From Serratia quinivorans (GTDB taxonomy: Bacteria > Pseudomonadota > Gammaproteobacteria > Enterobacterales > Enterobacteriaceae): 64,000 nt of DNA. Under the pieces are notes generated by a model. It was not told where the DNA came from. It was given only the letters and a program-made list of their open reading frames with translations, and ran no database searches. Numbering within the stretch: position 1 is the stretch's first letter; each line of letters starts with the position of its first letter. The translations under genes and the position numbers were made by a program. Positions 1-64,000 of the stretch are shown here, one piece after another. The stretch lies in contig UGYN01000002.1 of NCBI GenBank assembly GCA_900457075.1, positions 806,001-870,000 on the forward strand, read 5' to 3'.

Positions 1-1
1 T

Positions 2-520
2 CTGGCCAGCGGTGAAGCAGACATCGCCATCCGTTACAGCCCCACCGCCAATCCGCCGCCGCACTCCCGCGAACTGCTCGCCGATGCCTTCGCGCCGTTA
101 GCCAGCCCGGCCTTTCTTGCCGCGCACCCTCGTCACATTACGGTCACCGATTTGGCGCTGTCGCAGTTGATCCACTCGCCGTGGAAGGATGGACAGAAGA
201 TGGGTGTCGCCGGCTGGCAAGACTGGTTCGCCGCCTTTGGCGAAGGCACCCCGGCACCGCGCGGTATTCTCACCTTTAACAGCGTCGGCCATGCCCTGCA
301 GGAAGCGATAGAAGGTAACGGCATCGTACTCGGCAGCCTGGCAGTCGCGCAGGATGCCCTGGCCACCGGTAAGCTGGTTCGGGTGTTAGGCGACGACCGA
401 CAACTGCCCGCCGCCTACCACTACCGCCTGTGCTGGGCGGACAGCGCGTTCGTTAGCGCCACCACCCGCCGCTGGGTGAATCTGCTGCTGCAGGCGGCAG
501 ACCAACCCCCAGCGTTCTGA
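2..520 (+). CDS. LysR-family transcriptional regulator, C-terminal part (partial, GcvA-like)
   Basis: The frame is open from the left edge of the window, so the N-terminal helix-turn-helix and the start lie outside it. The visible part begins with ASGEADIAIRYSP, typical of the effector-binding domain of GcvA-type LysR regulators, and continues through VGHALQEAIEGNGIVLGS, the usual second-subdomain motif, to a normal end (RRWVNLLLQAAD). The family binds DNA as tetramers and responds to small ligands. The target genes cannot be told from this fragment. The family call is firm; the GcvA-like label is a resemblance only. Confidence 0.85.
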   Translation: MASGEADIAIRYSPTANPPPHSRELLADAFAPLASPAFLAAHPRHITVTDLALSQLIHSPWKDGQKMGVAGWQDWFAAFGEGTPAPRGILTFNSVGHALQEAIEGNGIVLGSLAVAQDALATGKLVRVLGDDRQLPAAYHYRLCWADSAFVSATTRRWVNLLLQAADQPPAF

Positions 521-595
521 CGCAGCACGTATTGCGCCCACAGCAGTGAAAAATCCAACTATTTTATAATCAATTTTTTTGCTGCGAGACACACC

Positions 596-1357
596 GTGGA
601 CAGACAACGCTACCTGCAACATATTGGATTCGCAGGCATCCCCAAGCCCGACCTCCTGACGCTGCAACAGTTACACCGCTGCCATATGCTGAGCGTACCC
701 TTTGAGAACCTGAGCATTATTTATCGCCAGGGGATTCATCTGGAGGAACCGGCGCTGTTCAATAAAATTGTCGAACGCAACCGCGGCGGCTTTTGCTATG
801 AGCTGAACCGGCTGTTTGCCGCGCTGTTGAAGGACATCGGCTTTAACGTGCAGTTTATTTCCGGCGAAATCCGCGCGCGCGACGGCAGCTTCGGCGCGCC
901 CTTCGACCATATGGCGCTGATGGTGGAGCTGGATCAGCCGTATCTGGTGGACGTGGGGTTTGGCGATTCGTTCCTGACGCCGCTGAAGATCACCACCACA
1001 GAGCAGCAACCGCAGACCAGCGGCACCTTCCATTTAGAGCAGGAGGGCGAGACTTATTACCTGGAACGCAGAAACGGCGATAATCGCTCGCATGCCAAAA
1101 CCCTGTACCGTTTCACTCTGCAGCCCCGCGAGCCGAGTGAGTTCGACGGCATGTGCCACTACCACAGCACCTCGCCGCAGTCGCATTTTACCCAGCGGCT
1201 GGTGTGTTCGCGGCCAACGGAAAATGGTCGGGTGACTATCAGCGAGAACAAACTGATTATCACCGAAGATCACCAACGCCATGAATCGACGCTGCATTCC
1301 GAAGACGAACGGCGTGCTGCGCTGATGCGGTATTTTGGTATTGATCTGGAAAGTTGA
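596..1357 (+). CDS. nhoA: Arylamine N-acetyltransferase (NAT)
   Basis: A 253-residue cytoplasmic enzyme expected to transfer acetyl from acetyl-CoA to arylamines and hydroxylamines. The catalytic triad of the family is visible: Cys67 in RGGFCYELN, His105 in FDHMAL and Asp119 in LVDVGFG, with spacings close to those of characterised bacterial NATs. The N-terminal VPFENLSI segment is also typical. The start is GTG; no better ATG lies upstream in frame. It stands alone, 75 bp after the LysR gene on the same strand, so regulation by that protein is possible but unproven. A perfect palindrome follows the stop. The gene symbol follows E. coli usage. Confidence 0.9.
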   Translation: MDRQRYLQHIGFAGIPKPDLLTLQQLHRCHMLSVPFENLSIIYRQGIHLEEPALFNKIVERNRGGFCYELNRLFAALLKDIGFNVQFISGEIRARDGSFGAPFDHMALMVELDQPYLVDVGFGDSFLTPLKITTTEQQPQTSGTFHLEQEGETYYLERRNGDNRSHAKTLYRFTLQPREPSEFDGMCHYHSTSPQSHFTQRLVCSRPTENGRVTISENKLIITEDHQRHESTLHSEDERRAALMRYFGIDLES

Positions 1358-1370
1358 GAATATCACCGTG

Positions 1371-1392
1371 GCGGATGAAGCGCTTCATCCGC
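1371..1392. terminator. Perfect 22-bp palindrome after the NAT gene, terminator-like
   Basis: GCGGATGAAGC is followed directly by its reverse complement, giving an 11-bp stem 14 bp after the NAT stop. There is no T-run on either strand, so intrinsic termination is not certain. Confidence 0.45.
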
Positions 1393-1436
1393 TAAATAGC
1401 AGCGCCTAATAGTGCTACAGATGAAGAGTGTTCAGG

Positions 1437-1607
1437 TTATGCGCCAGGCTTTCCATTCTGTTCAGCTAGTAAAATGCGCGCAAACACGTTTTCCATTTCA
1501 CTCACTTTTTTTATAAATTCTTCCGGTGAATACACTACCCCGGCGTGTGCAATATAGTGCAGCGCCATTTCACGAGATTATTGCGTCACCCATTGATTTC
1601 TTAACAT
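1437..1607 (-). pseudogene. Small ORF of about 56 residues interrupted by an in-frame TAA
   Basis: On the minus strand TAAGGA precedes an ATG at 1607 at good spacing. The frame reads MLRNQWVTQ, then TAA at 1578-1580, then continues open as SREMALHYIAHAGVVYSPEE through to NGKPGA and a stop. The downstream part looks coding (helical, acidic, phage-regulator-like in size), and CAA to TAA is a one-base change. Either it is a broken small gene, or translation restarts at the internal ATG at 1568, giving 43 residues. I do not recognise a function. Confidence 0.45.
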
Positions 1608-1672
1608 ACTCATATCCTTAAATAATAAAATTCGATCCGCCGCCATTCAGACAGCAGACTTTCGGTATAAAA

Positions 1673-2239
1673 TTAATTAAATAACTTAGACAGCTTAACC
1701 AAAGAATAGGGCGTATTATCTAAACCCAACTTCTTCAGCGCGTTGATTTTTTGGCTGCTGATGGTTTTTATGCTCTTGCTTGTTCTGCAGGCAATTGCCG
1801 TTGGACTCAAGCCTGACAAGGTAAGTTTCAGAACGTTATATTCTATAAAAGATAAAATCTCGCGTTTCCCTTCAATGCCAGAAAACGCCTCTCCCTCTAT
1901 GACTTCGCGCTCAAACACCTCAACGCCGGCCTCTTCCTCAATAAACCTAAGCGTTTTCATGGATAAATATTCCATAATTGCGATAACCCGCTTTTGCGCA
2001 ATGAAGATGATATCCCGATGTCCGTAAAAATGCGCATTCCTTAGCAAGGGTAAAATGGTTGGGTAGTCGTCATCTGTAATATGAATTAAAACTATCGCCT
2101 GACCAACATCACCCCCGCTAAAATAATCCGGCCCAATAAATGCCATTTCATAGCCTGTTTTATTTTCAAAAACGGCCTTTAATGCCAGCCTGGTGAACTG
2201 GCATTGACTCATCAATAATATTTTTTTCATTTCGGCCAA
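1673..2239 (-). CDS. LuxR-type (HTH) transcriptional regulator
   Basis: A 188-residue protein. The C-terminal 60 residues carry the LuxR/GerE helix-turn-helix pattern: LTLSGLSPTAIACRTSKSIK, then TISSQKINALKKLGL. The N-terminal half (MKKILLMSQCQFTRLALKAV) resembles a response-regulator receiver but lacks a clear phospho-acceptor Asp, so it may be phosphorylation-independent, as in the RcsB/BglJ/FimZ-type regulators around fimbrial operons. It is the last gene of the leftward island, 45 bp after the oligosaccharyltransferase. The region is AT-richer than its flanks. Regulation of the fimbriae is inference from position. The start could be either M1 or M4. Confidence 0.75.
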   Translation of the reverse strand: MAEMKKILLMSQCQFTRLALKAVFENKTGYEMAFIGPDYFSGGDVGQAIVLIHITDDDYPTILPLLRNAHFYGHRDIIFIAQKRVIAIMEYLSMKTLRFIEEEAGVEVFEREVIEGEAFSGIEGKREILSFIEYNVLKLTLSGLSPTAIACRTSKSIKTISSQKINALKKLGLDNTPYSLVKLSKLFN

Positions 2240-2284
2240 TACGCTAAAGAGTAAAAAGATTTCTGGAGTAGACAGTTATTGCCG

Positions 2285-4024
2285 TCAGAAGCTTGAGCGC
2301 GCAAACCGCCTGTCATGAGGAAACAATAACGCCGCCTCGTACCGCAGTTCATCGGCCCGAACATATTGTTGCTGTTGATACAAGATAACCAACAGGTTGG
2401 CGTAAACGTTTTTATCAATGCGGTGATTCAGATAACGCTGCGCCCATTGGGCATAGGTTTCCAGCCGCTGCTCGTCACGAGTTCGGTTAAAGGCGAGCAA
2501 GACTGCCAACTGGCGATCAAACTGCAGGCGATCGTCATGCATCCAACTCGCCCAGCCCGGCAAGGCGTCCACCTGCCGCATATCCTGCAACCCGCCGCGC
2601 TCCGCCTGGGTCAATACCAACCCGCTGTAAAACCCAGTCGCCATAACGAATAGCGCCGCCAGTGACAGGGCCAGCATCGGCAGTCGCCATCTTTTCAACC
2701 CTGCCTCGGTGCCAAGGCGCGGACTGACCAGCCGATCGAGCATTGCCAGCAACAACAGGAACACCAGCCAGTGCAGTGCCGACAGGTAAAACGGGTATTC
2801 GGTTTGGCTATGCAATGCAATCGGCAGCAGCGCCACGCATAGAGCCAACGCCTCACCCGCCGATGCCTTACCGCAGGCAAAGGCCCGCTTGTCGCGCCAG
2901 CGGGCGTGGGCCAGCAGTTTGATGCCCGCCCGCACCAAGAGCAACGCACCCAGCAGCGCGACCACGCCCCCTTCCACCCACCACAGCAGCAATTCGTTAT
3001 GCGGATGACGGGCGATTTCGGTCACCGCCGTGGGCGGGGTTTGGTTAATGCGAAAATGCTGAAAACTGTACTCAAAACCGCCGTAGCCCCAGCCAAGCAG
3101 CGGCTTTTCGGCGATCATCGCCAGCGTATCGCGCAGCATGGTGTAGCGCGCATGGTTGGAGCCGGCATGGCTGGCGTAGCGCAACGCACCGCCCAGCTCA
3201 CTCCCCCACCACAGCACCAGCACGCCCACCAGGGTGCCGCCGGCAACCAGCAGTGAGGCAATGGCGACAGCCTGCGGATGACGGCGGCAAAAACACAGGA
3301 TAAACAGCCCCAGCACCAGGGCCCCCGCCAGCCAGCCGGTGCGGGATTGCACCCACACCAACACCATCGGCAGCAGCACCAACGCCGCGGCCAGGGCGCG
3401 GCGACGCCAGCTTTCTGCACGCGGATCCAGTCGCTGGAACCCTGGCAGCACATACGCCGCCAACGCCAGCGCCAACCCGGTGGCAATAAAACTCGCCAGC
3501 ACGTTTGGCTGCTGGAATATGCCAAAGGCGCGCGAGCTGCCGGAGGGGATCCAGGATTGTGCAATTGCTGGCGCAAACAGCTGCAACAGCACGATTAATG
3601 CCTGAAGCACCGCCGCCGATAAAATCAAATACAGCACCGCATGGCGCTGGCGTGCGGTCATGCGCACCTGCAGCCAGGTGAAATAGAACGCCGCTCCGGC
3701 AAATAAACCAGCCAGCCGCCAAACGGCGGCGCTTTGCCATTCGGGCCGGGTAAATATCACCGGCAGTGCCAACAGCAAACCGGCGGCTATTATTGCGCGA
3801 CAGGTCGGCGTTATCACAACCCGGCACAGCGGTGTTGCCCGCCAGCAAACACCCATTAATAGAGCCGCTCCGCCGTAGACCAGCAGATTAAACGGCAGCG
3901 CCAGCCCCGCGCCACCGCGATTGGGGATATAGATCGCCAGTGGTACAAAAAGTAAAAAGACAAATAGGAGAAAAATACGATCGAAGATCATTGGCATTAC
4001 CGTATTAAAAATTGGCGAAAACAT
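2285..4024 (-). CDS. PglL/Wzy-family O-oligosaccharyltransferase or O-antigen ligase-like membrane protein
   Basis: A 579-residue polytopic membrane protein with about 12 hydrophobic segments. Family landmarks visible in order are AFGIFQQPNVLASF (QPN motif), VQSRTGWLAGAL, GWGYGGFEYSFQHF, RHPHNELLLWWVEGG (the large periplasmic loop with HPHNE) and LPIALHSQTEYPFYLSALHW. The last is characteristic of PglL/PilO bacterial O-oligosaccharyltransferases rather than plain Wzy polymerases. PglL enzymes move a lipid-linked glycan to Ser/Thr of exported proteins, classically pilins. It lies 190 bp downstream of the fimbrial adhesin on the same strand, so a fimbrial subunit is a natural candidate acceptor, but this is inference. 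The start is uncertain among M1, M10 and M12; no strong Shine-Dalgarno is visible. Confidence 0.8.
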   Translation of the reverse strand: MFSPIFNTVMPMIFDRIFLLFVFLLFVPLAIYIPNRGGAGLALPFNLLVYGGAALLMGVCWRATPLCRVVITPTCRAIIAAGLLLALPVIFTRPEWQSAAVWRLAGLFAGAAFYFTWLQVRMTARQRHAVLYLILSAAVLQALIVLLQLFAPAIAQSWIPSGSSRAFGIFQQPNVLASFIATGLALALAAYVLPGFQRLDPRAESWRRRALAAALVLLPMVLVWVQSRTGWLAGALVLGLFILCFCRRHPQAVAIASLLVAGGTLVGVLVLWWGSELGGALRYASHAGSNHARYTMLRDTLAMIAEKPLLGWGYGGFEYSFQHFRINQTPPTAVTEIARHPHNELLLWWVEGGVVALLGALLLVRAGIKLLAHARWRDKRAFACGKASAGEALALCVALLPIALHSQTEYPFYLSALHWLVFLLLLAMLDRLVSPRLGTEAGLKRWRLPMLALSLAALFVMATGFYSGLVLTQAERGGLQDMRQVDALPGWASWMHDDRLQFDRQLAVLLAFNRTRDEQRLETYAQWAQRYLNHRIDKNVYANLLVILYQQQQYVRADELRYEAALLFPHDRRFARSSF

Positions 4025-4214
4025 AGCATGCGTAATTCGGATTTGAGCTTGATTCCCCCGTGTCTATTTCAGCCAGCCCCGTTTATCGGCGGTATGTGCC
4101 CATCATGACGGGCAGTATACCGGTGTCCGGCCCCCGCCGCCGGGGTGTCATGGCTCGGGTGGGTTGGTGACATCCAAGTCCGCACAATATTGGGTTGGAC
4201 CCGTCACCAAATGA
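4025..4214. other. 190-nt non-coding gap with strong hairpins between adhesin and oligosaccharyltransferase genes
   Basis: No ORF. At 4091-4121 GGTAT/ATACC and TGCCC/GGGCA form a nested stem. At 4164-4210 TTGGTGAC pairs with GTCACCAA, and inside it TCCAA pairs with TTGGA, extended by TCC/GGG past a bulged G. A short CCCC/GGGG stem lies between them. Neither large hairpin is followed by a T-run on either strand, so these are not ordinary intrinsic terminators. It could be a structured RNA or an mRNA-stabilising 3' end. Confidence 0.5.
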
Positions 4215-5009
4215 TTAGTTGTACGACACGTTGACTATCGCGCTGCCCGTAAATTGACCGGCACCAAGCAAATCGAGACTCACGCCCCGTACACGCAGCG
4301 GGAGTTTCTCAGCGACGTTGCGGTGCGCCTTGACGGTTTTGGGTTTCCCAAATCCGGCGCCCCAGTCGAGGAGCGCATAGGAGTCCGAAGCCCCCCCCAG
4401 GGGGATCCGTTCCCGGCTATTCGTCTCGATCAACACAGAGGCCTCGTCGGTACAGGTCAGGGTGACGTTGTTTACATTTACTGTAGGCGCGGTACCCCCG
4501 AGAGCGGCATGCAGATCCACGTTGATGTTGTTTGGTTTTACGTCACAAGTCTTAGCCTGTACTATCCCCTTTGCGCAATTTGATACGATCGTCCCCTCGA
4601 TCATCTCCCCGGAAATGCCGGCTGCTAGCACTACACACGGGTTATCCCCTAGTCCCGCCGGAAGGTAGTCCGACCCATTGCGGTTTTTGTCACGCACCGA
4701 ATTCCACCACTCTTCGAGTGTGGGGTAGCTATTCGGCGGTTTTGATGATGTATATCCTTCGACGTCGGCCGTCACATATCCGCCCCGGCCTGCGGGGAGC
4801 CAAAGTTCATCAATCGTATAGAGGCTTAGCCGGCAAAGATTACCGTAAGCCCAGCATGGGTTGTTCTCGCCGGGTGACGGACCTCCCACAACTCGAGCAG
4901 TGAAATATCCATTCACTGTTTCAGGTACGGTGATAACGGAAATGAGCATGGTCGCACTCACATACATGGGGGATAAATATAGAAGGGTCGCGAGCAGATG
5001 GTTCTTCAT
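4215..5009 (-). CDS. Probable fimbrial tip adhesin (MrpH/PapG-like two-domain)
   Basis: A 264-residue exported protein with signal peptide MKNHLLATLLYLSPMYVSA. The first 150 residues form a unique domain with Cys52, Cys59, Cys125 and Cys145. The last 110 look like a pilin domain: Cys155 and Cys186 bracket VKPNNINVDL and TVNVNNVTLTC, and the end is GSAIVNVSYN, the donor-strand style terminus of chaperone-usher subunits. Longer than the other subunits and last in the cluster, it fits a tip adhesin. It has few His residues, so the His-based zinc site of MrpH is not evident. Its codon use and base composition are visibly less GC-rich than the adjoining genes, suggesting separate origin or exchange. 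It starts 38 nt after the RT stop with a weak ribosome binding site. Confidence 0.65.
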   Translation of the reverse strand: MKNHLLATLLYLSPMYVSATMLISVITVPETVNGYFTARVVGGPSPGENNPCWAYGNLCRLSLYTIDELWLPAGRGGYVTADVEGYTSSKPPNSYPTLEEWWNSVRDKNRNGSDYLPAGLGDNPCVVLAAGISGEMIEGTIVSNCAKGIVQAKTCDVKPNNINVDLHAALGGTAPTVNVNNVTLTCTDEASVLIETNSRERIPLGGASDSYALLDWGAGFGKPKTVKAHRNVAEKLPLRVRGVSLDLLGAGQFTGSAIVNVSYN

Positions 5010-5047
5010 AAATATGTCTCTGTATTTTCTCTATCCGGCAGATACCG

Positions 5048-6025
5048 CTAAATATCATCCAATGAATGACCCAGTATTCCTTCTGCCCATATTGCCCACC
5101 GTGCCTCGTACGTTCGCACCCGCGATTCAGTCTCTGTCGATGACAGCCCCTGTCGGCGAGCCTGCTCATAAAGCCGCGCGCGTCGTGCACGATGGTTTTC
5201 CAGCGCTCTGGGCGCTATGGTGGACCCCGTGGGGGTAAACCATACCCCCAGCCAGTCAAAACCCTGTGCAATCCTGCCCAGTTGGGTTTTGTCCGGGTGG
5301 GTTTCAAACCCGCCCAGGTCAAAAAATTCATGCAGCCGCTTAACGCTGCGCCGCAGTTGCCAGCGGGTGCGGGTAAACAGCAAAAAGTCATCCATATATC
5401 GCGCATACCACAGGCCCTCCTGGGCGTTAAAAAAACTGTCAACATGATGCAACAGGCTGCCGCCAATCAGCGGGCTCAGCGCACAACCCCGGCAGATGCC
5501 GCTGGGTGGGGTATAAAACTCACCGCCGTCTTCTACGCTGTAATGCACGTATTGCTGAATCACATCAAACAACACCGGGTCGGCCACATGCCATTTCAGC
5601 TGATTGATCACCTGATGCTTACGGATATGCCGGTAGTAACCGCGAATGTCCGTTCGGTAGACAAAGGCATATTCTCCGCCGGTCAAGGCAGCCCGTACTT
5701 CCGCTACCGAAACCACGCTACCGCCATGCCCGCGCAAGTGCATGCAACGGGCAGGTTTTGGCAGCAGGGGCTCCGCCAGCAGCGCAGCCCACTTCAATAT
5801 CAGCGCATCCTGCGCGCACCACTGCACCCAACTGCGGCTACCACGCCGCAATACCTGCATCGGTGCCAGCCGGTAATCCCCACTTTGCAGTTGCTGATAC
5901 AGCCGGTCGTCCTGCTGCGCCCAGTGAAAGCGCAAATGCCAAATGTCGGCATTGGGTGGCGCGTGGCGGCGACGTTGGCACAGCCAGCGCCAGGCGGCTT
6001 GCCATGCCGCCGCGCGGTTATTCAT
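5048..6025 (-). CDS. Stand-alone reverse transcriptase inside the fimbrial operon
   Basis: With the chosen start the protein has 325 residues. Palm motifs are intact: FVYRTDIRGYY (121-131, metal-binding Asp126), GICRGCALSPLIGGSLL (176-192), YARYMDDFLLF (207-217 with the YMDD catalytic Asp pair), THPDKTQLGR (242-251) and GFDWLGVWF (255-263). No maturase, endonuclease, protease or other fused domain is visible. The start at 6025 is chosen because ATGAATAA overlaps the stop of the preceding pilin gene by 8 nt, the same coupling style used throughout this operon; an in-frame ATG at 6070 would add 15 residues inside the pilin gene. It lacks the retron VTG signature and no group II intron RNA is evident. 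From memory it resembles stand-alone bacterial RTs with the TRWxLRRxV...HPDKTxxGR...GFDxLG pattern and no settled function. Its role here is unknown. Confidence 0.9.
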   Translation of the reverse strand: MNNRAAAWQAAWRWLCQRRRHAPPNADIWHLRFHWAQQDDRLYQQLQSGDYRLAPMQVLRRGSRSWVQWCAQDALILKWAALLAEPLLPKPARCMHLRGHGGSVVSVAEVRAALTGGEYAFVYRTDIRGYYRHIRKHQVINQLKWHVADPVLFDVIQQYVHYSVEDGGEFYTPPSGICRGCALSPLIGGSLLHHVDSFFNAQEGLWYARYMDDFLLFTRTRWQLRRSVKRLHEFFDLGGFETHPDKTQLGRIAQGFDWLGVWFTPTGSTIAPRALENHRARRARLYEQARRQGLSSTETESRVRTYEARWAIWAEGILGHSLDDI

Positions 6026-6545
6026 ATTCCAGGCTAAAGGTCGCCACCGCGCTGAACGGCCCGCGTTCAATGGTTTTATGCTTCAACGCGTCCGGTTCAC
6101 CCTGCACATAAGCCTGTGCCGTCAGGGTGTTGGCCCCGCTCACCAATGCCTGTGCCTTGCCTTGCTGGTTAATGGGTAAGGGATCACCCTGCGGGGTTTC
6201 CATACCGATGGCGATGCCGCTGGCCTGGCTGGCACCGTTTAGCGCCAGCAACCCCGGCAGCGCGGTGCTTTCATTACCGCTGAAGGTCACCCTGACCGTT
6301 TTGCCCAGGCTGAGATCGCACTGCGCCAAATGCAGCTTGAAGGGTTGGCCGTGGGTGCGGGTGTTCAGATACAGGTACTTGTCGATTACCGTGTCAAAAT
6401 CCAGCACCACCGTTTCATCGCCCGGCGGGATCACGCAGGGTTCGGCCACCAGCGCGCCATGCAGGCGCATATTGTCCGCCGCCAGACTCAACGGGCTGCA
6501 CAGCAGCAGCGCCGCAGTTGCGCACCAACCTGCTTTATTCACCAT
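6018..6545 (-). CDS. Fimbrial minor subunit (FimA/MrpG-like)
   Basis: A secreted pilin of about 175 residues with a signal peptide ending SPLSLAADNM. The core shows one Cys in AEPCVIPPG and a second in LAQCDLSLG, the standard pilin disulfide, then VRVTFSGNES and a C-terminal FSAVATFSLEYE donor-strand-like end. The ATG at 6545 is preferred over the ATG at 6563 because GGAG lies 7 nt before it; the upstream ATG overlaps the previous stop as ATGA. Its own stop overlaps the RT start by 8 nt. It is likely an adaptor or tip-proximal subunit. Confidence 0.85.
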   Translation of the reverse strand: MVNKAGWCATAALLLCSPLSLAADNMRLHGALVAEPCVIPPGDETVVLDFDTVIDKYLYLNTRTHGQPFKLHLAQCDLSLGKTVRVTFSGNESTALPGLLALNGASQASGIAIGMETPQGDPLPINQQGKAQALVSGANTLTAQAYVQGEPDALKHKTIERGPFSAVATFSLEYE

Positions 6546-6559
6546 GGTTCTTCTCCGGC

Positions 6560-7036
6560 TCATTGGTACACCGCCAGCAGGGTGGCCGTGGCCTCAAATG
6601 CTCCTTCCTTCAGCGCTGCGCCCGGCCGTTTGACCGGCACTGCTTCCAGTGTGGGCGGCGCGTTCAGCTTGATGGGGATCGGTTGATTCAACGTAAACCG
6701 CTTGCCGTTTTGCAGCAGGCGAACGGCCAGATCGTCCACGTTGCTCTCGATCGCCGCCTCGTCGTAATCCGCCGGGGTGCCGACCACTTCCAGCGTCATG
6801 CTCCATGCCCCGGCACCGGGGCCGCAGGTGATCCGGTAGTTCACCGGTTGCAGGTAGTTAACGCCATCCACCTTGGTGACCCCGACTCGGTTGCCGAAAT
6901 CGACATCCACCTCGCCGCCGTCGTTGATGGTGCACGGCGGCGGTTCGATCAGCGTGCCGGAAAAACGCATGTTGTCCGCCGCCACAGCCGGGCCGCCGAG
7001 GGCCATTAACAGAAAAATGCTGCCGTATCGCGCCAT
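6560..7036 (-). CDS. Fimbrial minor subunit (MrpF-like)
   Basis: About 158 residues, with a signal peptide ending GGPAVAADNM. PPPCTINDGGEVDVDFGN and RITCGPG hold the two pilin cysteines, and it ends FEATATLLAVYQ. It is clearly paralogous to the next subunit upstream (shared PPPC...IN...VDFGN and TxEVVPVKxxGA patterns). A GTG at 7054 overlaps the upstream stop as GTGA and is an alternative start; the ATG at 7036 has GGGG at suitable spacing and the better signal peptide. It acts in the periplasm and outer surface as a chaperone-usher subunit. Confidence 0.82.
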   Translation of the reverse strand: MARYGSIFLLMALGGPAVAADNMRFSGTLIEPPPCTINDGGEVDVDFGNRVGVTKVDGVNYLQPVNYRITCGPGAGAWSMTLEVVGTPADYDEAAIESNVDDLAVRLLQNGKRFTLNQPIPIKLNAPPTLEAVPVKRPGAALKEGAFEATATLLAVYQ

Positions 7037-7050
7037 TGCCTCAGCCCCTT

Positions 7051-7548
7051 TCACTGGTATTCCACCTTCATCGTCGCCCCGGCAGAAAACGCCCCACCGC
7101 TCAGCGTCGCCCCGGCCTGCTTGACCGGCACCACCTCAAACGTCGGCATATTGGGGTAGGTAAAATTCACCCAGGTGTTGATCGGCTGCCGATTACCGTT
7201 GCGCAACAGCGCCACCCCCAAATCATCCTTGTTAGTTTGCAGTACATCGCTGTCAAAACCGGCGCCGGTCCCCTGAATTTGCATTTTCATTGCATTGTTC
7301 GGCGCATTTTTGCACTCCACCGAGTACACCACCTGCTGTTTCTTGTAACTGCCGTCGATGCGGGTGGTCATCACGTCGTTACCGAAATTCACTTCGATCA
7401 GGTTATTGTTGTTAATCACGCACGGCGGCGGCGCGACGATGGTCACTGTCACTTTGATCGTAGTGACCGCCTGCACCTGCTGGCCGTACAACAACACCAA
7501 CGCCGCCAACCCACAGCCGGGTAAACACTGTCTAAACCTTGCCTTCAT
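7051..7548 (-). CDS. Fimbrial minor subunit (MrpE/F-like)
   Basis: 165 residues. The start at 7548 overlaps the stop of the previous subunit as ATGA. A signal peptide (MKARFRQCLPGCGLAALVLL, cleaved near VQAVTT) precedes a pilin domain with APPPCVINNNNLIEVNFGN and YSVECKNAP. The end, GAFSAGATMKVEYQ, is donor-strand-like. The open frame runs upstream into the preceding gene only because that gene carries a frameshift; the apparent 388-residue fusion is not a real protein. Its closest visible relative is the next subunit downstream. Confidence 0.83.
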   Translation of the reverse strand: MKARFRQCLPGCGLAALVLLYGQQVQAVTTIKVTVTIVAPPPCVINNNNLIEVNFGNDVMTTRIDGSYKKQQVVYSVECKNAPNNAMKMQIQGTGAGFDSDVLQTNKDDLGVALLRNGNRQPINTWVNFTYPNMPTFEVVPVKQAGATLSGGAFSAGATMKVEYQ

Positions 7549-8217
7549 GCCCATTCCCTTAGTCCATAGCTGAGCTGGAAATCCACCACCGCCGCATAAG
7601 GGCCGGGCAGCAACGGTGCGCGGGTGCGTTCCGGCGTAATGCGGTAGTTCAGCACGTTCTGTCCCACGGCCAGGGCCAACGGTGCCCCCCCGGCTGCCAA
7701 GGCGGATATCCCCGTCGCGCTCATCACTAATGCGCAATGCCAGCCCGGAAGCACCATGCACTTTGACCAGCTCCGGGTTATCGGCGTCCGCCGGGGCGAT
7801 AAAACTGACCGACACCGCCGGCTGCTGGGCGCTCCACAACAGGTTGCCGGTGCGCTGATCCCGGTTGGCGGCCGGACCGCGCAAGCAGTCGCGCAGGTGC
7901 AGCTGCACATTTACCGGCACGCCACGATCCCCCGCCTTCGCCAGCTGTGCCGTAGCGGTACTGCCCAGCCACACCGCCTGATACGCGCTCGCCATCTCCA
8001 GCCGGCAGGCGCTTTCGGTCAGCTCGCCGCGCACATGCAGCACGCCATGGGCGCCTTCCACCTGCCAGTTATCCGCCGCGATGGCTGACGGCATCAGCCA
8101 TAACATTGCGCAGACGCACAATGGCACCATCAACGCCGCTGCGGTAATCACCAGGGCATACAACCATTCATGGCGGTGGTAACCGCCGCCGTTCCATCGC
8201 CGGGATGTTGTTCGCAT
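7545..8217 (-). pseudogene. Fimbrial minor subunit interrupted by a +1 frameshift in a 7-base C/G tract
   Basis: Starting at 8217, a long signal/anchor (ALVITAAALMVPLCVCAMLW) leads to AADNWQVEGAHGVLHVRGEL and a pilin core with ESACRLEM and LRDCLRG cysteines. The frame is good to RISDERDGDIRLGSRG and then is lost at a run of seven C (plus strand 7685-7691). With six C it would continue APLALAVGQNVLNYRI and on to AAVVDFQLSYGLREWA, a normal pilin end, with a stop overlapping the next ATG. The damage is either assembly error, natural inactivation, or a slippage switch; the abundance of similar errors elsewhere in this window favours the first. Confidence 0.75.
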
Positions 8218-8245
8218 CGCTTATCCACCTGTTTTTCAGTGAGCC

Positions 8246-8995
8246 TTATTTGCTGCCCGCCACCGCCTGGCAGCTCGCGCCGTTACAGTTAAAACTCAGC
8301 TGCGGGCGGCCGCCGTAGTCGTTGACGTAGGTCAGCACCGGCGCGTTGCCCAGTGCAGACGCAGCAACTTTCAGCGGCGCACTGCCCTTGGGCGCCACCA
8401 TCAAGGGTTCGAAGCCCGGCGCGCTGGCACCATCTTTTTTGCTGCTGGCGTCAACCAGCGTCACGTAATACGGCGTCGGGTTATTCACCTGGTAGCTGTC
8501 GCCCTGTTTGGTCAGGGTCAGTTTTTCCTGCCACGGCGCGCTGGCTTCCGGGTTGACTATCGCAATCGCCTTCGGCCGGTAGAACAGCTTGATGCGTGTT
8601 TGCAGCGCCAGTTGCAGCGTATTCGGCTTGTCGCTCTTCGGCGGGATCTCGCGCAGGTTGAAGTAGAACAGCGTTTCGCGGTCCTGCGGCAGCGTATTGG
8701 CGGCCGGCAACCCCTGCACCTTCACCTGGCTTTTGGCCCCCGGCTCCAGGCGCTGCACCGGCGGCAATACCGTCAATGGGCTGGTGATTTTTTTGCCGTT
8801 GGCGTCTTCGATCCAGCCCTGCGCCAGGTAAGGCAGCTGCTTATTCTCGTTGCTGATGCTCATGCTCACCGACTTGTCGCCGCCGCTGAAAATCACCCGG
8901 GTGCGGTCCAGCGCGATGGCGGCCGTTGCCTGTTGGGCGCACAGCAGGCCCGCCAGGCCGCCGGCAATTAATGTCACTAGATTATTGGTTTTCAT
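8246..8995 (-). CDS. Fimbrial periplasmic chaperone (PapD/MrpD family)
   Basis: 249 residues with a signal peptide ending QQATAAIALD. The first immunoglobulin-like domain carries the family signatures: ALDRTRVIFSGGDKSVSMSI, LPYLAQGWIED, and LPQDRETLFYFNLREIPP, the strand that contains the donor motif and the conserved subunit-binding basic residues (Arg in DRTRV, Lys in RIKLFYRP). It folds subunits in the periplasm by donor-strand complementation and delivers them to the usher encoded 6 bp upstream. Its end, with paired Cys in FNCNGASCQ, is typical of MrpD-like chaperones. Confidence 0.93.
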   Translation of the reverse strand: MKTNNLVTLIAGGLAGLLCAQQATAAIALDRTRVIFSGGDKSVSMSISNENKQLPYLAQGWIEDANGKKITSPLTVLPPVQRLEPGAKSQVKVQGLPAANTLPQDRETLFYFNLREIPPKSDKPNTLQLALQTRIKLFYRPKAIAIVNPEASAPWQEKLTLTKQGDSYQVNNPTPYYVTLVDASSKKDGASAPGFEPLMVAPKGSAPLKVAASALGNAPVLTYVNDYGGRPQLSFNCNGASCQAVAGSK

Positions 8996-9001
8996 TGTTC
9001 T

Positions 9002-11548
9002 CTACTCTTTAACAGTGTTTAACGCCTTGCCGTTGGCCACCGGGCCGCAAGGCAGTAACAGATTGGTTAATTCGCTCGGCGACAGCGTCTGCGGCAGGGT
9101 AAGGCCGCACTGCTCCGCGCCGCCCCAGCTCACGCTCATCGCTTCCCCGGCATTAATACCGCTCAGGTACACTTCGCCGTTGTCATTGATAATGCCCACC
9201 TCCTGCCGCTTGCCGTTGCGCACCGTGGCGCCAAACGGCGGGGCAGAACCGTCCGCCAGCCGCACGACCGCCATCGCCTTCTCGCCGGCGATCACCTCGA
9301 AGTGCCGGTAGCCAATGGCGCCTTCGGTCAGGGTGGCCTGCGCCACGCTCTGGCTGACGTCGGCGTTTTCCGGCAACGCATTCAGATCGATACTGAACTG
9401 GTTGCGGTAGTAACTGCCGACGTCCACCACCACCGCCTTGCCGAACGCATTTGTCAGCGTCGGTGAGCTGTAACCGCGGATCGGGATCCCCGGCACGCCG
9501 TCGGTATCCAGCAACATGCGGGTGCCCCCACTGATGCTGCTCCGGTGCAAGGCCGCGCCTTTCAGGGTGGCGGTCGCGCCGCCCTGCATCGACAGCCCCA
9601 GCGAGCTGTACTGCCCGGCCTGGTAGCTGGCGCTGGCGTTCACCTGGCTGAGATCGCCGCTGTGGCTGTAGTAACCGCTGGCGGTCGCGCCGCTGCGCGC
9701 AGTGCCGGCGCTCACCTGATAGGTGTCGCGCTCATTGAGCCGGTCGTAATACCCCACCTGATGGGTGTTATCGTTGCGGTTGTAGCTGCCGCTGTAGCTC
9801 AGCGAGCCGTTGCTGCCCCACGGCAGCGACAGCGACAGGTACATGCCGTCGTCGTTGGTGCCGTTATATTTATTGCGATAGCCGGTCAGCGACAGGCTGA
9901 TATTCCGGAAACGCCCCAGATCGAAATAGCGCGACAGCGTCAGGTTATAACGGTCATTGGCCGGCCGGTCCCAGTAGGTCTGGTGGTTGTAATTGAGGTA
10001 GGCACTCAACCCCAGGTCACGGAACTGCTGGTTAAAGGTGATGGTGTACATCTCCTTGCTGCTGTTGGTTCGCGTGCCGTCGCGACGGGCATCCAGGTAT
10101 TCGCCCATCGACATATAGTTACGCTCCGAGAAGCGGTAGCCGGCAAAGGTCACCTGGCTGTCATAGTCGTCAAAGCGCTTGGAATAGCTCAGGCGGTATG
10201 AACCGCCGCTCAGCGTGCCCTGTTGCGGCAGATTGGCGCGCGACTGGGTGGCGTCGAACGACAGAGCGCCAAACATCATCAGGTCACGCCCCACCCCCAG
10301 CGCCAGCGCGTTGTAATCGCCGCCCGCCACGCCGCCGCCGTACAGCGACCAGCCGTTGCTCACGCCCCAGGAAAACTCGCCGGTGCCGAACATCGGCCCG
10401 TCGCTGTGGTGCTGCCAGTCAGCCGGCCGACCGGCCGCTACTTTGTAACGCACCGAGCCCGGTCGGGTCAGGTACGGGATGCTGGCGGTGTCCATCTTGA
10501 ACTCCTGCACGCTGCCGTCCTGCTCTTCCACCCGCACGTCCAGCTGGCCGCTGACCGCGTCGTTGATGTCCTGAATGCGGAACGGCCCCGCCGCCACCTG
10601 GGTTTCATACAGCACGCGCCCTTGCTGGCGGATTATGACTTTCGCATTGCTGCGCGCTATCCCCGTCACCTCCGGCGCATAGCCGCGCAGGTTGGGCGGC
10701 AACATGTTGTCGTCGGTCACCAGGCTGGCACCGGCGAAGCGGAAACTGTCGAAGATGTCGGAATTTAAATAGTCCTCACCCATCGTCAGCCTGGCACCCA
10801 GCTTCGGCAGTGCGCGGTAGGCGTAGTAACGGCTCCAGTCCCAGCTGGTGCGAGTCGGCTCGCCGGAACCGCCCTGGTGATCCAGCCGCGATTGCCAGTC
10901 AGCCCGCAGTCGCCAGGCCCCCAGATTGCCGCCCAGCGTGCCATTGCCGCTGAGGTTATAGCTCTGCGTGCCCTGCTTTTGCTGGCGCTGGCTTTGCGCA
11001 TTCAGGTTGTAATCAAACAGCACCCCCGGGATACCCTCGTCCCAGCGCGAAGGCGGGTCCCAGTTTTCTGCGGTGTATTCCAGGTACGCCTGCGGAATAT
11101 TCAGGTACAGTGCCGCCGCGCCTAAATCGCCGCGCACTTCCATCCCCTCCAGGCTATGGGGATCCAGACACTGGTTTTGGTGCCACCAGGTCAATTTCAG
11201 TAATGCAGATTCTTTTAACCCCAGTTGTTCAACCAACTGCGGCGTAATACAGGCTTCACTGCCTCTGGCATCGTCATCCGGCGGATAAAACGCCACTGGC
11301 TGATCGGTTAATGTCTGTTTATTAATGTGCACGGCAAACAGATAATCACCGGGCATAATAAAGTTGCCGCGAGAAAACTGCTCCAGGTCAATATTGGCGC
11401 GATCCGTCACATCCAGTACGTCGGTATTGAATTCAATATCAGCAGCTACAGCGCAGGCAGCATTCCCCGCCAGAATAAAGGCGATCAACAGCCCCAGAAT
11501 TCTCGGTCGTATCTTCCCTATACAGCCATATGACGGAGTAGTTGACAT
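9002..11548 (-). CDS. Fimbrial outer-membrane usher (FimD/PapC/MrpC family)
   Basis: 848 residues, usual usher length. The signal peptide ends ACAVAADIEF. The N-terminal chaperone-binding domain reads FNTDVLDVTDRANIDLEQFS, followed by GDYLFAVHINKQ. The pore region starts near DYNLNAQS with the conserved GxNLGAWRLRADW segment, the plug region near ITGIARSNAKVIIRQQGRV, and repeated beta-strands such as FNQQFRDLGLSAYLNYNHQTYW. The C-terminal domains hold GVPGIPIRGYSSPTLTNAFG and PPFGATVRNGKRQEVGII and end with a paired-Cys domain. It is the assembly platform and pore for the fimbria encoded around it. Confidence 0.95.
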   Translation of the reverse strand: MSTTPSYGCIGKIRPRILGLLIAFILAGNAACAVAADIEFNTDVLDVTDRANIDLEQFSRGNFIMPGDYLFAVHINKQTLTDQPVAFYPPDDDARGSEACITPQLVEQLGLKESALLKLTWWHQNQCLDPHSLEGMEVRGDLGAAALYLNIPQAYLEYTAENWDPPSRWDEGIPGVLFDYNLNAQSQRQQKQGTQSYNLSGNGTLGGNLGAWRLRADWQSRLDHQGGSGEPTRTSWDWSRYYAYRALPKLGARLTMGEDYLNSDIFDSFRFAGASLVTDDNMLPPNLRGYAPEVTGIARSNAKVIIRQQGRVLYETQVAAGPFRIQDINDAVSGQLDVRVEEQDGSVQEFKMDTASIPYLTRPGSVRYKVAAGRPADWQHHSDGPMFGTGEFSWGVSNGWSLYGGGVAGGDYNALALGVGRDLMMFGALSFDATQSRANLPQQGTLSGGSYRLSYSKRFDDYDSQVTFAGYRFSERNYMSMGEYLDARRDGTRTNSSKEMYTITFNQQFRDLGLSAYLNYNHQTYWDRPANDRYNLTLSRYFDLGRFRNISLSLTGYRNKYNGTNDDGMYLSLSLPWGSNGSLSYSGSYNRNDNTHQVGYYDRLNERDTYQVSAGTARSGATASGYYSHSGDLSQVNASASYQAGQYSSLGLSMQGGATATLKGAALHRSSISGGTRMLLDTDGVPGIPIRGYSSPTLTNAFGKAVVVDVGSYYRNQFSIDLNALPENADVSQSVAQATLTEGAIGYRHFEVIAGEKAMAVVRLADGSAPPFGATVRNGKRQEVGIINDNGEVYLSGINAGEAMSVSWGGAEQCGLTLPQTLSPSELTNLLLPCGPVANGKALNTVKE

Positions 11549-11602
11549 CCGCAGACCCTTATCAATAATTATTTAATTCGCAGTGACAACGTTCAGACAG
11601 GT

Positions 11603-12148
11603 TTAGTAGTAATCCATTTTAAAGCGCACGGTGGAGTAATAACTCCCGGCCTTCATTACCTGATTATTGCCCATCAACCGCAGGCCATAATTAAATTCCA
11701 TGGTACCGGGTTGTAATTCATTTTTTGCCATAGATATACCCGGTGCGGCGACATTCCCCCGCTTATCGGATATTTGCAGGGCAATGCCCTTGGCGTTTCC
11801 GTCAATACCAAATAACCCGGCATCTTCTCTGCCATCAAAGGTCACGGCAAAATATCGCCAGTCATCCAACGCAGGGTTGAATTTCTCCAACGTGCAGTTC
11901 ACCAGTTTAATATTGAATTCATGCAACTCACCCTGGCCATCACGAATAATCTGGCTGACGGGTAATGTCGCCAGGGTAATGGTTTGATCAAGGCTTTCGG
12001 TATCAATGGCGCAGGCGGAGGCGATAATTCTACCGTTCACGGTAACCTCACCACGCCCTTGGTTGGCAGCGTGCGCCAAAGAGGAACACAGCAACAGATT
12101 AACTAACACCGCGCGCCGTAATATCCTTTTTCCACGCTGTGAATGCAT
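11603..12148 (-). CDS. Fimbrial minor subunit (MrpB-like, pilus anchor or terminator candidate)
   Basis: 181 residues with a signal peptide ending SSLAHAANQG. The pilin core has ASACAIDTESLDQTITL and LVNCTLEK cysteines and ends SYYSTVRFKMDYY. The start at 12148 is chosen because GGGAGG precedes it closely; an in-frame ATG 15 nt upstream lies on the wrong side of that ribosome binding site. It shares the AANQGxGxVTxxGxII opening with the major subunit. Its place between major pilin and usher matches MrpB, a chain-terminating subunit in MR/P-type operons; that role is inference. Confidence 0.85.
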   Translation of the reverse strand: MHSQRGKRILRRAVLVNLLLCSSLAHAANQGRGEVTVNGRIIASACAIDTESLDQTITLATLPVSQIIRDGQGELHEFNIKLVNCTLEKFNPALDDWRYFAVTFDGREDAGLFGIDGNAKGIALQISDKRGNVAAPGISMAKNELQPGTMEFNYGLRLMGNNQVMKAGSYYSTVRFKMDYY

Positions 12149-12179
12149 ACTCCCTCCCCACATAGCAAGTTAATAAGCA

Positions 12180-12200
12180 GCATGCGGGTACCCCGCATGC
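12180..12200. terminator. Intercistronic hairpin between major pilin and the next gene
   Basis: GCATGCGGG and CCCGCATGC form a perfect 9-bp stem with a 3-nt loop, 30 bp after the major pilin stop. No T-run follows. Such hairpins commonly stabilise or attenuate major-pilin mRNA so that it exceeds downstream genes. Confidence 0.6.
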
Positions 12201-12230
12201 AATTAACTGTGCGAATTAATCGCCGTGGGC

Positions 12231-12755
12231 TTATTGATACGCCAGGGTAAAGTCAGCAACAGAGTTGAATTCACCCGGGGTGATGGCAGCAGAAGCGCCG
12301 TCGCCCTGCAGGTGGGCGCTGAAGCGCAGAGTAGACTCGCCGTCTTCAATTTTCACCGGTTTACTGGCTGTAGTCAGCGGCAGCAGTTTACCGTCAACGT
12401 CGTTGATGGCGATGCTGGCACCACGTGCAGAGCCTTTCATAGCCAACAGGCCTGGCGCTGCTTCAGACTCGCTACCGGTAAATGTGGTAGTTACATCTTT
12501 AGCGGTTTCAACATCACAACCCACCAGCTTGATCAGAATATCCTGCGGCGTAGACTTGCCGCCGTTTTTCAGCTGTGCAGAGGCGATATCGCCCAGTTTC
12601 ACAGTTTGATCCAGGCTACCAGGTTCAATAGAGCATGGTGCATCAATGATTGAGCCTTTAAAGGTTACGGAGCCGCCACCCTGGTTAGCCGCGTTAGCCA
12701 TAGAGATAGTACCCAGAGTCATTACCGCAGCCAGCATGATTTTGTTCAGTTTCAT
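12231..12755 (-). CDS. Major fimbrial subunit (FimA/MrpA-like pilin)
   Basis: 174 residues with a clean signal peptide (MKLNKIMLAAVMTLGTISMA, cleaved after ANA). The mature pilin begins ANQGGGSVTFKGSIIDAPCS, with the second Cys in KLVGCDVETA. The Gly two residues from the start of GSVTF and the end VADFTLAYQ are standard for donor-strand exchange. First gene of the leftward operon, it has codon usage typical of a highly expressed gene. The promoter must lie in the AT-rich region to its right. Confidence 0.93.
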   Translation of the reverse strand: MKLNKIMLAAVMTLGTISMANAANQGGGSVTFKGSIIDAPCSIEPGSLDQTVKLGDIASAQLKNGGKSTPQDILIKLVGCDVETAKDVTTTFTGSESEAAPGLLAMKGSARGASIAINDVDGKLLPLTTASKPVKIEDGESTLRFSAHLQGDGASAAITPGEFNSVADFTLAYQ

Positions 12756-13157
12756 TGTGTTAATTCCATATATACAATTAGTTTAATAAAGAAAGTGTCC
12801 TTGTGCTTACGCAGCCACTAGCCACTCTTATTTTTTCGCCGCTACAGAGAATCTTGCTAGCCCCCTGTTTTGGCGATGTGAAAATGATACCCCTACCAGA
12901 AACTAAACAGCAAAATAAACTAAATAACCATAAATCAACAACATTAAAAACCAAAAAACATCAATAAATTATATTTTTAAACCGATAATTATCAAATCAA
13001 TGGCATCAAGAAGATTATTACACCAGAATAAAAATAATAAATTATCGCCACTGGAATTTTCTTATGTATGAAATGAGATTTTTCTTGAAAACCAAGTAAT
13101 CTTCGCTAGGATAGCGGCTAACGACAACACCTGCTCATCCACATAAAACTTATAAAC
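12756..13157. promoter_or_regulatory. AT-rich divergent regulatory region of the fimbrial operon
   Basis: 402 bp without a gene and strikingly AT-rich, with A/T runs and curved-DNA character (for example around 12930-13050) that would suit H-NS silencing. It separates the fimbrial operon (leftward) from the ToxR-like regulator (rightward). I see no inverted-repeat pair bounding an invertible promoter and no recombinase gene nearby, unlike the mrp and fim switches. Confidence 0.55.
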
Positions 13158-13991
13158 ATGAAATACATCATAAATAAAATCGTTGTTTTTAACTCTGACG
13201 AATTGACACTATTTCTCTACGAGAATAACCAGATCGTCACCAAACTGACTAAACCGGCAAGCCGGTTGTTGTTGGAACTAATACAGAACAACAAGAAAAA
13301 CATTACCCGGGATGACCTCCTCGAAAGGGTATGGACCACCTATGGTTTCACCGCTTCTAATGCCGGATTAAATAATTACATCAGCGAACTGCGTAAGGCA
13401 TTCGCACTTTTGGGCCTGGTGAACGAAATTATCGTGACTATTCCTAAACTGGGGTTTCGCTTTGAAGCCGATATTGTTCTTACAGAAGCCATGTTGCTGC
13501 CCTCAGAGCCGATGGACAGCCAGGGAGACAACCCCAATAACAAAGTAGAAGTAGAAGTAGAAGTAGAAAACAAAATTATTGAAAAAGGAGCTTCAAAAAA
13601 AAGCTTTCATCCGCGCTCATTCACAAAAAACAAAAAAATCACCGTTTTTATAATACTGGCCGTAGGGGCATTACTGATAGCAATACTGATATCCAGGTAT
13701 AAAGAGCATCATAATTACGCCCCCTACACCAAGGTGTCTGAGTTGAGTAACTGTGAAATTTACGTTATTGGCCATGCGGAAACAGATACCAGCAATACAA
13801 AAAAAGTAATAGACGTGCTTAATGATAAAAAGATTGATTGTGTAAGCAGTGAGAAGGACGTTTTTTACTCAGAAGACAAATTTGATAGCAAATTACAAAG
13901 AGCAATGCTGATTTCAGTTTGCAGTAAAAACAACGAAAACCATTATGATAACTGCTTAAACCTCAAAATACAGAGAGACGCATTAAAATGA
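13158..13991 (+). CDS. Membrane-anchored winged-helix regulator (ToxR/CadC-like)
   Basis: 277 residues. Residues 1-105 form an OmpR/PhoB-type winged helix (TKPASRLLLELI, RDDLLERVWTTYGF, NYISELRKAF, IVTIPKLGFRFEA). An acidic linker, then one transmembrane segment at 161-179 (ITVFIILAVGALLIAILIS), then a periplasmic domain of about 95 residues with Cys199, 228, 255 and 266. This is the ToxR/CadC layout, where a periplasmic signal controls DNA binding from the membrane. The linker contains four GTAGAA hexamers (13545-13568) coding EVEVEVE. It is divergent from the fimbrial operon, so control of that operon is the natural guess. Its stop overlaps the next ATG as ATGA. Confidence 0.85.
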   Translation: MKYIINKIVVFNSDELTLFLYENNQIVTKLTKPASRLLLELIQNNKKNITRDDLLERVWTTYGFTASNAGLNNYISELRKAFALLGLVNEIIVTIPKLGFRFEADIVLTEAMLLPSEPMDSQGDNPNNKVEVEVEVENKIIEKGASKKSFHPRSFTKNKKITVFIILAVGALLIAILISRYKEHHNYAPYTKVSELSNCEIYVIGHAETDTSNTKKVIDVLNDKKIDCVSSEKDVFYSEDKFDSKLQRAMLISVCSKNNENHYDNCLNLKIQRDALK

Positions 13992-14485
13992 AAAATATAC
14001 TCATAGCCTTTAATGCCATTCTTTTTTTTGTATTTTTTTCATTATCTATTCGCGCCGATGAACCTTTTAAGTGCGCATCGCAATACCAATTGCTGATAGA
14101 AAGAGATAATGACTTCACCTCATTTATTGGACGGGTGAATTTGTTTCTAACGGATGATACGGAAGGTTTTTTCAACATCATTGGCACCGTTAAGACGAAA
14201 GAACGTAGCTACTGGCTCTCCAGAAGTAGCTACTTCTCGCTTTCGCCTCTCTCCAGAAGTAGCTACTTCTCGCTTTCGCCTAATGAAACCAATAAGTTTA
14301 AAACCATGAAAATAACCAAAGTAGTCAAACACTCCATAGACTCGACCCCAGAGGACATCTGGTCAAGGGATATCTTGATCGACTCACCTGGCGTTGAGTT
14401 TCATATAGAAATGGCACACTTAAAAGATAATGCGATACTGATAAAAAGTATCAATACTCCGCATCTTATTTGTGCAAAAAAATAA
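13988..14485 (+). CDS. Small exported protein of unknown function, partner of the ToxR-like regulator
   Basis: 165 residues with a signal peptide (NAILFFVFFSLSIRADE). Not recognised. The ATGA overlap with the regulator implies co-translation, reminiscent of ToxR-ToxS pairs where the second protein protects or tunes the sensor, but no ToxS similarity is evident. The middle contains an exact 33-bp tandem duplication (14216-14248 and 14249-14281) giving SRSSYFSLSP twice, and each copy contains a perfect 16-bp palindrome. Two Cys (C29 and near the end) remain. The region is AT-rich like the rest of the island edge. Confidence 0.6.
   Translation: MKNILIAFNAILFFVFFSLSIRADEPFKCASQYQLLIERDNDFTSFIGRVNLFLTDDTEGFFNIIGTVKTKERSYWLSRSSYFSLSPLSRSSYFSLSPNETNKFKTMKITKVVKHSIDSTPEDIWSRDILIDSPGVEFHIEMAHLKDNAILIKSINTPHLICAKK
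14216..14281 (+). repeat. 33-bp perfect tandem duplication within a coding region
   Basis: Two identical 33-bp units in frame (11 residues each). Each includes the palindrome AGAAGTAGCTACTTCT (14222-14237 and 14255-14270), which could drive slippage or hairpin formation. Confidence 0.9.
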
Positions 14486-14512
14486 TCTTTTCTATCAAAG
14501 AGATAAATTAGC

Positions 14513-14544
14513 GCGGGTTATCACCGAGGTAACCCGCCGCTTTT
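14513..14544. terminator. Bidirectional terminator between the exported-protein gene and dusC
   Basis: GCGGGTTA pairs with TAACCCGC around a 9-nt loop, followed by CGCTTTTG on the plus strand. It serves converging genes on both sides. Confidence 0.7.
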
Positions 14545-14550
14545 GTCACG

Positions 14551-15480
14551 TCAGCGACAAATCACCCGCGCAATGTCCTTCGAGTTGGTCAGCGCACGCA
14601 CTTCGCCGAACAACTCGGTGGCCTCGGCATACTCTTTGCGCAAATACCCCAGCCACTGTTTAATCCGCGCCACGTGATACAGGCCGGTGTCGCCCTGTTT
14701 TTCCAGGTGAACGTATTTTTGCAGCAGTTGCACCACCTGCGGCCACGGCATGCGCGGTTCGTTGTATTTCACCACCCGGCTTAGGTTCGGCACGTTTAAT
14801 GCGCCGCGCCCCAGCATCACCGCATCACAGCCTGTGGTTTGCAGGCAGTCTTGTGCGCTTTGGTAGTCCCAGATTTCGCCGTTGGCGATCACCGGAATGG
14901 TCAGCCGCTTGCGGATCTCGCCAATCGCCGCCCAGTTAATGCGCTCGGCCTTGTACCCGTCCTCTTTGGTACGGCCATGCACCGCCAGCTCGGTGGCACC
15001 CGCCTGTTGTACCGCGTCGGCGATTTCAAAACTGCGGCTGTCGCTGTCCCAGCCCAGGCGTATTTTTACCGTTACCGGCAAATGGGCAGGCACCGCTGCA
15101 CGCATCGCTTTGGCGCCCTGGTAAATCAGCTCCGGGTCTTTGAGCAGCGTCGCCCCACCGCCGCTGCCGTTAACCAGCTTGGATGGGCAACCACAGTTGA
15201 GGTCGACACCGTAAGAACCCAGTTCCACCGCGCGAGCGGCGTTTTCTGCCAGCCATTGCGGGTATTGACCGAGCAATTGGATGCGAACCAGCGTGCCGGA
15301 CGGGGTGCGGCTGGCGTGATGCAGTTCAGGGCACAGGCGGTAGAAAGACTTGGCAGGCAGCAGTTGATCAACCACGCGCAGGAATTCGGTGATGCACAGG
15401 TCGTAGTCGTTCACTTCGGTGAGCAGCTCACGCACCAAAGAATCGAGAACGCCCTCCATCGGAGCCAATAATACGCGCAT
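14551..15480 (-). CDS. dusC: tRNA-dihydrouridine(16) synthase
   Basis: With the start at 15480 the protein has 309 residues and begins [20 protein letters not shown], the usual DusC opening; a good AGGGGTGAAC precedes the ATG, whereas the longer ORF start is not supported. It is an FMN-dependent enzyme that reduces U16 of tRNA. The catalytic Cys98 lies in [35 protein letters not shown] (FMN/tRNA contact) and VIANGEIW follow as expected. Length and motifs are normal. It stands as a single gene. Confidence 0.95.
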
Positions 15481-15561
15481 GTTCACCCCTGCTAAAAAAG
15501 ACGCGCAATGATACGGGGGAATGCCCGCAGCAGACAAGCATCTCTGGGGAATAAAACCGCG

Positions 15562-16521
15562 CTACGCCAATTGACGCAGCGGAACACCGGCGATAAAGGC
15601 CTCGATGTTTTCGATCGCTTCGCGGAAATAGATTTGATAGTTGCTGTCGGCCACATAACCCAGATGCGGCGTCGCCAACACGTTGGGCAGTTGGCGGAAG
15701 ATGTCGTCGCTCGGCAAGGGTTCAACCTCAAACACGTCCAGCCCGGCACCGGCGATCTGCCCTTGCTGCAATGCGTCAATCAACGCGCTGCGATCGACAA
15801 TCGCCGCACGCGAGGTATTGATCAGATAAGCAGTTTTCTTCATCTCCTGCAGCTCTGGCCGGCCCACCAGCCCACGGCTACGCTCACTGAGCACCAGATG
15901 AACCGAAACAAAGTCGCTCTGTTCAAACAGCGCCTGTTTAGATGCTGCCAGCGTCACCCCCACCTCGGCGGCCCTTTCTGCCGTCAGGTTTTGGCTCCAG
16001 GCCAGCACCCGCATACCAAACGCCTGCGCCACCACCGCCATTTGGCTGCCAATCTTGCCCAACCCCAGCAGGCCCAGCGTCTTGCCCTGCAGGGTCACGC
16101 CAACCGCTTGCTGCCAGGGGCCGTTATTACGCAGGCCGTGATTTTCCACCAGTAAATGTTTTGCCAACCCCAGCAGCAGTGCCCAGCTTAGCTCCATCGG
16201 TGCTGCTGAGCCGCTGGCGGTGCCGCAGACAATAACCCCGCGCTGTGCCGCCGCCGCCAAATCAATAGAGGCATTGCGCATGCCCGAGGTGATCAACAGT
16301 TTTAACTGAGGCAAACGCGCCAGTAGCGAAGCGGTGATTGGCGTGCGTTCACGCATAATCACCAAAATATCGCAGTCCTGCAGATGCACGGCCAGTTCCG
16401 CTTCATCACTAAAATGCTGACCGATGCTGAACACCTCAACCCGATCGCCGAGGGCAGACCAGTCGGCCATGCTGAGCGCGACCTGCTGATAATCATCAAG
16501 AATGGCACATTTTAGTTTCAT
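15562..16521 (-). CDS. D-2-hydroxyacid dehydrogenase (NAD-dependent)
   Basis: 319 residues, usual length. The Rossmann motif GLLGLGKIGSQMA is at 150-162, and catalytic residues are Arg238 (INTSRAAIVD), Glu267 (DVFEVEPLP) and His286 (ATPHLGYV). It reduces or oxidises a 2-keto/2-hydroxy acid in the cytoplasm; the substrate cannot be read from sequence. It sits upstream of nothing on its strand but follows a Usp gene by 24 bp and an IclR regulator, forming a likely leftward operon IclR-Usp-dehydrogenase. Confidence 0.88.
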   Translation of the reverse strand: MKLKCAILDDYQQVALSMADWSALGDRVEVFSIGQHFSDEAELAVHLQDCDILVIMRERTPITASLLARLPQLKLLITSGMRNASIDLAAAAQRGVIVCGTASGSAAPMELSWALLLGLAKHLLVENHGLRNNGPWQQAVGVTLQGKTLGLLGLGKIGSQMAVVAQAFGMRVLAWSQNLTAERAAEVGVTLAASKQALFEQSDFVSVHLVLSERSRGLVGRPELQEMKKTAYLINTSRAAIVDRSALIDALQQGQIAGAGLDVFEVEPLPSDDIFRQLPNVLATPHLGYVADSNYQIYFREAIENIEAFIAGVPLRQLA

Positions 16522-16545
16522 CTTCGGCTCCGGGATTAGGCAAAA

Positions 16546-16995
16546 TCAGTCGGCACGCACGTCAACCAGCACCGGGCAATCGGCGTTCTCAATCACCAGG
16601 GCGCTGTGCGACCCATTCAACAAACGTCTAAAGGGGGAAAGATGGCGTCGTCCCATAATAATCATCGTCGCATTCAGTTCTTTCGCCTGGGCAACAATGG
16701 TTTCTGCCGGTTCACCGGCCACCACCCGCCCGCGCGCATTGACCCCTGCCGCCTGGAGTTCGCTCAGTGCCCGGTGCACCACGGTCGCGGCGGCCTGTTG
16801 TTCATCCTGCGCGCAACCGAAATCTGCCGGATCTTCACCCGGTTCAATTTCAAACGGCCCCGTTACGGAATAGCTAAGATCGACACAACAAAGCACCACT
16901 AGCGCCGCCTGTTGCGCCAATGCCTGTTCGGCAGCCAGTGAAATGACCTTACGAGCATTAGCGGAATTATCAACCGCAACCAACAGCGTTTTCAT
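16546..16995 (-). CDS. Universal stress protein (UspA family)
   Basis: 149 residues. The N-terminal MKTLLVAVDNSANARKVISL and the AGEPAETIVAQAKELNATMIIMGRR segment are typical. The ATP-binding G-2X-G-9X-G(S/T) loop is only partly kept (GRRHLSPFRRLLNGSHS), so ATP binding is uncertain. It lies between the IclR regulator and the dehydrogenase with short gaps, hence probably co-transcribed. Confidence 0.88.
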   Translation of the reverse strand: MKTLLVAVDNSANARKVISLAAEQALAQQAALVVLCCVDLSYSVTGPFEIEPGEDPADFGCAQDEQQAAATVVHRALSELQAAGVNARGRVVAGEPAETIVAQAKELNATMIIMGRRHLSPFRRLLNGSHSALVIENADCPVLVDVRAD

Positions 16996-17007
16996 TATCT
17001 TCTCCGG

Positions 17008-17787
17008 TTAATCTCGCGACGCCACCTTGCCAATCTCATCGATCAACGCGTCTTTACACTTAAGGATCTCCTCGCGGAAGCGAGCTTCATTCTTGGCCAA
17101 ACGGGTGCTGGGCACTAACAGACTGATGGAGAAACGCCCCAGAATGGTGTCGATAGCCACCGCCATGGTAGAGACGCCTTCCAATGTTTCTTCCCGATCG
17201 AAGGACAGGCCGGTACGGCGTATTTCGGTCAGGTGCTGCAGCAGTGCCGGAAAATCACGCACCGTCAGATCCGTCACCGCCCTATAGGCCTCACCCAGTA
17301 AATCCCGGGCCGCATCGTCGCTGTTCAACGCCAGCAGCGCTCGCCCGCCGGAGGTGCTGTACAGCGGCAGATTCATGCCGATGCGTGGCACCACCCGCAG
17401 CTCACGATCCGCCACAATGTAGTGCACTACCGCCAGTTGCAAACCGCTGGCGCGCCCCAGCGATACCGTCTCGCCGGTGGCGTCACATAAAGCCTGCAAC
17501 CAGGGGGTCGCAATCGACACCATTTCGGTATGTACGCTGGCAATCAGCCGCAGCAACGACGGCCCGAGGCGCACACCACCGGCACCGCCGCGCACCAATT
17601 GCACGGAGTCCAGCGCGTTGACGATACGTTGCACGGTGGAACGCGGCAGATCGACCGCCAGCGCTATTTCGCCCAGGCTCATGCCATTGGGCTTGGCGCC
17701 CAGCGCATCGAGGATTTTAGCCGCACGGGTAATGACCTGAATACCGCCGGCTTTTTCATCATCACAACATGTTGAGGGTTCAGACAT
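17008..17787 (-). CDS. IclR-family transcriptional regulator
   Basis: About 259 residues from the ATG at 17787 (MSEPSTCCDDEKAGGIQVI). The winged helix reads MSLGEIALAVDLPRSTVQRI, followed by the IclR effector domain with IATPWLQALCDATGETVSLG and a GGRALLALNSDDAARDLL segment. It is likely a repressor that responds to a small metabolite, controlling its own operon and/or the divergent efflux operon through the repeated sites between them. A longer start at 17826 is possible but less usual. Confidence 0.88.
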   Translation of the reverse strand: MSEPSTCCDDEKAGGIQVITRAAKILDALGAKPNGMSLGEIALAVDLPRSTVQRIVNALDSVQLVRGGAGGVRLGPSLLRLIASVHTEMVSIATPWLQALCDATGETVSLGRASGLQLAVVHYIVADRELRVVPRIGMNLPLYSTSGGRALLALNSDDAARDLLGEAYRAVTDLTVRDFPALLQHLTEIRRTGLSFDREETLEGVSTMAVAIDTILGRFSISLLVPSTRLAKNEARFREEILKCKDALIDEIGKVASRD

Positions 17788-17842
17788 GGAAGGCTCTTTT
17801 CCTTGCTTTTGACCACACTGTAACATTTTTTCCGGTCAGGCG

Positions 17843-17925
17843 GCACGATGTACCACATTGCAATACAGTGCATCACAATGTAGCATGCGTCACAATGTAT
17901 CGCTATGCAATACAGTGCATCGTAA
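17843..17925. promoter_or_regulatory. Repeat-rich operator region between IclR regulator and efflux operon
   Basis: The 16-bp sequence TGCAATACAGTGCATC occurs twice (17859-17874 and 17906-17921). TCACAATGTA also occurs twice (17873-17882 and 17890-17899). ACATTG and CAATGT form a dyad across 17856-17881. This array of related sites in a divergent promoter is a strong candidate operator, most simply for the adjacent IclR protein. Confidence 0.65.
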
Positions 17926-17947
17926 GTTTCGTTTCTGGAGTCATACT

Positions 17948-19555
17948 ATGAATGCTCAGCCTGCGCCTGCCGTCGCTGCGCCGCATCCTTTTACCCTGCG
18001 TCTGGCTGTGGGGTTGGTGGGTGTGCTGATTGCCGCCCTGACCTCAGGACTCAATGATCGCATCAGCGATTTGGCGCTGGCGGATATCCGCGCGGCTATC
18101 GGTATCGGTTTCGACCAGGGGAGCTGGATCACCTCGGCCTATCAGGCCGCGGAAGTGTCGGCCATGATGGTGGCCCCCTGGTTTGCCGTGACCTTTTCGC
18201 TACGCCGTTTCGCCCTGGTGATGATCGGCGGTTTTGCCGCCGTCGGCGTACTCCAGCCGTTAACTGCTGATCCCACGCTGTTTATTGCTCTGCGGGTGGT
18301 GCAAGGCCTGTTTGGCGGGGCATTGCCGCCGTTGCTGATGACGGTGGCGCTGCGTTTTCTGCCCCCGACCATCAAACTTTACGGGCTGGCCGCCTATGCG
18401 CTCACCGCCACCTTTGGCCCCAATGTCGCGGCACCGCTGGCGGCGCTGTGGACCGACAGTCTGGGTTGGCAGTTTGTCTTTTGGCAGGCGATCCCGCTGT
18501 GTCTGATAGCCTCCTTACTGATCGGCTGGGGGTTGCCGCAGGATCCCTTACGGCTGGAGCGTTTCCGCCAGATCGATCTGTTCGGCATGCTCACCGGGTG
18601 CAGCGGCATTGCGCTGTTGATCCTTTCTCTGACTCAGGGAGAGCGACTCGACTGGTTCAATTCGCCGCTGATTAGCCTGATGTTGCCGGTGTCTATCGCA
18701 CTGCTGGTGACGTTTTTGATCAACGAGTGGTTCCATCCGCTGCCACTGTTAAAACTGCAATTACTGCAGCGCATCAATCTTTCTTATAGCCTGCTGACGC
18801 TGGCCGGCGTGCTGCTGCTGGCGCTGTCAGGCTCAATGCTGCCGTCGTTCTACTTTTCACAGGTGGAGGGTTTTCGCACCGTACAATTTGCGCCGCTGGC
18901 GTTAGCCGTCGGCCTGCCGCAGTTGGTGATAGCGCCTTTCATCGCCACCCTGCTGAATCTGCGCTGGATAGACGCCCGCTGGGTACTGACCCTCGGTGCC
19001 GCGCTAATCGCCGTTTCCTGCCTGCTGGGAATGCAATTGACCGACGATTGGGCACGAGAAAACTTCTGGCTGATCCAAGGCCTGCAGGCATTTGGCCAGC
19101 CGATGATGATTTTACCGGTGTTAATGACCTCTACCAGCGTGATCCTGCCACCAGAAGGGCCTTTTGCCTCGGCAATGTTTAACACCGTGCGCGGTTTTTC
19201 CGCCGTGGCGGCGGGCAGCCTGGTTGAGAATTTTATTAGCCACCGGGAGCAATTTCACTCTCATGTGCTGGTTGACCGGCTGGGCAATCGCCCGTGGCTG
19301 ATGACGGCAGAGAGCTCAGAACACGCCAGCGGGGCTATGCCGCTGTTACCGGACGGCTCGGTCAGTTCAGCGGAAAATCTCGGGCATTTTTCGACGCTGG
19401 TAAAGCATCAGGCGGTGATCCTCAGTATCAGTGACGCCTACCTGCTGATTATTGGCTGTGCACTGCTGTTGGTGTTGCTGACCGCCTGGTTGCCGAAGCG
19501 TGTCTATCCGCCGCAAACGCTCTTACCTCTAGTTCCAAAAACATCAGGATCATAA
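17948..19555 (+). CDS. MFS drug-efflux transporter, DHA2/EmrB type
   Basis: 535 residues from the ATG at 17948 (TGGAG nearby). About 14 hydrophobic segments, the DHA2 (14-TMS) layout. LADIRAAIGIGFDQGSWITSAYQAAE near the N-terminus is the usual first-helix region, and RVVQGLFGGALPPLLMTVAL is a motif C-like segment. It works with the adaptor encoded 2 bp downstream and an outer-membrane channel to export toxic compounds across both membranes. The longer open frame to 17858 crosses the operator repeats and is not a credible start. Confidence 0.9.
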   Translation: MNAQPAPAVAAPHPFTLRLAVGLVGVLIAALTSGLNDRISDLALADIRAAIGIGFDQGSWITSAYQAAEVSAMMVAPWFAVTFSLRRFALVMIGGFAAVGVLQPLTADPTLFIALRVVQGLFGGALPPLLMTVALRFLPPTIKLYGLAAYALTATFGPNVAAPLAALWTDSLGWQFVFWQAIPLCLIASLLIGWGLPQDPLRLERFRQIDLFGMLTGCSGIALLILSLTQGERLDWFNSPLISLMLPVSIALLVTFLINEWFHPLPLLKLQLLQRINLSYSLLTLAGVLLLALSGSMLPSFYFSQVEGFRTVQFAPLALAVGLPQLVIAPFIATLLNLRWIDARWVLTLGAALIAVSCLLGMQLTDDWARENFWLIQGLQAFGQPMMILPVLMTSTSVILPPEGPFASAMFNTVRGFSAVAAGSLVENFISHREQFHSHVLVDRLGNRPWLMTAESSEHASGAMPLLPDGSVSSAENLGHFSTLVKHQAVILSISDAYLLIIGCALLLVLLTAWLPKRVYPPQTLLPLVPKTSGS

Positions 19556-19557
19556 CC

Positions 19558-20586
19558 ATGAGCTTCACCCCTGCAAAACGAACCTTAACCCTGGCGTTGC
19601 TGCTGTTAATCCTGCTGGCGATTGCTTTTTTTGTCCGCTCATCGCTCAATCGCCACCATTTGCGTACCGATGATGCGGTCGTGAGCGCCGATTACACGCT
19701 GGTGGCCCCCAAGATTTCCGGCTATATCCGCAGCGTCAACGTCAGTGACAACCAGCAGGTAAAAGCCGGTGAAGTGCTGGCCACCCTCGACGATCGGGAT
19801 TACCGCGTGGCGCTGGAAACGGCACAGGCCAATCTGCAGATTAGCCAGGCCAAATTGTCCAGTATTCAGGCGCAGCTGGATCAACAGCAGGCCAATATTG
19901 CCCAGCAGGAAGCCGGCGTCAGCGCCAGCCAGGCCACGCTCAACTACGCCGGGCAGAACGCCGATCGCTATCGCCGGTTGCTGAAAACCGGCACCGCCAC
20001 CGCTGATGAGCAGCAGAAATCGGCCTCCGTGATGCAGACCGCCGCCGCACAGCTAAAGCAGAATCAGGCGGCGGTGGTTTCGGCACGTAAAGAAGTTGGG
20101 GTGTTGCAGGCCAGCCGCAAACAGGCCGAAGCGAATATTGCCGCCTCGCAGGCCAGCGTTGATCAGGCGCGTCTGAATCTTTCCTATACCCAGATTATTG
20201 CGCCGATTGCCGGCAGCGTCGGCCAGCGCGCGGTACGCCAGGGTGCCTGGGTCTCCGCCGGTACGCGTCTGCTGGCGGTGGTGCCGCTACAACAGAGCTA
20301 CGTGGTCGCCAACTTCCTGGAAACCCAGTTAGCCAACGTCTCTGCCGGCCAGCCGGTATCCATCACCGTCGATGCGCTGCCCGGCGTGACGCTGCGCGGC
20401 CACGTTGACAGCATCGCCCCGGCCACTGGCTCGACCTTTGCCGCCATCAGCGCCGATAACGCCACCGGCAACTACACCAAAGTGGTGCAACGCCTGCCGG
20501 TGAAGATCCTGCTGGAACCCAACCAGCCGGAACTGGCGCGACTGCGCGTTGGCATGTCGGTGGTGCCGGAGCTTGAGATGCGCTGA
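19558..20586 (+). CDS. HlyD/EmrA-type membrane fusion protein
   Basis: 342 residues. One N-terminal transmembrane anchor (TLALLLLILLAIAFFVRSSL), a lipoyl half-motif (VSADYTLVAPKISGYIRSV, VKAGEVLATLDDRDY), a long coiled-coil hairpin rich in Gln/Ala (about 85-190), then a second lipoyl half (IIAPIAGSVGQRAVRQGAWV) and a beta-barrel. It is the periplasmic adaptor of the efflux pair. The ATG follows the transporter stop by 2 nt. Confidence 0.92.
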   Translation: MSFTPAKRTLTLALLLLILLAIAFFVRSSLNRHHLRTDDAVVSADYTLVAPKISGYIRSVNVSDNQQVKAGEVLATLDDRDYRVALETAQANLQISQAKLSSIQAQLDQQQANIAQQEAGVSASQATLNYAGQNADRYRRLLKTGTATADEQQKSASVMQTAAAQLKQNQAAVVSARKEVGVLQASRKQAEANIAASQASVDQARLNLSYTQIIAPIAGSVGQRAVRQGAWVSAGTRLLAVVPLQQSYVVANFLETQLANVSAGQPVSITVDALPGVTLRGHVDSIAPATGSTFAAISADNATGNYTKVVQRLPVKILLEPNQPELARLRVGMSVVPELEMR

Positions 20587-20600
20587 TTTTTACGTATAAA

Positions 20601-20621
20601 AAAGGCCACCCTAAAGGTGGC
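20601..20621. terminator. Terminator hairpin after the efflux operon (copy 1)
   Basis: GGCCACC-CTAAA-GGTGGCC follows AAAAAA 15 nt after the adaptor stop. The hairpin with its downstream tail (AGACGGCTGACAA) is repeated almost exactly near 20754. Confidence 0.65.
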
Positions 20622-20705
20622 CTCAGACGGCTGACAAAGTCATTTGTAGCTAAAAGTACTGTTTTAGGTACTAACAAAAACAAAGGATTAAGTCTTCTGC
20701 TTTAC

Positions 20706-20742
20706 GCCAAACATCCGAAAACCACGTTTTTCGGGTGTTTGT
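20706..20742. terminator. Hairpin between the two duplicated terminators
   Basis: ACATCCGAAAA and TTTTTCGGGTGT pair around CCACG, a typical terminator-like stem with A/T-rich inner part, probably serving one of the converging genes. Confidence 0.55.
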
Positions 20743-20751
20743 CACCAAACT

Positions 20752-20787
20752 AAGGCCACCCTAAAGGTGGCCTTAGACGGCTGACAA
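20752..20787. terminator. Terminator hairpin after rhlE (copy 2)
   Basis: TAAGGCCACC-CTAAA-GGTGGCCTTA is an extended version of copy 1 (20601-20621) with the same AGACGGCTGACAA tail, placed 10 bp beyond the rhlE stop. Confidence 0.65.
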
Positions 20788-20796
20788 CAGCGCAAT

Positions 20797-22167
20797 TTAC
20801 TCAGCCGGGCGGCTGCGCGGACGGCGCGGAGCACCTGAACGCGGCTTGCCATCACCCTGCTGACGAGCACTGCCGCCACCGCGGTTTTCACGCTGACCGC
20901 CATTGCCGCCACCGTTGCCACTGCGCTGGCCGCCACCGTTACCGGAGCGTTGACCACCGCCGTTGCCGCGTGGCGCACCGCGCCCGCCAGCCTGACGACC
21001 GTTGATGATCGGCTCGGCCTTGATGCTCGGATCCGGCTCATAGCCTGGCAGAGCAATACGCGGGATCTCACGTTTGAGCAGGCGTTCGATATCGCGCAGC
21101 AATTTGTGTTCATCCACACACACCAGCGAGATCGCCTCACCGGTACGTTCAGCACGACCGGTACGGCCGATGCGATGCACGTAGTCTTCCGGCACGTTAG
21201 GCAACTCGTAGTTCACCACGTGTGGCAACTGGTCGATGTCCAGACCGCGTGCCGCGATGTCGGTAGCTACCAATACGCGAATTTTGCCGTCTTTAAAATC
21301 GGCCAATGCGCGGGTACGCGCGCCCTGGCTTTTGTTGCCGTGGATCGCTGCGGCAGTGATGCCGTCTTTGTTCAGCTGTTCAGCCAGGTGGTTGGCGCCG
21401 TGTTTGGTGCGGTTGAACACCAAGACTTGCTTCCAGTCACCTTCGCCGATCATCTGGGACAACAGTTCCCGCTTACGCTTCTTGTCAACGAAGTGCACGC
21501 TTTGCTCAATCTGCTCGGACGCGGTGTTGCGGCGCGCCACTTCAACCGATGCCGGGTTGTGCAACAGTTTGTTGGCCAGCCCTTTGATGTCGTCGGAGAA
21601 GGTTGCAGAGAACAGCAGGTTCTGACGCTTGGCAGGCAGTTTGGCCAGCACGCGGCGGATATCATGGATAAAGCCCATATCCAGCATGCGGTCTGCTTCG
21701 TCCAGCACCAGAATTTCAATTTTGGACAGGTCAACCGCGCGCTGGTGTTCCAGATCCAGCAGGCGACCCGGTGTTGCCACCAGCACGTCGACGCCGCCGC
21801 GCAGTTTCATCATCTGCGGGTTGATGCTCACGCCACCAAATACCACCAGCGAACGCAGGCGCAGGTATTTGCTGTAGGATTCGACGTTTTCGCCGATCTG
21901 CGCAGCCAGTTCACGGGTAGGCGTCAGGATCAACGCACGTACCGGACGGCGACCTTTGACCGCATGGTCATGCTTACTCAGCAGCTGTAGTAGCGGCAGG
22001 GTAAAGCCAGCTGTTTTACCGGTACCGGTCTGGGCGCTGGCCATCAGGTCACGACCTTCCAATACGACAGGAATAGCCTGGCGCTGAATTGGCGTAGGTT
22101 CGCGATAGCCCTGTTCTTCAACAGCGCGCAGAATTTCAGCACTTAAGCCGAGGGTTTCAAATGACAT
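20797..22167 (-). CDS. rhlE: DEAD-box ATP-dependent RNA helicase RhlE
   Basis: 456 residues. All motifs are present in order: Q-motif ([11 protein letters not shown]), I ([10 protein letters not shown]), Ia (PTRELAAQ), Ib (TPGRLLDL), II (VLDEADRML), III (FSATF), V ([10 protein letters not shown]) and VI ([13 protein letters not shown]). The tail from about 395 is a Gly/Arg/Asn-rich RGG-type repeat ([13 protein letters not shown] units) ending RSRPAE, an RNA-binding extension typical of RhlE. It acts in rRNA/ribosome maturation and RNA turnover. It is divergent from cecR, as in E. coli, where CecR also regulates rhlE. Confidence 0.96.
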
Positions 22168-22472
22168 AAAGAGAAAAACTCCAGATCCCCCCTAACCTAA
22201 CAGTGTTCGGTGCAGTTTCCTGGGAGGATTATCAGACGGGACATTTTGCATGACCACGAGGGATTGGCACAAACTGCAGTGCACCAAGCGGGCGAGTGTA
22301 GCAGAAGTCGAACAAGAAAACGCAAATTAAGTGACGCAGAGCACAATATGCCGACAATTCAGCCAAATCCGAAAAGATACCCTTAAATAAACCGCGGTTA
22401 CTGATTGCATTTCGTGCAATCTGGCATAAAGTTAATCATATGATTGATTAACTTTTATGAGCGCCATCAATA
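22168..22472. promoter_or_regulatory. Divergent rhlE/cecR promoter region with CecR-type operator
   Basis: A 305-bp gene-free stretch. At 22431-22452 GTTAATCA and TGATTAAC are perfect 8-bp half sites around a 6-bp centre, 20 bp before the cecR start, the expected form of a TetR-family operator. The rest holds the rhlE leader with no other clear element. Confidence 0.75.
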
Positions 22473-23171
22473 ATGCCAAATAATCAGACTGCCGGCCGGG
22501 CACGGGGCGAGCAAGCGCGTCAGCAGTTGATCGCCGCCGCCATCGAAATGTTCGGTGAATACGGCATTCAGGGTGCCACCACCCGCGATATTGCCCAGCG
22601 TGCCGGGCACAACATCGCCGCCATCACCTACTACTTCAATTCCAAAGAGGGCCTGTATCTGGCCGTCGCCCAGTGGATTGCCGATTTTATCCAGCAGGCG
22701 TTTCGCCCGCTGGCCGAAGAGATTGACCGCTTCTGGCAACTCCCGGAAGCCGAACGTCTGCCGGAGCACTACCTCGAACATCTGAAACGCGGCCTGCTGG
22801 CGTTCAGCGATCTGATGACTCAACCGCAGACGCTGAACCTGAGCAAAATCATGTCGCGCGAGCAGCTCTCCCCCACCGACGCCTATCCGCTGATCCACCA
22901 ACAGGTGGTGGCGCCGCTGCATAACAAGCTTTGCCGCCTGCTGGCGGCCTACACCGGCATCGATCCGCAGTCGACCAAAATTGTGCTGCATACCCACGCG
23001 CTGATCGGTGAAGTGTTGTCGTTTCGCGTGGCACGGGAAACCGTCCGCCGACAGGCCGGTTGGCAGCAGATCGACACTGCCGAGGCAGAACAAATCAGCG
23101 AAGTACTGGCTGAACATATTGAGATTCTGGTTAATGGGCTGCGCCAACGCTATGGCGCGTATACCCTATAG
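22473..23171 (+). CDS. cecR: TetR-family regulator CecR
   Basis: 232 residues. The N-terminal HTH reads RQQLIAAAIEMFGEYGIQGA, then TTRDIAQRAGHNIAAITYYFNSKEGLYLAVAQWIADFI, almost the same as E. coli CecR (YbiH). NLSKIMSREQLSPTDAYPLIHQQV and LHTHALIGEVLSFR also match. In E. coli it represses its own operon ybhGFSR and affects rhlE, with links to cefoperazone and chloramphenicol sensitivity. The same neighbours are here. Its stop codon lies inside the ERIC element that follows. Confidence 0.94.
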   Translation: MPNNQTAGRARGEQARQQLIAAAIEMFGEYGIQGATTRDIAQRAGHNIAAITYYFNSKEGLYLAVAQWIADFIQQAFRPLAEEIDRFWQLPEAERLPEHYLEHLKRGLLAFSDLMTQPQTLNLSKIMSREQLSPTDAYPLIHQQVVAPLHNKLCRLLAAYTGIDPQSTKIVLHTHALIGEVLSFRVARETVRRQAGWQQIDTAEAEQISEVLAEHIEILVNGLRQRYGAYTL

Positions 23172-23285
23172 CTTTCAAGTTGCAGCTAGGCGGCCAGCTC
23201 GCTCATCCCCAGGCGCTTACTCAAGTAAGTAACTGGGGTGAGCGAGTGCAGGTAACAACGCTGCAACTTGAAAGATGACGGGTAT
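23161..23285. repeat. ERIC element 1 (between cecR and ybhG)
   Basis: About 125 bp imperfect palindrome bounded by ATACCC and GGGTAT. It contains the ERIC core CAGGCGCTTACTCAAGTAAG followed by TAACTGGGGTGAGCG. Being within a likely operon, it will be transcribed into the cecR-ybhG message and can fold into a long hairpin. Its first 11 bp are also the last codons of cecR. Confidence 0.92.
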
Positions 23286-23305
23286 AAATTCAGGCAGGGA
23301 GAATT

Positions 23306-24292
23306 ATGAATAAAAAACGCAGTGCCTTTTTGGTGGCGGTTGTTGTGCTGATCGCCGCGGCCGTTTACGGGGTCTGGTATTACCAACAGCATCAGGATAA
23401 ACCGCTGACGCTGTACGGTAACGTGGATATTCGCACGGTGAATTTGGGCTTCCGCGTCGATGGCCGTCTGGCGTCGCTGACGGTGGATGAAGGCGATACC
23501 CTGCAACCGGGGCAATTACTCGGCAAACTGGACGACGCGCCCTACATCAACGCGCTACAGCAGGCGCAGGCTAACGTCGGCAGTGCCAAAGCCAAGTTGG
23601 CGCTGCTGATGGCCGGTTACCGCGCCGAAGAAATAGCCCAGGTACGTTCGGAAATGGCGCAGCGCCTGTCCGCCTTTAGCTATGCCGATAGCTTCCTGAA
23701 GCGCCAGCAGGGCCTGTGGGCGAAAAATGCCACCTCAGCCGACGCACTGGAAGATGCCCGCACCTCACGCAATCAGGCGCAGGCCAACCTGCAGGCGTCG
23801 AAAGACAAGCTGGCGCAATACCTGAGCGGTAATCGTCCGCAAGAAATAGAAGAGGCCAAAGCCAATCTGGCGCAAAGCGAGGCCGCACTGGCTCAGGCCC
23901 AGCTTAACCTGCACGACACCACTTTAGTTTCCCCGTCCGCCGGCACGGTGCTGACGCGTGCGGTCGAGCCGGGCACCATGCTCGGTGCCGGTGGCACGGT
24001 GTTCACTTTGTCGCTGACCCGTCCGGTGTGGGTGCGTGCCTATGTGAATGAAACCAGTCTGAGTAAAGCGACACCCGGTACCGAACTGGAAATCTACACC
24101 GACGGCCGGCCAGACAAGCCGTATCACGGCAAAATCGGCTTTGTCTCACCGACCGCCGAATTCACGCCGAAGAGCGTCGAAACCCCGGACCTGCGTACCG
24201 ACCTGGTGTACCGCCTGCGGGTGATTGTCACCGACGCCGATGACGCGCTGCGCCAGGGGATGCCGGTCACCGTTCGCTTTGCCCAACCTTGA
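23306..24292 (+). CDS. ybhG: HlyD-family adaptor YbhG
   Basis: 328 residues. An N-terminal anchor ([20 protein letters not shown]), lipoyl halves around [21 protein letters not shown] and [18 protein letters not shown], and a coiled-coil hairpin between them. It is the periplasmic adaptor of the YbhFSR ABC exporter, proposed to couple to TolC. AGGGAGA precedes the ATG. The order cecR-ybhG-ybhF-ybhS-ybhR is as in E. coli. Confidence 0.94.
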
Positions 24293-24302
24293 GGGAGCGG
24301 TG

Positions 24303-26034
24303 ATGGAACAGGTCATTGAGCTTGAGGCGTTGGAAAAGCGTTTCCCGTCACTGGCAAAACCGGCGGTCGCCAGCCTGACTACCCGGCTGACCAGCGGCGC
24401 GGTCACCGGGCTGGTTGGCCCGGACGGTGCCGGTAAAACCACCCTGCTGCGGATGCTGGCCGGGCTGCTCAAACCCAGCAGCGGTACGCTGCGCGTCGCC
24501 GGGTTGGATCCGATCGCTCAGGATCGTCAGTTGCATGCCATTCTCGGCTACATGCCGCAAAAGTTTGGTCTGTATGAAGATCTGACGGTGATGGAAAACC
24601 TAACGCTGTATGCCGATCTGCGCGGCGTCACCGGCGATCTCCGCAAGCAGACGTTCGATCGCTTGCTGACATTCACCGATCTCACCCGTTTCACCACCCG
24701 ACTGGCGGGCAAACTTTCCGGCGGCATGAAGCAAAAGCTCGGGCTGGCCTGTACGCTGGTCGGGCAACCGCAGGTGCTGTTGCTCGATGAGCCGGGGGTT
24801 GGCGTCGATCCGATCTCGCGTCGCGAGTTATGGCGCATGGTGCATGAACTGGCCAACGACGGCATGTTGATCCTGTGGAGCACCTCTTATCTGGACGAAG
24901 CCGAACAGTGCCGCGAAGTGCTGCTGCTTAACGAAGGGGAACTGCTGTTCAGCGGCGCACCGAAAGATCTTACCCAGAGAATGGCCGGGCGCACGGTGCT
25001 GATCGCGCCACCGGCCGGTAGCCACCGCGCCCTGCTGCAACGGGCGATCTGCCTGCCGGCGGTCACCGACGGTGTGATCCAGGGGAAATACCTGCGGCTG
25101 ATCCTCAAGCAAGGCGAAGATCATCGCCAGCTACTGCAGGCATTGGATCTGCCGGATGCTGAACTGAGCGAAGCGGAACCGCGCTTTGAAGATGCGTTTA
25201 TCGATCTGCTCGGCGGCGGGCCAAACAGTAAATCGGCGCTGGCGGAGATCATGCCAACCGTCGAGGGAGAAAACACGGAAACGGTGATCGAAGCGCAAGG
25301 GCTGACCAAGAAATTCGGCGACTTTGCCGCCACCGGACCACGTGGACTTCAAAGTGCAGCGCGGCGAGATTTTCGGCCTGCTCGGCCCGAACGGTGCCGG
25401 AAAATCCACCACCTTTAAAATGATGTGCGGGTTGCTGGTGCCCACCGAAGGCAAGGCGCTGGTGCTGGGTATGGATTTGAAAACCAGCTCCGGCAAGGCA
25501 CGCCAGCATTTGGGTTATATGGCGCAGAAATTCTCGCTGTACGGCAACCTGACGGTGGCGCAAAACCTCAAGTTTTTCTCCGGCGTTTATGGCCTGAGCG
25601 GCAAGGCACAGCGCGATAAAATCAGCGAGATGTCCAACGCCTTCAACTTTGGCCCGATCCTCAACCAGACGCCGGACTCGCTGCCACTGGGCTTCAAACA
25701 GCGGCTGGCGCTGGCCTGCGCACTGATGCACGAGCCGGATATTCTGTTTCTCGACGAACCGACCTCGGGCGTCGATCCCCTGACCCGGCGCGAATTCTGG
25801 CTGCATATCAACGGCATGGTGGATAAAGGCGTGACGGTAATGGTCACCACCCACTTTATGGACGAGGCGGAATACTGCGACCGTATCGGGCTGGTGTATC
25901 GCGGCAAGATCATCGCCGCCGGCACGCCGGACGATCTCAAGCACCAGGTCGCCAGCAGCGATAACCCCAATCCATCAATGGAACAGGCGTTTATCGAACT
26001 GGTGCAGGGTTACGATCAGGAGGAAAAAGCATGA
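24303..26034 (+). pseudogene. ybhF: ABC exporter ATPase YbhF, broken by a one-base frameshift (probably sequence error)
   Basis: Two fused ABC domains of about 577 residues in total. Domain 1 has GPDGAGKTTLL, LSGGMKQKLGLAC and LLLDEPGVGVD; domain 2 has GPNGAGKSTTF, LPLGFKQRLALACAL (degenerate signature) and LFLDEPTSGVD. The frame is lost at ACCGGACC (near 25335): removing one G restores KKFGDFAATDHVDFKVQRGE. Both halves are otherwise intact and the flanking operon is healthy, so an assembly error is the simplest reading. It provides ATP hydrolysis for the YbhSR permease; the stop overlaps ybhS as ATGA. Confidence 0.9.
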
Positions 26035-27185
26035 ACAGTCAAACCGCCACCCGCGACGACAGTGGTTTTTCCTGGCGACGGCTGCGCGCGCTGTGCCTGA
26101 AAGAAACGCGGCAAATCATGCGCGACCCAAGCAGCGGGCTGATCGCCTTTGTCATTCCCCTGATGCTGCTGCTTATCTTTGGCTATGGCATCAACCTGGA
26201 CTCCAGCAAACTGAGGCTGGGCATCCTGATGGAACAGCAGAGCGAAGAGGCGCGTGATTTGGCCAATGCCTTTGCCGGTTCGCCCTATATCGAGCCAACC
26301 ATCAGCGACAACCGTCAGCAGTTGATCCAACTGATGCAGGCCGGACGCATCCGCGGGCTGGTGGTGATCCCCAACGATTTTGCCCAACGTATGGCGCGGC
26401 CGCACGACAGCGCACCGATTCAAATTATCACCGACGGCAGCGAGCCGAACACCGCCAACTTTGTTCAGGGCTATACCCAGGGGGTGTGGCAAGTCTGGCA
26501 ACAGCAACGCGCCACCGACCGCGGGCGCGAGGAAAAACCCTTAATCGACGTGCAAATGCGCTATTGGTTCAACCCGGCGGCCATCAGCCGGCACTACATC
26601 ATTCCCGGCGCTATCACCATTATCATGACGGTGATCGGCGCTATCCTCACCTCATTGGTGATTGCCCGCGAGTGGGAGCGCGGCACCATGGAGGCGTTAC
26701 TTTCCACCCAGGTGACGCGTACTGAGCTGCTGCTGTCCAAACTGGTGCCCTACTATTTCCTCGGCATGATCGCCATGGTGTTATGCATGGCGGTATCGGT
26801 GTGGGTGCTCGGCGTGCCCTATCGCGGTTCGCTGCTGATTTTATTCGTTATCAGCAGCCTGTTCCTGGCCAGTACGCTCGGCATGGGGCTGCTGATTTCG
26901 ACCATTACCCGCAACCAGTTTAACGCAGCGATGGTGGCGCTGAACGCCGCTTTTCTGCCGTCGATCATGCTGTCCGGCTTTATCTTCCAGATCGACAGCA
27001 TGCCGGCCATCGTACGCGCCGTAACCTATATCATTCCGGCGCGTTATTTCGTCAGCACGCTGCAAACGCTGTTCCTGGCGGGCAACGTCGGTACGGTGCT
27101 GATGATTAACCTGCTGTTCCTGATCGCTTCGGCGGTGGTGTTTATCGGCCTGACGGCCTGGAAAACCCAGCGGCGGCTGGATTAA
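26031..27185 (+). CDS. ybhS: ABC exporter permease YbhS
   Basis: 384 residues, ABC-2 type permease. One N-terminal transmembrane helix ([20 protein letters not shown]), a large periplasmic domain (45-175), then five helices including [28 protein letters not shown], the EWERGTME cytoplasmic coupling motif of the family. It forms a heterodimer with YbhR. Start by ATGA overlap with ybhF. Confidence 0.94.
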
Positions 27186-27196
27186 GGGGAAAGACG

Positions 27197-28303
27197 ATGT
27201 TTCACCGTCTCTGGACGTTAATCATAAAAGAAATGCAGTCGCTGCTGCGCGATCCGCAGACCCGCGCCATTCTTATTTTGCCGGTTATTCTGCAGGTGCT
27301 GCTGTTCCCGTTCGCCGCCACGCTGGAGGTGACCAACGCCACCATCGCGGTCTACAGCGAAGACAGCGGCCATGCCTCGGTCGAACTGACCCAGCGCTTC
27401 GCCAAAGCCAAGGCCTTCTCGCATGTGCTGCTGTTGCGTAGCCCACAAGAGATTCAAACCACCATCGACAACCAAAAAGCGCTGCTGCTGATCCGCTTCC
27501 CGGCCCAGTTCTCGCGTGATATCGCGAGCGGCAATACGGCCCCGCTGCAACTGTTGCTTGACGGACGCAACTCCAACAGCGCCCAAATCGCCGCCAACTA
27601 CGTGCAGCAGATTGTGCAGGACTATCAGAATGAGCTGATCGGTAACCGTGCCAAACCCAACAACAGCGAACTGGTAATACGCAACTGGTATAACCCGAAC
27701 CTGGATTACAAGTGGTTCGTGGTGCCGTCGCTGATCGCCATGATCACCACTATCGGTGTGCTGATTGTCACCTCGTTGTCGGTAGCGCGAGAACGTGAGC
27801 AGGGCACGCTGGAGCAGTTGCTGGTGTCGCCGTTGACCACCTGGCAGATTTTTATCGGCAAGGCGGTACCGGCGCTGATCGTCGCCACCTTCCAGGCCAG
27901 CATCGTGTTGCTGATCGGTATCTTTATCTATCAGATCCCGTTCGCCGGTTCGCTGCTGCTGTTCTACGGCACCATGCTGATTTACGGGCTGTCTTTGGTC
28001 GGGTTCGGCCTGCTGATTTCGTCGCTGTGCGCCACTCAGCAACAGGCGTTTATCGGCGTTTTCGTGTTTATGATGCCGGCGATCCTGCTTTCCGGCTATG
28101 TCTCGCCGGTAGAAAATATGCCGGTGTGGCTGCAAAACCTCACCTGGGTGAATCCCATCCGCCACTTCACCGACATCACCAAACAGATCTACCTGAAGGA
28201 CGCCAGTTTCGGCATCATCTGGCATAGCCTGTGGCCGTTACTGGCGATCACCGCCACCACCGGCAGCGCCGCTTACGCCATGTTCCGCCGTAAAATTGCA
28301 TAA
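27197..28303 (+). CDS. ybhR: ABC exporter permease YbhR
   Basis: 368 residues, paralogous to YbhS with the same layout: an N-terminal helix, a periplasmic domain with [14 protein letters not shown], then helices with [20 protein letters not shown], the coupling motif. It is the second half of the membrane channel and the last gene of the operon; a strong terminator follows directly. Confidence 0.94.
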
Positions 28304-28338
28304 AAAAAGACTCTGCGATCTCGATCGCAGAGTCTTTT
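28302..28338 (+). terminator. Strong intrinsic terminator after ybhR
   Basis: AAAGACTCTGCGATC pairs with GATCGCAGAGTCTTT around a 2-nt centre (effective 4-nt loop), ending in T5. It can work on both strands. Confidence 0.92.
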
Positions 28339-28348
28339 TGATCTCCGG

Positions 28349-28473
28349 ATACCCTATGAATTTCACGCTGCAGCTAGGCGACCAGCCAGCTCATCCCCAG
28401 GCGCTTACTTGAGTAAGTAACTGGGGTGAGCTGGTGCAGGTAACAACGCTGCGGCTTGAAAGACGACGGGTAT
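28349..28473. repeat. ERIC element 2 (between ybhR and ybhL)
   Basis: About 125 bp bounded by ATACCC and GGGTAT with the core CAGGCGCTTACTTGAGTAAG followed by TAACTGGGGTGAGC. It fills the gap between converging ybhR and ybhL. Confidence 0.92.
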
Positions 28474-29183
28474 TATCTGCGGTTGCCGAAAATTCGCAGT
28501 AACATCAGGAACAGGTTGATGAAATCAAGGTACAGCGTCAGCGCGCCAACGATGGCGTACTTGCGGAAACTGTCTTTGTCATCGGCGTTCAACTGTTCGC
28601 CCATCGCTTTCAGTTTTTGGGTGTCGTACGCCGTCAGGCCAACAAACACCACCACCCCGATATAGGTAATCGCCCACATCAGCGCGGAGCTTTTCAGCCA
28701 GATATTAACCAGCGAAGCCAGCACGATACCGATCAGCGCCATAAACAGCATGCTGCCGAAACCGCTCAGGTCACGCTTGGTGGTGTAGCCGTACAGGCTC
28801 ATGGCACCGAACATGCCGGCGGTCACCACGAAGGTACTGGCGATCGAGCTGTAGGTATAGGCGATGAAAATGCTGGAAAGCGTCAACCCGGTCAGCGCCG
28901 AATACAACATAAACAGCGAGGTGGCGACCGTGCCACTGAGACGATTGACCATGCCGGAAATCACGAACACCAGACCCAACTGCGCGATAATCAGGCCGAA
29001 GAAGGTGATCTGGCTGGAGAAGATAAAGTTAAGGATCGCGGGCGTGTTGGCCGCGTACCAGGATACAAACGCCGTCAACAGCATGCCACAGGTCATCCAG
29101 CCGTATACCTGCGCCATATAAGCCTGAATGCCGCTGTTGGCACGTTCGACGATTGAACCATTAGAGCGTGGATATCGGTCCAT
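28473..29183 (-). CDS. ybhL: Inner-membrane BAX-inhibitor-1 family protein YbhL
   Basis: 236 residues from the ATG at 29183 (AAGGTAAC precedes it), seven transmembrane helices. Family signatures: VYGWMTCGMLLTAFVSW near the start, FMLYSALTGLTLSSIFIAYT, and GLTAYDTQKLKAMGEQL with the conserved Asp. The end, YLDFINLFLMLLRIFGNR, is diagnostic of the YbhL/YccA group. Physiological role unclear; homologues are pH-sensitive Ca2+ leak channels. Position next to moaE is as in E. coli. Confidence 0.94.
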   Translation of the reverse strand: MDRYPRSNGSIVERANSGIQAYMAQVYGWMTCGMLLTAFVSWYAANTPAILNFIFSSQITFFGLIIAQLGLVFVISGMVNRLSGTVATSLFMLYSALTGLTLSSIFIAYTYSSIASTFVVTAGMFGAMSLYGYTTKRDLSGFGSMLFMALIGIVLASLVNIWLKSSALMWAITYIGVVVFVGLTAYDTQKLKAMGEQLNADDKDSFRKYAIVGALTLYLDFINLFLMLLRIFGNRR

Positions 29184-29307
29184 GACGGTTACCTTTTGCG
29201 TGTGGAACAAGATTTGAGTCCCATTTTGCGAGACTCGGCCTGCTATAAGCGTATCACAGAAAATATAATGGCAAAGCGGCAAAGGTATTGATTTGTTTCT
29301 GCTGTTT

Positions 29308-29509
29308 ACACCCGTCGCCTTTCAAACTGTAGCGTTGTTACCTGCACTCAGTTATGTGGCCCGTCCATGGGCCACACCCCTTCGGGGCCGCTGCAAGCAG
29401 CGTTCAAATCTGCTCCTGGCAGATTTGTCACCCCAGTTACTTACTCAAGTAAGCGCCTGGGAATGAGTGAGCGGGCCGCCTAGCTACAGCTTGAAATTCA
29501 TAGGGTGTA
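29308..29509. repeat. ERIC element 3, long form with about 78-bp internal insertion
   Basis: Ends and arms match the other ERIC copies (GTAGCGTTGTTACCTGCACT; AGTTACTTACTCAAGTAAGC), but about 78 bp is inserted in one arm. The insert is itself a row of hairpins: TGTGGCCC/GGGCCACA, CCCC-TTC-GGGG, GCTGC/GCAGC and AAATCTGC/GCAGATTT. It lies between divergent-side ybhL and moaE in the only gap of more than 300 bp here. Confidence 0.88.
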
Positions 29510-29513
29510 CAGA

Positions 29514-29984
29514 TCACTTAATGATTTTATGCCAGCGTTCCGCCGCCTGACGATCGCTGTCGCGTGCGTCAACCCAGCGGTCGCCCTGGCCAACGGCTTC
29601 GCGCTTCCAGAACGGGGCGCGGGTTTTCAAGTAGTCCATGATGAACTCGCTGGCTTCGAATGCCATGCTGCGGTGCGCGCTGGTCACGCCGACAAACACA
29701 ATCTCATCGCCAGGGAACAGCTCACCCACGCGGTGGATCACCGTCGCGCGCTGCAATGGCCAGCGGCTGCGTGCTTCGTCCACGATTTCCGCCAGCGCTT
29801 TTTCGGTCATGCCCGGGTAGTGTTCCAGCGTCAGCGCACTGACGTTATCGCCCAGATTATGGTTACGTACCTTGCCGGTAAAGGTCACCACGGCACCGTC
29901 GTCGTCGCACTGCGCCAGCCACTGGTATTCTTCGCCGACGTTGAACGGCGCTTCCCCCACGCGGATACGGGTATTTTCCACCAT
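29514..29984 (-). CDS. moaE: Molybdopterin synthase catalytic subunit MoaE
   Basis: 156 residues, family length about 150. VRNHNLGDNVSALTLEHYPGMTEKAL, HRVGELFPGDEIVFVGVTSAHR and FEASEFIMDYLKTRAPFWKRE (active-site Lys) are all present. It converts cyclic pyranopterin phosphate to molybdopterin using sulfur carried by MoaD. The ATG shares one base with the moaD stop (TAATG). Confidence 0.97.
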   Translation of the reverse strand: MVENTRIRVGEAPFNVGEEYQWLAQCDDDGAVVTFTGKVRNHNLGDNVSALTLEHYPGMTEKALAEIVDEARSRWPLQRATVIHRVGELFPGDEIVFVGVTSAHRSMAFEASEFIMDYLKTRAPFWKREAVGQGDRWVDARDSDRQAAERWHKIIK

Positions 29985-30229
29985 TAACCCCCGGTTACCG
30001 GTGGAAAGAAAGCGACTTCATCACCGGCACGCAGCGGATGTTCCGCCGCCACCAGGGATTGGTTTACCGCCGTCAGCAACTTGCCTGACTCCAGTGCCAG
30101 CGCCCAGCGATCGCCACGTTCGCACAGCGCCTTACGCAGCGCCTCTACCGTTGGATAATCCGCCGGCATCGACAGATCGCCGGTGCCGACCAGCTCGCGT
30201 ACCTGGGCAAAAAACAGAATGTTAATCAT
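29984..30229 (-). CDS. moaD: Molybdopterin synthase sulfur carrier MoaD
   Basis: 81 residues with a ubiquitin-like fold, ending [10 protein letters not shown]; the C-terminal Gly-Gly is adenylated and thiocarboxylated. The start overlaps the moaC stop as ATGA, and its stop overlaps moaE, ensuring matched synthesis of the two subunits. Confidence 0.97.
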
Positions 30230-30705
30230 AGTTCCACCTTAAAATCACCGGATTTACCGCCGCTTTTCGCCAGCAGCCGCACCGGGCCGATCACCATGTC
30301 TTTTTGTACCGCCTTGCACATGTCGTAAATGGTCAATGCGGCCACCGAAGCGGCGGTCAAGGCTTCCATTTCGACGCCGGTCTTGCCGGTCAGCCGGCAG
30401 CAGGTTTCAATCCGCACCCGGCTGTGTTCCGGCTGCGCTTCCAATTGCACTTCGACCTTGCTCAGCATCAGCGGGTGACACAGCGGGATCAGCTCCCAGG
30501 TGCGTTTCGCCGCCTGAATACCGGCAATGCGCGCCGTGGCAAACACATCACCCTTGTGATGGCTACCCTCGATAATCATCGCCAGCGTGGTCGGTAGCAT
30601 TTCAACAAAGGCCTCGGCGCGCGCCTCGCGCACCGTCTCTGCCTTGGCGGAAACGTCGACCATATGGGCTTCGCCCGCGGCGTTAATGTGAGTCAGCTGC
30701 GTCAT
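30226..30705 (-). CDS. moaC: Cyclic pyranopterin monophosphate synthase MoaC
   Basis: 159 residues from the ATG at 30705 ([19 protein letters not shown]). Contains [20 protein letters not shown] and [25 protein letters not shown], with the active-site Lys and Asp in [10 protein letters not shown]. It acts with MoaA to make cPMP from GTP. The longer frame to 30741 overlaps moaB and is not needed. Confidence 0.97.
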
Positions 30706-30710
30706 AGTTT

Positions 30711-31223
30711 TTATTTCTTCAAATGTGGCAGGAAGTTGCACGGGCGGTGACGCGCGTCCAACTGCTCTTCAATAATGCGTTCCCAGGCGGTGCGGCAGGC
30801 ACGAGTCGAGCCAGGCATGGCAAAAATCACCGTCTGATTGGCCATTCCGGCCAGTGCACGCGACTGAATAGTGGCGGTGCCAATCTCTTCATAGGACACC
30901 ATGCGGAACAGTTCGCCGAACCCTTCCACTTCACGATCGAACAGCGGCAGCAGCGCTTCCGGGGTATTGTCCCTGGCGGTAAAACCGGTGCCCCCGGTGA
31001 TCAGCACGGCCTGAACCTGCTCGTCGGCGATCCACGCGGAGATGCGTGCACGGATTTGATATTTATCGTCTTTGACGATGGCGCGATCCACCACCTGATG
31101 CCCAGCCTCAAGCACCGCTTCCTGCAGATACTGGCCCGAGGTGTCTTCCGCTTCACCGCGACTGTCCGAAACGGTCAGAATAGCGATATGCGCCGGAATG
31201 AATTCACTGCTGGCATGACTCAT
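30711..31223 (-). CDS. moaB: Molybdopterin adenylyltransferase-like protein MoaB
   Basis: 170 residues. [55 protein letters not shown] and [22 protein letters not shown] are the MoaB/Mog signatures. It binds molybdopterin; in E. coli its adenylation role is minor compared with MogA. Third-from-last in the leftward moaABCDE operon. Confidence 0.96.
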
Positions 31224-31250
31224 TGCTTGCTCCCGTGCAATTGGAAAAAT

Positions 31251-32237
31251 TTATCCGCCGATAAACGACAAATTCTGCGTGATGCCACTGTTGCCCTGAT
31301 GCAGGAAGTGGGTTTGCTTTTTGGTCCGCAGCCCGCCCTGAATGCGATCCTTCAACTCTTCAAGCTGGCCGTCATCCGCCAGCAGATCGCGCAGGTTAAT
31401 GCCCTGCTCACCGAACAGGCACAGGTGCAGATTACCGATGGCGGAAACCCGCAGTCGGTTGCAGCTAGCACAGAAATCTTTTTCGTACGGCATGATTAAA
31501 CCCACTTCGCCCTGGTAATCCGGGTGGCTAAACACCTGCGCCGGGCCGTCGCTGCGGCCGCGCGGTTGCAGTTGCCAACCCTGCTGTTCCAGTTGCGAAC
31601 GGATCACTTCGCCAGACACGTGGTGTTTGCGGAACAAGTCGCCGCCCTCACCGGTTTCCATCAGCTCGATAAAACGCAGTTGGATCGGACGGTCTTTTAT
31701 CCAGTGCAGGAAAGCGCCCAGTTGCTGATGGTTAACGTCACGCATCAGCACCGCGTTGACCTTGACCTTGCTGAACCCGGCGGTAAAGGCGGCGTCGATG
31801 CCCTCCATCACCTGGCGGAATTTGTCCTGGCCGGTAATGGCGTGAAATTGACGGGGGTCCAGACTGTCGACGCTGACGTTGATCGCCGTCAGGCCGGCGT
31901 CACGCCAGCCGGCAACGTCGCGCGCCAGGCGGTAGCCATTGGTGGTTACGGCAAGCTGGCGAACGGCCGGATTTTCACGCACGGCGGCAATGATCTCGGT
32001 AAAATCGCGACGCAACGAAGGCTCACCGCCGGTCAGGCGCACCTTTTCGGTGCCCAGCTCGGCGAAGGCGCGGCTGACACGTCGGATCTCATCGAGCGAC
32101 AAGAAGGTTTTCGGGCTGCCGTTAGGGCGATAGCCATCCGGCAAACAATAGGTGCAACGAAAGTTACACACGTCGGTGATCGACAGGCGCAAGTAATAGA
32201 ATTTGCGCTCATAAGCATCAATGAGTTGCGGCACCAT
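31251..32237 (-). CDS. moaA: GTP 3',8-cyclase MoaA (radical SAM)
   Basis: 328 residues from the ATG at 32237 ([19 protein letters not shown]). The N-terminal cluster CNFRCTYC binds [15 protein letters not shown] follows; the C-terminal cluster uses [10 protein letters not shown] with a later Cys in HLCLFGEQ. The end is [10 protein letters not shown] with the functional GG tail. First gene of the operon, under the Moco riboswitch. The ORF runs 72 nt further upstream into the riboswitch, which is not translated. Confidence 0.97.
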
Positions 32238-32239
32238 AA

Positions 32240-32356
32240 CACCTTCCAAAGTCGGGAGATGCGAGCGTTTCCGCTCTGCACCCTGGTGGCTGACTTCGCC
32301 ACGGCCCAAGCGCCATATTGTTCACAAGAACAACGTAGGCCCAGAGGCTAGGAGTT
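32240..32356 (-). ncRNA. Moco (molybdenum cofactor) riboswitch upstream of moaA
   Basis: Read on the minus strand the leader matches my recollection of the E. coli moaA leader: ACTCCTAGCCTCTGGGCCT near the 5' end, GGGCCGTGGCGAAGTC and GCCACCAGGGTGCAGAGC in the middle, and CTCCCGACTTTGGAAGGTGT just before the start codon. The last segment contains the ribosome binding site, so ligand binding would hide it. The expected effect is reduced moaABCDE expression when cofactor is plentiful. Confidence 0.88.
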
Positions 32357-32358
32357 TT

Positions 32359-32398
32359 GGTTTCAGTTCCCGCTGCCTGAGTAGCCGGAACGAAACCG
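32359..32398 (-). promoter_or_regulatory. Additional long hairpin just 5' of the Moco aptamer
   Basis: On the transcript GGTTTC-GTTCC-GGCT pairs with AGC-GGGAAC-TGAAACC around an 8-nt loop, followed by AAAACTCC. It is separate from the aptamer and may be a leader stem, protein site or attenuator. Confidence 0.5.
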
Positions 32399-32626
32399 TG
32401 GTTTTCTCCAGAATTCTAGCGCTAAACAAAGGCGATAGCCAACGCCCAATTTCGCTATATAATTGTGTATACAGCGTTTTTATGCGCTTCTGAATCGGGT
32501 AAACCATGATAAACGTCCTTTACGCAGACGAATTGACCGGAATCACGCAAATCACACTCTTTTTCGCGTTTTTACGCCAAATCCGCTACTTTATGCGGGC
32601 AGTTAAGCCCCTTTGTAAGGAAATTT

Positions 32627-33544
32627 ATGCGTAATCGTACCCTGGCCGATCTCGATCGGGTGGTGGCATTAGGTGGTGGTCATGGTCTTGGCCGCGTGAT
32701 GTCTTCCCTGTCGTCTTTAGGATCCCGTTTAACCGGTATTGTCACCACCACCGATAACGGCGGTTCCACTGGCCGTATTCGCCGCTCGGAAGGCGGCATT
32801 GCCTGGGGCGATACCCGTAACTGCCTGAATCAGTTGATCACCGAACCGAGCGTGGCCTCGGCGATGTTCGAGTACCGTTTTAGCGGCAATGGCGAACTCT
32901 CGGGGCATAACCTCGGTAACCTGATGTTGAAGGCGTTGGATCATCTCAGCGTGCGCCCACTGGAGGCGATCAATCTGGTACGCAGCTTGCTGAAGGTCGA
33001 CGCGGCGCTGATCCCGATGTCTGAGCAGCCGGTGGATCTGATGGCACACGACCATGAAGGCAACCACGTCTATGGTGAAGTGAATGTCGACCAACTGACT
33101 GACATGCCGCAGGAACTGATGCTGTCACCGCGCGTCAATGCGACACGCGAAGCGCTGGATGCCATCGCACAGGCCGACGTGATCCTGATTGGGCCAGGCA
33201 GCTTCCTGACCAGCCTGATGCCGCTGCTGCTGCTCGATGACCTGACTCAAGCCTTGCGCCGCAGCAGTGCCAATATGATTTATATCGGCAATCTGGGGCG
33301 CGAACTGAGCGTCGCGGCAGCCGCCTTGACGCTGAAGAACAAGCTGGAGCTGATGGAAGAAAAAATTGGCCGCCGGATGATCGACGCGCTGATTGTTGGG
33401 CCGACGGTAGATGCCAGCGAAGTACAGGATCGGGTGGTGATTAAACAACCGCTGGAAGCGACGGATATCCCTTACCGCCACGACCGTCAGTTGCTGCGCC
33501 AGGCGCTGGATCAGGCATTGATCGAGTTGGGTGCCCGCGGTTAA
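32627..33544 (+). CDS. ybhK: Gluconeogenesis factor family protein YbhK (YvcK/CofD-like)
   Basis: 305 residues. [39 protein letters not shown] and [11 protein letters not shown] are the YvcK signatures, and [15 protein letters not shown] follows. In Bacillus, YvcK binds UDP-sugars and supports growth on gluconeogenic carbon sources and cell shape; the E. coli role is less clear. It is divergent from moaA, and AAGGAAATTT precedes the ATG. Confidence 0.95.
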
Positions 33545-33548
33545 GGCT

Positions 33549-33806
33549 TTACTGGCCACCGCGCAACCACGGGTTATCGCTGGCGGCCTTCTCGACCATA
33601 TCGATATAAAGATCTTCCACCTGCTTGCGCGCCCACGGCGTGCGGCGCAGAAACTTCAGGCTGGATTTAATGCTGGGATCGCTGCTGAAGCAGTTGATGC
33701 GAATGCGTTCAGCCAGCCCTGACCAGCCGTAGCTCTCCACCAGTTTATTTAAAAGTTGTTCCAGAGTGACGCCGTGCATCGGGTCTTTGGACTGGTGTTC
33801 GGTCAT
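33549..33806 (-). CDS. VF530/DUF2132 family small DNA-binding protein
   Basis: 85 residues from the ATG at 33806. The family core KDPMHGVTLEQLLNKLVESYGW, RIRINCF, DPSIKSSLKFLRRTPWARKQVEDLY covers nearly the whole protein. The structure of the VF530 prototype suggests a DNA-binding fold; function unknown. It converges on ybhK, the two stops being only 4 bp apart, and lies just after uvrB. Confidence 0.88.
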   Translation of the reverse strand: MTEHQSKDPMHGVTLEQLLNKLVESYGWSGLAERIRINCFSSDPSIKSSLKFLRRTPWARKQVEDLYIDMVEKAASDNPWLRGGQ

Positions 33807-33913
33807 GGTCTGCGGCTCGTAGTAGTCAATTGGCCGCACACCATAATCAGCTTTGGCGGAGGCGACAAGGATTTTATGTTTGGCAGCGCCACCCCTGGCG
33901 GCGCCCCAACCGG

Positions 33914-35926
33914 TCACGAAATAGCGATAAACTGCTCGCGCAGCTGGTGGATCTCATCACGCAAGCCTGCCGCCAACTCGAACTCCAGATTCTGTGCGTG
34001 GGTATACATCTGCGCTTCCAGCTCGCGGATTTTTTGATCCAGGGCTTTTGGCGTGAGATTTTTGTATTGCCCAACGTTTTCCGCCGCCTTGCCCTTCCCT
34101 CTGCCCTTGCCGCGATTACCCGGTTTGCCCAGCTGCAATACATCGGAAACTTTCTTGTTCAGGCCCTGCGGCACGATGCCATTTTCTTCGTTGAACGCCT
34201 GCTGTTTGGCGCGACGACGTTCGGTCTCGCTAATCGCCCTGGCCATCGAGTCGGTAATTCTGTCACCGTAGAGGATCGCCTTACCATTGAGGTTACGCGC
34301 CGCACGGCCAATGGTCTGGATTAACGAACGTTCGGAACGCAGGAAGCCTTCTTTATCTGCGTCCAGAATCGCCACCAGCGACACCTCAGGCATGTCCAGC
34401 CCCTCACGCAACAGGTTGATACCCACCAGCACGTCAAACTCGCCCAGGCGCAGGTCACGAATGATTTCGACCCGTTCCACGGTATCGATGTCCGAGTGCA
34501 GATAGCGTACCCGCTCGCCGTGCTCTTCGAGATATTCGGTCAGGTCTTCCGCCATGCGTTTGGTCAGGGTTGTGACCAGTACGCGCTCGTTGATTGCCAC
34601 CCGCTTGCGAATTTCAGACAGCAGGTCATCCACCTGGGTGGTCACCGGCCTGACTTCTATTAGAGGATCCAGCAAGCCGGTAGGGCGCACCACCTGATCG
34701 ATAATATCGTCGCCGGACTTCTCCAGCTCATATTTGCCCGGCGTGGCAGACACGTAGATCGTCTGTGGGGCCAGCGCTTCGAACTCTTCAAAGCGCATCG
34801 GGCGGTTGTCCAGCGCCGACGGCAGGCGGAAACCGTATTCCACCAGCGTCTCTTTACGCGAACGGTCGCCCTTGTACATAGCGCCGATTTGCGGAATGGT
34901 GACGTGGGATTCATCGACCACCAGCAGGCCATCCGCCGGTAAATAATCAAACAGCGTCGGCGGTGGCTCGCCCTCTTTACGTCCGGACAAGTAGCGCGAG
35001 TAGTTTTCAATGCCGGAGCAGTAGCCCAGTTCGTTCATCATCTCCAGATCAAACTGGGTGCGCTGCGTCAGGCGCTGCTCTTCCAGCAGTTTGTTATTGG
35101 CCAACAGCACCTTGCGCCGTTCGGCCAGATCCACTTTGATCTCTTCCATCGCCTGCAGGATCCGCTCACGCGGCGTCACGTAGTGCGACTTCGGATAAAT
35201 GGTAAAACGCTGGACCACCTGTTCGATCTGGCCGGTCAAAGGATCAAACAGCGAAAGCCGCTCGACCTCCTCATCAAACAGTTCAATGCGCAGTGCCAGC
35301 TCGTCCGACTCTGCCGGAAAGACGTCGATCACCTCGCCACGCACGCGGAAGGTCGCGCGCTGGAAGGCCTGATCGTTACGGGCATATTGCAGCTCCGCCA
35401 AACGACGCAGGATCGAACGCTGATCGATGATCATGCCCTTGGTCAGGTGCAACATCATCTTCAGATACAGATCAGGATCGCCCAGACCGTAGATCGCCGA
35501 GACCGACGCCACCACGATCACATCGCGGCGCTCCAGCAATGCTTTGGTCGCGGAAAGACGCATCTGCTCGATGTGTTCGTTCACCGCAGCGTCTTTTTCG
35601 ATAAAGGTGTCGGAGCTGGGTACGTAGGCTTCCGGCTGATAGTAGTCGTAGTAAGAGACAAAATACTCGACCGCATTCTCGGGAAAGAACTCTTTCATCT
35701 CGCCGTACAGCTGCGCCGCCAGCGTTTTGTTAGGGGCCAGCACCATGGTGGGCCGGTTCAGATCGGCTATCACATTGGCGACGGTAAATGTCTTGCCCGA
35801 CCCGGTAACGCCCAGCAGCGTCTGGTGTGCCAGGCCGTCTTCCAGGCCCTCTTCCAGCTTGCTGATGGCCTGCGGCTGATCGCCGGCCGGTTTGAATTCG
35901 GAATGCAGTTTGAAAACTTTACTCAT
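33914..35926 (-). CDS. uvrB: Excinuclease ABC subunit B (UvrB)
   Basis: 670 residues, full length. Walker [15 protein letters not shown], the beta-hairpin [21 protein letters not shown] that inserts between DNA strands, DEAD-like [11 protein letters not shown], helicase motifs V/VI ([22 protein letters not shown]) and the C-terminal UVR domain ([24 protein letters not shown]) that contacts UvrC are all present. It verifies damage and loads UvrC in nucleotide excision repair. Confidence 0.98.
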
Positions 35927-36036
35927 GGACTCGGCTACCCTGTGGAGATGTGCGCGCTCAGGCGGCCATAGAGCTAATGCTCAATTGATGGCCTCTAATT
36001 ATGGAAAGCCCCGGCGATTTTTGCCAGTGCCCATGA

Positions 36037-36056
36037 TACTGGATATAAAACCAGCT
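36037..36056. promoter_or_regulatory. LexA (SOS) box upstream of uvrB
   Basis: Minus strand AGCTGGTTTTATATCCAGTA has the CTG-N10-CAG form and closely resembles the E. coli uvrB SOS box (both have an imperfect left half). It lies about 110 bp before the uvrB start. Confidence 0.75.
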
Positions 36057-37065
36057 TCAAGCGATTCGTCGCTTTAGCGTGCGTCAAATCAGGCTGAATG
36101 CACCGTCGGGGTTACAGCCGCGTGACATTTTTATTGTCAATAACAGATTTATCCCCAAAATCCGTCACGAATTAACTTATTGATAGCACTGCGGCCAAAA
36201 ATCATACATAGAGACTTCATCAATACATTGGCCGCTTGATTTTAGTTAAAATATTGATAATTAATGACTTTACAAAAAAGACGAGATTGCGGACAAAGCG
36301 AACACAACCCGCGTCCGCTCTCGCTTTAAACCGGTTTTCTCAATCTAATGCACAAGGTTATCCACAGGAATGGTGGATAACTCTCACCACCCCGCCCCGG
36401 CTGGGAGTTGCAGAAAGAGCGCTTTTTGCCGTTTCTGTCCGCCAAGAAGGCTTTTTTAGTTATTTTTTCACAATAATATCGCTTTGGTTATGCCGATTAA
36501 TGCTAAAAATCCCCATTGCCAAAAACGGATTTATCTCATTGTTGCCGTCACCCGATGCATCTTGCTACAACCGACGAAATAGTTTGCACCATAAGCATTC
36601 TTCGCAGCACTGGAAGAGTGCAAAAATCGTCCGCGTTAACTTTCCCCTCTATTTTCACTTGGTCCGCCAGCCCTGTCCTGGCGCGAAAAACCGTTAACAA
36701 GGCAATAACAATCCTGTTTTTTAACGGTTTTATAAAGTTGGCCCAAGGGTTGCATTACCCTTGGGTGGCAAAAGTACGATCGGGATAAATATCCGGGATG
36801 TAATGGCGGAATTATCCGCTGTCATTTAGCGGACAGACGGAAGTAAAACAACCGCTCTTTACTTGATAAAGACCAAAGAGCGCGGACAATCCGACAATAA
36901 CTGCGATTTTTGCCTATGTATCACTTGTTTTACCAGAATTTAAACTGCCTGGTAAAAGGCAGTCATTCGGCACTTTATTCTGGACATTAAAGCACTCGGG
37001 AAAGAAACCGCTACTGTGAAAACGGTGGCAAGGAGTGGAATACGATTCTTTGAGGAGAATGCCGG
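36057..37065. other. 1-kb gene-free stretch between uvrB and the UrtE-like gene
   Basis: No convincing ORF; short open frames have poor composition. Noted elements: a perfect DnaA-type 9-mer TTATCCACA at 36358-36366 with an inverted partner GTGGATAA at 36373-36380; a sigma-54-like TGGCCC-N5-TTGCA at 36739-36754, within a perfect dyad CCCAAGGG/CCCTTGGG (36742-36765); and several GCGGA/TCCGC dyads at 36805-36835. The remainder is AT-rich. It may be a large promoter region or the remains of lost genes. Confidence 0.5.
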
Positions 37066-37776
37066 ATGTTGAGTTTAAGGTCAGTGAATCAGTTTTACGG
37101 GCAAACCCATACCCTGTGGGACATCAATCTGGAATTGCCGCGCGGCCAGTGCACGGTGCTTATCGGCCGTAACGGCGTGGGCAAGACCACGCTGGTGAAC
37201 TGCATCATGGGCCATTTGCCGGTGGTCAGTGGCAGCATGACCTGGCAGTTGGCGGATGAACCGCCACAAAATCTGCTGCAGCAACCGGTGGAAACCCGCA
37301 CCGCGCTGGGGATCAGCTATGTTCCGCAAGGACGACAAATCTTTTCGCAGCTCAGCGTAGAGGAAAACCTGCAGGTAGCGCTGATGGCCGGCCGCGATAA
37401 AAACCGCCGCATTCCGCCTTTGATTTATAACCTGTTCCCCAACCTGCGAGAAATGCGCAGCCGCAGAGCTGGAGATTTGTGCGACGGTGAGCAGCAGCAA
37501 CTGGCGATTGGTCGCGCCCTGGTGCTGGAGCCAGAGTTGCTGATCCTCGATGAGCCCACCAGCGGTGTGCAGCCCACGATCGCGGCCGATATCGGTAACG
37601 TGATCCGTAAGCTTAACCGCGAACTGGGTATGACTATCCTGCTGGTGGAGCACAAGCTGCCGTTTGTCCGTCGCGTGGCGGACCGTTTTTGCCTGATGGA
37701 CCAGGGCCGCAGCGTCGCCGATGGCACGCTGGAACAGTTGGACGAGGAATTGATTAATGCCTATCTGGCAGTTTGA
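37066..37776 (+). CDS. Orphan ABC ATPase resembling urea transporter subunit UrtE, with altered signature motif
   Basis: 236 residues. Walker A GRNGVGKTT at 34-42, the Q-loop region YVPQGRQIFSQLSVEENLQVAL, Walker B LLILDEPTSGVQP at 158-170 and VEHKLPFVRRVADRF resemble UrtE/LivF-type ATPases. The signature is LCDGEQQQLAIGRAL rather than the usual LSGGQ/LSGGEQ, with Ser and the first Gly both replaced. No permease, binding protein or urease gene lies near. It may be a remnant of an urt operon or recruited elsewhere. GAGGAGA precedes the ATG. Confidence 0.75.
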   Translation: MLSLRSVNQFYGQTHTLWDINLELPRGQCTVLIGRNGVGKTTLVNCIMGHLPVVSGSMTWQLADEPPQNLLQQPVETRTALGISYVPQGRQIFSQLSVEENLQVALMAGRDKNRRIPPLIYNLFPNLREMRSRRAGDLCDGEQQQLAIGRALVLEPELLILDEPTSGVQPTIAADIGNVIRKLNRELGMTILLVEHKLPFVRRVADRFCLMDQGRSVADGTLEQLDEELINAYLAV

Positions 37777-37784
37777 CTGGCAGG

Positions 37785-37804
37785 GGTGTGCAATATTGCA
37801 CACC
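37785..37804. terminator. Perfect 20-bp palindrome after the UrtE-like gene
   Basis: GGTGTGCAAT is followed directly by its reverse complement, 9 bp after the stop. No T-run follows, so it may be a terminator, mRNA-stabilising stem or protein site. Confidence 0.5.
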
Positions 37805-37966
37805 GCTCTCATGGCTTATCCCAGACTAACGCCTTCAGAACCGCACCACTCATTTCGCCTTGTGTTGTATCAGCGAAGACCAAACTCCGTTTGTTGGAAA
37901 TGACCAAACGCTCCCTCCATATTCAACGAGTTTTCACAACCGTTAACTTGAACTGAGGGATAGACC

Positions 37967-39637
37967 ATGGCCGATAACGATGCAAAATTTATCCAATATA
38001 GAGACCTGAACGGGAAGGTCTGGACTTTGCAAGATCGTCTTAATGTTGAGGGGATTTACGTCAAGTCTCGCGATGAGCTGCTCAAGGCACAAACCTTTAT
38101 TACAGGCACATTAAAAAGACCAACAATTGTAAAATTCACCGCGCCGTTTGAGGTGTGGACGGCTCCCAAGACCGATATCGATGTCGGCTACGTTTATATT
38201 GACGGCAACGGTGTAAATATCACCACTAATATCCCCAACGGGACCGAAAACGACCACAACTACTTCCTGCGCTGCTATACGTCGGCTGAAACACTGGATA
38301 TCGGGATCCCCATTCGCCCTGCACCAATCTTAAAGAACTTTACCGTCAAGGGGATTGGGGCAACTCAGTCTGAAGTGCCTGGTCAAAAGACAGCATATAA
38401 CTTTATAGATGGGATAGTGTTCCAATCACCAGAAAGCCTGTTGGGAAATTTTTCCGTTAATAACGTATATATTTCCGGTTTCTATTACGGCATGTATTTT
38501 GGCACCAACGCGTACATTGGGCATCACTATGGCTGTGAGATCGTCCGTTGCTATGAGTGCGTGCATATGCCAGCCGCTAAAACCACTAATGTGCCACCAT
38601 CACAAACTGGTGATAAAGATCCTACCGATCATAACTTTGGGGAAGGGATCAACTTCTTCGGTGGCACTCTTGGCAACTCTCAGGGATTGGCTATCGGCAA
38701 TCAGAACCAAAATGGCGCATTTCGTTTCTTCGGCACATCAATAGATTATGCGGGTGCGATTGTAAATGTAGAAGCTGGAAGCGTTGAGTTGCACGGCTGC
38801 CATATTGAGTTCGGTAATAGTAATAGCCCACTCTCTGATTCCCCCTTCCGCTGTAGCGCCAACCAGAATGCGTCATTACTCATTCAGGGTGGGGAGATCA
38901 TTACGCTGCAAACCACTCTGGCCCAAGACTACTGTTTTTACGCCGAAGCAGGCAGTAGCGGAATTATCGTAGACAACGTTAAGTTCTATGGGGTGCGAAC
39001 AGCGACCGGCCGTTATTTTGGCGGTACTGGCGACTTTGTGATTAAAAACAGTCGGCTGGATGGCGGCGGTGGCGGCAAAGGCATTCAGACTTTGACCACC
39101 GCCAATAATAACAAGCTTAAAGACGGTAATTTCTCGTTTACGACCAAGCCGATAGGTTGGGAAGTTTCCGGTGGAAACGTTAGCAGCCCCTTTATCTCAG
39201 ACGCCATTACCCTGACTATTGAGGCCGGCGCAGGCGTTAATGGCAGCAATGCGCTAAAAGTGACCAAACTGGGAAATACCAACTCCAGTGCCGGAGTGCG
39301 GGTAGTGGTTCCGGTATCGCAATATGAACAGTTGGGAGCCTGTTTTACCCTGAAAACGTTGAATGGGGGATCAGGGAATTTATTCGCCTCGCTGCGCTAT
39401 GCCTGTATTCAGGAGGTGGAAAGCAACGGTGTATCGATCGTCGCTAAATCAGATGTGGCCGCCTGGGATGGCACTCTCAATGCCAGTGATTATGCCGAGT
39501 TTAAGGAATACCGTTTTAACGCCAACCGACGAAAAGTGCCGGCTTGGGCAACCCATGTCATTTTGTCTTTCAATTTGTATGCCTTAGCGAAAAACGGGGT
39601 ACTTTACTTCGACAATGCTTGCATCACCGCCATGTAA
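37967..39637 (+). CDS. Orphan phage tailspike-like beta-helix protein
   Basis: 556 residues, no signal peptide. The N-terminal 45 residues (MADNDAKFIQYRDLNGKVWT, LQDRLNVEGIYVKSRDELL) look like a tailspike head/entry segment. The middle (about 75-370) has the short, Gly/Asn-rich rungs of a right-handed parallel beta-helix (YIDGNGVNITTN, VNNVYISGFYYGMYFG, FFGGTLGNSQGLAIGN, FFGTSIDYAGAIVNVEAGSV, VDNVKFYGVRTATG). The last 150 residues form a carbohydrate-binding-like beta-sandwich. Such proteins bind or cut surface polysaccharide. No other phage gene is near. GAGGGATAGACC precedes the ATG. Confidence 0.75.
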   Translation: MADNDAKFIQYRDLNGKVWTLQDRLNVEGIYVKSRDELLKAQTFITGTLKRPTIVKFTAPFEVWTAPKTDIDVGYVYIDGNGVNITTNIPNGTENDHNYFLRCYTSAETLDIGIPIRPAPILKNFTVKGIGATQSEVPGQKTAYNFIDGIVFQSPESLLGNFSVNNVYISGFYYGMYFGTNAYIGHHYGCEIVRCYECVHMPAAKTTNVPPSQTGDKDPTDHNFGEGINFFGGTLGNSQGLAIGNQNQNGAFRFFGTSIDYAGAIVNVEAGSVELHGCHIEFGNSNSPLSDSPFRCSANQNASLLIQGGEIITLQTTLAQDYCFYAEAGSSGIIVDNVKFYGVRTATGRYFGGTGDFVIKNSRLDGGGGGKGIQTLTTANNNKLKDGNFSFTTKPIGWEVSGGNVSSPFISDAITLTIEAGAGVNGSNALKVTKLGNTNSSAGVRVVVPVSQYEQLGACFTLKTLNGGSGNLFASLRYACIQEVESNGVSIVAKSDVAAWDGTLNASDYAEFKEYRFNANRRKVPAWATHVILSFNLYALAKNGVLYFDNACITAM

Positions 39638-39655
39638 AACAGCAAGTCAGGTTAT

Positions 39656-39684
39656 CTCCGTCCACGGTGAGTCCGTGGACGGAG
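39656..39684. terminator. Bidirectional terminator between tailspike-like gene and bioD
   Basis: CTCCGTCCACGG pairs perfectly with CCGTGGACGGAG around a 5-nt loop, in the 57-bp gap between converging genes. Confidence 0.8.
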
Positions 39685-39694
39685 GATTTAACGC

Positions 39695-40375
39695 TCAAAG
39701 GGATAAAACGCTTAAATCCAGATAATGCCCCAAAGCCTGCCGTTCAGGTTCGGGCAAGTGTGGGATCTCACCAAGCAACGGTGCCGGTAACATACGGCTC
39801 AGCGTGGCCAGATATTCCTGATGACGGCGGCCCGGTGGGCTAACGTCATTGGCGATCCAACCGACCAACGACAACCCCGCCTGTTTGACAGCCTGTGCAG
39901 TCAGCAGCGCATGGTTAATGCAACCCAGTTTGATACCCACCACCAAAATCACCGGCAGTTGCTCCTGCTGTACCCAGTCGGCAAAGGTATGTTGCTCAGA
40001 AAGCGGCGTAAACCAGCCTCCGGCGCCTTCGACCAGCAGCCAGTCGGCCTTCTGTTCCAGGTGGCGTAATCCGGCGGAAAGTTGGGCCAGTTCGATCGGC
40101 CGCCCTTCATCGGCGCTGACAATATGCGGCGAGGTCGGTTCGGCGAAAACGTAAGGGTTTACTTCCTGGTAACTTAGCGCAACTGAACCGTTAGCCTGTA
40201 ACGCCAACGCATCACCGTTACGCAAGCCTTCGGCGGTCATCTCACTGCCGGAGGCCACCGGTTTGTAACCGGCAGTGCGGTAACCCGCCAGATTCGCCGC
40301 CTGCAACAAGGCGCTGCTGGCCACGGTTTTGCCCACTTCGGTATCGGTGCCGGTGACAAACCAACGCTTAATCAC
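39695..40375 (-). CDS. bioD: Dethiobiotin synthetase BioD
   Basis: 226 residues. The nucleotide loop GTDTEVGKTVASSALLQAA, GYKPVASGSEMT and LVEGAGGWFTPLSEQHTFADW are the family signatures. It closes the ureido ring of dethiobiotin from DAPA, CO2 and ATP. Last gene of the leftward bioBFCD operon; its start overlaps bioC by 8 bp. Confidence 0.96.
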   Translation of the reverse strand: MIKRWFVTGTDTEVGKTVASSALLQAANLAGYRTAGYKPVASGSEMTAEGLRNGDALALQANGSVALSYQEVNPYVFAEPTSPHIVSADEGRPIELAQLSAGLRHLEQKADWLLVEGAGGWFTPLSEQHTFADWVQQEQLPVILVVGIKLGCINHALLTAQAVKQAGLSLVGWIANDVSPPGRRHQEYLATLSRMLPAPLLGEIPHLPEPERQALGHYLDLSVLSL

Positions 40376-41136
40376 GATAAATCACTCCATAAACCAGATG
40401 ATAACTGAGCGGGAATTGCCCGCGCCGGCAGGGGTAAGCCGCCTGCAAGGCCGCAAGCCGTCGGCGCGACAGCAGCCCGGCATCACGCCCCTGATGTAAA
40501 TGGGTCGCCCCGATCCCCTTGAGCGATCGCATCAGCGCCATCACATCCGGGTAATTCAGGGTTTGCCACTCCACTTCCAACTGGTGCCGATAATCGGCGC
40601 AGGCTGCGCTAATCTGCGCCAGCGGCAGAAAATCATTCACATGGCGTTCACCGTCCACCTGCTGCCAGGCGTCACCCAGTTCGCCCAGCGATCCTTGTGC
40701 CAGCGTAGAAAACAGGATCACACCGCCGGGGCGGGTAACCCGATATAGCTCCGCCAAGGCGCGCTGCAGGTCGCTACACCATTGCACTACCAGACTGCTG
40801 AAGCAGATATCCACCGCAGCGTCGGGCAAGGGCACATTTTCGATATCCCCCAGCAGATAATGATCCGCCGCCTGCTGCTGACGGGGCAAACGCCAGCATG
40901 CCGGGTGCCAGATCCAGTGCAGTAACCTGTTTGCCGAGTTCGCGCCAGCGGCGGCTGAAATGGCCGGTGCCACAGCCCGCATCCAGCAGTTGTTCACCCC
41001 GGTGATCCCGTCCCATCCCCAGCAAGCGCTCACCAACATCACGCTGCAGCACCGCCGCCGCATCATAGCTGCCAGCGGCACGGCTGAAGGCCGAGGCCAC
41101 CGCCTGCTTATTGATCGGTTCAAACGCTGACGTCAT
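40368..41136 (-). pseudogene. bioC: Malonyl-ACP O-methyltransferase BioC, broken by a one-base frameshift (probably sequence error)
   Basis: About 255 residues. The first part ([52 protein letters not shown]) carries the SAM-binding motif; the second (HYLLGDIENVPLPDAAVDIC, FSSLVVQWCSDLQRALAELY, FSTLAQGSLGELGDAW) is in another frame. The break is at four C (40883-40886 on the plus strand as GGGG); with three, the join reads LAFARQQQAADHYLLGD. BioC methylates malonyl-ACP to disguise it for fatty-acid elongation and start pimelate synthesis. Loss would make a biotin auxotroph, so error is the better reading. Confidence 0.9.
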
Positions 41137-42271
41137 GCAATACCTCCAGCAGACGATCGATATCCTGCGGCTGATGTGCCGCCGTCAGGGTAATACGCAA
41201 GCGCGCACCGCCCGGTGGCACCGTTGGCGGGCGGATAGCACTCACCCACAGGCCCTGCTCGCGCAGGTTTTGCGCCAGATCGAGCGCTCGTTGGTTATCG
41301 CCCACCAGCAAAGGTTGAATGGCGGTCACCGACTCCGTCAGGGTCAGCGACAACTGGGCCGCTCCCTGGCGGAAACGCTGAATGTTATCCTGCAGCCGGG
41401 CACGTAATTCGTCGCCCTGCCGAATGCAATGCAACGCTGCCTGCAATGCGCTGGCCTGTGCCGGTGGCATCGCGGTGCTGTAAATCAAATGGCGGGCAAA
41501 CTGCAGCAAATATTCGGCGGTAGAGTCATCACACAACACTGCGGCACCGCTGAGGCCAAAGGCTTTGCCGAAAGTGACCACCAACAGTTCGGGCCGTACG
41601 CCCTGCTGCCAGCAACTGCCGCGCCCCTGCTCGCCGTGCACACCGATACCGTGTGCGTCATCGACCATCAGCCAGGCCCCCGCCGCGCGGGTCAAACGGT
41701 GCAGCTCCGCCAGTGGCGCACTGTCGCCGTCCATGCTGAATACCCCTTCGGTCACCGCCAACATTTGGCCGTCGCAGGGTTTGGCAAGCAAATCAGCCAG
41801 CGCCTGGGGCTGATTATGACGAAAACGACGCAACTGGGCCGGTGAGTGGGCAGCCGCCTCCAGCAAAGAAGCATGGCTGAGCCGGTCGGCTAAAATGCGA
41901 TCCTCGGCCTGCATCAGAGCCGCCAGCAGCGCCTGATTGGCGGCATAGCCAGAGATAAACAGCAACGCACGCGGGTAGCCAAGCCAGTCCGCCAGTTGCT
42001 GTTCCAGCACCTGATGTGCCGTAGAAAAACCGGTAACGTGGCCAGAGCCACCGCTGCCGACCCCATACTGCTGCGCGCCCTGCTGCCAGGCGGCGATCAC
42101 CTGGGCATTCTGGCTCAGGCCAAGGTAGTCATTGCCGGAGAAATTCAGGTAATGCTCGCCATTAAGCTGAATATGGCGGCCATTGCCGCCCTGATTCACC
42201 TGGCGACGGCGGTAAGCGGCGCTCTGTTGCCGCTCCTCCAGCGCTTGTTCAATGCGTTGTTGCCAGCTCAT
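41120..42271 (-). CDS. bioF: 8-amino-7-oxononanoate synthase BioF
   Basis: 383 residues. [54 protein letters not shown] and [16 protein letters not shown] (PLP Lys) are all present. It condenses pimeloyl-ACP and alanine. The ATG shares one base with the bioB stop (TAATG). Confidence 0.97.
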
Positions 42272-43311
42272 TACAGTGCCGCGTTGTAAAACTCAGCGGT
42301 ATCCGCCTGCATCAACTGCGCAGCCAGCGCCTGCTGTTGCTGGTTGTCGCCGTGCTCGGTTTCGGTCTGCTGCGGGTTCAGGCCCAGTTTGCGGAACAAC
42401 TGTAGGTCTTTGTCTTCTTCCGGGTTTGGCGTAGTCAGCAGTTTGCAGCCATAGAAGATCGAGTTGGCACCGGCCATAAAACACATCGCCTGAGTTTGCT
42501 CGTTCATCTGCTCACGGCCAGCGGACAGGCGCACGTAAGAAGCCGGCATCATGATGCGTGCCACCGCAATGGTGCGGATGAAGTCAAACGGATCGACGTC
42601 TTCGTTATCGGCCAGCGGCGTGCCTTTGACCTTCACCAGCATGTTGATCGGCACGCTCTCCGGCGGCGTCGGCAGATTGGCCAACTGCACCAGCAGCCCG
42701 GCGCGGTCACGCACCGTTTCACCCAGCCCGACAATGCCGCCGGAACAGACTTTAATGCCCGCGCCGCGCACTTTACCCAGGGTATCCAGACGTTCCTGGT
42801 AGCTGCGAGTGGTGATGATATTGCCGTAGAATTCCGGCGAGGTGTCCAGGTTATGGTTGTAGTAATCCAGCCCGGCATCCGCCAGCCGTTCCGCCTGCGT
42901 ACCATCCAGCGTGCCCAGCGTCATGCAGGTTTCCATGCCCATCGCCTTCACCCCTTGCACCATCTGCTGCAGGTAAGGCATATCGCGCTCGTGCGGGTTT
43001 TTCCACGCCGCCCCCATGCAGAAACGGGTCGATCCATTCGCCTTGGCCTTACGCGCCGACTCCAGTACCTGCTCAACCTGCATCAACCGCTCCGACTCCA
43101 GGCCGGTTTTATAGCGCGAGCTTTGCGGGCAGTACTTGCAGTCTTCCGGGCATGCGCCGGTCTTGATTGATAACAGCGTGCTCACCTGTACCTGACGCGG
43201 GTCAAAGTGCTGACGGTGAACCGTCTGGGCTTCAAATAACAATTCGAGCAAAGGTTTATCAAACAGGGTCTGGGCAAGACCCACTGTCCAGTGAATGCGA
43301 TCGGCCATCAC
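42271..43311 (-). CDS. bioB: Biotin synthase BioB (radical SAM)
   Basis: 346 residues. The CxxxCxxC cluster lies in [29 protein letters not shown] and [30 protein letters not shown] follow, with the Arg/Cys ligands of the 2Fe-2S sulfur donor. It inserts sulfur into dethiobiotin. First gene of the operon, divergent from bioA across the BirA operator. Either of the first two Met codons may be the start. Confidence 0.97.
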
Positions 43312-43360
43312 GGCGTCTCCAAAATGAAAAAAGTGTCGTCAGTTTAGATATTGTGGATAT

Positions 43361-43396
43361 ACTGTCAACCATTACGAATATGATTTGGTTTACAAG
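43361..43396. promoter_or_regulatory. BirA operator and divergent bioA/bioB promoter
   Basis: CTGTCAACC and GGTTTACAAG are separated by exactly 16 bp, as in the E. coli bio operator (TTGTAAACC-N16-GGTTTACAA). Biotinyl-AMP-bound BirA would block both directions. The right half ends one base before the bioA ATG at 43398. Confidence 0.88.
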
Positions 43397-43397
43397 C

Positions 43398-44672
43398 ATG
43401 TCTATCACTGCCTCTGACCTTGAGTTCGACCAACGCCATATCTGGCACCCGTACACTTCCATGAGCCACCCGCTCCCCTGTTACCCGGTAGAAGCCGCCA
43501 GCGGCGTTGAATTGCAGTTGGCCGACGGTCGGCGACTGATTGACGGCATGTCCTCCTGGTGGGCGGCAATTCACGGATACAATCACCCGCAGCTAAACCT
43601 GGCCGCCACGCAACAGTTGGAAAAAATGTCGCACGTGATGTTCGGCGGCATTACCCATCCTGCGGCCATTGCCCTGTGCCGCCGTCTGGTGGCAATGACA
43701 CCGGAGGCGTTGCAATGCGTGTTCCTGGCGGATTCCGGCTCGGTGGCGGTAGAGGTGTCGCTGAAGATGGCGCTGCAATACTGGCAGGCTCGCGGGGAAA
43801 GGCGACAACGCATTCTGACCCTGCGGCACGGCTATCACGGCGATACCTTTGGCGCGATGTCGGTGTGCGATCCGGACAATTCGATGCACAGCCTTTATCA
43901 GGGTTATCTGGCGCCGCACCTGTTCGCTACCGCGCCGCAGTGCGGTTTCGACCAGGTCTGGGATGAAAATGATATTGCGCCGTTCGCCGCGCTGCTGGAG
44001 CAGCATGCCGGAGAAGTGGCTGCGGTGATCCTGGAGCCGGTAGTCCAGGGCGCAGGCGGCATGCGCATCTACCACCCGACCTATCTCAAGCGGGTGCGTG
44101 AGCTGTGCGATCGTCATCAGGTGCTGCTGATCGCCGACGAGATCGCCACCGGTTTCGGTCGCACTGGCAAGCTGTTTGCCTGTGAACATGCCGACGTGGT
44201 GCCGGATATTCTGTGTCTGGGCAAGGCGCTGACCGGTGGCTATATGACGCTATCCGCCACCCTGACCACGCGCCACGTGGCGGAAACCATCAGCAACGGG
44301 GCCGCCGGCTGCTTTATGCACGGACCAACCTTTATGGGCAACCCGCTGGCCTGTGCGGTGGCCAACGCCAGCCTGTCGCTGTTGGCGGAAAACCACTGGC
44401 AGCAGCAGGTCGCCGCTATCGAAAGCCAACTGAAACAGCAGTTATTACCGCTGAAGGCGCTGCCAAAAGTGGCGGATGTGAGAGTGCTGGGGGCGATTGG
44501 CGTAGTAGAAATGCGCGAGTCGGTGGATGTGGCGCAGCTACAGCGTGGCTTTGTCGAGCGCGGCGTGTGGATCCGGCCCTTCGGCAAACTGATTTATTTG
44601 ATGCCGCCGTATATTATTGAACCTGAACAGCTCAGCCGTTTGACCGCCGCCGTAGCGGCCGCAGTAGAGTAA
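43398..44672 (+). CDS. bioA: Adenosylmethionine-8-amino-7-oxononanoate aminotransferase BioA
   Basis: 424 residues from the ATG at 43398. FDQRHIWHPYTSMSHPLPCY, GMSSWWAAIHGYNHPQLN, LADSGSVAVEVSLKMALQYW, LRHGYHGDTFGAMSVCDP, IADEIATGFGRTGKLFA and CLGKALTGGYMTLSATL (PLP Lys) match the family along its length. It uses SAM as amino donor to make DAPA. The ORF is open far upstream through the operator; ATG at 43380 is a possible start. No clear Shine-Dalgarno is visible before 43398. Confidence 0.96.
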   Translation: MSITASDLEFDQRHIWHPYTSMSHPLPCYPVEAASGVELQLADGRRLIDGMSSWWAAIHGYNHPQLNLAATQQLEKMSHVMFGGITHPAAIALCRRLVAMTPEALQCVFLADSGSVAVEVSLKMALQYWQARGERRQRILTLRHGYHGDTFGAMSVCDPDNSMHSLYQGYLAPHLFATAPQCGFDQVWDENDIAPFAALLEQHAGEVAAVILEPVVQGAGGMRIYHPTYLKRVRELCDRHQVLLIADEIATGFGRTGKLFACEHADVVPDILCLGKALTGGYMTLSATLTTRHVAETISNGAAGCFMHGPTFMGNPLACAVANASLSLLAENHWQQQVAAIESQLKQQLLPLKALPKVADVRVLGAIGVVEMRESVDVAQLQRGFVERGVWIRPFGKLIYLMPPYIIEPEQLSRLTAAVAAAVE

Positions 44673-44676
44673 TTGC

Positions 44677-45078
44677 TTACCAATGCTGGTCCAGATAACG
44701 GGCCAGCCACACCAGGCACCCCACCCACAACAAAATGATCATCACCGCCGCCATCCGGCCGGTTGGATTATCGATGCGCCGTTGTGCCTTCTCACGAAAC
44801 TCCACCATCAGCGGTTTGGGGATCAGCCGCACCGCCAGCATGATGCCCAGCGGCACGATAATCACATCGTCCAGATAGCCCAATACCGGAACAAAATCCG
44901 GGATTAAATCTATCGGCGACACCGCATAACCCGCCACCAGCAGGGCGACCAATTTGGCATACCAGGGCGTGCGACGGTCACGAGCTGCCAGCCACAAAGC
45001 ATAAATGTCGCGCTTGATACCCCTGGCCCAGCGGCGCAGCCAGCCAAACCACGGCGTGCGTTTTTTGAATGAAATCAT
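44677..45078 (-). CDS. YkvA/DUF1232 family small membrane protein
   Basis: 133 residues. The DUF1232 core WYAKLVALLVAGYAVSPIDL, IPDFVPVLGYLDDVIIVPLG spans 60-100, forming a hydrophobic hairpin; another hydrophobic segment (AAVMIILLWVGCLVWLARYL) ends the protein. N-terminus rich in Arg/Lys (cytoplasmic). Function unknown. It converges on bioA with only 4 bp between stops. Confidence 0.85.
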   Translation of the reverse strand: MISFKKRTPWFGWLRRWARGIKRDIYALWLAARDRRTPWYAKLVALLVAGYAVSPIDLIPDFVPVLGYLDDVIIVPLGIMLAVRLIPKPLMVEFREKAQRRIDNPTGRMAAVMIILLWVGCLVWLARYLDQHW

Positions 45079-45244
45079 GATTAGTTTATATCGAACTGTG
45101 AATGATAATTATCGCGAATGTGGCTTCACGGTTAATTATGGTAACCCATAGATAAGGCTACTGGCGAGATACAATGCTGCTTGTATTGTTGCGGCAAAAC
45201 GGTCTAGCTTAGGGTTCTGCTTTTACCGACAACAGGGAGTCAGC

Positions 45245-45727
45245 ATGACTTTTCGTTTGTACAGCAATGAGTTGCAGGACGGCGCAAAAATGCCGGAGCG
45301 TCAGGTGTTTAACGGCATGGGTTATCACGGCGATAATCTGTCACCGCATCTGGCCTGGGATGGCGTGCCGGAAGGCACCAAGAGCTTTGTGATTTCGGTT
45401 TACGATCCCGATGCCCCGACCGGCTCCGGCTGGTGGCACTGGGTGGTCGCCAATATCCCGGCGGCAACGCGTGAACTTCCGCCGGGCGCAGGCTCCGGCA
45501 AAGGTGGCTTACCGGCTGGGGCTATCCAGACTCGCACCGACTTTGGTTCCGCCGGTTACGGCGGCGCGGCGCCACCGCAGGGTGAAAGCCACCGCTATCA
45601 CTTCACCGTACATGCGCTGGACGTAGCAAGCATTGAGGTGGATGAAGGCTCCAGTGGCGCACTGGTTGGTTTTAACGTGCACTTCCATAGCCTCGGCAGC
45701 GCTACGCTGACGGTGAAGTACAGCTGA
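45245..45727 (+). CDS. ybhB: PEBP/RKIP-family protein YbhB
   Basis: 160 residues. SPHLAWDGVPEGTKSFVISVYDPDAPT and GWWHWVVANIP are the phosphatidylethanolamine-binding signatures, and the ligand-site His is in HRYHFTVHALD. Cytoplasmic, no signal peptide; role in bacteria unclear. It is adjacent to bioA across the DUF1232 gene, as ybhB is near bioA in E. coli. CAGGGAGTCAGC precedes the ATG. Confidence 0.93.
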   Translation: MTFRLYSNELQDGAKMPERQVFNGMGYHGDNLSPHLAWDGVPEGTKSFVISVYDPDAPTGSGWWHWVVANIPAATRELPPGAGSGKGGLPAGAIQTRTDFGSAGYGGAAPPQGESHRYHFTVHALDVASIEVDEGSSGALVGFNVHFHSLGSATLTVKYS

Positions 45728-45735
45728 TTTTTGGC

Positions 45736-45770
45736 AAACTAAGGGGCGAATGTATTCGCCCCTTAGTTTT
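45736..45770. terminator. Bidirectional terminator between ybhB and pgl
   Basis: AAACTAAGGGGCGAA pairs with TTCGCCCCTTAGTTT around a 4-nt loop, with A- and T-runs at the ends. Confidence 0.92.
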
Positions 45771-46764
45771 ATTTAGCCAGGATGCTTACCCACATCGGGC
45801 CTTTACCCACCGGGTACCTTGCCAGCGTGGTCAGCTTGCCGCTGGCCTGATCAATCTCATACACCCCGATATGACCGGACTTCTGGCCGGACGAAATCAC
45901 AAAGCGGCCGCTGTGGTCAATATTGAAGCCGCGCGGCTGCTCTTCGGTCGGATGATAACCGACCACCGACAAGGTACTGCCATCTTCGGACACGCTGAAA
46001 ATAGTCAGGATACTGGCGGTACGGTCACTGGTGTACAGGAAGCGGCCGTTCGGCGTGATATGAATATCCGCCGCCCAGCGGGTACCGTTGAAATCGGCCG
46101 GCATGATATCCAGCGTTTGCACCAGAGTATATTTGCCGCCGTTTTCGCTGATGGTGAACACGTCTACCGTGCCATCGAGCTCATTCACGCAGTAAGCATA
46201 TTTGTCGTTATGGTGGAATGCCATATGACGCGGGCCTGCGCCGCTGGCCGTCGTCACGGCTTCCTGGGCGTGCGGCGTCAGTTCACCTTGCAGATCCAGA
46301 TTAAACAGGCGGATGCGATCTTCTTTCAGACAAGGCACCAGCAACAGTTGATTGGTCGGATCGATATTGGCCGAATGCGGCGCGGTCAAACCGTCGATCT
46401 GCTGGATAGGTGCTACCACCACGCCGTCATGGCCGATAGGGCTAACGCTGGCACAGTTACCGCTGTAAGAAGCGGAAAACAGATAGCGCCCCTGCAAATC
46501 GGTAGAAATATGGGTTGGGCTACCTGGCAGCGGCGCCATACCGGCCTGTTGCAGTGTGCCGTCCGCCTCAATGCGATAGCTGACAATACCGAAAGCCGGG
46601 CGCACACCCACGTACAGATGCGTTCTGTCCGGGTGGATCGCCATCGGTTGCACCTGCCCCGGGGCCTCGACGGTCTGCAGCAACTCTAACGCACCCGCGT
46701 CGCTTAACTGCCATACGTGAATTTGTTGGCTTTCCGGGCTGGCGACATAAACGATTTGCTTCAT
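45769..46764 (-). CDS. pgl: 6-phosphogluconolactonase Pgl (YbhE type)
   Basis: 331 residues from the ATG at 46764, which has a near-perfect AAGGAG 5 nt upstream. Seven-bladed propeller pattern with repeats such as [34 protein letters not shown] and GARHMAFH-like [15 protein letters not shown]. It hydrolyses 6-phosphogluconolactone in the pentose phosphate pathway. It is divergent from ybhA, as in E. coli. Confidence 0.96.
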
Positions 46765-46931
46765 GAATTCTCCTTGCATAGGGTAAAAGAGAAACCGGTT
46801 TCAGGTTTTTCGGTTTCCCCTAGCTTACCTCACATCCGTGACGCGTTGCAGATGAAATCTGTGCGGTTTTATCCGTTGCTTATCCGGTGTACCATCAGTT
46901 TAATTTTGTTGCTAACTATAATGAGATCCCT

Positions 46932-47756
46932 ATGAGCTACCGCGTCATTGCCCTCGATCTGGATGGCACCTTGCTGGACAACCAAAAACGCATTTTACCG
47001 CAGTCGCTGGCAGCCCTGGCCCAGGCGCGTGCCGCCGGCGTCAAAGTAGTGGTAGTCACCGGTCGCCATCATGTGGCGATCCACCCGTTCTATCAGGCGC
47101 TGGAGATAGACACCCCGGCAATCTGCTGTAACGGCACCTATTTGTATGACTTCCAGCAGAAAAAAGTGCTGGCGGCCGATCCGCTGGAAAAAGCTCAGGC
47201 CAAGCTGGTGTTGCAGATGCTGAAACAAAGCGACATTCATGGCCTGATGTACGTGGACGACGCCATGCTGTATCAGGAGCCGAGCGGCCACGTCACCCGT
47301 TCATTGGCCTGGGCAGAAACCCTGCCGCCGGCGCAACGCCCAACGCTGTTGCAGGTCAACAGCCTGGCTCAGGCAGCCGATGAGGCGCAGTCAATCTGGA
47401 AGTTCGCCACCTCGCACGCCGATATTCCTGCACTGCGCCGCTTCGCCGAAACGGTAGAAAAAGAGCTGGGGCTGGCCTGCGAATGGTCGTGGCACGATCA
47501 GGTCGATATTGCCAAAGGCGGCAACAGCAAAGGGAAACGCCTGCAGCAGTGGGTGGAGTCACAGGGTTTAAGCATGAGCCAGGTGGTGGCCTTCGGGGAT
47601 AACTACAACGATCTCAGCATGCTGGAAGCGGTAGGCCTGGGTGTCGCCATGGGCAACGCCGATGACGCCATCAAACAACGCGCCGATCTGGTGATTGCCG
47701 ATCACCTGCAGCCGGGCATTGCCGAAGTCATCCGCACTCGAGTCCTGGGTCAGTAA
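46932..47756 (+). CDS. ybhA: HAD-superfamily phosphatase YbhA
   Basis: 274 residues from the ATG at 46932 (MSYRVIALDLDGTLLDNQKR). Motif I DLDGT, motif II VVTGR, motif III KGNSKGKRLQQW and motif IV AFGDNYNDLSMLEAVGLGVAMGNA are complete, with a Cof-type cap. E. coli YbhA dephosphorylates pyridoxal phosphate and sugar phosphates. A terminator hairpin follows. Confidence 0.94.
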   Translation: MSYRVIALDLDGTLLDNQKRILPQSLAALAQARAAGVKVVVVTGRHHVAIHPFYQALEIDTPAICCNGTYLYDFQQKKVLAADPLEKAQAKLVLQMLKQSDIHGLMYVDDAMLYQEPSGHVTRSLAWAETLPPAQRPTLLQVNSLAQAADEAQSIWKFATSHADIPALRRFAETVEKELGLACEWSWHDQVDIAKGGNSKGKRLQQWVESQGLSMSQVVAFGDNYNDLSMLEAVGLGVAMGNADDAIKQRADLVIADHLQPGIAEVIRTRVLGQ

Positions 47757-47763
47757 TGCCATT

Positions 47764-47783
47764 GCCCTCCCTGCCGGGAGGGC
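47764..47783. terminator. Bidirectional hairpin between ybhA and modC
   Basis: GCCCTCCC-TGCC-GGGAGGGC in the 32-bp gap between converging genes. Confidence 0.7.
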
Positions 47784-47788
47784 CGAAT

Positions 47789-48856
47789 TCAACGCGCCTC
47801 GCGGCTGATTGACACGCTTTTGACCTGCGCATACAGCCACTGCCCCGGCCGGATCGCCAGTTCGTCTCGTGCCCACGGCGTAATACGCGCCCAGAGTACG
47901 CTTTCTCCTACCGCCAGTTTCACCTCCACCTGCCCATCAACCTCCAGGCACTCGGTCACCCTGGCCGGCAAGACGTTGCGGATACTGCTGTTGACCGGCG
48001 GTTGCAATACCAGCGAAACATCGGCCGCGTTGATGCGGATACGCAGTTGGGCACCCAGGGCGGCGTCGACGCCGCTGACCCACAAACGTTGGTCGCCCAA
48101 CGCCAACGCCGTCATCGCATAACGCTGGTGATGTTCAATCACGCTGACGCGCAGCACGCTGCTTTGATCCTCTCGCTGCAACCAGGGCCGCAACGCGCTG
48201 CTGGCCCACACCTCCTCCAGCCCGCCGAAGGCCCTCACCTGGCCGTTATCCAGCACCATCACCTGCTCCGCCAGGCGCAGAATTTCGTCCATGCTGTGGC
48301 TGACGTAGAGAATGGGGATATTAACGTCCTGCGCCAACCGTTCCAGATAGGGCAACAGCTCGCGCTTGCGCGGCAGGTCCAGCGAGGCCAGCGGCTCGTC
48401 CATCAACAGCAACTCCGGCGCGGTCAGCAGGGCGCGACCAATCGCCACCCGCTGTTTTTCGCCACCGGACAGCGTCAACGGCAGACGATTAAGCAACGGA
48501 CCGATGCCCAGCAGCTCGACAATGCTGTCAAACTGCGCGCGCATACCGGCCGCCATACCGTATTGCAGGTTGCCGCGCACCCGGTAATGCGGGAACAGAC
48601 GCGCGTCCTGAAACACATAGCCAATACGACGTTTTTCCGGCGGCAGGCACAGGCCACGTTCGGTATCCACCAGCGTGCGGCCATTGAGCACGATCCGCCC
48701 CTGTTGCAAGCGCGTCAGGCCGCCGATGGCGTTGATTAGGGAGGTTTTACCGGCGCCGGACAGGCCAAAAATCGCGGTAATGCCCTGAGCAGGCAGATCG
48801 GCGCGCACATTGAGGTTCAGGTCGCCAAGGCATTGGGAAAAATCCAGCTCCAACAT
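47789..48856 (-). CDS. modC: Molybdate ABC transporter ATPase ModC
   Basis: 355 residues. Walker [12 protein letters not shown], signature [17 protein letters not shown], Walker [12 protein letters not shown], then a C-terminal TOBE domain ([28 protein letters not shown]) that senses molybdate. The start directly follows the modB stop. Confidence 0.97.
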
Positions 48857-49546
48857 TTATACGCCCATCCGTTTGCGTCCCCAGCGGGCCAGCCACTCGG
48901 AAACCATCAGTGAAACCAGTGACAGCACAATAGCAATCACGCACAGGCGTGCGGCGGCGGATTCCGCCCCCGGCGTTTCAATCAGGGTATACATTGCCGA
49001 CGGGATGGTACGCGTCTCGCCGGGAATATTGGAAACAAAGGTAATGGTGGCGCCGAACTCACCCAGCGAACGGGCAAAACCCAGCACCACGCCGACGATC
49101 AATCCCGGTAACGAAAGCGGCAAGGTAATGGTGAAAAACACCCGCCATGGGTTGGCACCAAGAGTACGGGCAGCCTGCTCCAGACGGGTATCTACCGCCT
49201 CCAGCGCCAGCCGGATGGCGCGTACCATCAGCGGAAACGCCATCACTGCGGAAGCCAGCGCGGCACCGCGCCAGCTAAAACTGAAACTGAAACCGAACCA
49301 GTCATACAGCCATTCACCGACCGCGCCGCGCCGCCCCATGGAGATCAGCAATAAATAGCCCACCACCACCGGCGGCAGCACCAGCGGCAGGTGAATAATA
49401 CCGTCCAGCAGCGACTTGCCGGGAAACTGACAGCGGACCAACACCCAGGCCATCAGAATGCCAAAAGGTAAGCTGAACACCACCGCCACGCAGGACACTT
49501 TCAGGCTCAGCTCAACCGCCTGCCACTCGTACTCGCTCAAAATCAT
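48857..49546 (-). CDS. modB: Molybdate ABC transporter permease ModB
   Basis: 229 residues, five or six transmembrane helices. SLPFGILMAWVLVRCQFPGK near the start and the coupling EAA loop EAARTLGANPWRVFFTITLPLSLPG-like segment (AARTLGANPWRVFFTITLPL) are present. The start overlaps the modA stop by 4 bp. Confidence 0.97.
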   Translation of the reverse strand: MILSEYEWQAVELSLKVSCVAVVFSLPFGILMAWVLVRCQFPGKSLLDGIIHLPLVLPPVVVGYLLLISMGRRGAVGEWLYDWFGFSFSFSWRGAALASAVMAFPLMVRAIRLALEAVDTRLEQAARTLGANPWRVFFTITLPLSLPGLIVGVVLGFARSLGEFGATITFVSNIPGETRTIPSAMYTLIETPGAESAAARLCVIAIVLSLVSLMVSEWLARWGRKRMGV

Positions 49547-50316
49547 TTACGCGGGGAGAATCCATAATGTTTGAAAATAGCCGCCGCTTCCGGGCTCTTC
49601 AGGTAGCTGTAGAACGCGCTGACGGCCGGTGTCTGATGGCCTTTAACGATAGCCATCGGGTATTCAACCGGTTTGTGGCTGTCTTCCGGGAAAATAGCCA
49701 CTACGCTGACTTTATCACTGGCCACCGCGTCTGAGCCATAAACAATGCCCAGCGGCGCTTCACCACGCTCTACCAGAGTCATGGCACTGCGTACGTTGTT
49801 GGCACGCGCCAGTTTAGGCTCCAGGGCTGTCCAGGCCCCCAGATTTTGCAGTGCTTCCTTGGCGTAGATACCGGCCGGTACGTGATCCGGGTCGCCCACC
49901 GACAGCCGGCCGCCATTGAGTAATTTCGTCCAGTCTGTCTGCTTATCGAGCGTGATTTTAGCCTGTTTGGCATCTTTGGCGGCGATCAGCACCAATTCGT
50001 TACCCAGTAAGGTATAGCGGGTATCTTTAACCATCTGCTGTTTGTCGATGGCATAATCCATCCACTGCTGATCGGCGGAGATGAACAAATCGGCCGGAGC
50101 GCCCTGCTCTATCTGGCGTGCCAGCGTGGAAGAGGAAGCGAATGAAGAAACGACCTGAACATCCTTGCCCTTCTGATACTGGGTCGCGATGTCCTGCAAG
50201 GCATTAGTCAACGACGCTGCCGCAAAAACGGTCACTTTTTCCGCCGCAGAAGCCTGCATAACCATACCGGACATCAATACGATACCGCCGACCCACTTGG
50301 TCCATTGCTGTTTCAT
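49543..50316 (-). CDS. modA: Molybdate-binding periplasmic protein ModA
   Basis: 257 residues with a signal peptide ending MVMQASAAEK. VFAAASLTNALQDIATQYQ and SFASSSTLARQIEQGAPADLFISADQQWMDY form the oxyanion site (Ser residues); VERGEAPLGIVYGSDA follows. First gene of modABC; exports to periplasm and binds molybdate or tungstate. Confidence 0.97.
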   Translation of the reverse strand: MKQQWTKWVGGIVLMSGMVMQASAAEKVTVFAAASLTNALQDIATQYQKGKDVQVVSSFASSSTLARQIEQGAPADLFISADQQWMDYAIDKQQMVKDTRYTLLGNELVLIAAKDAKQAKITLDKQTDWTKLLNGGRLSVGDPDHVPAGIYAKEALQNLGAWTALEPKLARANNVRSAMTLVERGEAPLGIVYGSDAVASDKVSVVAIFPEDSHKPVEYPMAIVKGHQTPAVSAFYSYLKSPEAAAIFKHYGFSPRK

Positions 50317-50352
50317 TGTTTTCTCCGCAAGTTAACGTGCATTATCACTCTT

Positions 50353-50376
50353 CGTTATATAAAAAATAATATAACG
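50353..50376. promoter_or_regulatory. ModE operator in the modA promoter
   Basis: CGTTATAT and ATATAACG are perfect inverted halves separated by 8 bp (A-rich), the classical ModE box, 37 bp before the modA start. Molybdate-bound ModE would repress modABC here. Confidence 0.92.
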
Positions 50377-50457
50377 TCACGCAGAAGCTTGTCATGCGGT
50401 TTATCGGCACGGTGGGAGATAACTTGAGAAACACCCACCGAACGATGCCGGCGGGTA

Positions 50458-50583
50458 TATACCCGTCATCTTTCAAGCTGCAGCGTTGTTATCTGCACTT
50501 GCTCCCCCCAGTAACTTACTCGAGTAAGCGCCTGGGGATGAGCAAGCTGGTCGCCTAGCTGCAACTTGAAAGCTATAGGGTAT
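50458..50583. repeat. ERIC element 4 (between modA promoter and acrZ)
   Basis: About 126 bp bounded by ATACCC and GGGTAT, with the core ACTTACTCGAGTAAGCGCCT and CTGGGGATGAGC; orientation opposite to elements 1 and 2. Confidence 0.9.
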
Positions 50584-50602
50584 TAATAGAGGAAAGGTGG
50601 TG

Positions 50603-50746
50603 CTAGGTGCGGTTCTCTTTAGAATGACCCACTTTGGAGAAGACGTTGAACACCTCACCCAAACCGTAGATCAAACCGAGGATGATGGCCATGACAATCG
50701 GCACCATCACTACGGCGAACAGCAAACTTATCAATAATTCCATCAT
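50603..50746 (-). CDS. acrZ: AcrAB-TolC efflux accessory peptide AcrZ
   Basis: 47 residues from MMELLISLL. The single helix [20 protein letters not shown], then [13 protein letters not shown], are nearly identical to E. coli AcrZ (YbhT). It binds AcrB in the inner membrane and widens drug export. GTGAGG precedes the ATG at 50746; the adjacent second ATG is equally possible. Position next to modA is as in E. coli. Confidence 0.95.
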
Positions 50747-50914
50747 GGTAGCCTCACTTAACTGCCATTGAGCGGTAATGAACACCGCCACGTAATCTTT
50801 ACTTTAAACCAAAATACACACTAAAACGTGGTTATTTTAAAGACCGTACGAAATTTGTAACCGGCCAAACGTGCCATTTGTGCCGAACGGCCTAATCCTT
50901 ACGATCAATGAACA

Positions 50915-51700
50915 CTATTGGGCAGGGTAATAGATCAGTGGTGCAACATACTTCTCGACCGTCGCCAGCCGAGCCTCCACACCATATACCTGGTCAATAA
51001 CCTCCGGCGTTAACACCTCCCTCGGTGAGCCAAATGCGTGCATATTCCCCTGCTTTAACAGCATCAGACGGTCGCAGTAACAGGCCGCCAAATTCAGGTC
51101 GTGCAGTGACACCACCACGCTGATGCCCAGACGTCGCAGTAAGGCCATAAACTGTTGCTGGTGAGCAATATCAAGATGATTGGCAGGCTCATCCAGCAGC
51201 AACCACGGGGTTTGCTGTGCCAGTGCCCGCGCCAAATGAACCCGCTGTTGCTCGCCACCGGACAATTGATGCCATTCCCGTTCGGCAAGCCGCGAAATGC
51301 CCACTTGCTCCATCGCCAGCCCGGCAATGCGGTAGTCTTCTGCACTAAACCCCGCCCAGCGGCTGGCGTAAACCAGGCGCCCGAGCAGCACCACGTCTTT
51401 AACCGGTATAGCAAACGCACCCGGCCCGGACTGTTCGAGGAAAGTCATACTTTTGGCACGTTCACGCCCTGGCAGGCTGGCAATGTCGGTATCTTGCAGA
51501 TAAACCCGCCCGTGCGCCGGAGGGATCAATCCCGCCAACAGTTTAAGTAAGGTGGATTTTCCGCTGCCGTTGACGCCAAGCACGCCGGTAATTTCGCCGG
51601 GACGGGCATGGAAGCTAAGGTTATCCAATATCCTTTTCTCCGGTGTAGACCAGCCCAACCGTTCGGCACGCAGCCCCGGTAAACCCTTTTCAGCCGTCAT
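50915..51700 (-). CDS. Metal-chelate ABC transporter ATPase (FecE/BtuD-like)
   Basis: 261 residues. Walker A GVNGSGKSTLL, signature QLSGGEQQRVHLARAL, Walker B WLLLDEPANHLD, and VVVSLHDLNLAACYCDRLMLL are typical of siderophore/cobalamin importers. It starts by ATGA overlap with the permease and ends the leftward cassette. Confidence 0.93.
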   Translation of the reverse strand: MTAEKGLPGLRAERLGWSTPEKRILDNLSFHARPGEITGVLGVNGSGKSTLLKLLAGLIPPAHGRVYLQDTDIASLPGRERAKSMTFLEQSGPGAFAIPVKDVVLLGRLVYASRWAGFSAEDYRIAGLAMEQVGISRLAEREWHQLSGGEQQRVHLARALAQQTPWLLLDEPANHLDIAHQQQFMALLRRLGISVVVSLHDLNLAACYCDRLMLLKQGNMHAFGSPREVLTPEVIDQVYGVEARLATVEKYVAPLIYYPAQ

Positions 51701-52743
51701 GCGTTTATTTTCCGATACAGCAATGCCAGAAAAATCGGTACGCCCAACAATGCCGTCAATACCCCCACCGGCAGCTCACGCGGCGCGAACAGGGTTCTGG
51801 CCAGAGTATCGGCCGCTACGGCAAACAGTGCGCCGCACAATGCGCTGGCCGGCAGCAGTACCCGATGGCGTGGCCCAACCAACAGCCTGGCGACATGCGG
51901 CACCGTCAGGCCGATAAACCCCACCGCGCCGCTGAACGCGACAATAACGGCAGTCAGCGCCATAGTGATGGCATACAACAACAGCTTCAGCGGTGCCACC
52001 GCCACCCCCAAAGAGGCTGCCGTCAGGCCGCCGAAGGCCAGGGCATCCAGTTCCCCCGCTCTCATCCAGCAAACCAGCAACGCCAGCGCCAGCAGCAGCG
52101 CAACCAAACCGACCTGCGGCCAGCGAGCGTCACTGAAGGATCCCAACAGCCAGAACATCACGCCGCGGGTGGCATTGGCATCCGCCTGCCACAGGGTAAT
52201 CAGCGAGGTCAGGGCTGAAAGCAACTGCGTGACAGCCACCCCGGCCAGAATAAACAGCGTTGATTCCGCCTGCAGGGACCGCCCGGCAAGCAGCAAAACC
52301 AGCGCAAATGCCCCGGCCGCCCCGAGAAACGCCCCACCGGGTACCGACAGCAAGCCACCACCCAGTCCCAACACCAGAACCAACACCGCCCCCACCCCGG
52401 CCCCAGAGGAAATCCCCAGCACCCAGGGATCGGCCAACGGGTTACGCGTCAGTGACTGCAAAATAGTGCCGGCCAGTGCCAGCCCGGCACCCGCCACCGC
52501 CGCCAGTAAGGCTCTCGGCATTCTCAGTGACCAAATGATTCGTTGATAAACCTCGGTGTTTTCCTGGGCATTAGCGCCACCGGGGTCAGATAAAATATGC
52601 CACGCGTCATGCAGCGATATTGGTGCCGGTCCGTACAGCGAAGCGCCCAGCAAAAACAGCAGCAACGCCAGGATCAGCAATAACAGCCAGCCCCCGGAGC
52701 GCCCCGGCAGCAGAGTAAAATGGCGGCGTACAGACCCGTCCAT
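51697..52743 (-). CDS. Metal-chelate ABC transporter permease (FecCD family)
   Basis: 348 residues from the ATG at 52743. About ten transmembrane helices; RLPRALLAAVAGAGLALAGT-like RMPRALLAAVAGAGLALAGT and NPLADPWVLGISSGAGVGAV are the FecCD hallmarks, and GFIGLTVPHVARLLVGPRHR contains the ATPase-coupling loop. A single permease gene suggests a homodimer, as for BtuC. Confidence 0.93.
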   Translation of the reverse strand: MDGSVRRHFTLLPGRSGGWLLLLILALLLFLLGASLYGPAPISLHDAWHILSDPGGANAQENTEVYQRIIWSLRMPRALLAAVAGAGLALAGTILQSLTRNPLADPWVLGISSGAGVGAVLVLVLGLGGGLLSVPGGAFLGAAGAFALVLLLAGRSLQAESTLFILAGVAVTQLLSALTSLITLWQADANATRGVMFWLLGSFSDARWPQVGLVALLLALALLVCWMRAGELDALAFGGLTAASLGVAVAPLKLLLYAITMALTAVIVAFSGAVGFIGLTVPHVARLLVGPRHRVLLPASALCGALFAVAADTLARTLFAPRELPVGVLTALLGVPIFLALLYRKINA

Positions 52744-52744
52744 G

Positions 52745-53500
52745 CTATTTCCAGCCTGCAATCACGTAGTCATCCAGCAACTGCCAGACCGGCCCCGCCT
52801 CGGTGAAACCCGCCTGCATCAAGCTGGCAACCTGAAAGTCCAGCGCGGTCGCCGGGGGATCGGCCGCCCGGCAAACAGGTTCTCGCGCGCTTGTCGATAT
52901 TGCGCCAGCTCCGGCAACTGCTGCACTTTGGCAAACCACCGATCCCAATCCTCAACACCGTTCTGCCAGGCCCGTTGTTGCGTCTGTTCGTCGTGCCGTT
53001 CAGCCAACGCTTTACTGCGCAGGTGCCGATGATCGTAACGCTGATGATCGGCGTTCAGAAAAATGCCGCCGTCAGGCAACAGTTCAGCGATATTGCCGGT
53101 ACAGAACCCCCAAATGCTCCGGCATGAGCCAGTGCAGCGCAGTGCTGGAAACCACCGCCTGCGGTGCCGGATCGTCGAGCGATGAAAGACAAGCGGGATC
53201 GGCAAGATCGGCCTGAATGATACGGATCCTGTCACCGTATTGCGCCAGTGCACCCCGCGCGATAGCCAGCAATAACGGATCGAGATCCACCGCCGTTACT
53301 CTGGCCTGTGGAAAGCGCTGAAGAATTCGCAGGCTAAGCGAACCTGGCCCACAGGCCAGATCCAGCACCTGAAAATCCTGGCCCACCGAGAGCTCCAGCA
53401 CGTCGAGCTGGGCATTGAAACGCGCCTCTCGCTCGGCGATGTAAGCGCCCTGTTGTTGATCCCACGAGGTCAGCAGTGAAGAGAATGATAACGAGGACAT
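52745..53500 (-). pseudogene. Class I SAM-dependent methyltransferase, two frameshifts (probably sequence error)
   Basis: About 250 residues. Motif I is VLDLACGPGSLSLRIL, then AVDLDPLLLAIARG and STALHWLMPEHLG, the layout of trans-aconitate-type methyltransferases. The frame shifts once near 53105 (before NIAELLPDGGIFLNADHQ) and again near 52860 (before DPPATALDFQVASLMQAGF); it then ends VWQLLDDYVIAGWK. It is embedded between the binding-protein and permease genes with 1-bp gaps, so it is part of the uptake cassette, perhaps modifying the imported ligand. Substrate unknown. Confidence 0.8.
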
Positions 53501-53501
53501 A

Positions 53502-54503
53502 TCAGGGTTCCTTATTGGGAGTGGGTAAACGTAAAGCCTGCTGCTGCAGACCCGTTATTAAACGGTGCAAGGACGCAACCGTGCGGGCTGAGGGATCCAG
53601 GTCATAGCCGGGCAAAATCACATAGTTTTTTTGCCGCACGGCACGCAGGGTGGCGGTCAGTGGGTGATGCTCTAAAAAATGGATTTTGTCTTTTGCGCTG
53701 TCGCCGAGCCCGCCACGAGGCAAATCGCCAAGCACAATCAGGTCGGGATCGCGGGCAGCAATGGTTTCCCAGGAAACGGTGGGCCAAAGCTCGGGCAGGT
53801 CGCCAAACAGGTTTTCGCTGCCCACCTGCTTGGTCAGCAATGCCGGTGCGCCGCAACATCCCGCCACATAAGGGGTTTGAGTGTCGGCATACCACCAGAG
53901 TATTCGTCGATGAGGGAGTGATGCCGCCTGCTGCCCCAGATCGCGCAGTTGAATTTGCAGCTGCTGAATTAAAGTTTCGGCGTCGCCGGAAACATCAAAA
54001 ATGCGGGCGATATCCCGCAGTTCGGCAAAAATGCCGTTAAAACTGGCCGATGAGCTTGCAGCACTTTGCTGACCTCCGCAGACATTAGGCGAGAGATAGG
54101 TGGCGATCCCCCACTCTGCCAGCCGATCGCGGCTGGGCGTTTCCGGGCTGTTGAACCAGTAATAGCTAGCCGAATAGATAAAATCCGGGTTCAACAACAG
54201 CAAGGGCTCCGCCGACGGTGGCGCAGTGGCCGACAGTTGGCTCAGTACCTTGCCCCATCCCGCTGGCGTCGGTGAAGGAGCCGTATCCCGCGCATAGTCA
54301 TAGCCGATAACTCCGACAATGTGCTGAGCCAACCCCAGAGCCAGCAGGTTTTCCAGCGCGGGGTTGGCGTACACCAGTATACGTTTCGGTACCGCCGGGT
54401 AATGGTGTTGTTGGCCACAGTTGTTGAACACAACAGCCCCGGCCTGCACCAGCGCACTAAACAGCAGCCCCAGTACCAGCAGCAGGTGAATTATCGGCTG
54501 CAT
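53502..54503 (-). CDS. Periplasmic binding protein for a metal chelate (BtuF/FecB fold)
   Basis: 333 residues with a signal peptide (IIHLLLVLGLLFSALVQAGA). VPKRILVYANPALENLLALGLAQHIVGVIG and LLLLNPDFIYSASYYWFN are the usual first-lobe features; ARDPDLIVLGDLPRGG and NYVILPGYDLDPSAR belong to the second. Extra Cys occur (NNCGQQ, NVCGGQQ, AGCCGAP), not usual for FecB. Begins 7 nt after the TonB receptor. Ligand unknown. Confidence 0.87.
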   Translation of the reverse strand: MQPIIHLLLVLGLLFSALVQAGAVVFNNCGQQHHYPAVPKRILVYANPALENLLALGLAQHIVGVIGYDYARDTAPSPTPAGWGKVLSQLSATAPPSAEPLLLLNPDFIYSASYYWFNSPETPSRDRLAEWGIATYLSPNVCGGQQSAASSSASFNGIFAELRDIARIFDVSGDAETLIQQLQIQLRDLGQQAASLPHRRILWWYADTQTPYVAGCCGAPALLTKQVGSENLFGDLPELWPTVSWETIAARDPDLIVLGDLPRGGLGDSAKDKIHFLEHHPLTATLRAVRQKNYVILPGYDLDPSARTVASLHRLITGLQQQALRLPTPNKEP

Positions 54504-54510
54504 GGCGCTA

Positions 54511-56677
54511 TCAGAACCTCACCGAAATAAAGCTTTCATAAGTCCGCGACGGCGCAATCAGCACCTGATCCGGGTAGGTCCGCTGGTAAGCATAGAGTTG
54601 ATTGGTGGCGTTTCTGATGCGAACCCCCCACGTCGACCACCGGCGTGAGCTGGTAGTCTGCAGCCAGATCGAGTGTGGTATAGGCCGGCATTTTGCGTTG
54701 ATTGGCATCGTCGTTATAACTGCTGCCCACGTAGCGCAGCGATGACGTGAGCCCCAGTTGCTGGGTCGGTTTGTAACGTGCGGTGAGGTTAGCGGTCCAG
54801 TCGGGGATGTAAGCCGGACGGTTGCCGTTATAGCTGCCTACCGGGCTACCACCGCGATATTCATCATAGCGGGCGTGGGTATAGGCCGCATTGGCAGCCA
54901 GCTCCCATTGCCAGTTGGGACGTAGCATCAGGCTTAACTCTACGCCGCGCGAAGTTTGTCGCCCGACCGCATTCAGCGTATCCGGCTGCTGCGCATTGGG
55001 CACGAACAGGTTGTCCTTGCGCAGCTCGTACAGTGCCAGCGTGGCCTCTCCCTTGTTATCCCAAAACTGCCCCTTGGCACCGATTTCCCATTGGCGTACC
55101 CGGGTGAGCGGCAGGCTGGTTTGCGCCGGGCTTAAAAAGAACAGGTCGTTGCCAGGCTCCTGGCCGGTGGTGTAGTTGGCATAGATATTGAGATTGTCGG
55201 TTAACGCGTAGCTGGGGCCCAGGCTCCAGACACTGAAGACGTAGGTGTGCTCATGGGTTTCCTCTTGTGGGCTCTGGAAATGCCAATCCATCTGCATATG
55301 GTTGTAACGTAGCTGCCCCAGCAGGGTTAAGCGGTCAGTCAGGCTAAAACGGTCTTCCAGAAAATCCAGCGTACTGGTTTTGCGTGACGTGGCGAACCGG
55401 GGTGCGCTGGCGGTCCGTTCCCTGTGAAAAATCTTCTCTGACCGGAGCCAGCAAAGGCACCTCTTCAGAGCCGGGAAAGCCGTTGGAGTAGTACTGAAAG
55501 CGCCGTTTGCTCACATCAACGCCAACCACCAGCCGGTTGTCAAAACCGCCCAGCGGCCGGTCGAACACCAGGGAGCTGCGGTTGCCGATCAGGTCATCAT
55601 CGTGGGCCAATGCCCCGAAAGAATCGCGGTTGACGTAACCGGGCTGAGTCGCCGCCGAGGCTCGAAAGCGTTCTACATTGCGCCACTCACGAAAACCACT
55701 GTAGTAGTAGAACTGGTTATGCAACTCGATTTCCGGCGTGGTGTACCAATCCAGACTGGCCTGGAACGAGGTCGCGTTGCTCTGGATCCGGCTGTCGGTC
55801 AGGTTGTTGTAGTTAATATCGCGCAGCTCTCGGGCAATCTGCCCTTCCACCAACGGCGTGCCGTAGTAAGGATTGGTGGTGCGGTTGAGCATGCGATCCA
55901 GGCTCAACGTCAGCAAGGCATTCTCCGTCAGCTTAAGCAGCAAGGCGCCGGACACCCGTTTCTGTTTGTCGCGCTCATATTGCACATTGGTGCCGCTGTC
56001 GCTACCGCTAACATCCAGCCGATAAGCCGCCACGTCATCCAACAGCGTTCCCCGGAGCCAAAGTGCAGGCGCTGGCTGTTGTAACTAGACAGCCCGTAGT
56101 CGAGCTCAACGGGCTGACGGCTGAAGGTCGGCTGGCGCGAGATCAGATTGACGCTGCCGCCGGCGGCGCTCAGGCCATTCAGCACCGAGCCGGGGCCACG
56201 CAGAACCTCTACGCCGTCGTAGTGGGATGGGTCCGCTAACTGGAGGGTACTACCGGGAGTTTCGACACCGTTATACAACCAGGATACCGGCCGAAAACCA
56301 CGGAGCGAAAAGTCATTGCTGAGCGTCGGCGAGGCCACACCTGACATACCGGGCGCATGCTCAACCACTTCGGCCAGCGTCCGGTCCCCACGCTGCTCAA
56401 TAGCCTGCTTGCTGATAACATCGACACTGCGCGGCGTTTCCTGGCGGGTCAAGCCCAGGCGTGAAGCCGTCTGGGTGACGGTATTTAACCCGCCATAGGG
56501 GCTTTGCGGCTGGGTTGATGCCTCAACGGTAACGCTGTCTTCGCAGCGCGGTGAGTTTCCGGTTTTATTGCAGTCCGCGCTGGCCTGTACGGTACCCGAC
56601 AGGCTGAAAAACAAAGCCGAAGCCAAATAATAAGGTGGTTTTTTGGGCGTGACGAAACGCCGACGTGCAGCACTCAT
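54511..56677 (-). pseudogene. TonB-dependent outer-membrane receptor, three frameshifts (probably sequence error)
   Basis: About 720 residues when repaired. The signal peptide and an unusual Cys-containing N-terminus (SADCNKTGNSPRCEDSVTVE) precede the plug: LGLTRQETPRSVDVISKQAI, TLAEVVEHAPGMSGV, FSLRGFRP, EVLRGPGSVLNGLSAAGGSVNLISRQP. The barrel follows, ending APSRTYESFISVRF. Breaks are at C runs near 56050-56053 (one missing), G run 55399-55402 (one extra) and C run 54624-54629 (one extra). Plug type resembles hydroxamate/catecholate siderophore receptors. First gene of the leftward cassette. Confidence 0.88.
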
Positions 56678-56742
56678 TTACAGCATCCCTGTGGTGAAAT
56701 AAAAACCCGGCACGGCCGGAAGACCGTTATTATATTTTTTGT

Positions 56743-56756
56743 TATGTTATAACATA
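56743..56756. promoter_or_regulatory. Perfect 14-bp AT-rich palindrome upstream of the TonB receptor
   Basis: TATGTTATAACATA lies 66 bp before the receptor start, in the divergent region shared with modE. It does not fit the Fur consensus well and only partly resembles a ModE box, so the binding protein is unknown. Confidence 0.45.
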
Positions 56757-56882
56757 TCAATAATCAGGTGCCAGTTTTTATTGTCCCTGTGTAACCGCGC
56801 CTATCACGGTTGGCGACGCATCATTTGGCGCTTTCGCCACAAATCAGCGACAATAACCCTTTTGCAGCCGACAGGACGTGTT

Positions 56883-57675
56883 ATGCAGGCCGAAATTCTT
56901 CTTACTCTAAAAACTCCAGCAAAAACTGTTCGCCGATCCGCGCCGTATCGCGCTGCTTAAGCAGGTCCGACACACCGGCTCCATCAGTCAGGGGGCTAAA
57001 TTGGCAGGCATCAGCTATAAGAGCGCCTGGGATGCAATTAACGAAATGAACCAGTTGGCGGAGCAAACGGTGGTGGAGCGCGCTACCGGCGGCAAAGGTG
57101 GCGGCGGTGCTCAGGTAACCCATTATGGTGAACGGCTGATCCAGCTTTACGACCTGCTGGGGCAGATCCAGCAAAAAGCCTTCGACGTACTGCAGCAAGA
57201 CAACCTGCCACTCGACAGCCTGCTGGCGGCCATCTCACGCTTTTCGCTGCAAACCAGCGCGCGCAACCAATTTTTCGGTACGGTGATCGAACGCGACCAT
57301 CAGCAAGTGCAGCAACATCTGGATATTTTACTGAACGACGGCAAAACCCGCCTCAGTGCAGCCATTACCCAACAAAGCGCCGATCGACTGCAGCTCTCGC
57401 CCGGTAAGGAAGTGCTGGCGCTGATTAAAGCCCCGTGGGTAAAGCTGAACACCGATCCGGCACTGGCCGGCGCGGCGGACAACTCGCTGGCAGGCGTAGT
57501 GGCCAGCATCCAGCCAGGTGCCGATCACAGCGAAGTTTTGGTCACGCTCACCGGGGGCGAAACCCTGTGCGCTACCATAACCAACGCAGAACTACAGCAG
57601 CTTAAACTGCAGCCCGGCAGTGCGGTGTATGCCTTGTTCAACGCCGATCGGGTGATTGTCGCCACGTTGTGTTAA
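56883..57675 (+). pseudogene. modE: Molybdate-responsive regulator ModE, broken by a one-base frameshift (probably sequence error)
   Basis: About 263 residues. The start MQAEILLTLK is followed by five A (56909-56913); with four, the frame reads LQQKLFADPRRIALLKQVRH and joins SISQGAKLAGISYKSAWDAI, the winged-helix domain. Two MOP domains follow (SARNQFFGTVIERDHQQVQQ and LAGVVASIQPGADHSEVLVT), which bind molybdate. ModE represses modABC through the box at the modA promoter; that site is intact, so ModE is probably functional in the organism. Confidence 0.92.
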
Positions 57676-57765
57676 ACGCAACGTAACGTTGCATTTTTGC
57701 CGATTGACATCACCCTGCAATGCGCCTATTTCTAAACAAAATAATTGCATAAAAAGGAACAGGTG

Positions 57766-59226
57766 ATGTCGTCGTTGCACATTTCGCAAGGTTCATTCCG
57801 CTTAAGCGATACCCGCACCCTGACGCTGGATGCGCTGGATATTCAGGCCGGCGACAGCTGGGCCTTTGTCGGCGCCAACGGCAGCGGTAAATCTGCGCTG
57901 GCTCGCGCACTGGCCAATGAGCTGGTGTTATTGAGCGGCGAGCGGCGCAGCGATTTCCGCCATGCGGTACGTATTTCTTTCGAACAGTTGCAAAAACTGG
58001 TCAGCGACGAATGGCAACGCAACAATACCGACCTGCTTAGCCCTGGCGAAGAAGATACCGGCCGCACCGTGGCGGAAATCATTCAGGAAGAGCTCAAGGA
58101 CCCAGCCCGCTGCGCGCAATTGGCCGAACAGTTCGGCATCACCCCGCTGTTGTCACGTCGCTTCAAATATCTTTCTACCGGCGAAACACGCAAAACCTTG
58201 CTGTGTCGGGCGCTGATGCCGCAACCCGACCTGCTGATCCTCGATGAGCCTTTTGACGGGCTGGATGTCAATTCACGCGCCCAATTAGCTGCGCTGCTGA
58301 GCGACCTTTCAGGGCATGGCTATACCCTGGTGCTGGTACTCAACCGTTTTGACGAGGTGCCGGACTTTATCCGTCAGGTGGGCGTATTGGCGGACTGTAC
58401 TTTGGCAAGCCAGGGAACGCGGCAGCAGGTACTGGTCGCTCAACTGGCCCACAGTGAAAACCTGGATGGCCTGGCGCTGCCGGAAACCGAAGATCCAGCG
58501 CAAAAAACCACGCTGCCGGCAGACCAGCCATTAATCATCCTGCGTGATGGCGTGGTCAGTTATAACGATCAACCGATCCTCAATCATCTCGACTGGCAGG
58601 TTAACCCCGGCGAGCACTGGCAGATCGTCGGCCCGAACGGCGCCGGTAAATCCACCCTGCTCAGCCTGATCACCGGCGATCATCCCCAAGGGTACAGTAA
58701 CGATCTCACCCTGTTTGGCCGCCGTCGCGGCAGCGGGGAAACCATCTGGGATATCAAACGCCATATCGGCTACGTCAGCAGCAGCCTGCACCTGGACTAC
58801 CGCGTCAGTGCCAGCGTACGTACCGTGATCCTGTCCGGTTTCTTCGATTCGATTGGCATTTATCAGGCGGTGTCCGATCGCCAGCGGCAATTGGCCGACC
58901 AATGGCTGGCACTGCTGGGGCTGGGTGGCTCAAAGGGAGAAGCGCCGTTCCATAGCCTGTCCTGGGGGCAGCAGCGGTTGGCATTGATTGCCCGCGCACT
59001 GGTCAAGCACCCGGCGCTGCTGATCCTCGACGAACCGCTACAGGGGCTGGATCCGCTCAATCGCCAGCTGGTACGCCGTTTTGTCGACGTGTTGATCGGT
59101 CAGGGCGCAACCCAGCTGTTGTTTGTTTCGCACCATGCAGAGGACGCGCCACAGAGTATTACCCACCGCCTGAGCTTTGTGCCTGACGGCGACGGCTATC
59201 GCTACCAGCACGATACGCTGAACTGA
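57766..59226 (+). CDS. modF: Double ABC ATPase ModF
   Basis: 486 residues from the ATG at 57766 (AGGAACAGGTG precedes). Two ABC domains: GANGSGKSALARAL, YLSTGETRKTLLCRAL and LLILDEPFDGLD; then GPNGAGKSTLLSLI, SLSWGQQRLALIARAL and LLILDEPLQGLDP. Known as ModF/PhrA in E. coli, co-transcribed with modE; function in molybdenum metabolism not settled. No membrane domain. Confidence 0.94.
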   Translation: MSSLHISQGSFRLSDTRTLTLDALDIQAGDSWAFVGANGSGKSALARALANELVLLSGERRSDFRHAVRISFEQLQKLVSDEWQRNNTDLLSPGEEDTGRTVAEIIQEELKDPARCAQLAEQFGITPLLSRRFKYLSTGETRKTLLCRALMPQPDLLILDEPFDGLDVNSRAQLAALLSDLSGHGYTLVLVLNRFDEVPDFIRQVGVLADCTLASQGTRQQVLVAQLAHSENLDGLALPETEDPAQKTTLPADQPLIILRDGVVSYNDQPILNHLDWQVNPGEHWQIVGPNGAGKSTLLSLITGDHPQGYSNDLTLFGRRRGSGETIWDIKRHIGYVSSSLHLDYRVSASVRTVILSGFFDSIGIYQAVSDRQRQLADQWLALLGLGGSKGEAPFHSLSWGQQRLALIARALVKHPALLILDEPLQGLDPLNRQLVRRFVDVLIGQGATQLLFVSHHAEDAPQSITHRLSFVPDGDGYRYQHDTLN

Positions 59227-59343
59227 AAAATCCGGATGGGGGCTTTGCCACTCATCCGATGACATATCCGGCAACACTTCCCCGGTAACACATCACATTT
59301 GGCCTTTTATCATAAGGGGAAAGGATTCGTTTCTGGAGACACT

Positions 59344-59916
59344 ATGTCCGCCGCACTGATTATTATCGATCTTATCGACGATTTGATTGGCCCCAAAGGG
59401 CGTGCAAATCATTGCCGTGAACAGGTGATCGCGCAAAATCTGATTGCCAACACCAATGCCGCAGCGGCTTACGCTCGGGTACGCAAAATTCCGGTGATTT
59501 GGGTGCGCGTCGGTTTTGCCGATGACTATCACGATATTCCCGCCCACTCTCCGCTGTTCAACCACCTAAAACAGATCGGCGCGCTGCGTTTAAGCAGTGT
59601 AGGTTGCCAGTGGGAGCAGGATTTGCAGGTATTACCTGCGGATTTTCAGTTCGAAAAGAACGGTGTTTGCGCCTTTGCCGGTAACAATTTGTTAGCCTGG
59701 CTGCAGCAGCATCACTGCCATCATTTGTTGCTGGGCGGCGTCAGTACCCCGCTGGCAATCGAGAGCACCGCCAGACAGGCGCACGACGCCGGTTTTCAGG
59801 TCAGCATCTTGCAGGACTTGTGCGCCGCACCAACTCTGGAGATGCACCAGCAGAGCCTGGATATTCTGCAGAATCTGGCGGAAATCACTCGTTCATCGGC
59901 CTGGATGAAGGGCTGA
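59344..59916 (+). CDS. Isochorismatase-like hydrolase family protein lacking the catalytic cysteine
   Basis: 190 residues from the ATG at 59344. Asp9 in LIIIDLIDD and Lys105 in FEKNGVCAFAG fit the family triad, but the loop normally reading TxxC reads GGVSTPLAIESTAR, with Ala138 where the nucleophilic Cys is expected. Isochorismatases proper (PhzD/EntB type) also lack that Cys, whereas nicotinamidase-like members need it. Substrate unknown. It follows modF by 117 bp and has GGAGACACT before the ATG. Confidence 0.82.
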   Translation: MSAALIIIDLIDDLIGPKGRANHCREQVIAQNLIANTNAAAAYARVRKIPVIWVRVGFADDYHDIPAHSPLFNHLKQIGALRLSSVGCQWEQDLQVLPADFQFEKNGVCAFAGNNLLAWLQQHHCHHLLLGGVSTPLAIESTARQAHDAGFQVSILQDLCAAPTLEMHQQSLDILQNLAEITRSSAWMKG

Positions 59917-60069
59917 ACGCACTATTTCACCCACTGCACCGACCTTTACTGTCATTTCACTGTGCTACTATCCAAAATAGTGCCCAACTCACCGATCATC
60001 AGCACACCGATAAAGCAATGATTGCCTTCGGTAATGGGCACCGTGTGCATATTTTAAAGGGACATAGTT

Positions 60070-60888
60070 ATGTGGGGCGTACTGGCTACGGCGTTATTCT
60101 TTTTGCCATTTAACCGGCTTATTGCCTGGGTAATTTTGGCCGCATCGGCAGGAATGGGGATGTACCATGGAGTACTGACCCCGCTCAGCCTGGCGTGTTT
60201 ATTAGGTATTGTCGCTCTTGCAGGATTGCGACACCATTTTCGTGCTCGGCGCAATCTGGCGGTTGCACTCGAAGTACTGGTGGTTGCAAGCTGTGTGGCG
60301 TTATTCCTGCATTGGGTGCCGGGGTTCCATAACCAGTTGATGATTGACGGTGATAAAGCCGGCCCGTTGAGCGCGCCGTTCACCATGTATTACAACTTCG
60401 ACAAGGCGCTGGTGCCTTTCCTGCTGTTTGCCTGTTTGCCTACGTTGTTTACGGCGCAAACCGGTAAAAGCGCTAACAAATCCGGTTGGATCGCGCTGAT
60501 TATCAGCGTCCCGGCCTTGCTGCTGTTGGCGGTGGCGCTCGGCGGCCTGAAGATTGAATTGCATGCCCCAGCCTGGATCCTGGCATTTATCATGGCCAAC
60601 CTGTTCTTTGTCTGTATGGCCGAAGAAGCGCTGTTCCGTGGCTATCTGCAGCAACGTCTCAGCCAGTGGTTAGGGGCCTGGCCGGCATTGATTATCGCCG
60701 CACTGATCTTCGGCGCAGCGCACCTGGCCGGCGGTATGCTGATGGTGGCTTTCGCTACGCTTGCCGGGCTGATTTACGGTCTGGCGTGGATGTGGAGCGG
60801 CCGCCTGCGGGTGCCGATTCTGTTCCACTTCGGGCTTAATCTGACCCATCTGCTGCTGTTCACTTACCCGCTGTACCAGCACCCCTGA
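60070..60888 (+). CDS. CPBP-family intramembrane metalloprotease
   Basis: 272 residues, eight hydrophobic segments. The Abi/CPBP motifs are EEALFRGYLQQRL (EExxxR), FGAAHLAGG (FxxxH) and LFHFGLNLTHLL (HxxxN/B). Glutamates and His lie within the membrane and coordinate the metal. Substrate unknown; a role in envelope protein or peptide processing is generic for the family. A terminator hairpin follows. Confidence 0.9.
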   Translation: MWGVLATALFFLPFNRLIAWVILAASAGMGMYHGVLTPLSLACLLGIVALAGLRHHFRARRNLAVALEVLVVASCVALFLHWVPGFHNQLMIDGDKAGPLSAPFTMYYNFDKALVPFLLFACLPTLFTAQTGKSANKSGWIALIISVPALLLLAVALGGLKIELHAPAWILAFIMANLFFVCMAEEALFRGYLQQRLSQWLGAWPALIIAALIFGAAHLAGGMLMVAFATLAGLIYGLAWMWSGRLRVPILFHFGLNLTHLLLFTYPLYQHP

Positions 60889-60895
60889 TCCTCAG

Positions 60896-60921
60896 AACCG
60901 GCAGGCAAATCCCTGCCGGTT
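60896..60921 (+). terminator. Terminator-like hairpin after the CPBP gene
   Basis: AACCGGCAGG pairs with CCTGCCGGTT around a 6-nt loop, 7 bp after the stop. Confidence 0.7.
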
Positions 60922-61015
60922 ATGCCGCTGAAAGCGCTATCACTCGCCCCTGATTGTTACTTTTCCTGCTTTCTTTCCCCTGCCGTTCTAGCGGTATTCT
61001 TGCTTGTGTCACGCC

Positions 61016-61090
61016 GTGTAAACGATTCCATTTTTCGCTCTGGATCACCTTTTTACTCCAAAGGACATGCTATATTTTTGGCCATAGTTA
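61016..61090 (+). promoter_or_regulatory. gal promoter with Gal repressor operator
   Basis: GTGTAAACGATTCCAT at 61016-61031 differs from the E. coli external gal operator (ending CCAC) by one base. A -10-like TGCTATATT (extended -10) follows at 61068-61076, with GGATCACC between, at the place of the CRP site. The arrangement matches E. coli galP1. Confidence 0.82.
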
Positions 61091-61173
61091 TCCATTTACA
61101 TGAGTCAAATGGGCGTTAGCGGTAGGTGAAAGCGATTACACACAGCCGCAGCGACCAAGAAAAAGGAACCGTC

Positions 61174-62226
61174 ATGACGGATTTTAATCCCATCGATCAT
61201 CCCCATCGCCGCTACAACCCGCTGACCGGTCAATGGGTATTGGTATCACCGCACCGCGCCAAACGTCCCTGGCAGGGCCAGCAGGAAGCCGCACAGCTTG
61301 AAACACTGCCGCAGCACGATCCGGACTGCTTCCTCTGCCCGGGGAATACCCGCGTCACCGGTGATAAGAACCCGGATTATCAAAACACCTATGTGTTCAC
61401 CAATGACTTTGCCGCGCTGATGACGGACACTCCGCTAGCGCCGGAGAGTCAGGATCCCTTAATGCGTTGCCAGAGCGCACGCGGCACCAGCCGGGTGATC
61501 TGCTTCTCCCCCGATCACAGCAAAACCCTGCCGGAGCTAACGCTGCCGGCCCTGGAAAGCGTGATCGCCGCCTGGCAGGAACAGACCGCCGACCTGGGAC
61601 GCCGCTATCCGTGGGTGCAGGTATTTGAAAATAAAGGCGCGGCGATGGGCTGTTCCAACCCGCATCCGCATGGCCAGGTTTGGGCCAACAGTTTCCTGCC
61701 CAATGAAGCTGAACATGAAGATCGCCTGCAGCACGAGTATTTCCAGCAGCACCAATCCTCAATGCTGCTGGACTACGTGCAGCGCGAACAGGCTGACGGC
61801 AGCCGCACGGTGGTAGAAACCGAACACTGGCTGGCGGTCGTCCCCTACTGGGCCGCCTGGCCGTTTGAGACGCTGTTACTGCCGAAAACCGCAGTGCAAC
61901 GCATTACCGATCTTGACGCCGCACAGAGCAGCGATTTGGCGCTGGCACTGAAAAAGCTTACCAGCCGTTACGACAACCTTTTCCAATGTTCCTTCCCCTA
62001 CTCCATGGGCTGGCACGGCGCACCGTTCAATGATGCGGATAACCGCCACTGGCAGCTGCATGCCCATTTCTATCCCCCACTGCTGCGTTCCGCCACGGTG
62101 CGTAAATTTATGGTGGGTTATGAGTTGCTGGCGGAAACCCAGCGTGATTTGACCGCAGAACAGGCCGCAGAACGTCTGCGTGCCGTTAGCGATATTCATT
62201 ACCGTGAAGCCGGAGCCAAAAAATGA
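61174..62226 (+). CDS. galT: Galactose-1-phosphate uridylyltransferase GalT
   Basis: 350 residues from the ATG at 61174 (AAAAGGAACC precedes). Zn ligands in DCFLCPGN, the active-site [10 protein letters not shown] (HxH with nucleophilic His) and [10 protein letters not shown] are present. It converts Gal-1-P and UDP-Glc in the Leloir pathway. Here it is the first gene of the operon; galE, normally first, is absent. Confidence 0.97.
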
Positions 62227-63375
62227 GTTTGAAGAACCTTACCCACGCCCTGTTTACCGAACGTTTTGGCTACGCCCCCACGCTGACTATTCAGGCCCCT
62301 GGCCGGGTGAATTTGATCGGCGAACACACCGACTATAACGACGGTTTTGTGCTGCCGTGCGCCATTGACTATCAGACGGTGATCGCCTGCGCCAAACGCG
62401 ACGACCGTCAGATCCGGGTGATCGCCGCCGATTACGAAGGTCAGCAGGATCAATTCTCACTGGACAGCCCGATCGTCAGCCATCCGGATCAACGTTGGTC
62501 CGATTATGTACGCGGAGTGATCAAACACCTGCAGCAGCGTAATGCCGATTTTGGCGGCGCGGATCTGGTGATTTCCGGTAATGTGCCGCAGGGCGCCGGT
62601 CTCAGTTCTTCTGCCTCGCTGGAAGTTGCCGTTGGCCAGGCCATGCAGGCGCTGTATGCCCTGCCGCTGGATGGCGTAGCACTGGCGCTCAATGGTCAGG
62701 AAGCGGAAAACCAGTTCGTCGGCTGCAACTGCGGGATTATGGATCAGTTGATTTCCGCACTCGGTGAAAAAGACCATGCGTTGCTGATCGATTGCCGCAC
62801 ATTGGAGACCCGGGCGGTATCGGTGCCGGAAGATATTGCCGTGGTGATCATCAATTCCAATGTGAAGCGCGGGTTGGTGGACAGCGAATACAACACTCGT
62901 CGCGAGCAGTGTGAAGAGGCCGCACGCTTCTTCGGCGTCAAGGCGCTGCGCGACGTCAGCCCGGATCTGTTTTTTCCCGATCCAGCATGAACTGGATCCG
63001 ATCGTCGCCAAACGAGCGCGCCACGTGATCAGCGAAAACGATCGAACCCTGGCCGCAGCCGATGCGCTGGCCGCCGGTGATATGAAACTGATGGGCAAAT
63101 TGATGGCAGAGTCACACGTCTCAATGCGCGATGACTTTGAAATTACCGTGCCGCCGATTGACCGGCTGGTAGAGATCGTTAAATCGGTTATCGGCGATCG
63201 CGGCGGTGTGCGCATGACCGGTGGCGGCTTTGGCGGCTGCATTGTGGCCTTGATGCCGCTGGCGCTGGTAGAACCGGTTCGCGCAGCCGTGGCACGCGAA
63301 TATCCGTTGCAGACCAACGGGCTGAAAGAAACCTTTTACGTCTGCAAAGCGTCAGAGGGGGCCGGTACATGCTAA
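62223..63375 (+). pseudogene. galK: Galactokinase GalK, broken by a one-base frameshift (probably sequence error)
   Basis: About 383 residues. [44 protein letters not shown] and [12 protein letters not shown] (catalytic Asp) are intact. Six T at 62970-62975 should be five: [20 protein letters not shown] then continues to [15 protein letters not shown], motif 3. The start overlaps the galT stop as ATGA; the stop overlaps galM by 7 bp. It phosphorylates galactose. Confidence 0.93.
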
Positions 63376-64000
63376 GCGACAGCCAGACGCTGGCTCCGGA
63401 CGGCCAGCCTTATCAGTTAACCCAGTTGAAAAACGCCGGCGGGATGACCGTCACGCTGATGGATTGGGGCGCTACCTGGCTTTCCGCCGTACTGCCGCTG
63501 AAGTCAGGCAAAACGCGTGAACTGCTGCTGGGTTGCCAAACACCGGCGGATTATCTGCAGCAGGCAGCCTACCTGGGGCTACCGTCGGCCGCTATGCCAA
63601 CCGCATCGCTAACGCCAGCCTGTTGATTGATGGCAAGCCGCATCCGCTGGTGGCCAATCAGGGGGAACACCAGTTACACGGCGGGCCGGAGGGCTTCAAC
63701 ACCCGCCGCTGGCGGATTGTTCAGCAGGATGAACAGCAGGTGAGTTACGCGCTGCATTCGCCAGACGGCGACCAGGGGTTTCCCGGTAACCTCGACGTGC
63801 AGGTCAACTACCGCCTCACCGCCGATAATCGCCTGGAAATCAGCTATCAGGCGCGGACCGACAGCGCCTGCCCGGTCAACCTGACCAACCACGCCTACTT
63901 CAACCTGGACGGTGCCAGCACCGATGCCCGTCACCAGCGGCTGCAACTGTTTGCCGACCGCTATCTGCCGGTCGACAGCGAGGGGATCCCCAGCGCCTCC
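63369..64000 (+). pseudogene. galM: Aldose 1-epimerase GalM, partial at window end, one-base frameshift (probably sequence error)
   Basis: The protein begins LTQLKNAGGMTVTLMDWGAT and reads normally to QQAAYLG. Four G near 63577-63580 should be five: GATVGRYANRIANASLLIDG then follows, the family signature containing NRI. Later HGGPEGFNTRRW (catalytic His region) and NLTNHAYFNLDG (second His) are in the repaired frame. The window ends before the C-terminal third with the catalytic Glu. Converts beta- to alpha-galactose. Confidence 0.9.

Follow-up and report, generated by a model that had tools for sequence, protein, structure and literature searches.

A hypervariable zone directly 3' of UG4-family reverse transcriptases in fimbrial operons, and a possible template-repeat-free mechanism of adhesin diversification

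Why should a stand-alone reverse transcriptase (RT) gene lie within a chaperone-usher fimbrial operon, directly before the gene for the probable tip adhesin? The question is raised by a 64,000-nt stretch of the Serratia quinivorans genome (contig UGYN01000002.1, positions 806,001 to 870,000; hereafter the window). An earlier note, made from the letters alone, described such an RT, took its place in the operon to imply co-expression with the fimbria, and suggested that it may diversify or regulate the adhesin or take part in phage defence. The RT gene and all motifs named there were confirmed by a motif check, as was the gene order, on one strand, from the last minor pilin through the overlapping RT start and the short spacer to the adhesin ORF (Table 1).

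Table 1. Features of the fimbrial locus, with positions in the window unless another locus is named.
Feature	Position	Strand	Remark
O-antigen ligase / PglL-like gene	2285-4024	minus	conserved right flank of hypervariable zone
Hypervariable zone (by sequence comparison): spacer end, adhesin, ~220 nt non-coding	3992-5017	minus	without DNA homology to sister-species operon
Predicted MrpH-like two-domain fimbrial tip adhesin	4215-5009	minus	264 aa
Spacer from RT stop to adhesin start, 38 nt	5010-5047	minus	left border of zone here or in last RT codons
UG4-family reverse transcriptase	5048-6025	minus	325 aa, YMDD active site intact
Last minor pilin, StfG/SteF-like	6018-6563	minus	stop overlaps RT start by 8 nt
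Minor pilin, StfF-like	6560-7054	minus	profile scans
388-aa ORF with two pilin-like parts	7051-8217	minus	looks like two adjoining pilin genes fused
Periplasmic chaperone, StfD-like	8246-8995	minus	profile scans
Outer membrane usher	9002-11548	minus	profile scans
Pilin-like subunit	11603-12163	minus	Fimbrial 21.3 bits, under cut-off 25.6
Major pilin, StfA-like	12231-12755	minus	profile scans
PglL/LuxR-type pair	window 1673-4024; L146 10925-13259; L148 9066-11318		by eye outside window

Compared with RT family profiles, the window RT was assigned to UG4 (unknown group 4), with the PADLOC profile RT_UG4 as its best match (477 bits, residues 5-318) and the runner-up at 95.7 bits. Pfam detected RVT_1 only. 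The NCBIfam model group_II_RT_mat scored 83.8 bits against a cut-off of 300, with no maturase domain by Pfam, and the retron NCBIfam model scored 28.5 bits against a cut-off of 235. Among known Rfam families, intron and retron RNAs included, none reached its gathering score in window positions 1-14000, and no tRNA that might mark a tRNA-linked island was found within positions 1-20000. Phage relatives of the RT amounted to six records, all remote RTs covering 42-57% of the query. The label “transposase” that some of these RTs carry in public records looks like a misnomer. Residue D126 and the YMDD motif were invariant among 28 aligned RT homologues, and dN/dS values of 0.12-0.19 in four Serratia pairs and 0.13-0.36 in E. 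albertii pairs indicate that the UG4 RT is under purifying selection. The predicted structure resembles G2L4 and DGR RTs, with the G2L4 group II intron-like RT (9d4s) as best Foldseek match (TMq 0.78, 16% identity in the alignment) and a TM score of 0.75 against the DGR RT 8ub7. G2L4 RT, the closest fold, reportedly acts in double-strand break repair; the UG4 RT differs from it in being shorter (325 versus 408 residues) and tied to adhesins.

The association of UG4 RTs with fimbriae is already published. In the portion of PMC8934634 available to us, fimbrial domains are given near 66% of UG4 RTs, and neither a function nor hypervariability of a 3' zone is given; the window RT is of the same family and has the same fimbrial neighbourhood, with fimbrial genes nearby. 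Among open-licence papers, covered largely at abstract level, we found no function for UG4, no hypervariable zone tied to the RT, and no proposal of the mutator set out below.

The window operon is Stf/Mrf-like, running from major pilin through pilin, usher, chaperone and minor pilins to RT and adhesin. The window adhesin itself has drifted below Pfam recognition; the MrpH_C domain was matched on one member of the adhesin family and is precomputed on three, and the AlphaFold model (pLDDT 82.6) aligns to the MrpH RBD and to FimH/PapG pilin domains, which supports its description as an MrpH-like predicted tip adhesin. Operon layout and predicted adhesin fold are thus shared with MR/P fimbriae, whose tip adhesin is MrpH, and the difference lies in the RT between last pilin and adhesin. 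Public records call some adhesin homologues (P0004, P0006, P0013) “abortive infection protein”, apparently another misnomer. A pilin-like tail lies in another frame (7545-7910) near the 388-aa ORF, so that the first of its two pilin genes may be frameshifted.

Several further observations concern the surroundings of the operon. The PglL/O-antigen-ligase-like gene, possibly with a role in pilin glycosylation, is followed by a LuxR-type regulator gene, and this pair recurs directly 3' of fimbrial operons with or without an RT. A winged-helix regulator and a FidL-like protein adjoin the window operon (13158-14485) and, by eye, also L006 (13447-14698). A 556-aa ORF elsewhere in the window (37967-39637) lacks codon bias (z 1.1) and any Pfam match, and its start resembles, by eye, beta-helix tail-spike proteins. 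The window genome (G000) gives 13 usher matches and contains some twelve chaperone-usher operons, of which four are closely related (70-100% usher identity). A second related fimbrial operon of this genome keeps approximately the last third of a UG4 RT before its adhesin (G000:C2:3595443-3595793; L035 9944-10312).

Comparison with related operons revealed where conservation ends. When the window is set against S. proteamaculans or S. inhibens, usher, chaperone, last two pilins and RT share 92-99% protein identity; a query from part of the 388-aa ORF was left out of this comparison. The next gene behind the RT drops to 38% identity with its S. proteamaculans counterpart (41-42% for a second, displaced adhesin there) and had no tblastn match in S. 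inhibens. At the DNA level, both sides of the zone are 89-94% identical to L004 and L005. Homology to L004 ends at 5017, with ends at 5082 (L005), 5050 (L030), 5033 (L039) and 5012 (L008) elsewhere, and it resumes at 3991 in L004, L005, L030 and L008, giving one common right border. Pairing of 36 full-length RT loci by an RT HSP of at least 850 nt and at least 80% identity yielded 57 non-independent pairs. The match ended between -126 and +31 nt from the RT stop in 55 of the 57 (81.6-98.4% identity, 19 loci), the distance being counted in either locus and the lower figure being stretched by the extended C-termini of some RTs; in the other two pairs the RTs are 99.9% identical. On these alignments, hypervariability marks the ~1 kb that follows the RT on its 3' side, and a hypervariable receptor-binding gene lies beside the RT as it does in DGRs.

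We consider it probable, at about 0.6, that UG4 is a targeted diversity generator that needs no template repeat and acts on the DNA that follows its own gene on the 3' side. The RT would make error-prone cDNA from RNA that extends out of its own gene over the following ~1 kb, and this cDNA, or repair using it, would overwrite the same chromosomal stretch. That stretch would be a receptor-binding adhesin (a tip adhesin, an autotransporter tip or another surface protein), rewritten while RT and pilus machinery stay fixed. Causation by the RT, the downstream transcript as template and replacement of the target by cDNA are all steps that we infer. The main and serious rival, which we regard as unlikely, is allele exchange, by which homologous recombination between conserved flanks would swap in tip adhesins from a large old pool, with the RT as passenger or anchor. 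Such recombination accords with the conservation of both flanks (RT and downstream gene), with the patchy and often plasmid-borne distribution of UG4 and with adhesins at ~25% global amino acid identity in strains whose RTs are 98.4% identical, and recombination with unseen alleles could produce both clustered substitutions and saturated divergence. It accords less well with a scrambled zone that takes in non-coding DNA, and no donor copy was found in the window genome.

Operons without an RT also speak against allele exchange. One operon type of this family lacks an RT and is found at seven Serratia loci with equally conserved flanks; there, homology ran through the tip ORF unbroken in 21 of 21 pairs (82.6-95.6%). 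This ORF is a clear MrpH adhesin of the kind found in MR/P fimbriae, with MrpH_N and MrpH_C in both of the two scanned (MrpH_N 144 and 142 bits). L179-L188 (45 pairs) and L197-L198 likewise showed no break and were left uncounted, since in these the pilin is not immediately followed by a clear adhesin. L117 and L146 were dropped as RT-less controls because they have no orthologues near enough: among the non-self matches listed for the genus, none extended into the adhesin, the best was only 80%, and paralogues were mostly at 65-75%. With matches this distant, the conserved control is one operon type. L192, also considered as an RT-less control, had no pair of at least 80% identity; three tandem adhesin-like ORFs occupy its positions 1589-4649 in an operon without detectable RT, and one of them, L192b, lacks codon bias (z 0.6).

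Divergence in the zone extends to synonymous sites. Between E. albertii L199 and L200, the pair with RTs at 98.4% identity, the RT has dS 0.026 and the adhesin, its synonymous sites saturated, has pS 0.795; between L131 and L200, dS is 0.067 for the RT and 2.2 for the adhesin; and between the window and L004, RT dS is 0.29 and adhesin pS 0.77-0.82. At fourfold sites, 73-83% of positions differ between the window adhesin and those of L004a, L004b and L008, where random letters would give 75%. Given this saturation of synonymous sites, and adhesin dN/dS values of 0.19 and 0.48 for the two distant pairs that allowed the calculation, selection on the protein is not the driver, and a purely selective explanation was rejected. 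The substitution spectrum of the zone is also unlike that of the flanks, a further point against allele exchange: for L131-L200, transitions and transversions number 24:34 in the zone versus 358:198 in the flanks (p 9e-4), a ratio that higher divergence alone would lower somewhat.

Very close strains allow recent change to be located. Across the 10,898 nt that align between the E. albertii plasmids L079 and L199, there are 12 substitutions and two 1-nt indels. All of the substitutions lie within one 198-nt part of the adhesin, between +113 and +310 relative to the RT stop (p 7e-15). Taken singly, nine of them alter the protein; three codons are hit twice, and adhesin dN/dS is 0.87. Substitutions at A number 7 of 12 under one polarity and 1 of 12 under the other, and the pooled fourfold sites of the adhesins have A at 0.20 and T at 0.21. 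Among six E. coli goat plasmids, the stretch of 6,924 nt that ends at the RT stop is free of differences (6,314 nt in one record); differences from the reference number 1-3 in the 877-nt zone and 1-2 in the 4,100 nt beyond. Bit scores are the source of these counts, in which the same event may figure more than once. Change in the zone is not constant, since only one of five substitutions lies in the adhesin for L131-L132, and a Salmonella Javiana pair has an identical zone, with no difference in 1,479 nt. The comparison of adhesins among close strains that the earlier note had called for finds substitutions clustered in the adhesin for L079-L199, though not in every pair. The diversification that the note had suggested, one of its three proposals, is supported by the break in 55 of 57 pairs, the RT-less control, the 12-substitution cluster and the saturated synonymous sites.

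Codon usage provides a second line of evidence. The window adhesin is without codon bias (z 0.4-0.7, the lowest value among the 48 ORFs of 200 aa or more in the window, median 14.6), and RT-linked adhesins have a median z of 2.6 (range 0.2-6.9, n=32, leaving out L083 and L073 with 19 and 15 in-frame stops as read). Strong bias is seen in the matched MrpH adhesins of RT-less operons (z 10-18). Other RT-less tip ORFs of the window genome range from z 2.1 to 13.4 and can be weakly biased, and uniform codon use, being therefore not specific by itself, was weakened as stand-alone proof. Alleles of long Serratia residence would nonetheless be expected to carry codon bias, which again tells against allele exchange. 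So does composition, in that adhesin GC3 stays within 0.41-0.64 while ushers and chaperones span 0.35-0.88 (31 loci), though a correlation with the operon remains (slope 0.24, r 0.57, p 9e-4), so that host composition still has some pull on the adhesin. The most telling of the composition data come from two Salmonella autotransporters, in which codon usage shifts at the RT-proximal tip only, 993 and 690 nt short of the end that faces the RT: it is biased up to that point (GC3 0.82 and 0.86), and GC3 is then 0.62 and 0.64 in the tip itself (logLR 88 versus null maxima of 41 and 39, 20 permutations each).

Neighbours of the RT were also read at other loci, as the earlier note had proposed. Of 30 Serratia genomes, 6 had UG4-profile matches at E 1e-30, one being partial, and so did 21 of the 394 genomes covered for the order; many of the latter are probably group II introns with low scores. 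Frames of 390-460 aa matching “UG4” near 110-125 bits look like group II introns and were left out. By tblastn, 60 of 72,556 plasmid records had matches, 43 with at least 80% coverage, some remote RTs included. In most regions read, the RT stands directly before an ORF of ~200-360 aa without an adhesin name, in usher operons of Stf/Mrf, PefC/AfrB and other types; several RTs among the loci read are fragments. In Vibrio, a broken RT closes a TcfC-type cluster; in Photobacterium, a broken RT is convergent with the last gene of a PefC operon; and on the two Salmonella plasmids, the RT is convergent with an inverse autotransporter. Two more Salmonella plasmids match the RT 3' part and autotransporter stalk at ~94% in two pieces, with an unmatched gap of roughly 0.6 and 1.4 kb from coverage figures, and in a third, 993 nt of the RT match at 96.9% before the match stops. 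Distant UG4-like RTs or fragments (L120, L126 and, similarly, L123 and L127) are convergent with single secreted proteins, and the partner is a PEP-CTERM protein in two of the three partners scanned (L120 and L126), with the RT 3' end again facing it. Since the RT is convergent with surface-protein genes at these loci, its 3' end abuts a surface-protein gene in either orientation. The fimbrial linkage on which the earlier note had based co-expression is real, but it is only part of the picture: the partners range from Stf/Mrf-, PefC/AfrB- and TcfC-type clusters to inverse autotransporters and, in the case of distant RTs, PEP-CTERM proteins, and what the RT keeps company with is the adhesin, not any single usher type.

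Searches for a template gave negative results. No DGR template/variable repeat pair was found in window positions 3000-7200, where the sole direct repeat touching the adhesin is 27 nt at 70% match, and the window genome holds no second adhesin copy at the DNA level (best match 22 nt, E 0.06); a protein relative at 26% identity lies in an RT-less operon (L117) of that genome. For the E. albertii plasmids L079/L199, a plasmid search returned the adhesin itself and chance-level matches only. The ten proteins of the operon region that were scanned included none named as an Avd accessory protein, as known from DGRs. The remark in the earlier note that no hallmarks of known RT systems are visible was therefore right for template repeats, for Rfam families at gathering score and for a second genomic template copy.

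Tandem units at two loci suit allele exchange and also a further explanation. Plasmid p14VA2 (L039) carries two complete adhesin units with a common 3' end, the second with an RT 3' fragment only, followed by a third RT 3' remnant (10500-13505), and L004 has a similar copy of the RT 3' end before an extra adhesin (11951-12971). Whole units of RT 3' end plus adhesin therefore also move or duplicate. The RT might make LINE-like, 5'-truncated copies of the RT-adhesin mRNA, with cassette arrays recombining and drift supplying diversity; the fragments at these two loci and the lone 3' half of an RT found on a chromosome of E. coli (L130) fit such retro-copying. We think it improbable, as an RT 3' fragment before a second adhesin is present only in L004 and L039 of the 11 loci listed, some fragments are N-terminal instead (L034, L124), and the 12-substitution patch is left unexplained. 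A role for UG4 in phage defence or in some other DRT-like system, expressed by way of the fimbrial operon while strong selection varies the adhesin, is likewise scarcely probable. PADLOC files RT_UG4 under DRT (as a model name only) and the dN/dS of the very close pair would fit, but synonymous sites are saturated too, dN/dS in the two distant pairs is 0.19 and 0.48, and the partners are surface proteins.

A generator of diversity acting 3' of the RT would resemble a DGR in setting an RT beside a fast-varying surface receptor-binding gene. It would differ in that no template/variable repeat pair was found, the scrambled span of ~1 kb includes non-coding DNA, and no clear adenine-only pattern is seen, the share of substitutions at A depending on the polarity assumed. 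UG4 would work like a DGR but, as no template repeat was found, is not classed as one. A bolder form of this proposal, to which we give somewhat less than even odds, is that UG4 represents a categorically new mutator in which the 3' extension of the RT transcript is both template and target, so that any DNA within ~1 kb behind the RT, in either orientation, would be continually rewritten and receptor-binding tips would be parked there.

If the proposal is correct, UG4 would be a second route, besides DGRs, by which reverse transcription is aimed at bacterial surface proteins, and its targets would be the adhesins that set what the cell or plasmid host binds. This would explain why fimbrial tips on enterobacterial plasmids turn over so very fast. 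A mutator without template repeats could serve as a simple tool for the continuous evolution of a chosen 1-kb stretch, and the question of what these orphan RTs do becomes directly testable by sequencing one locus.
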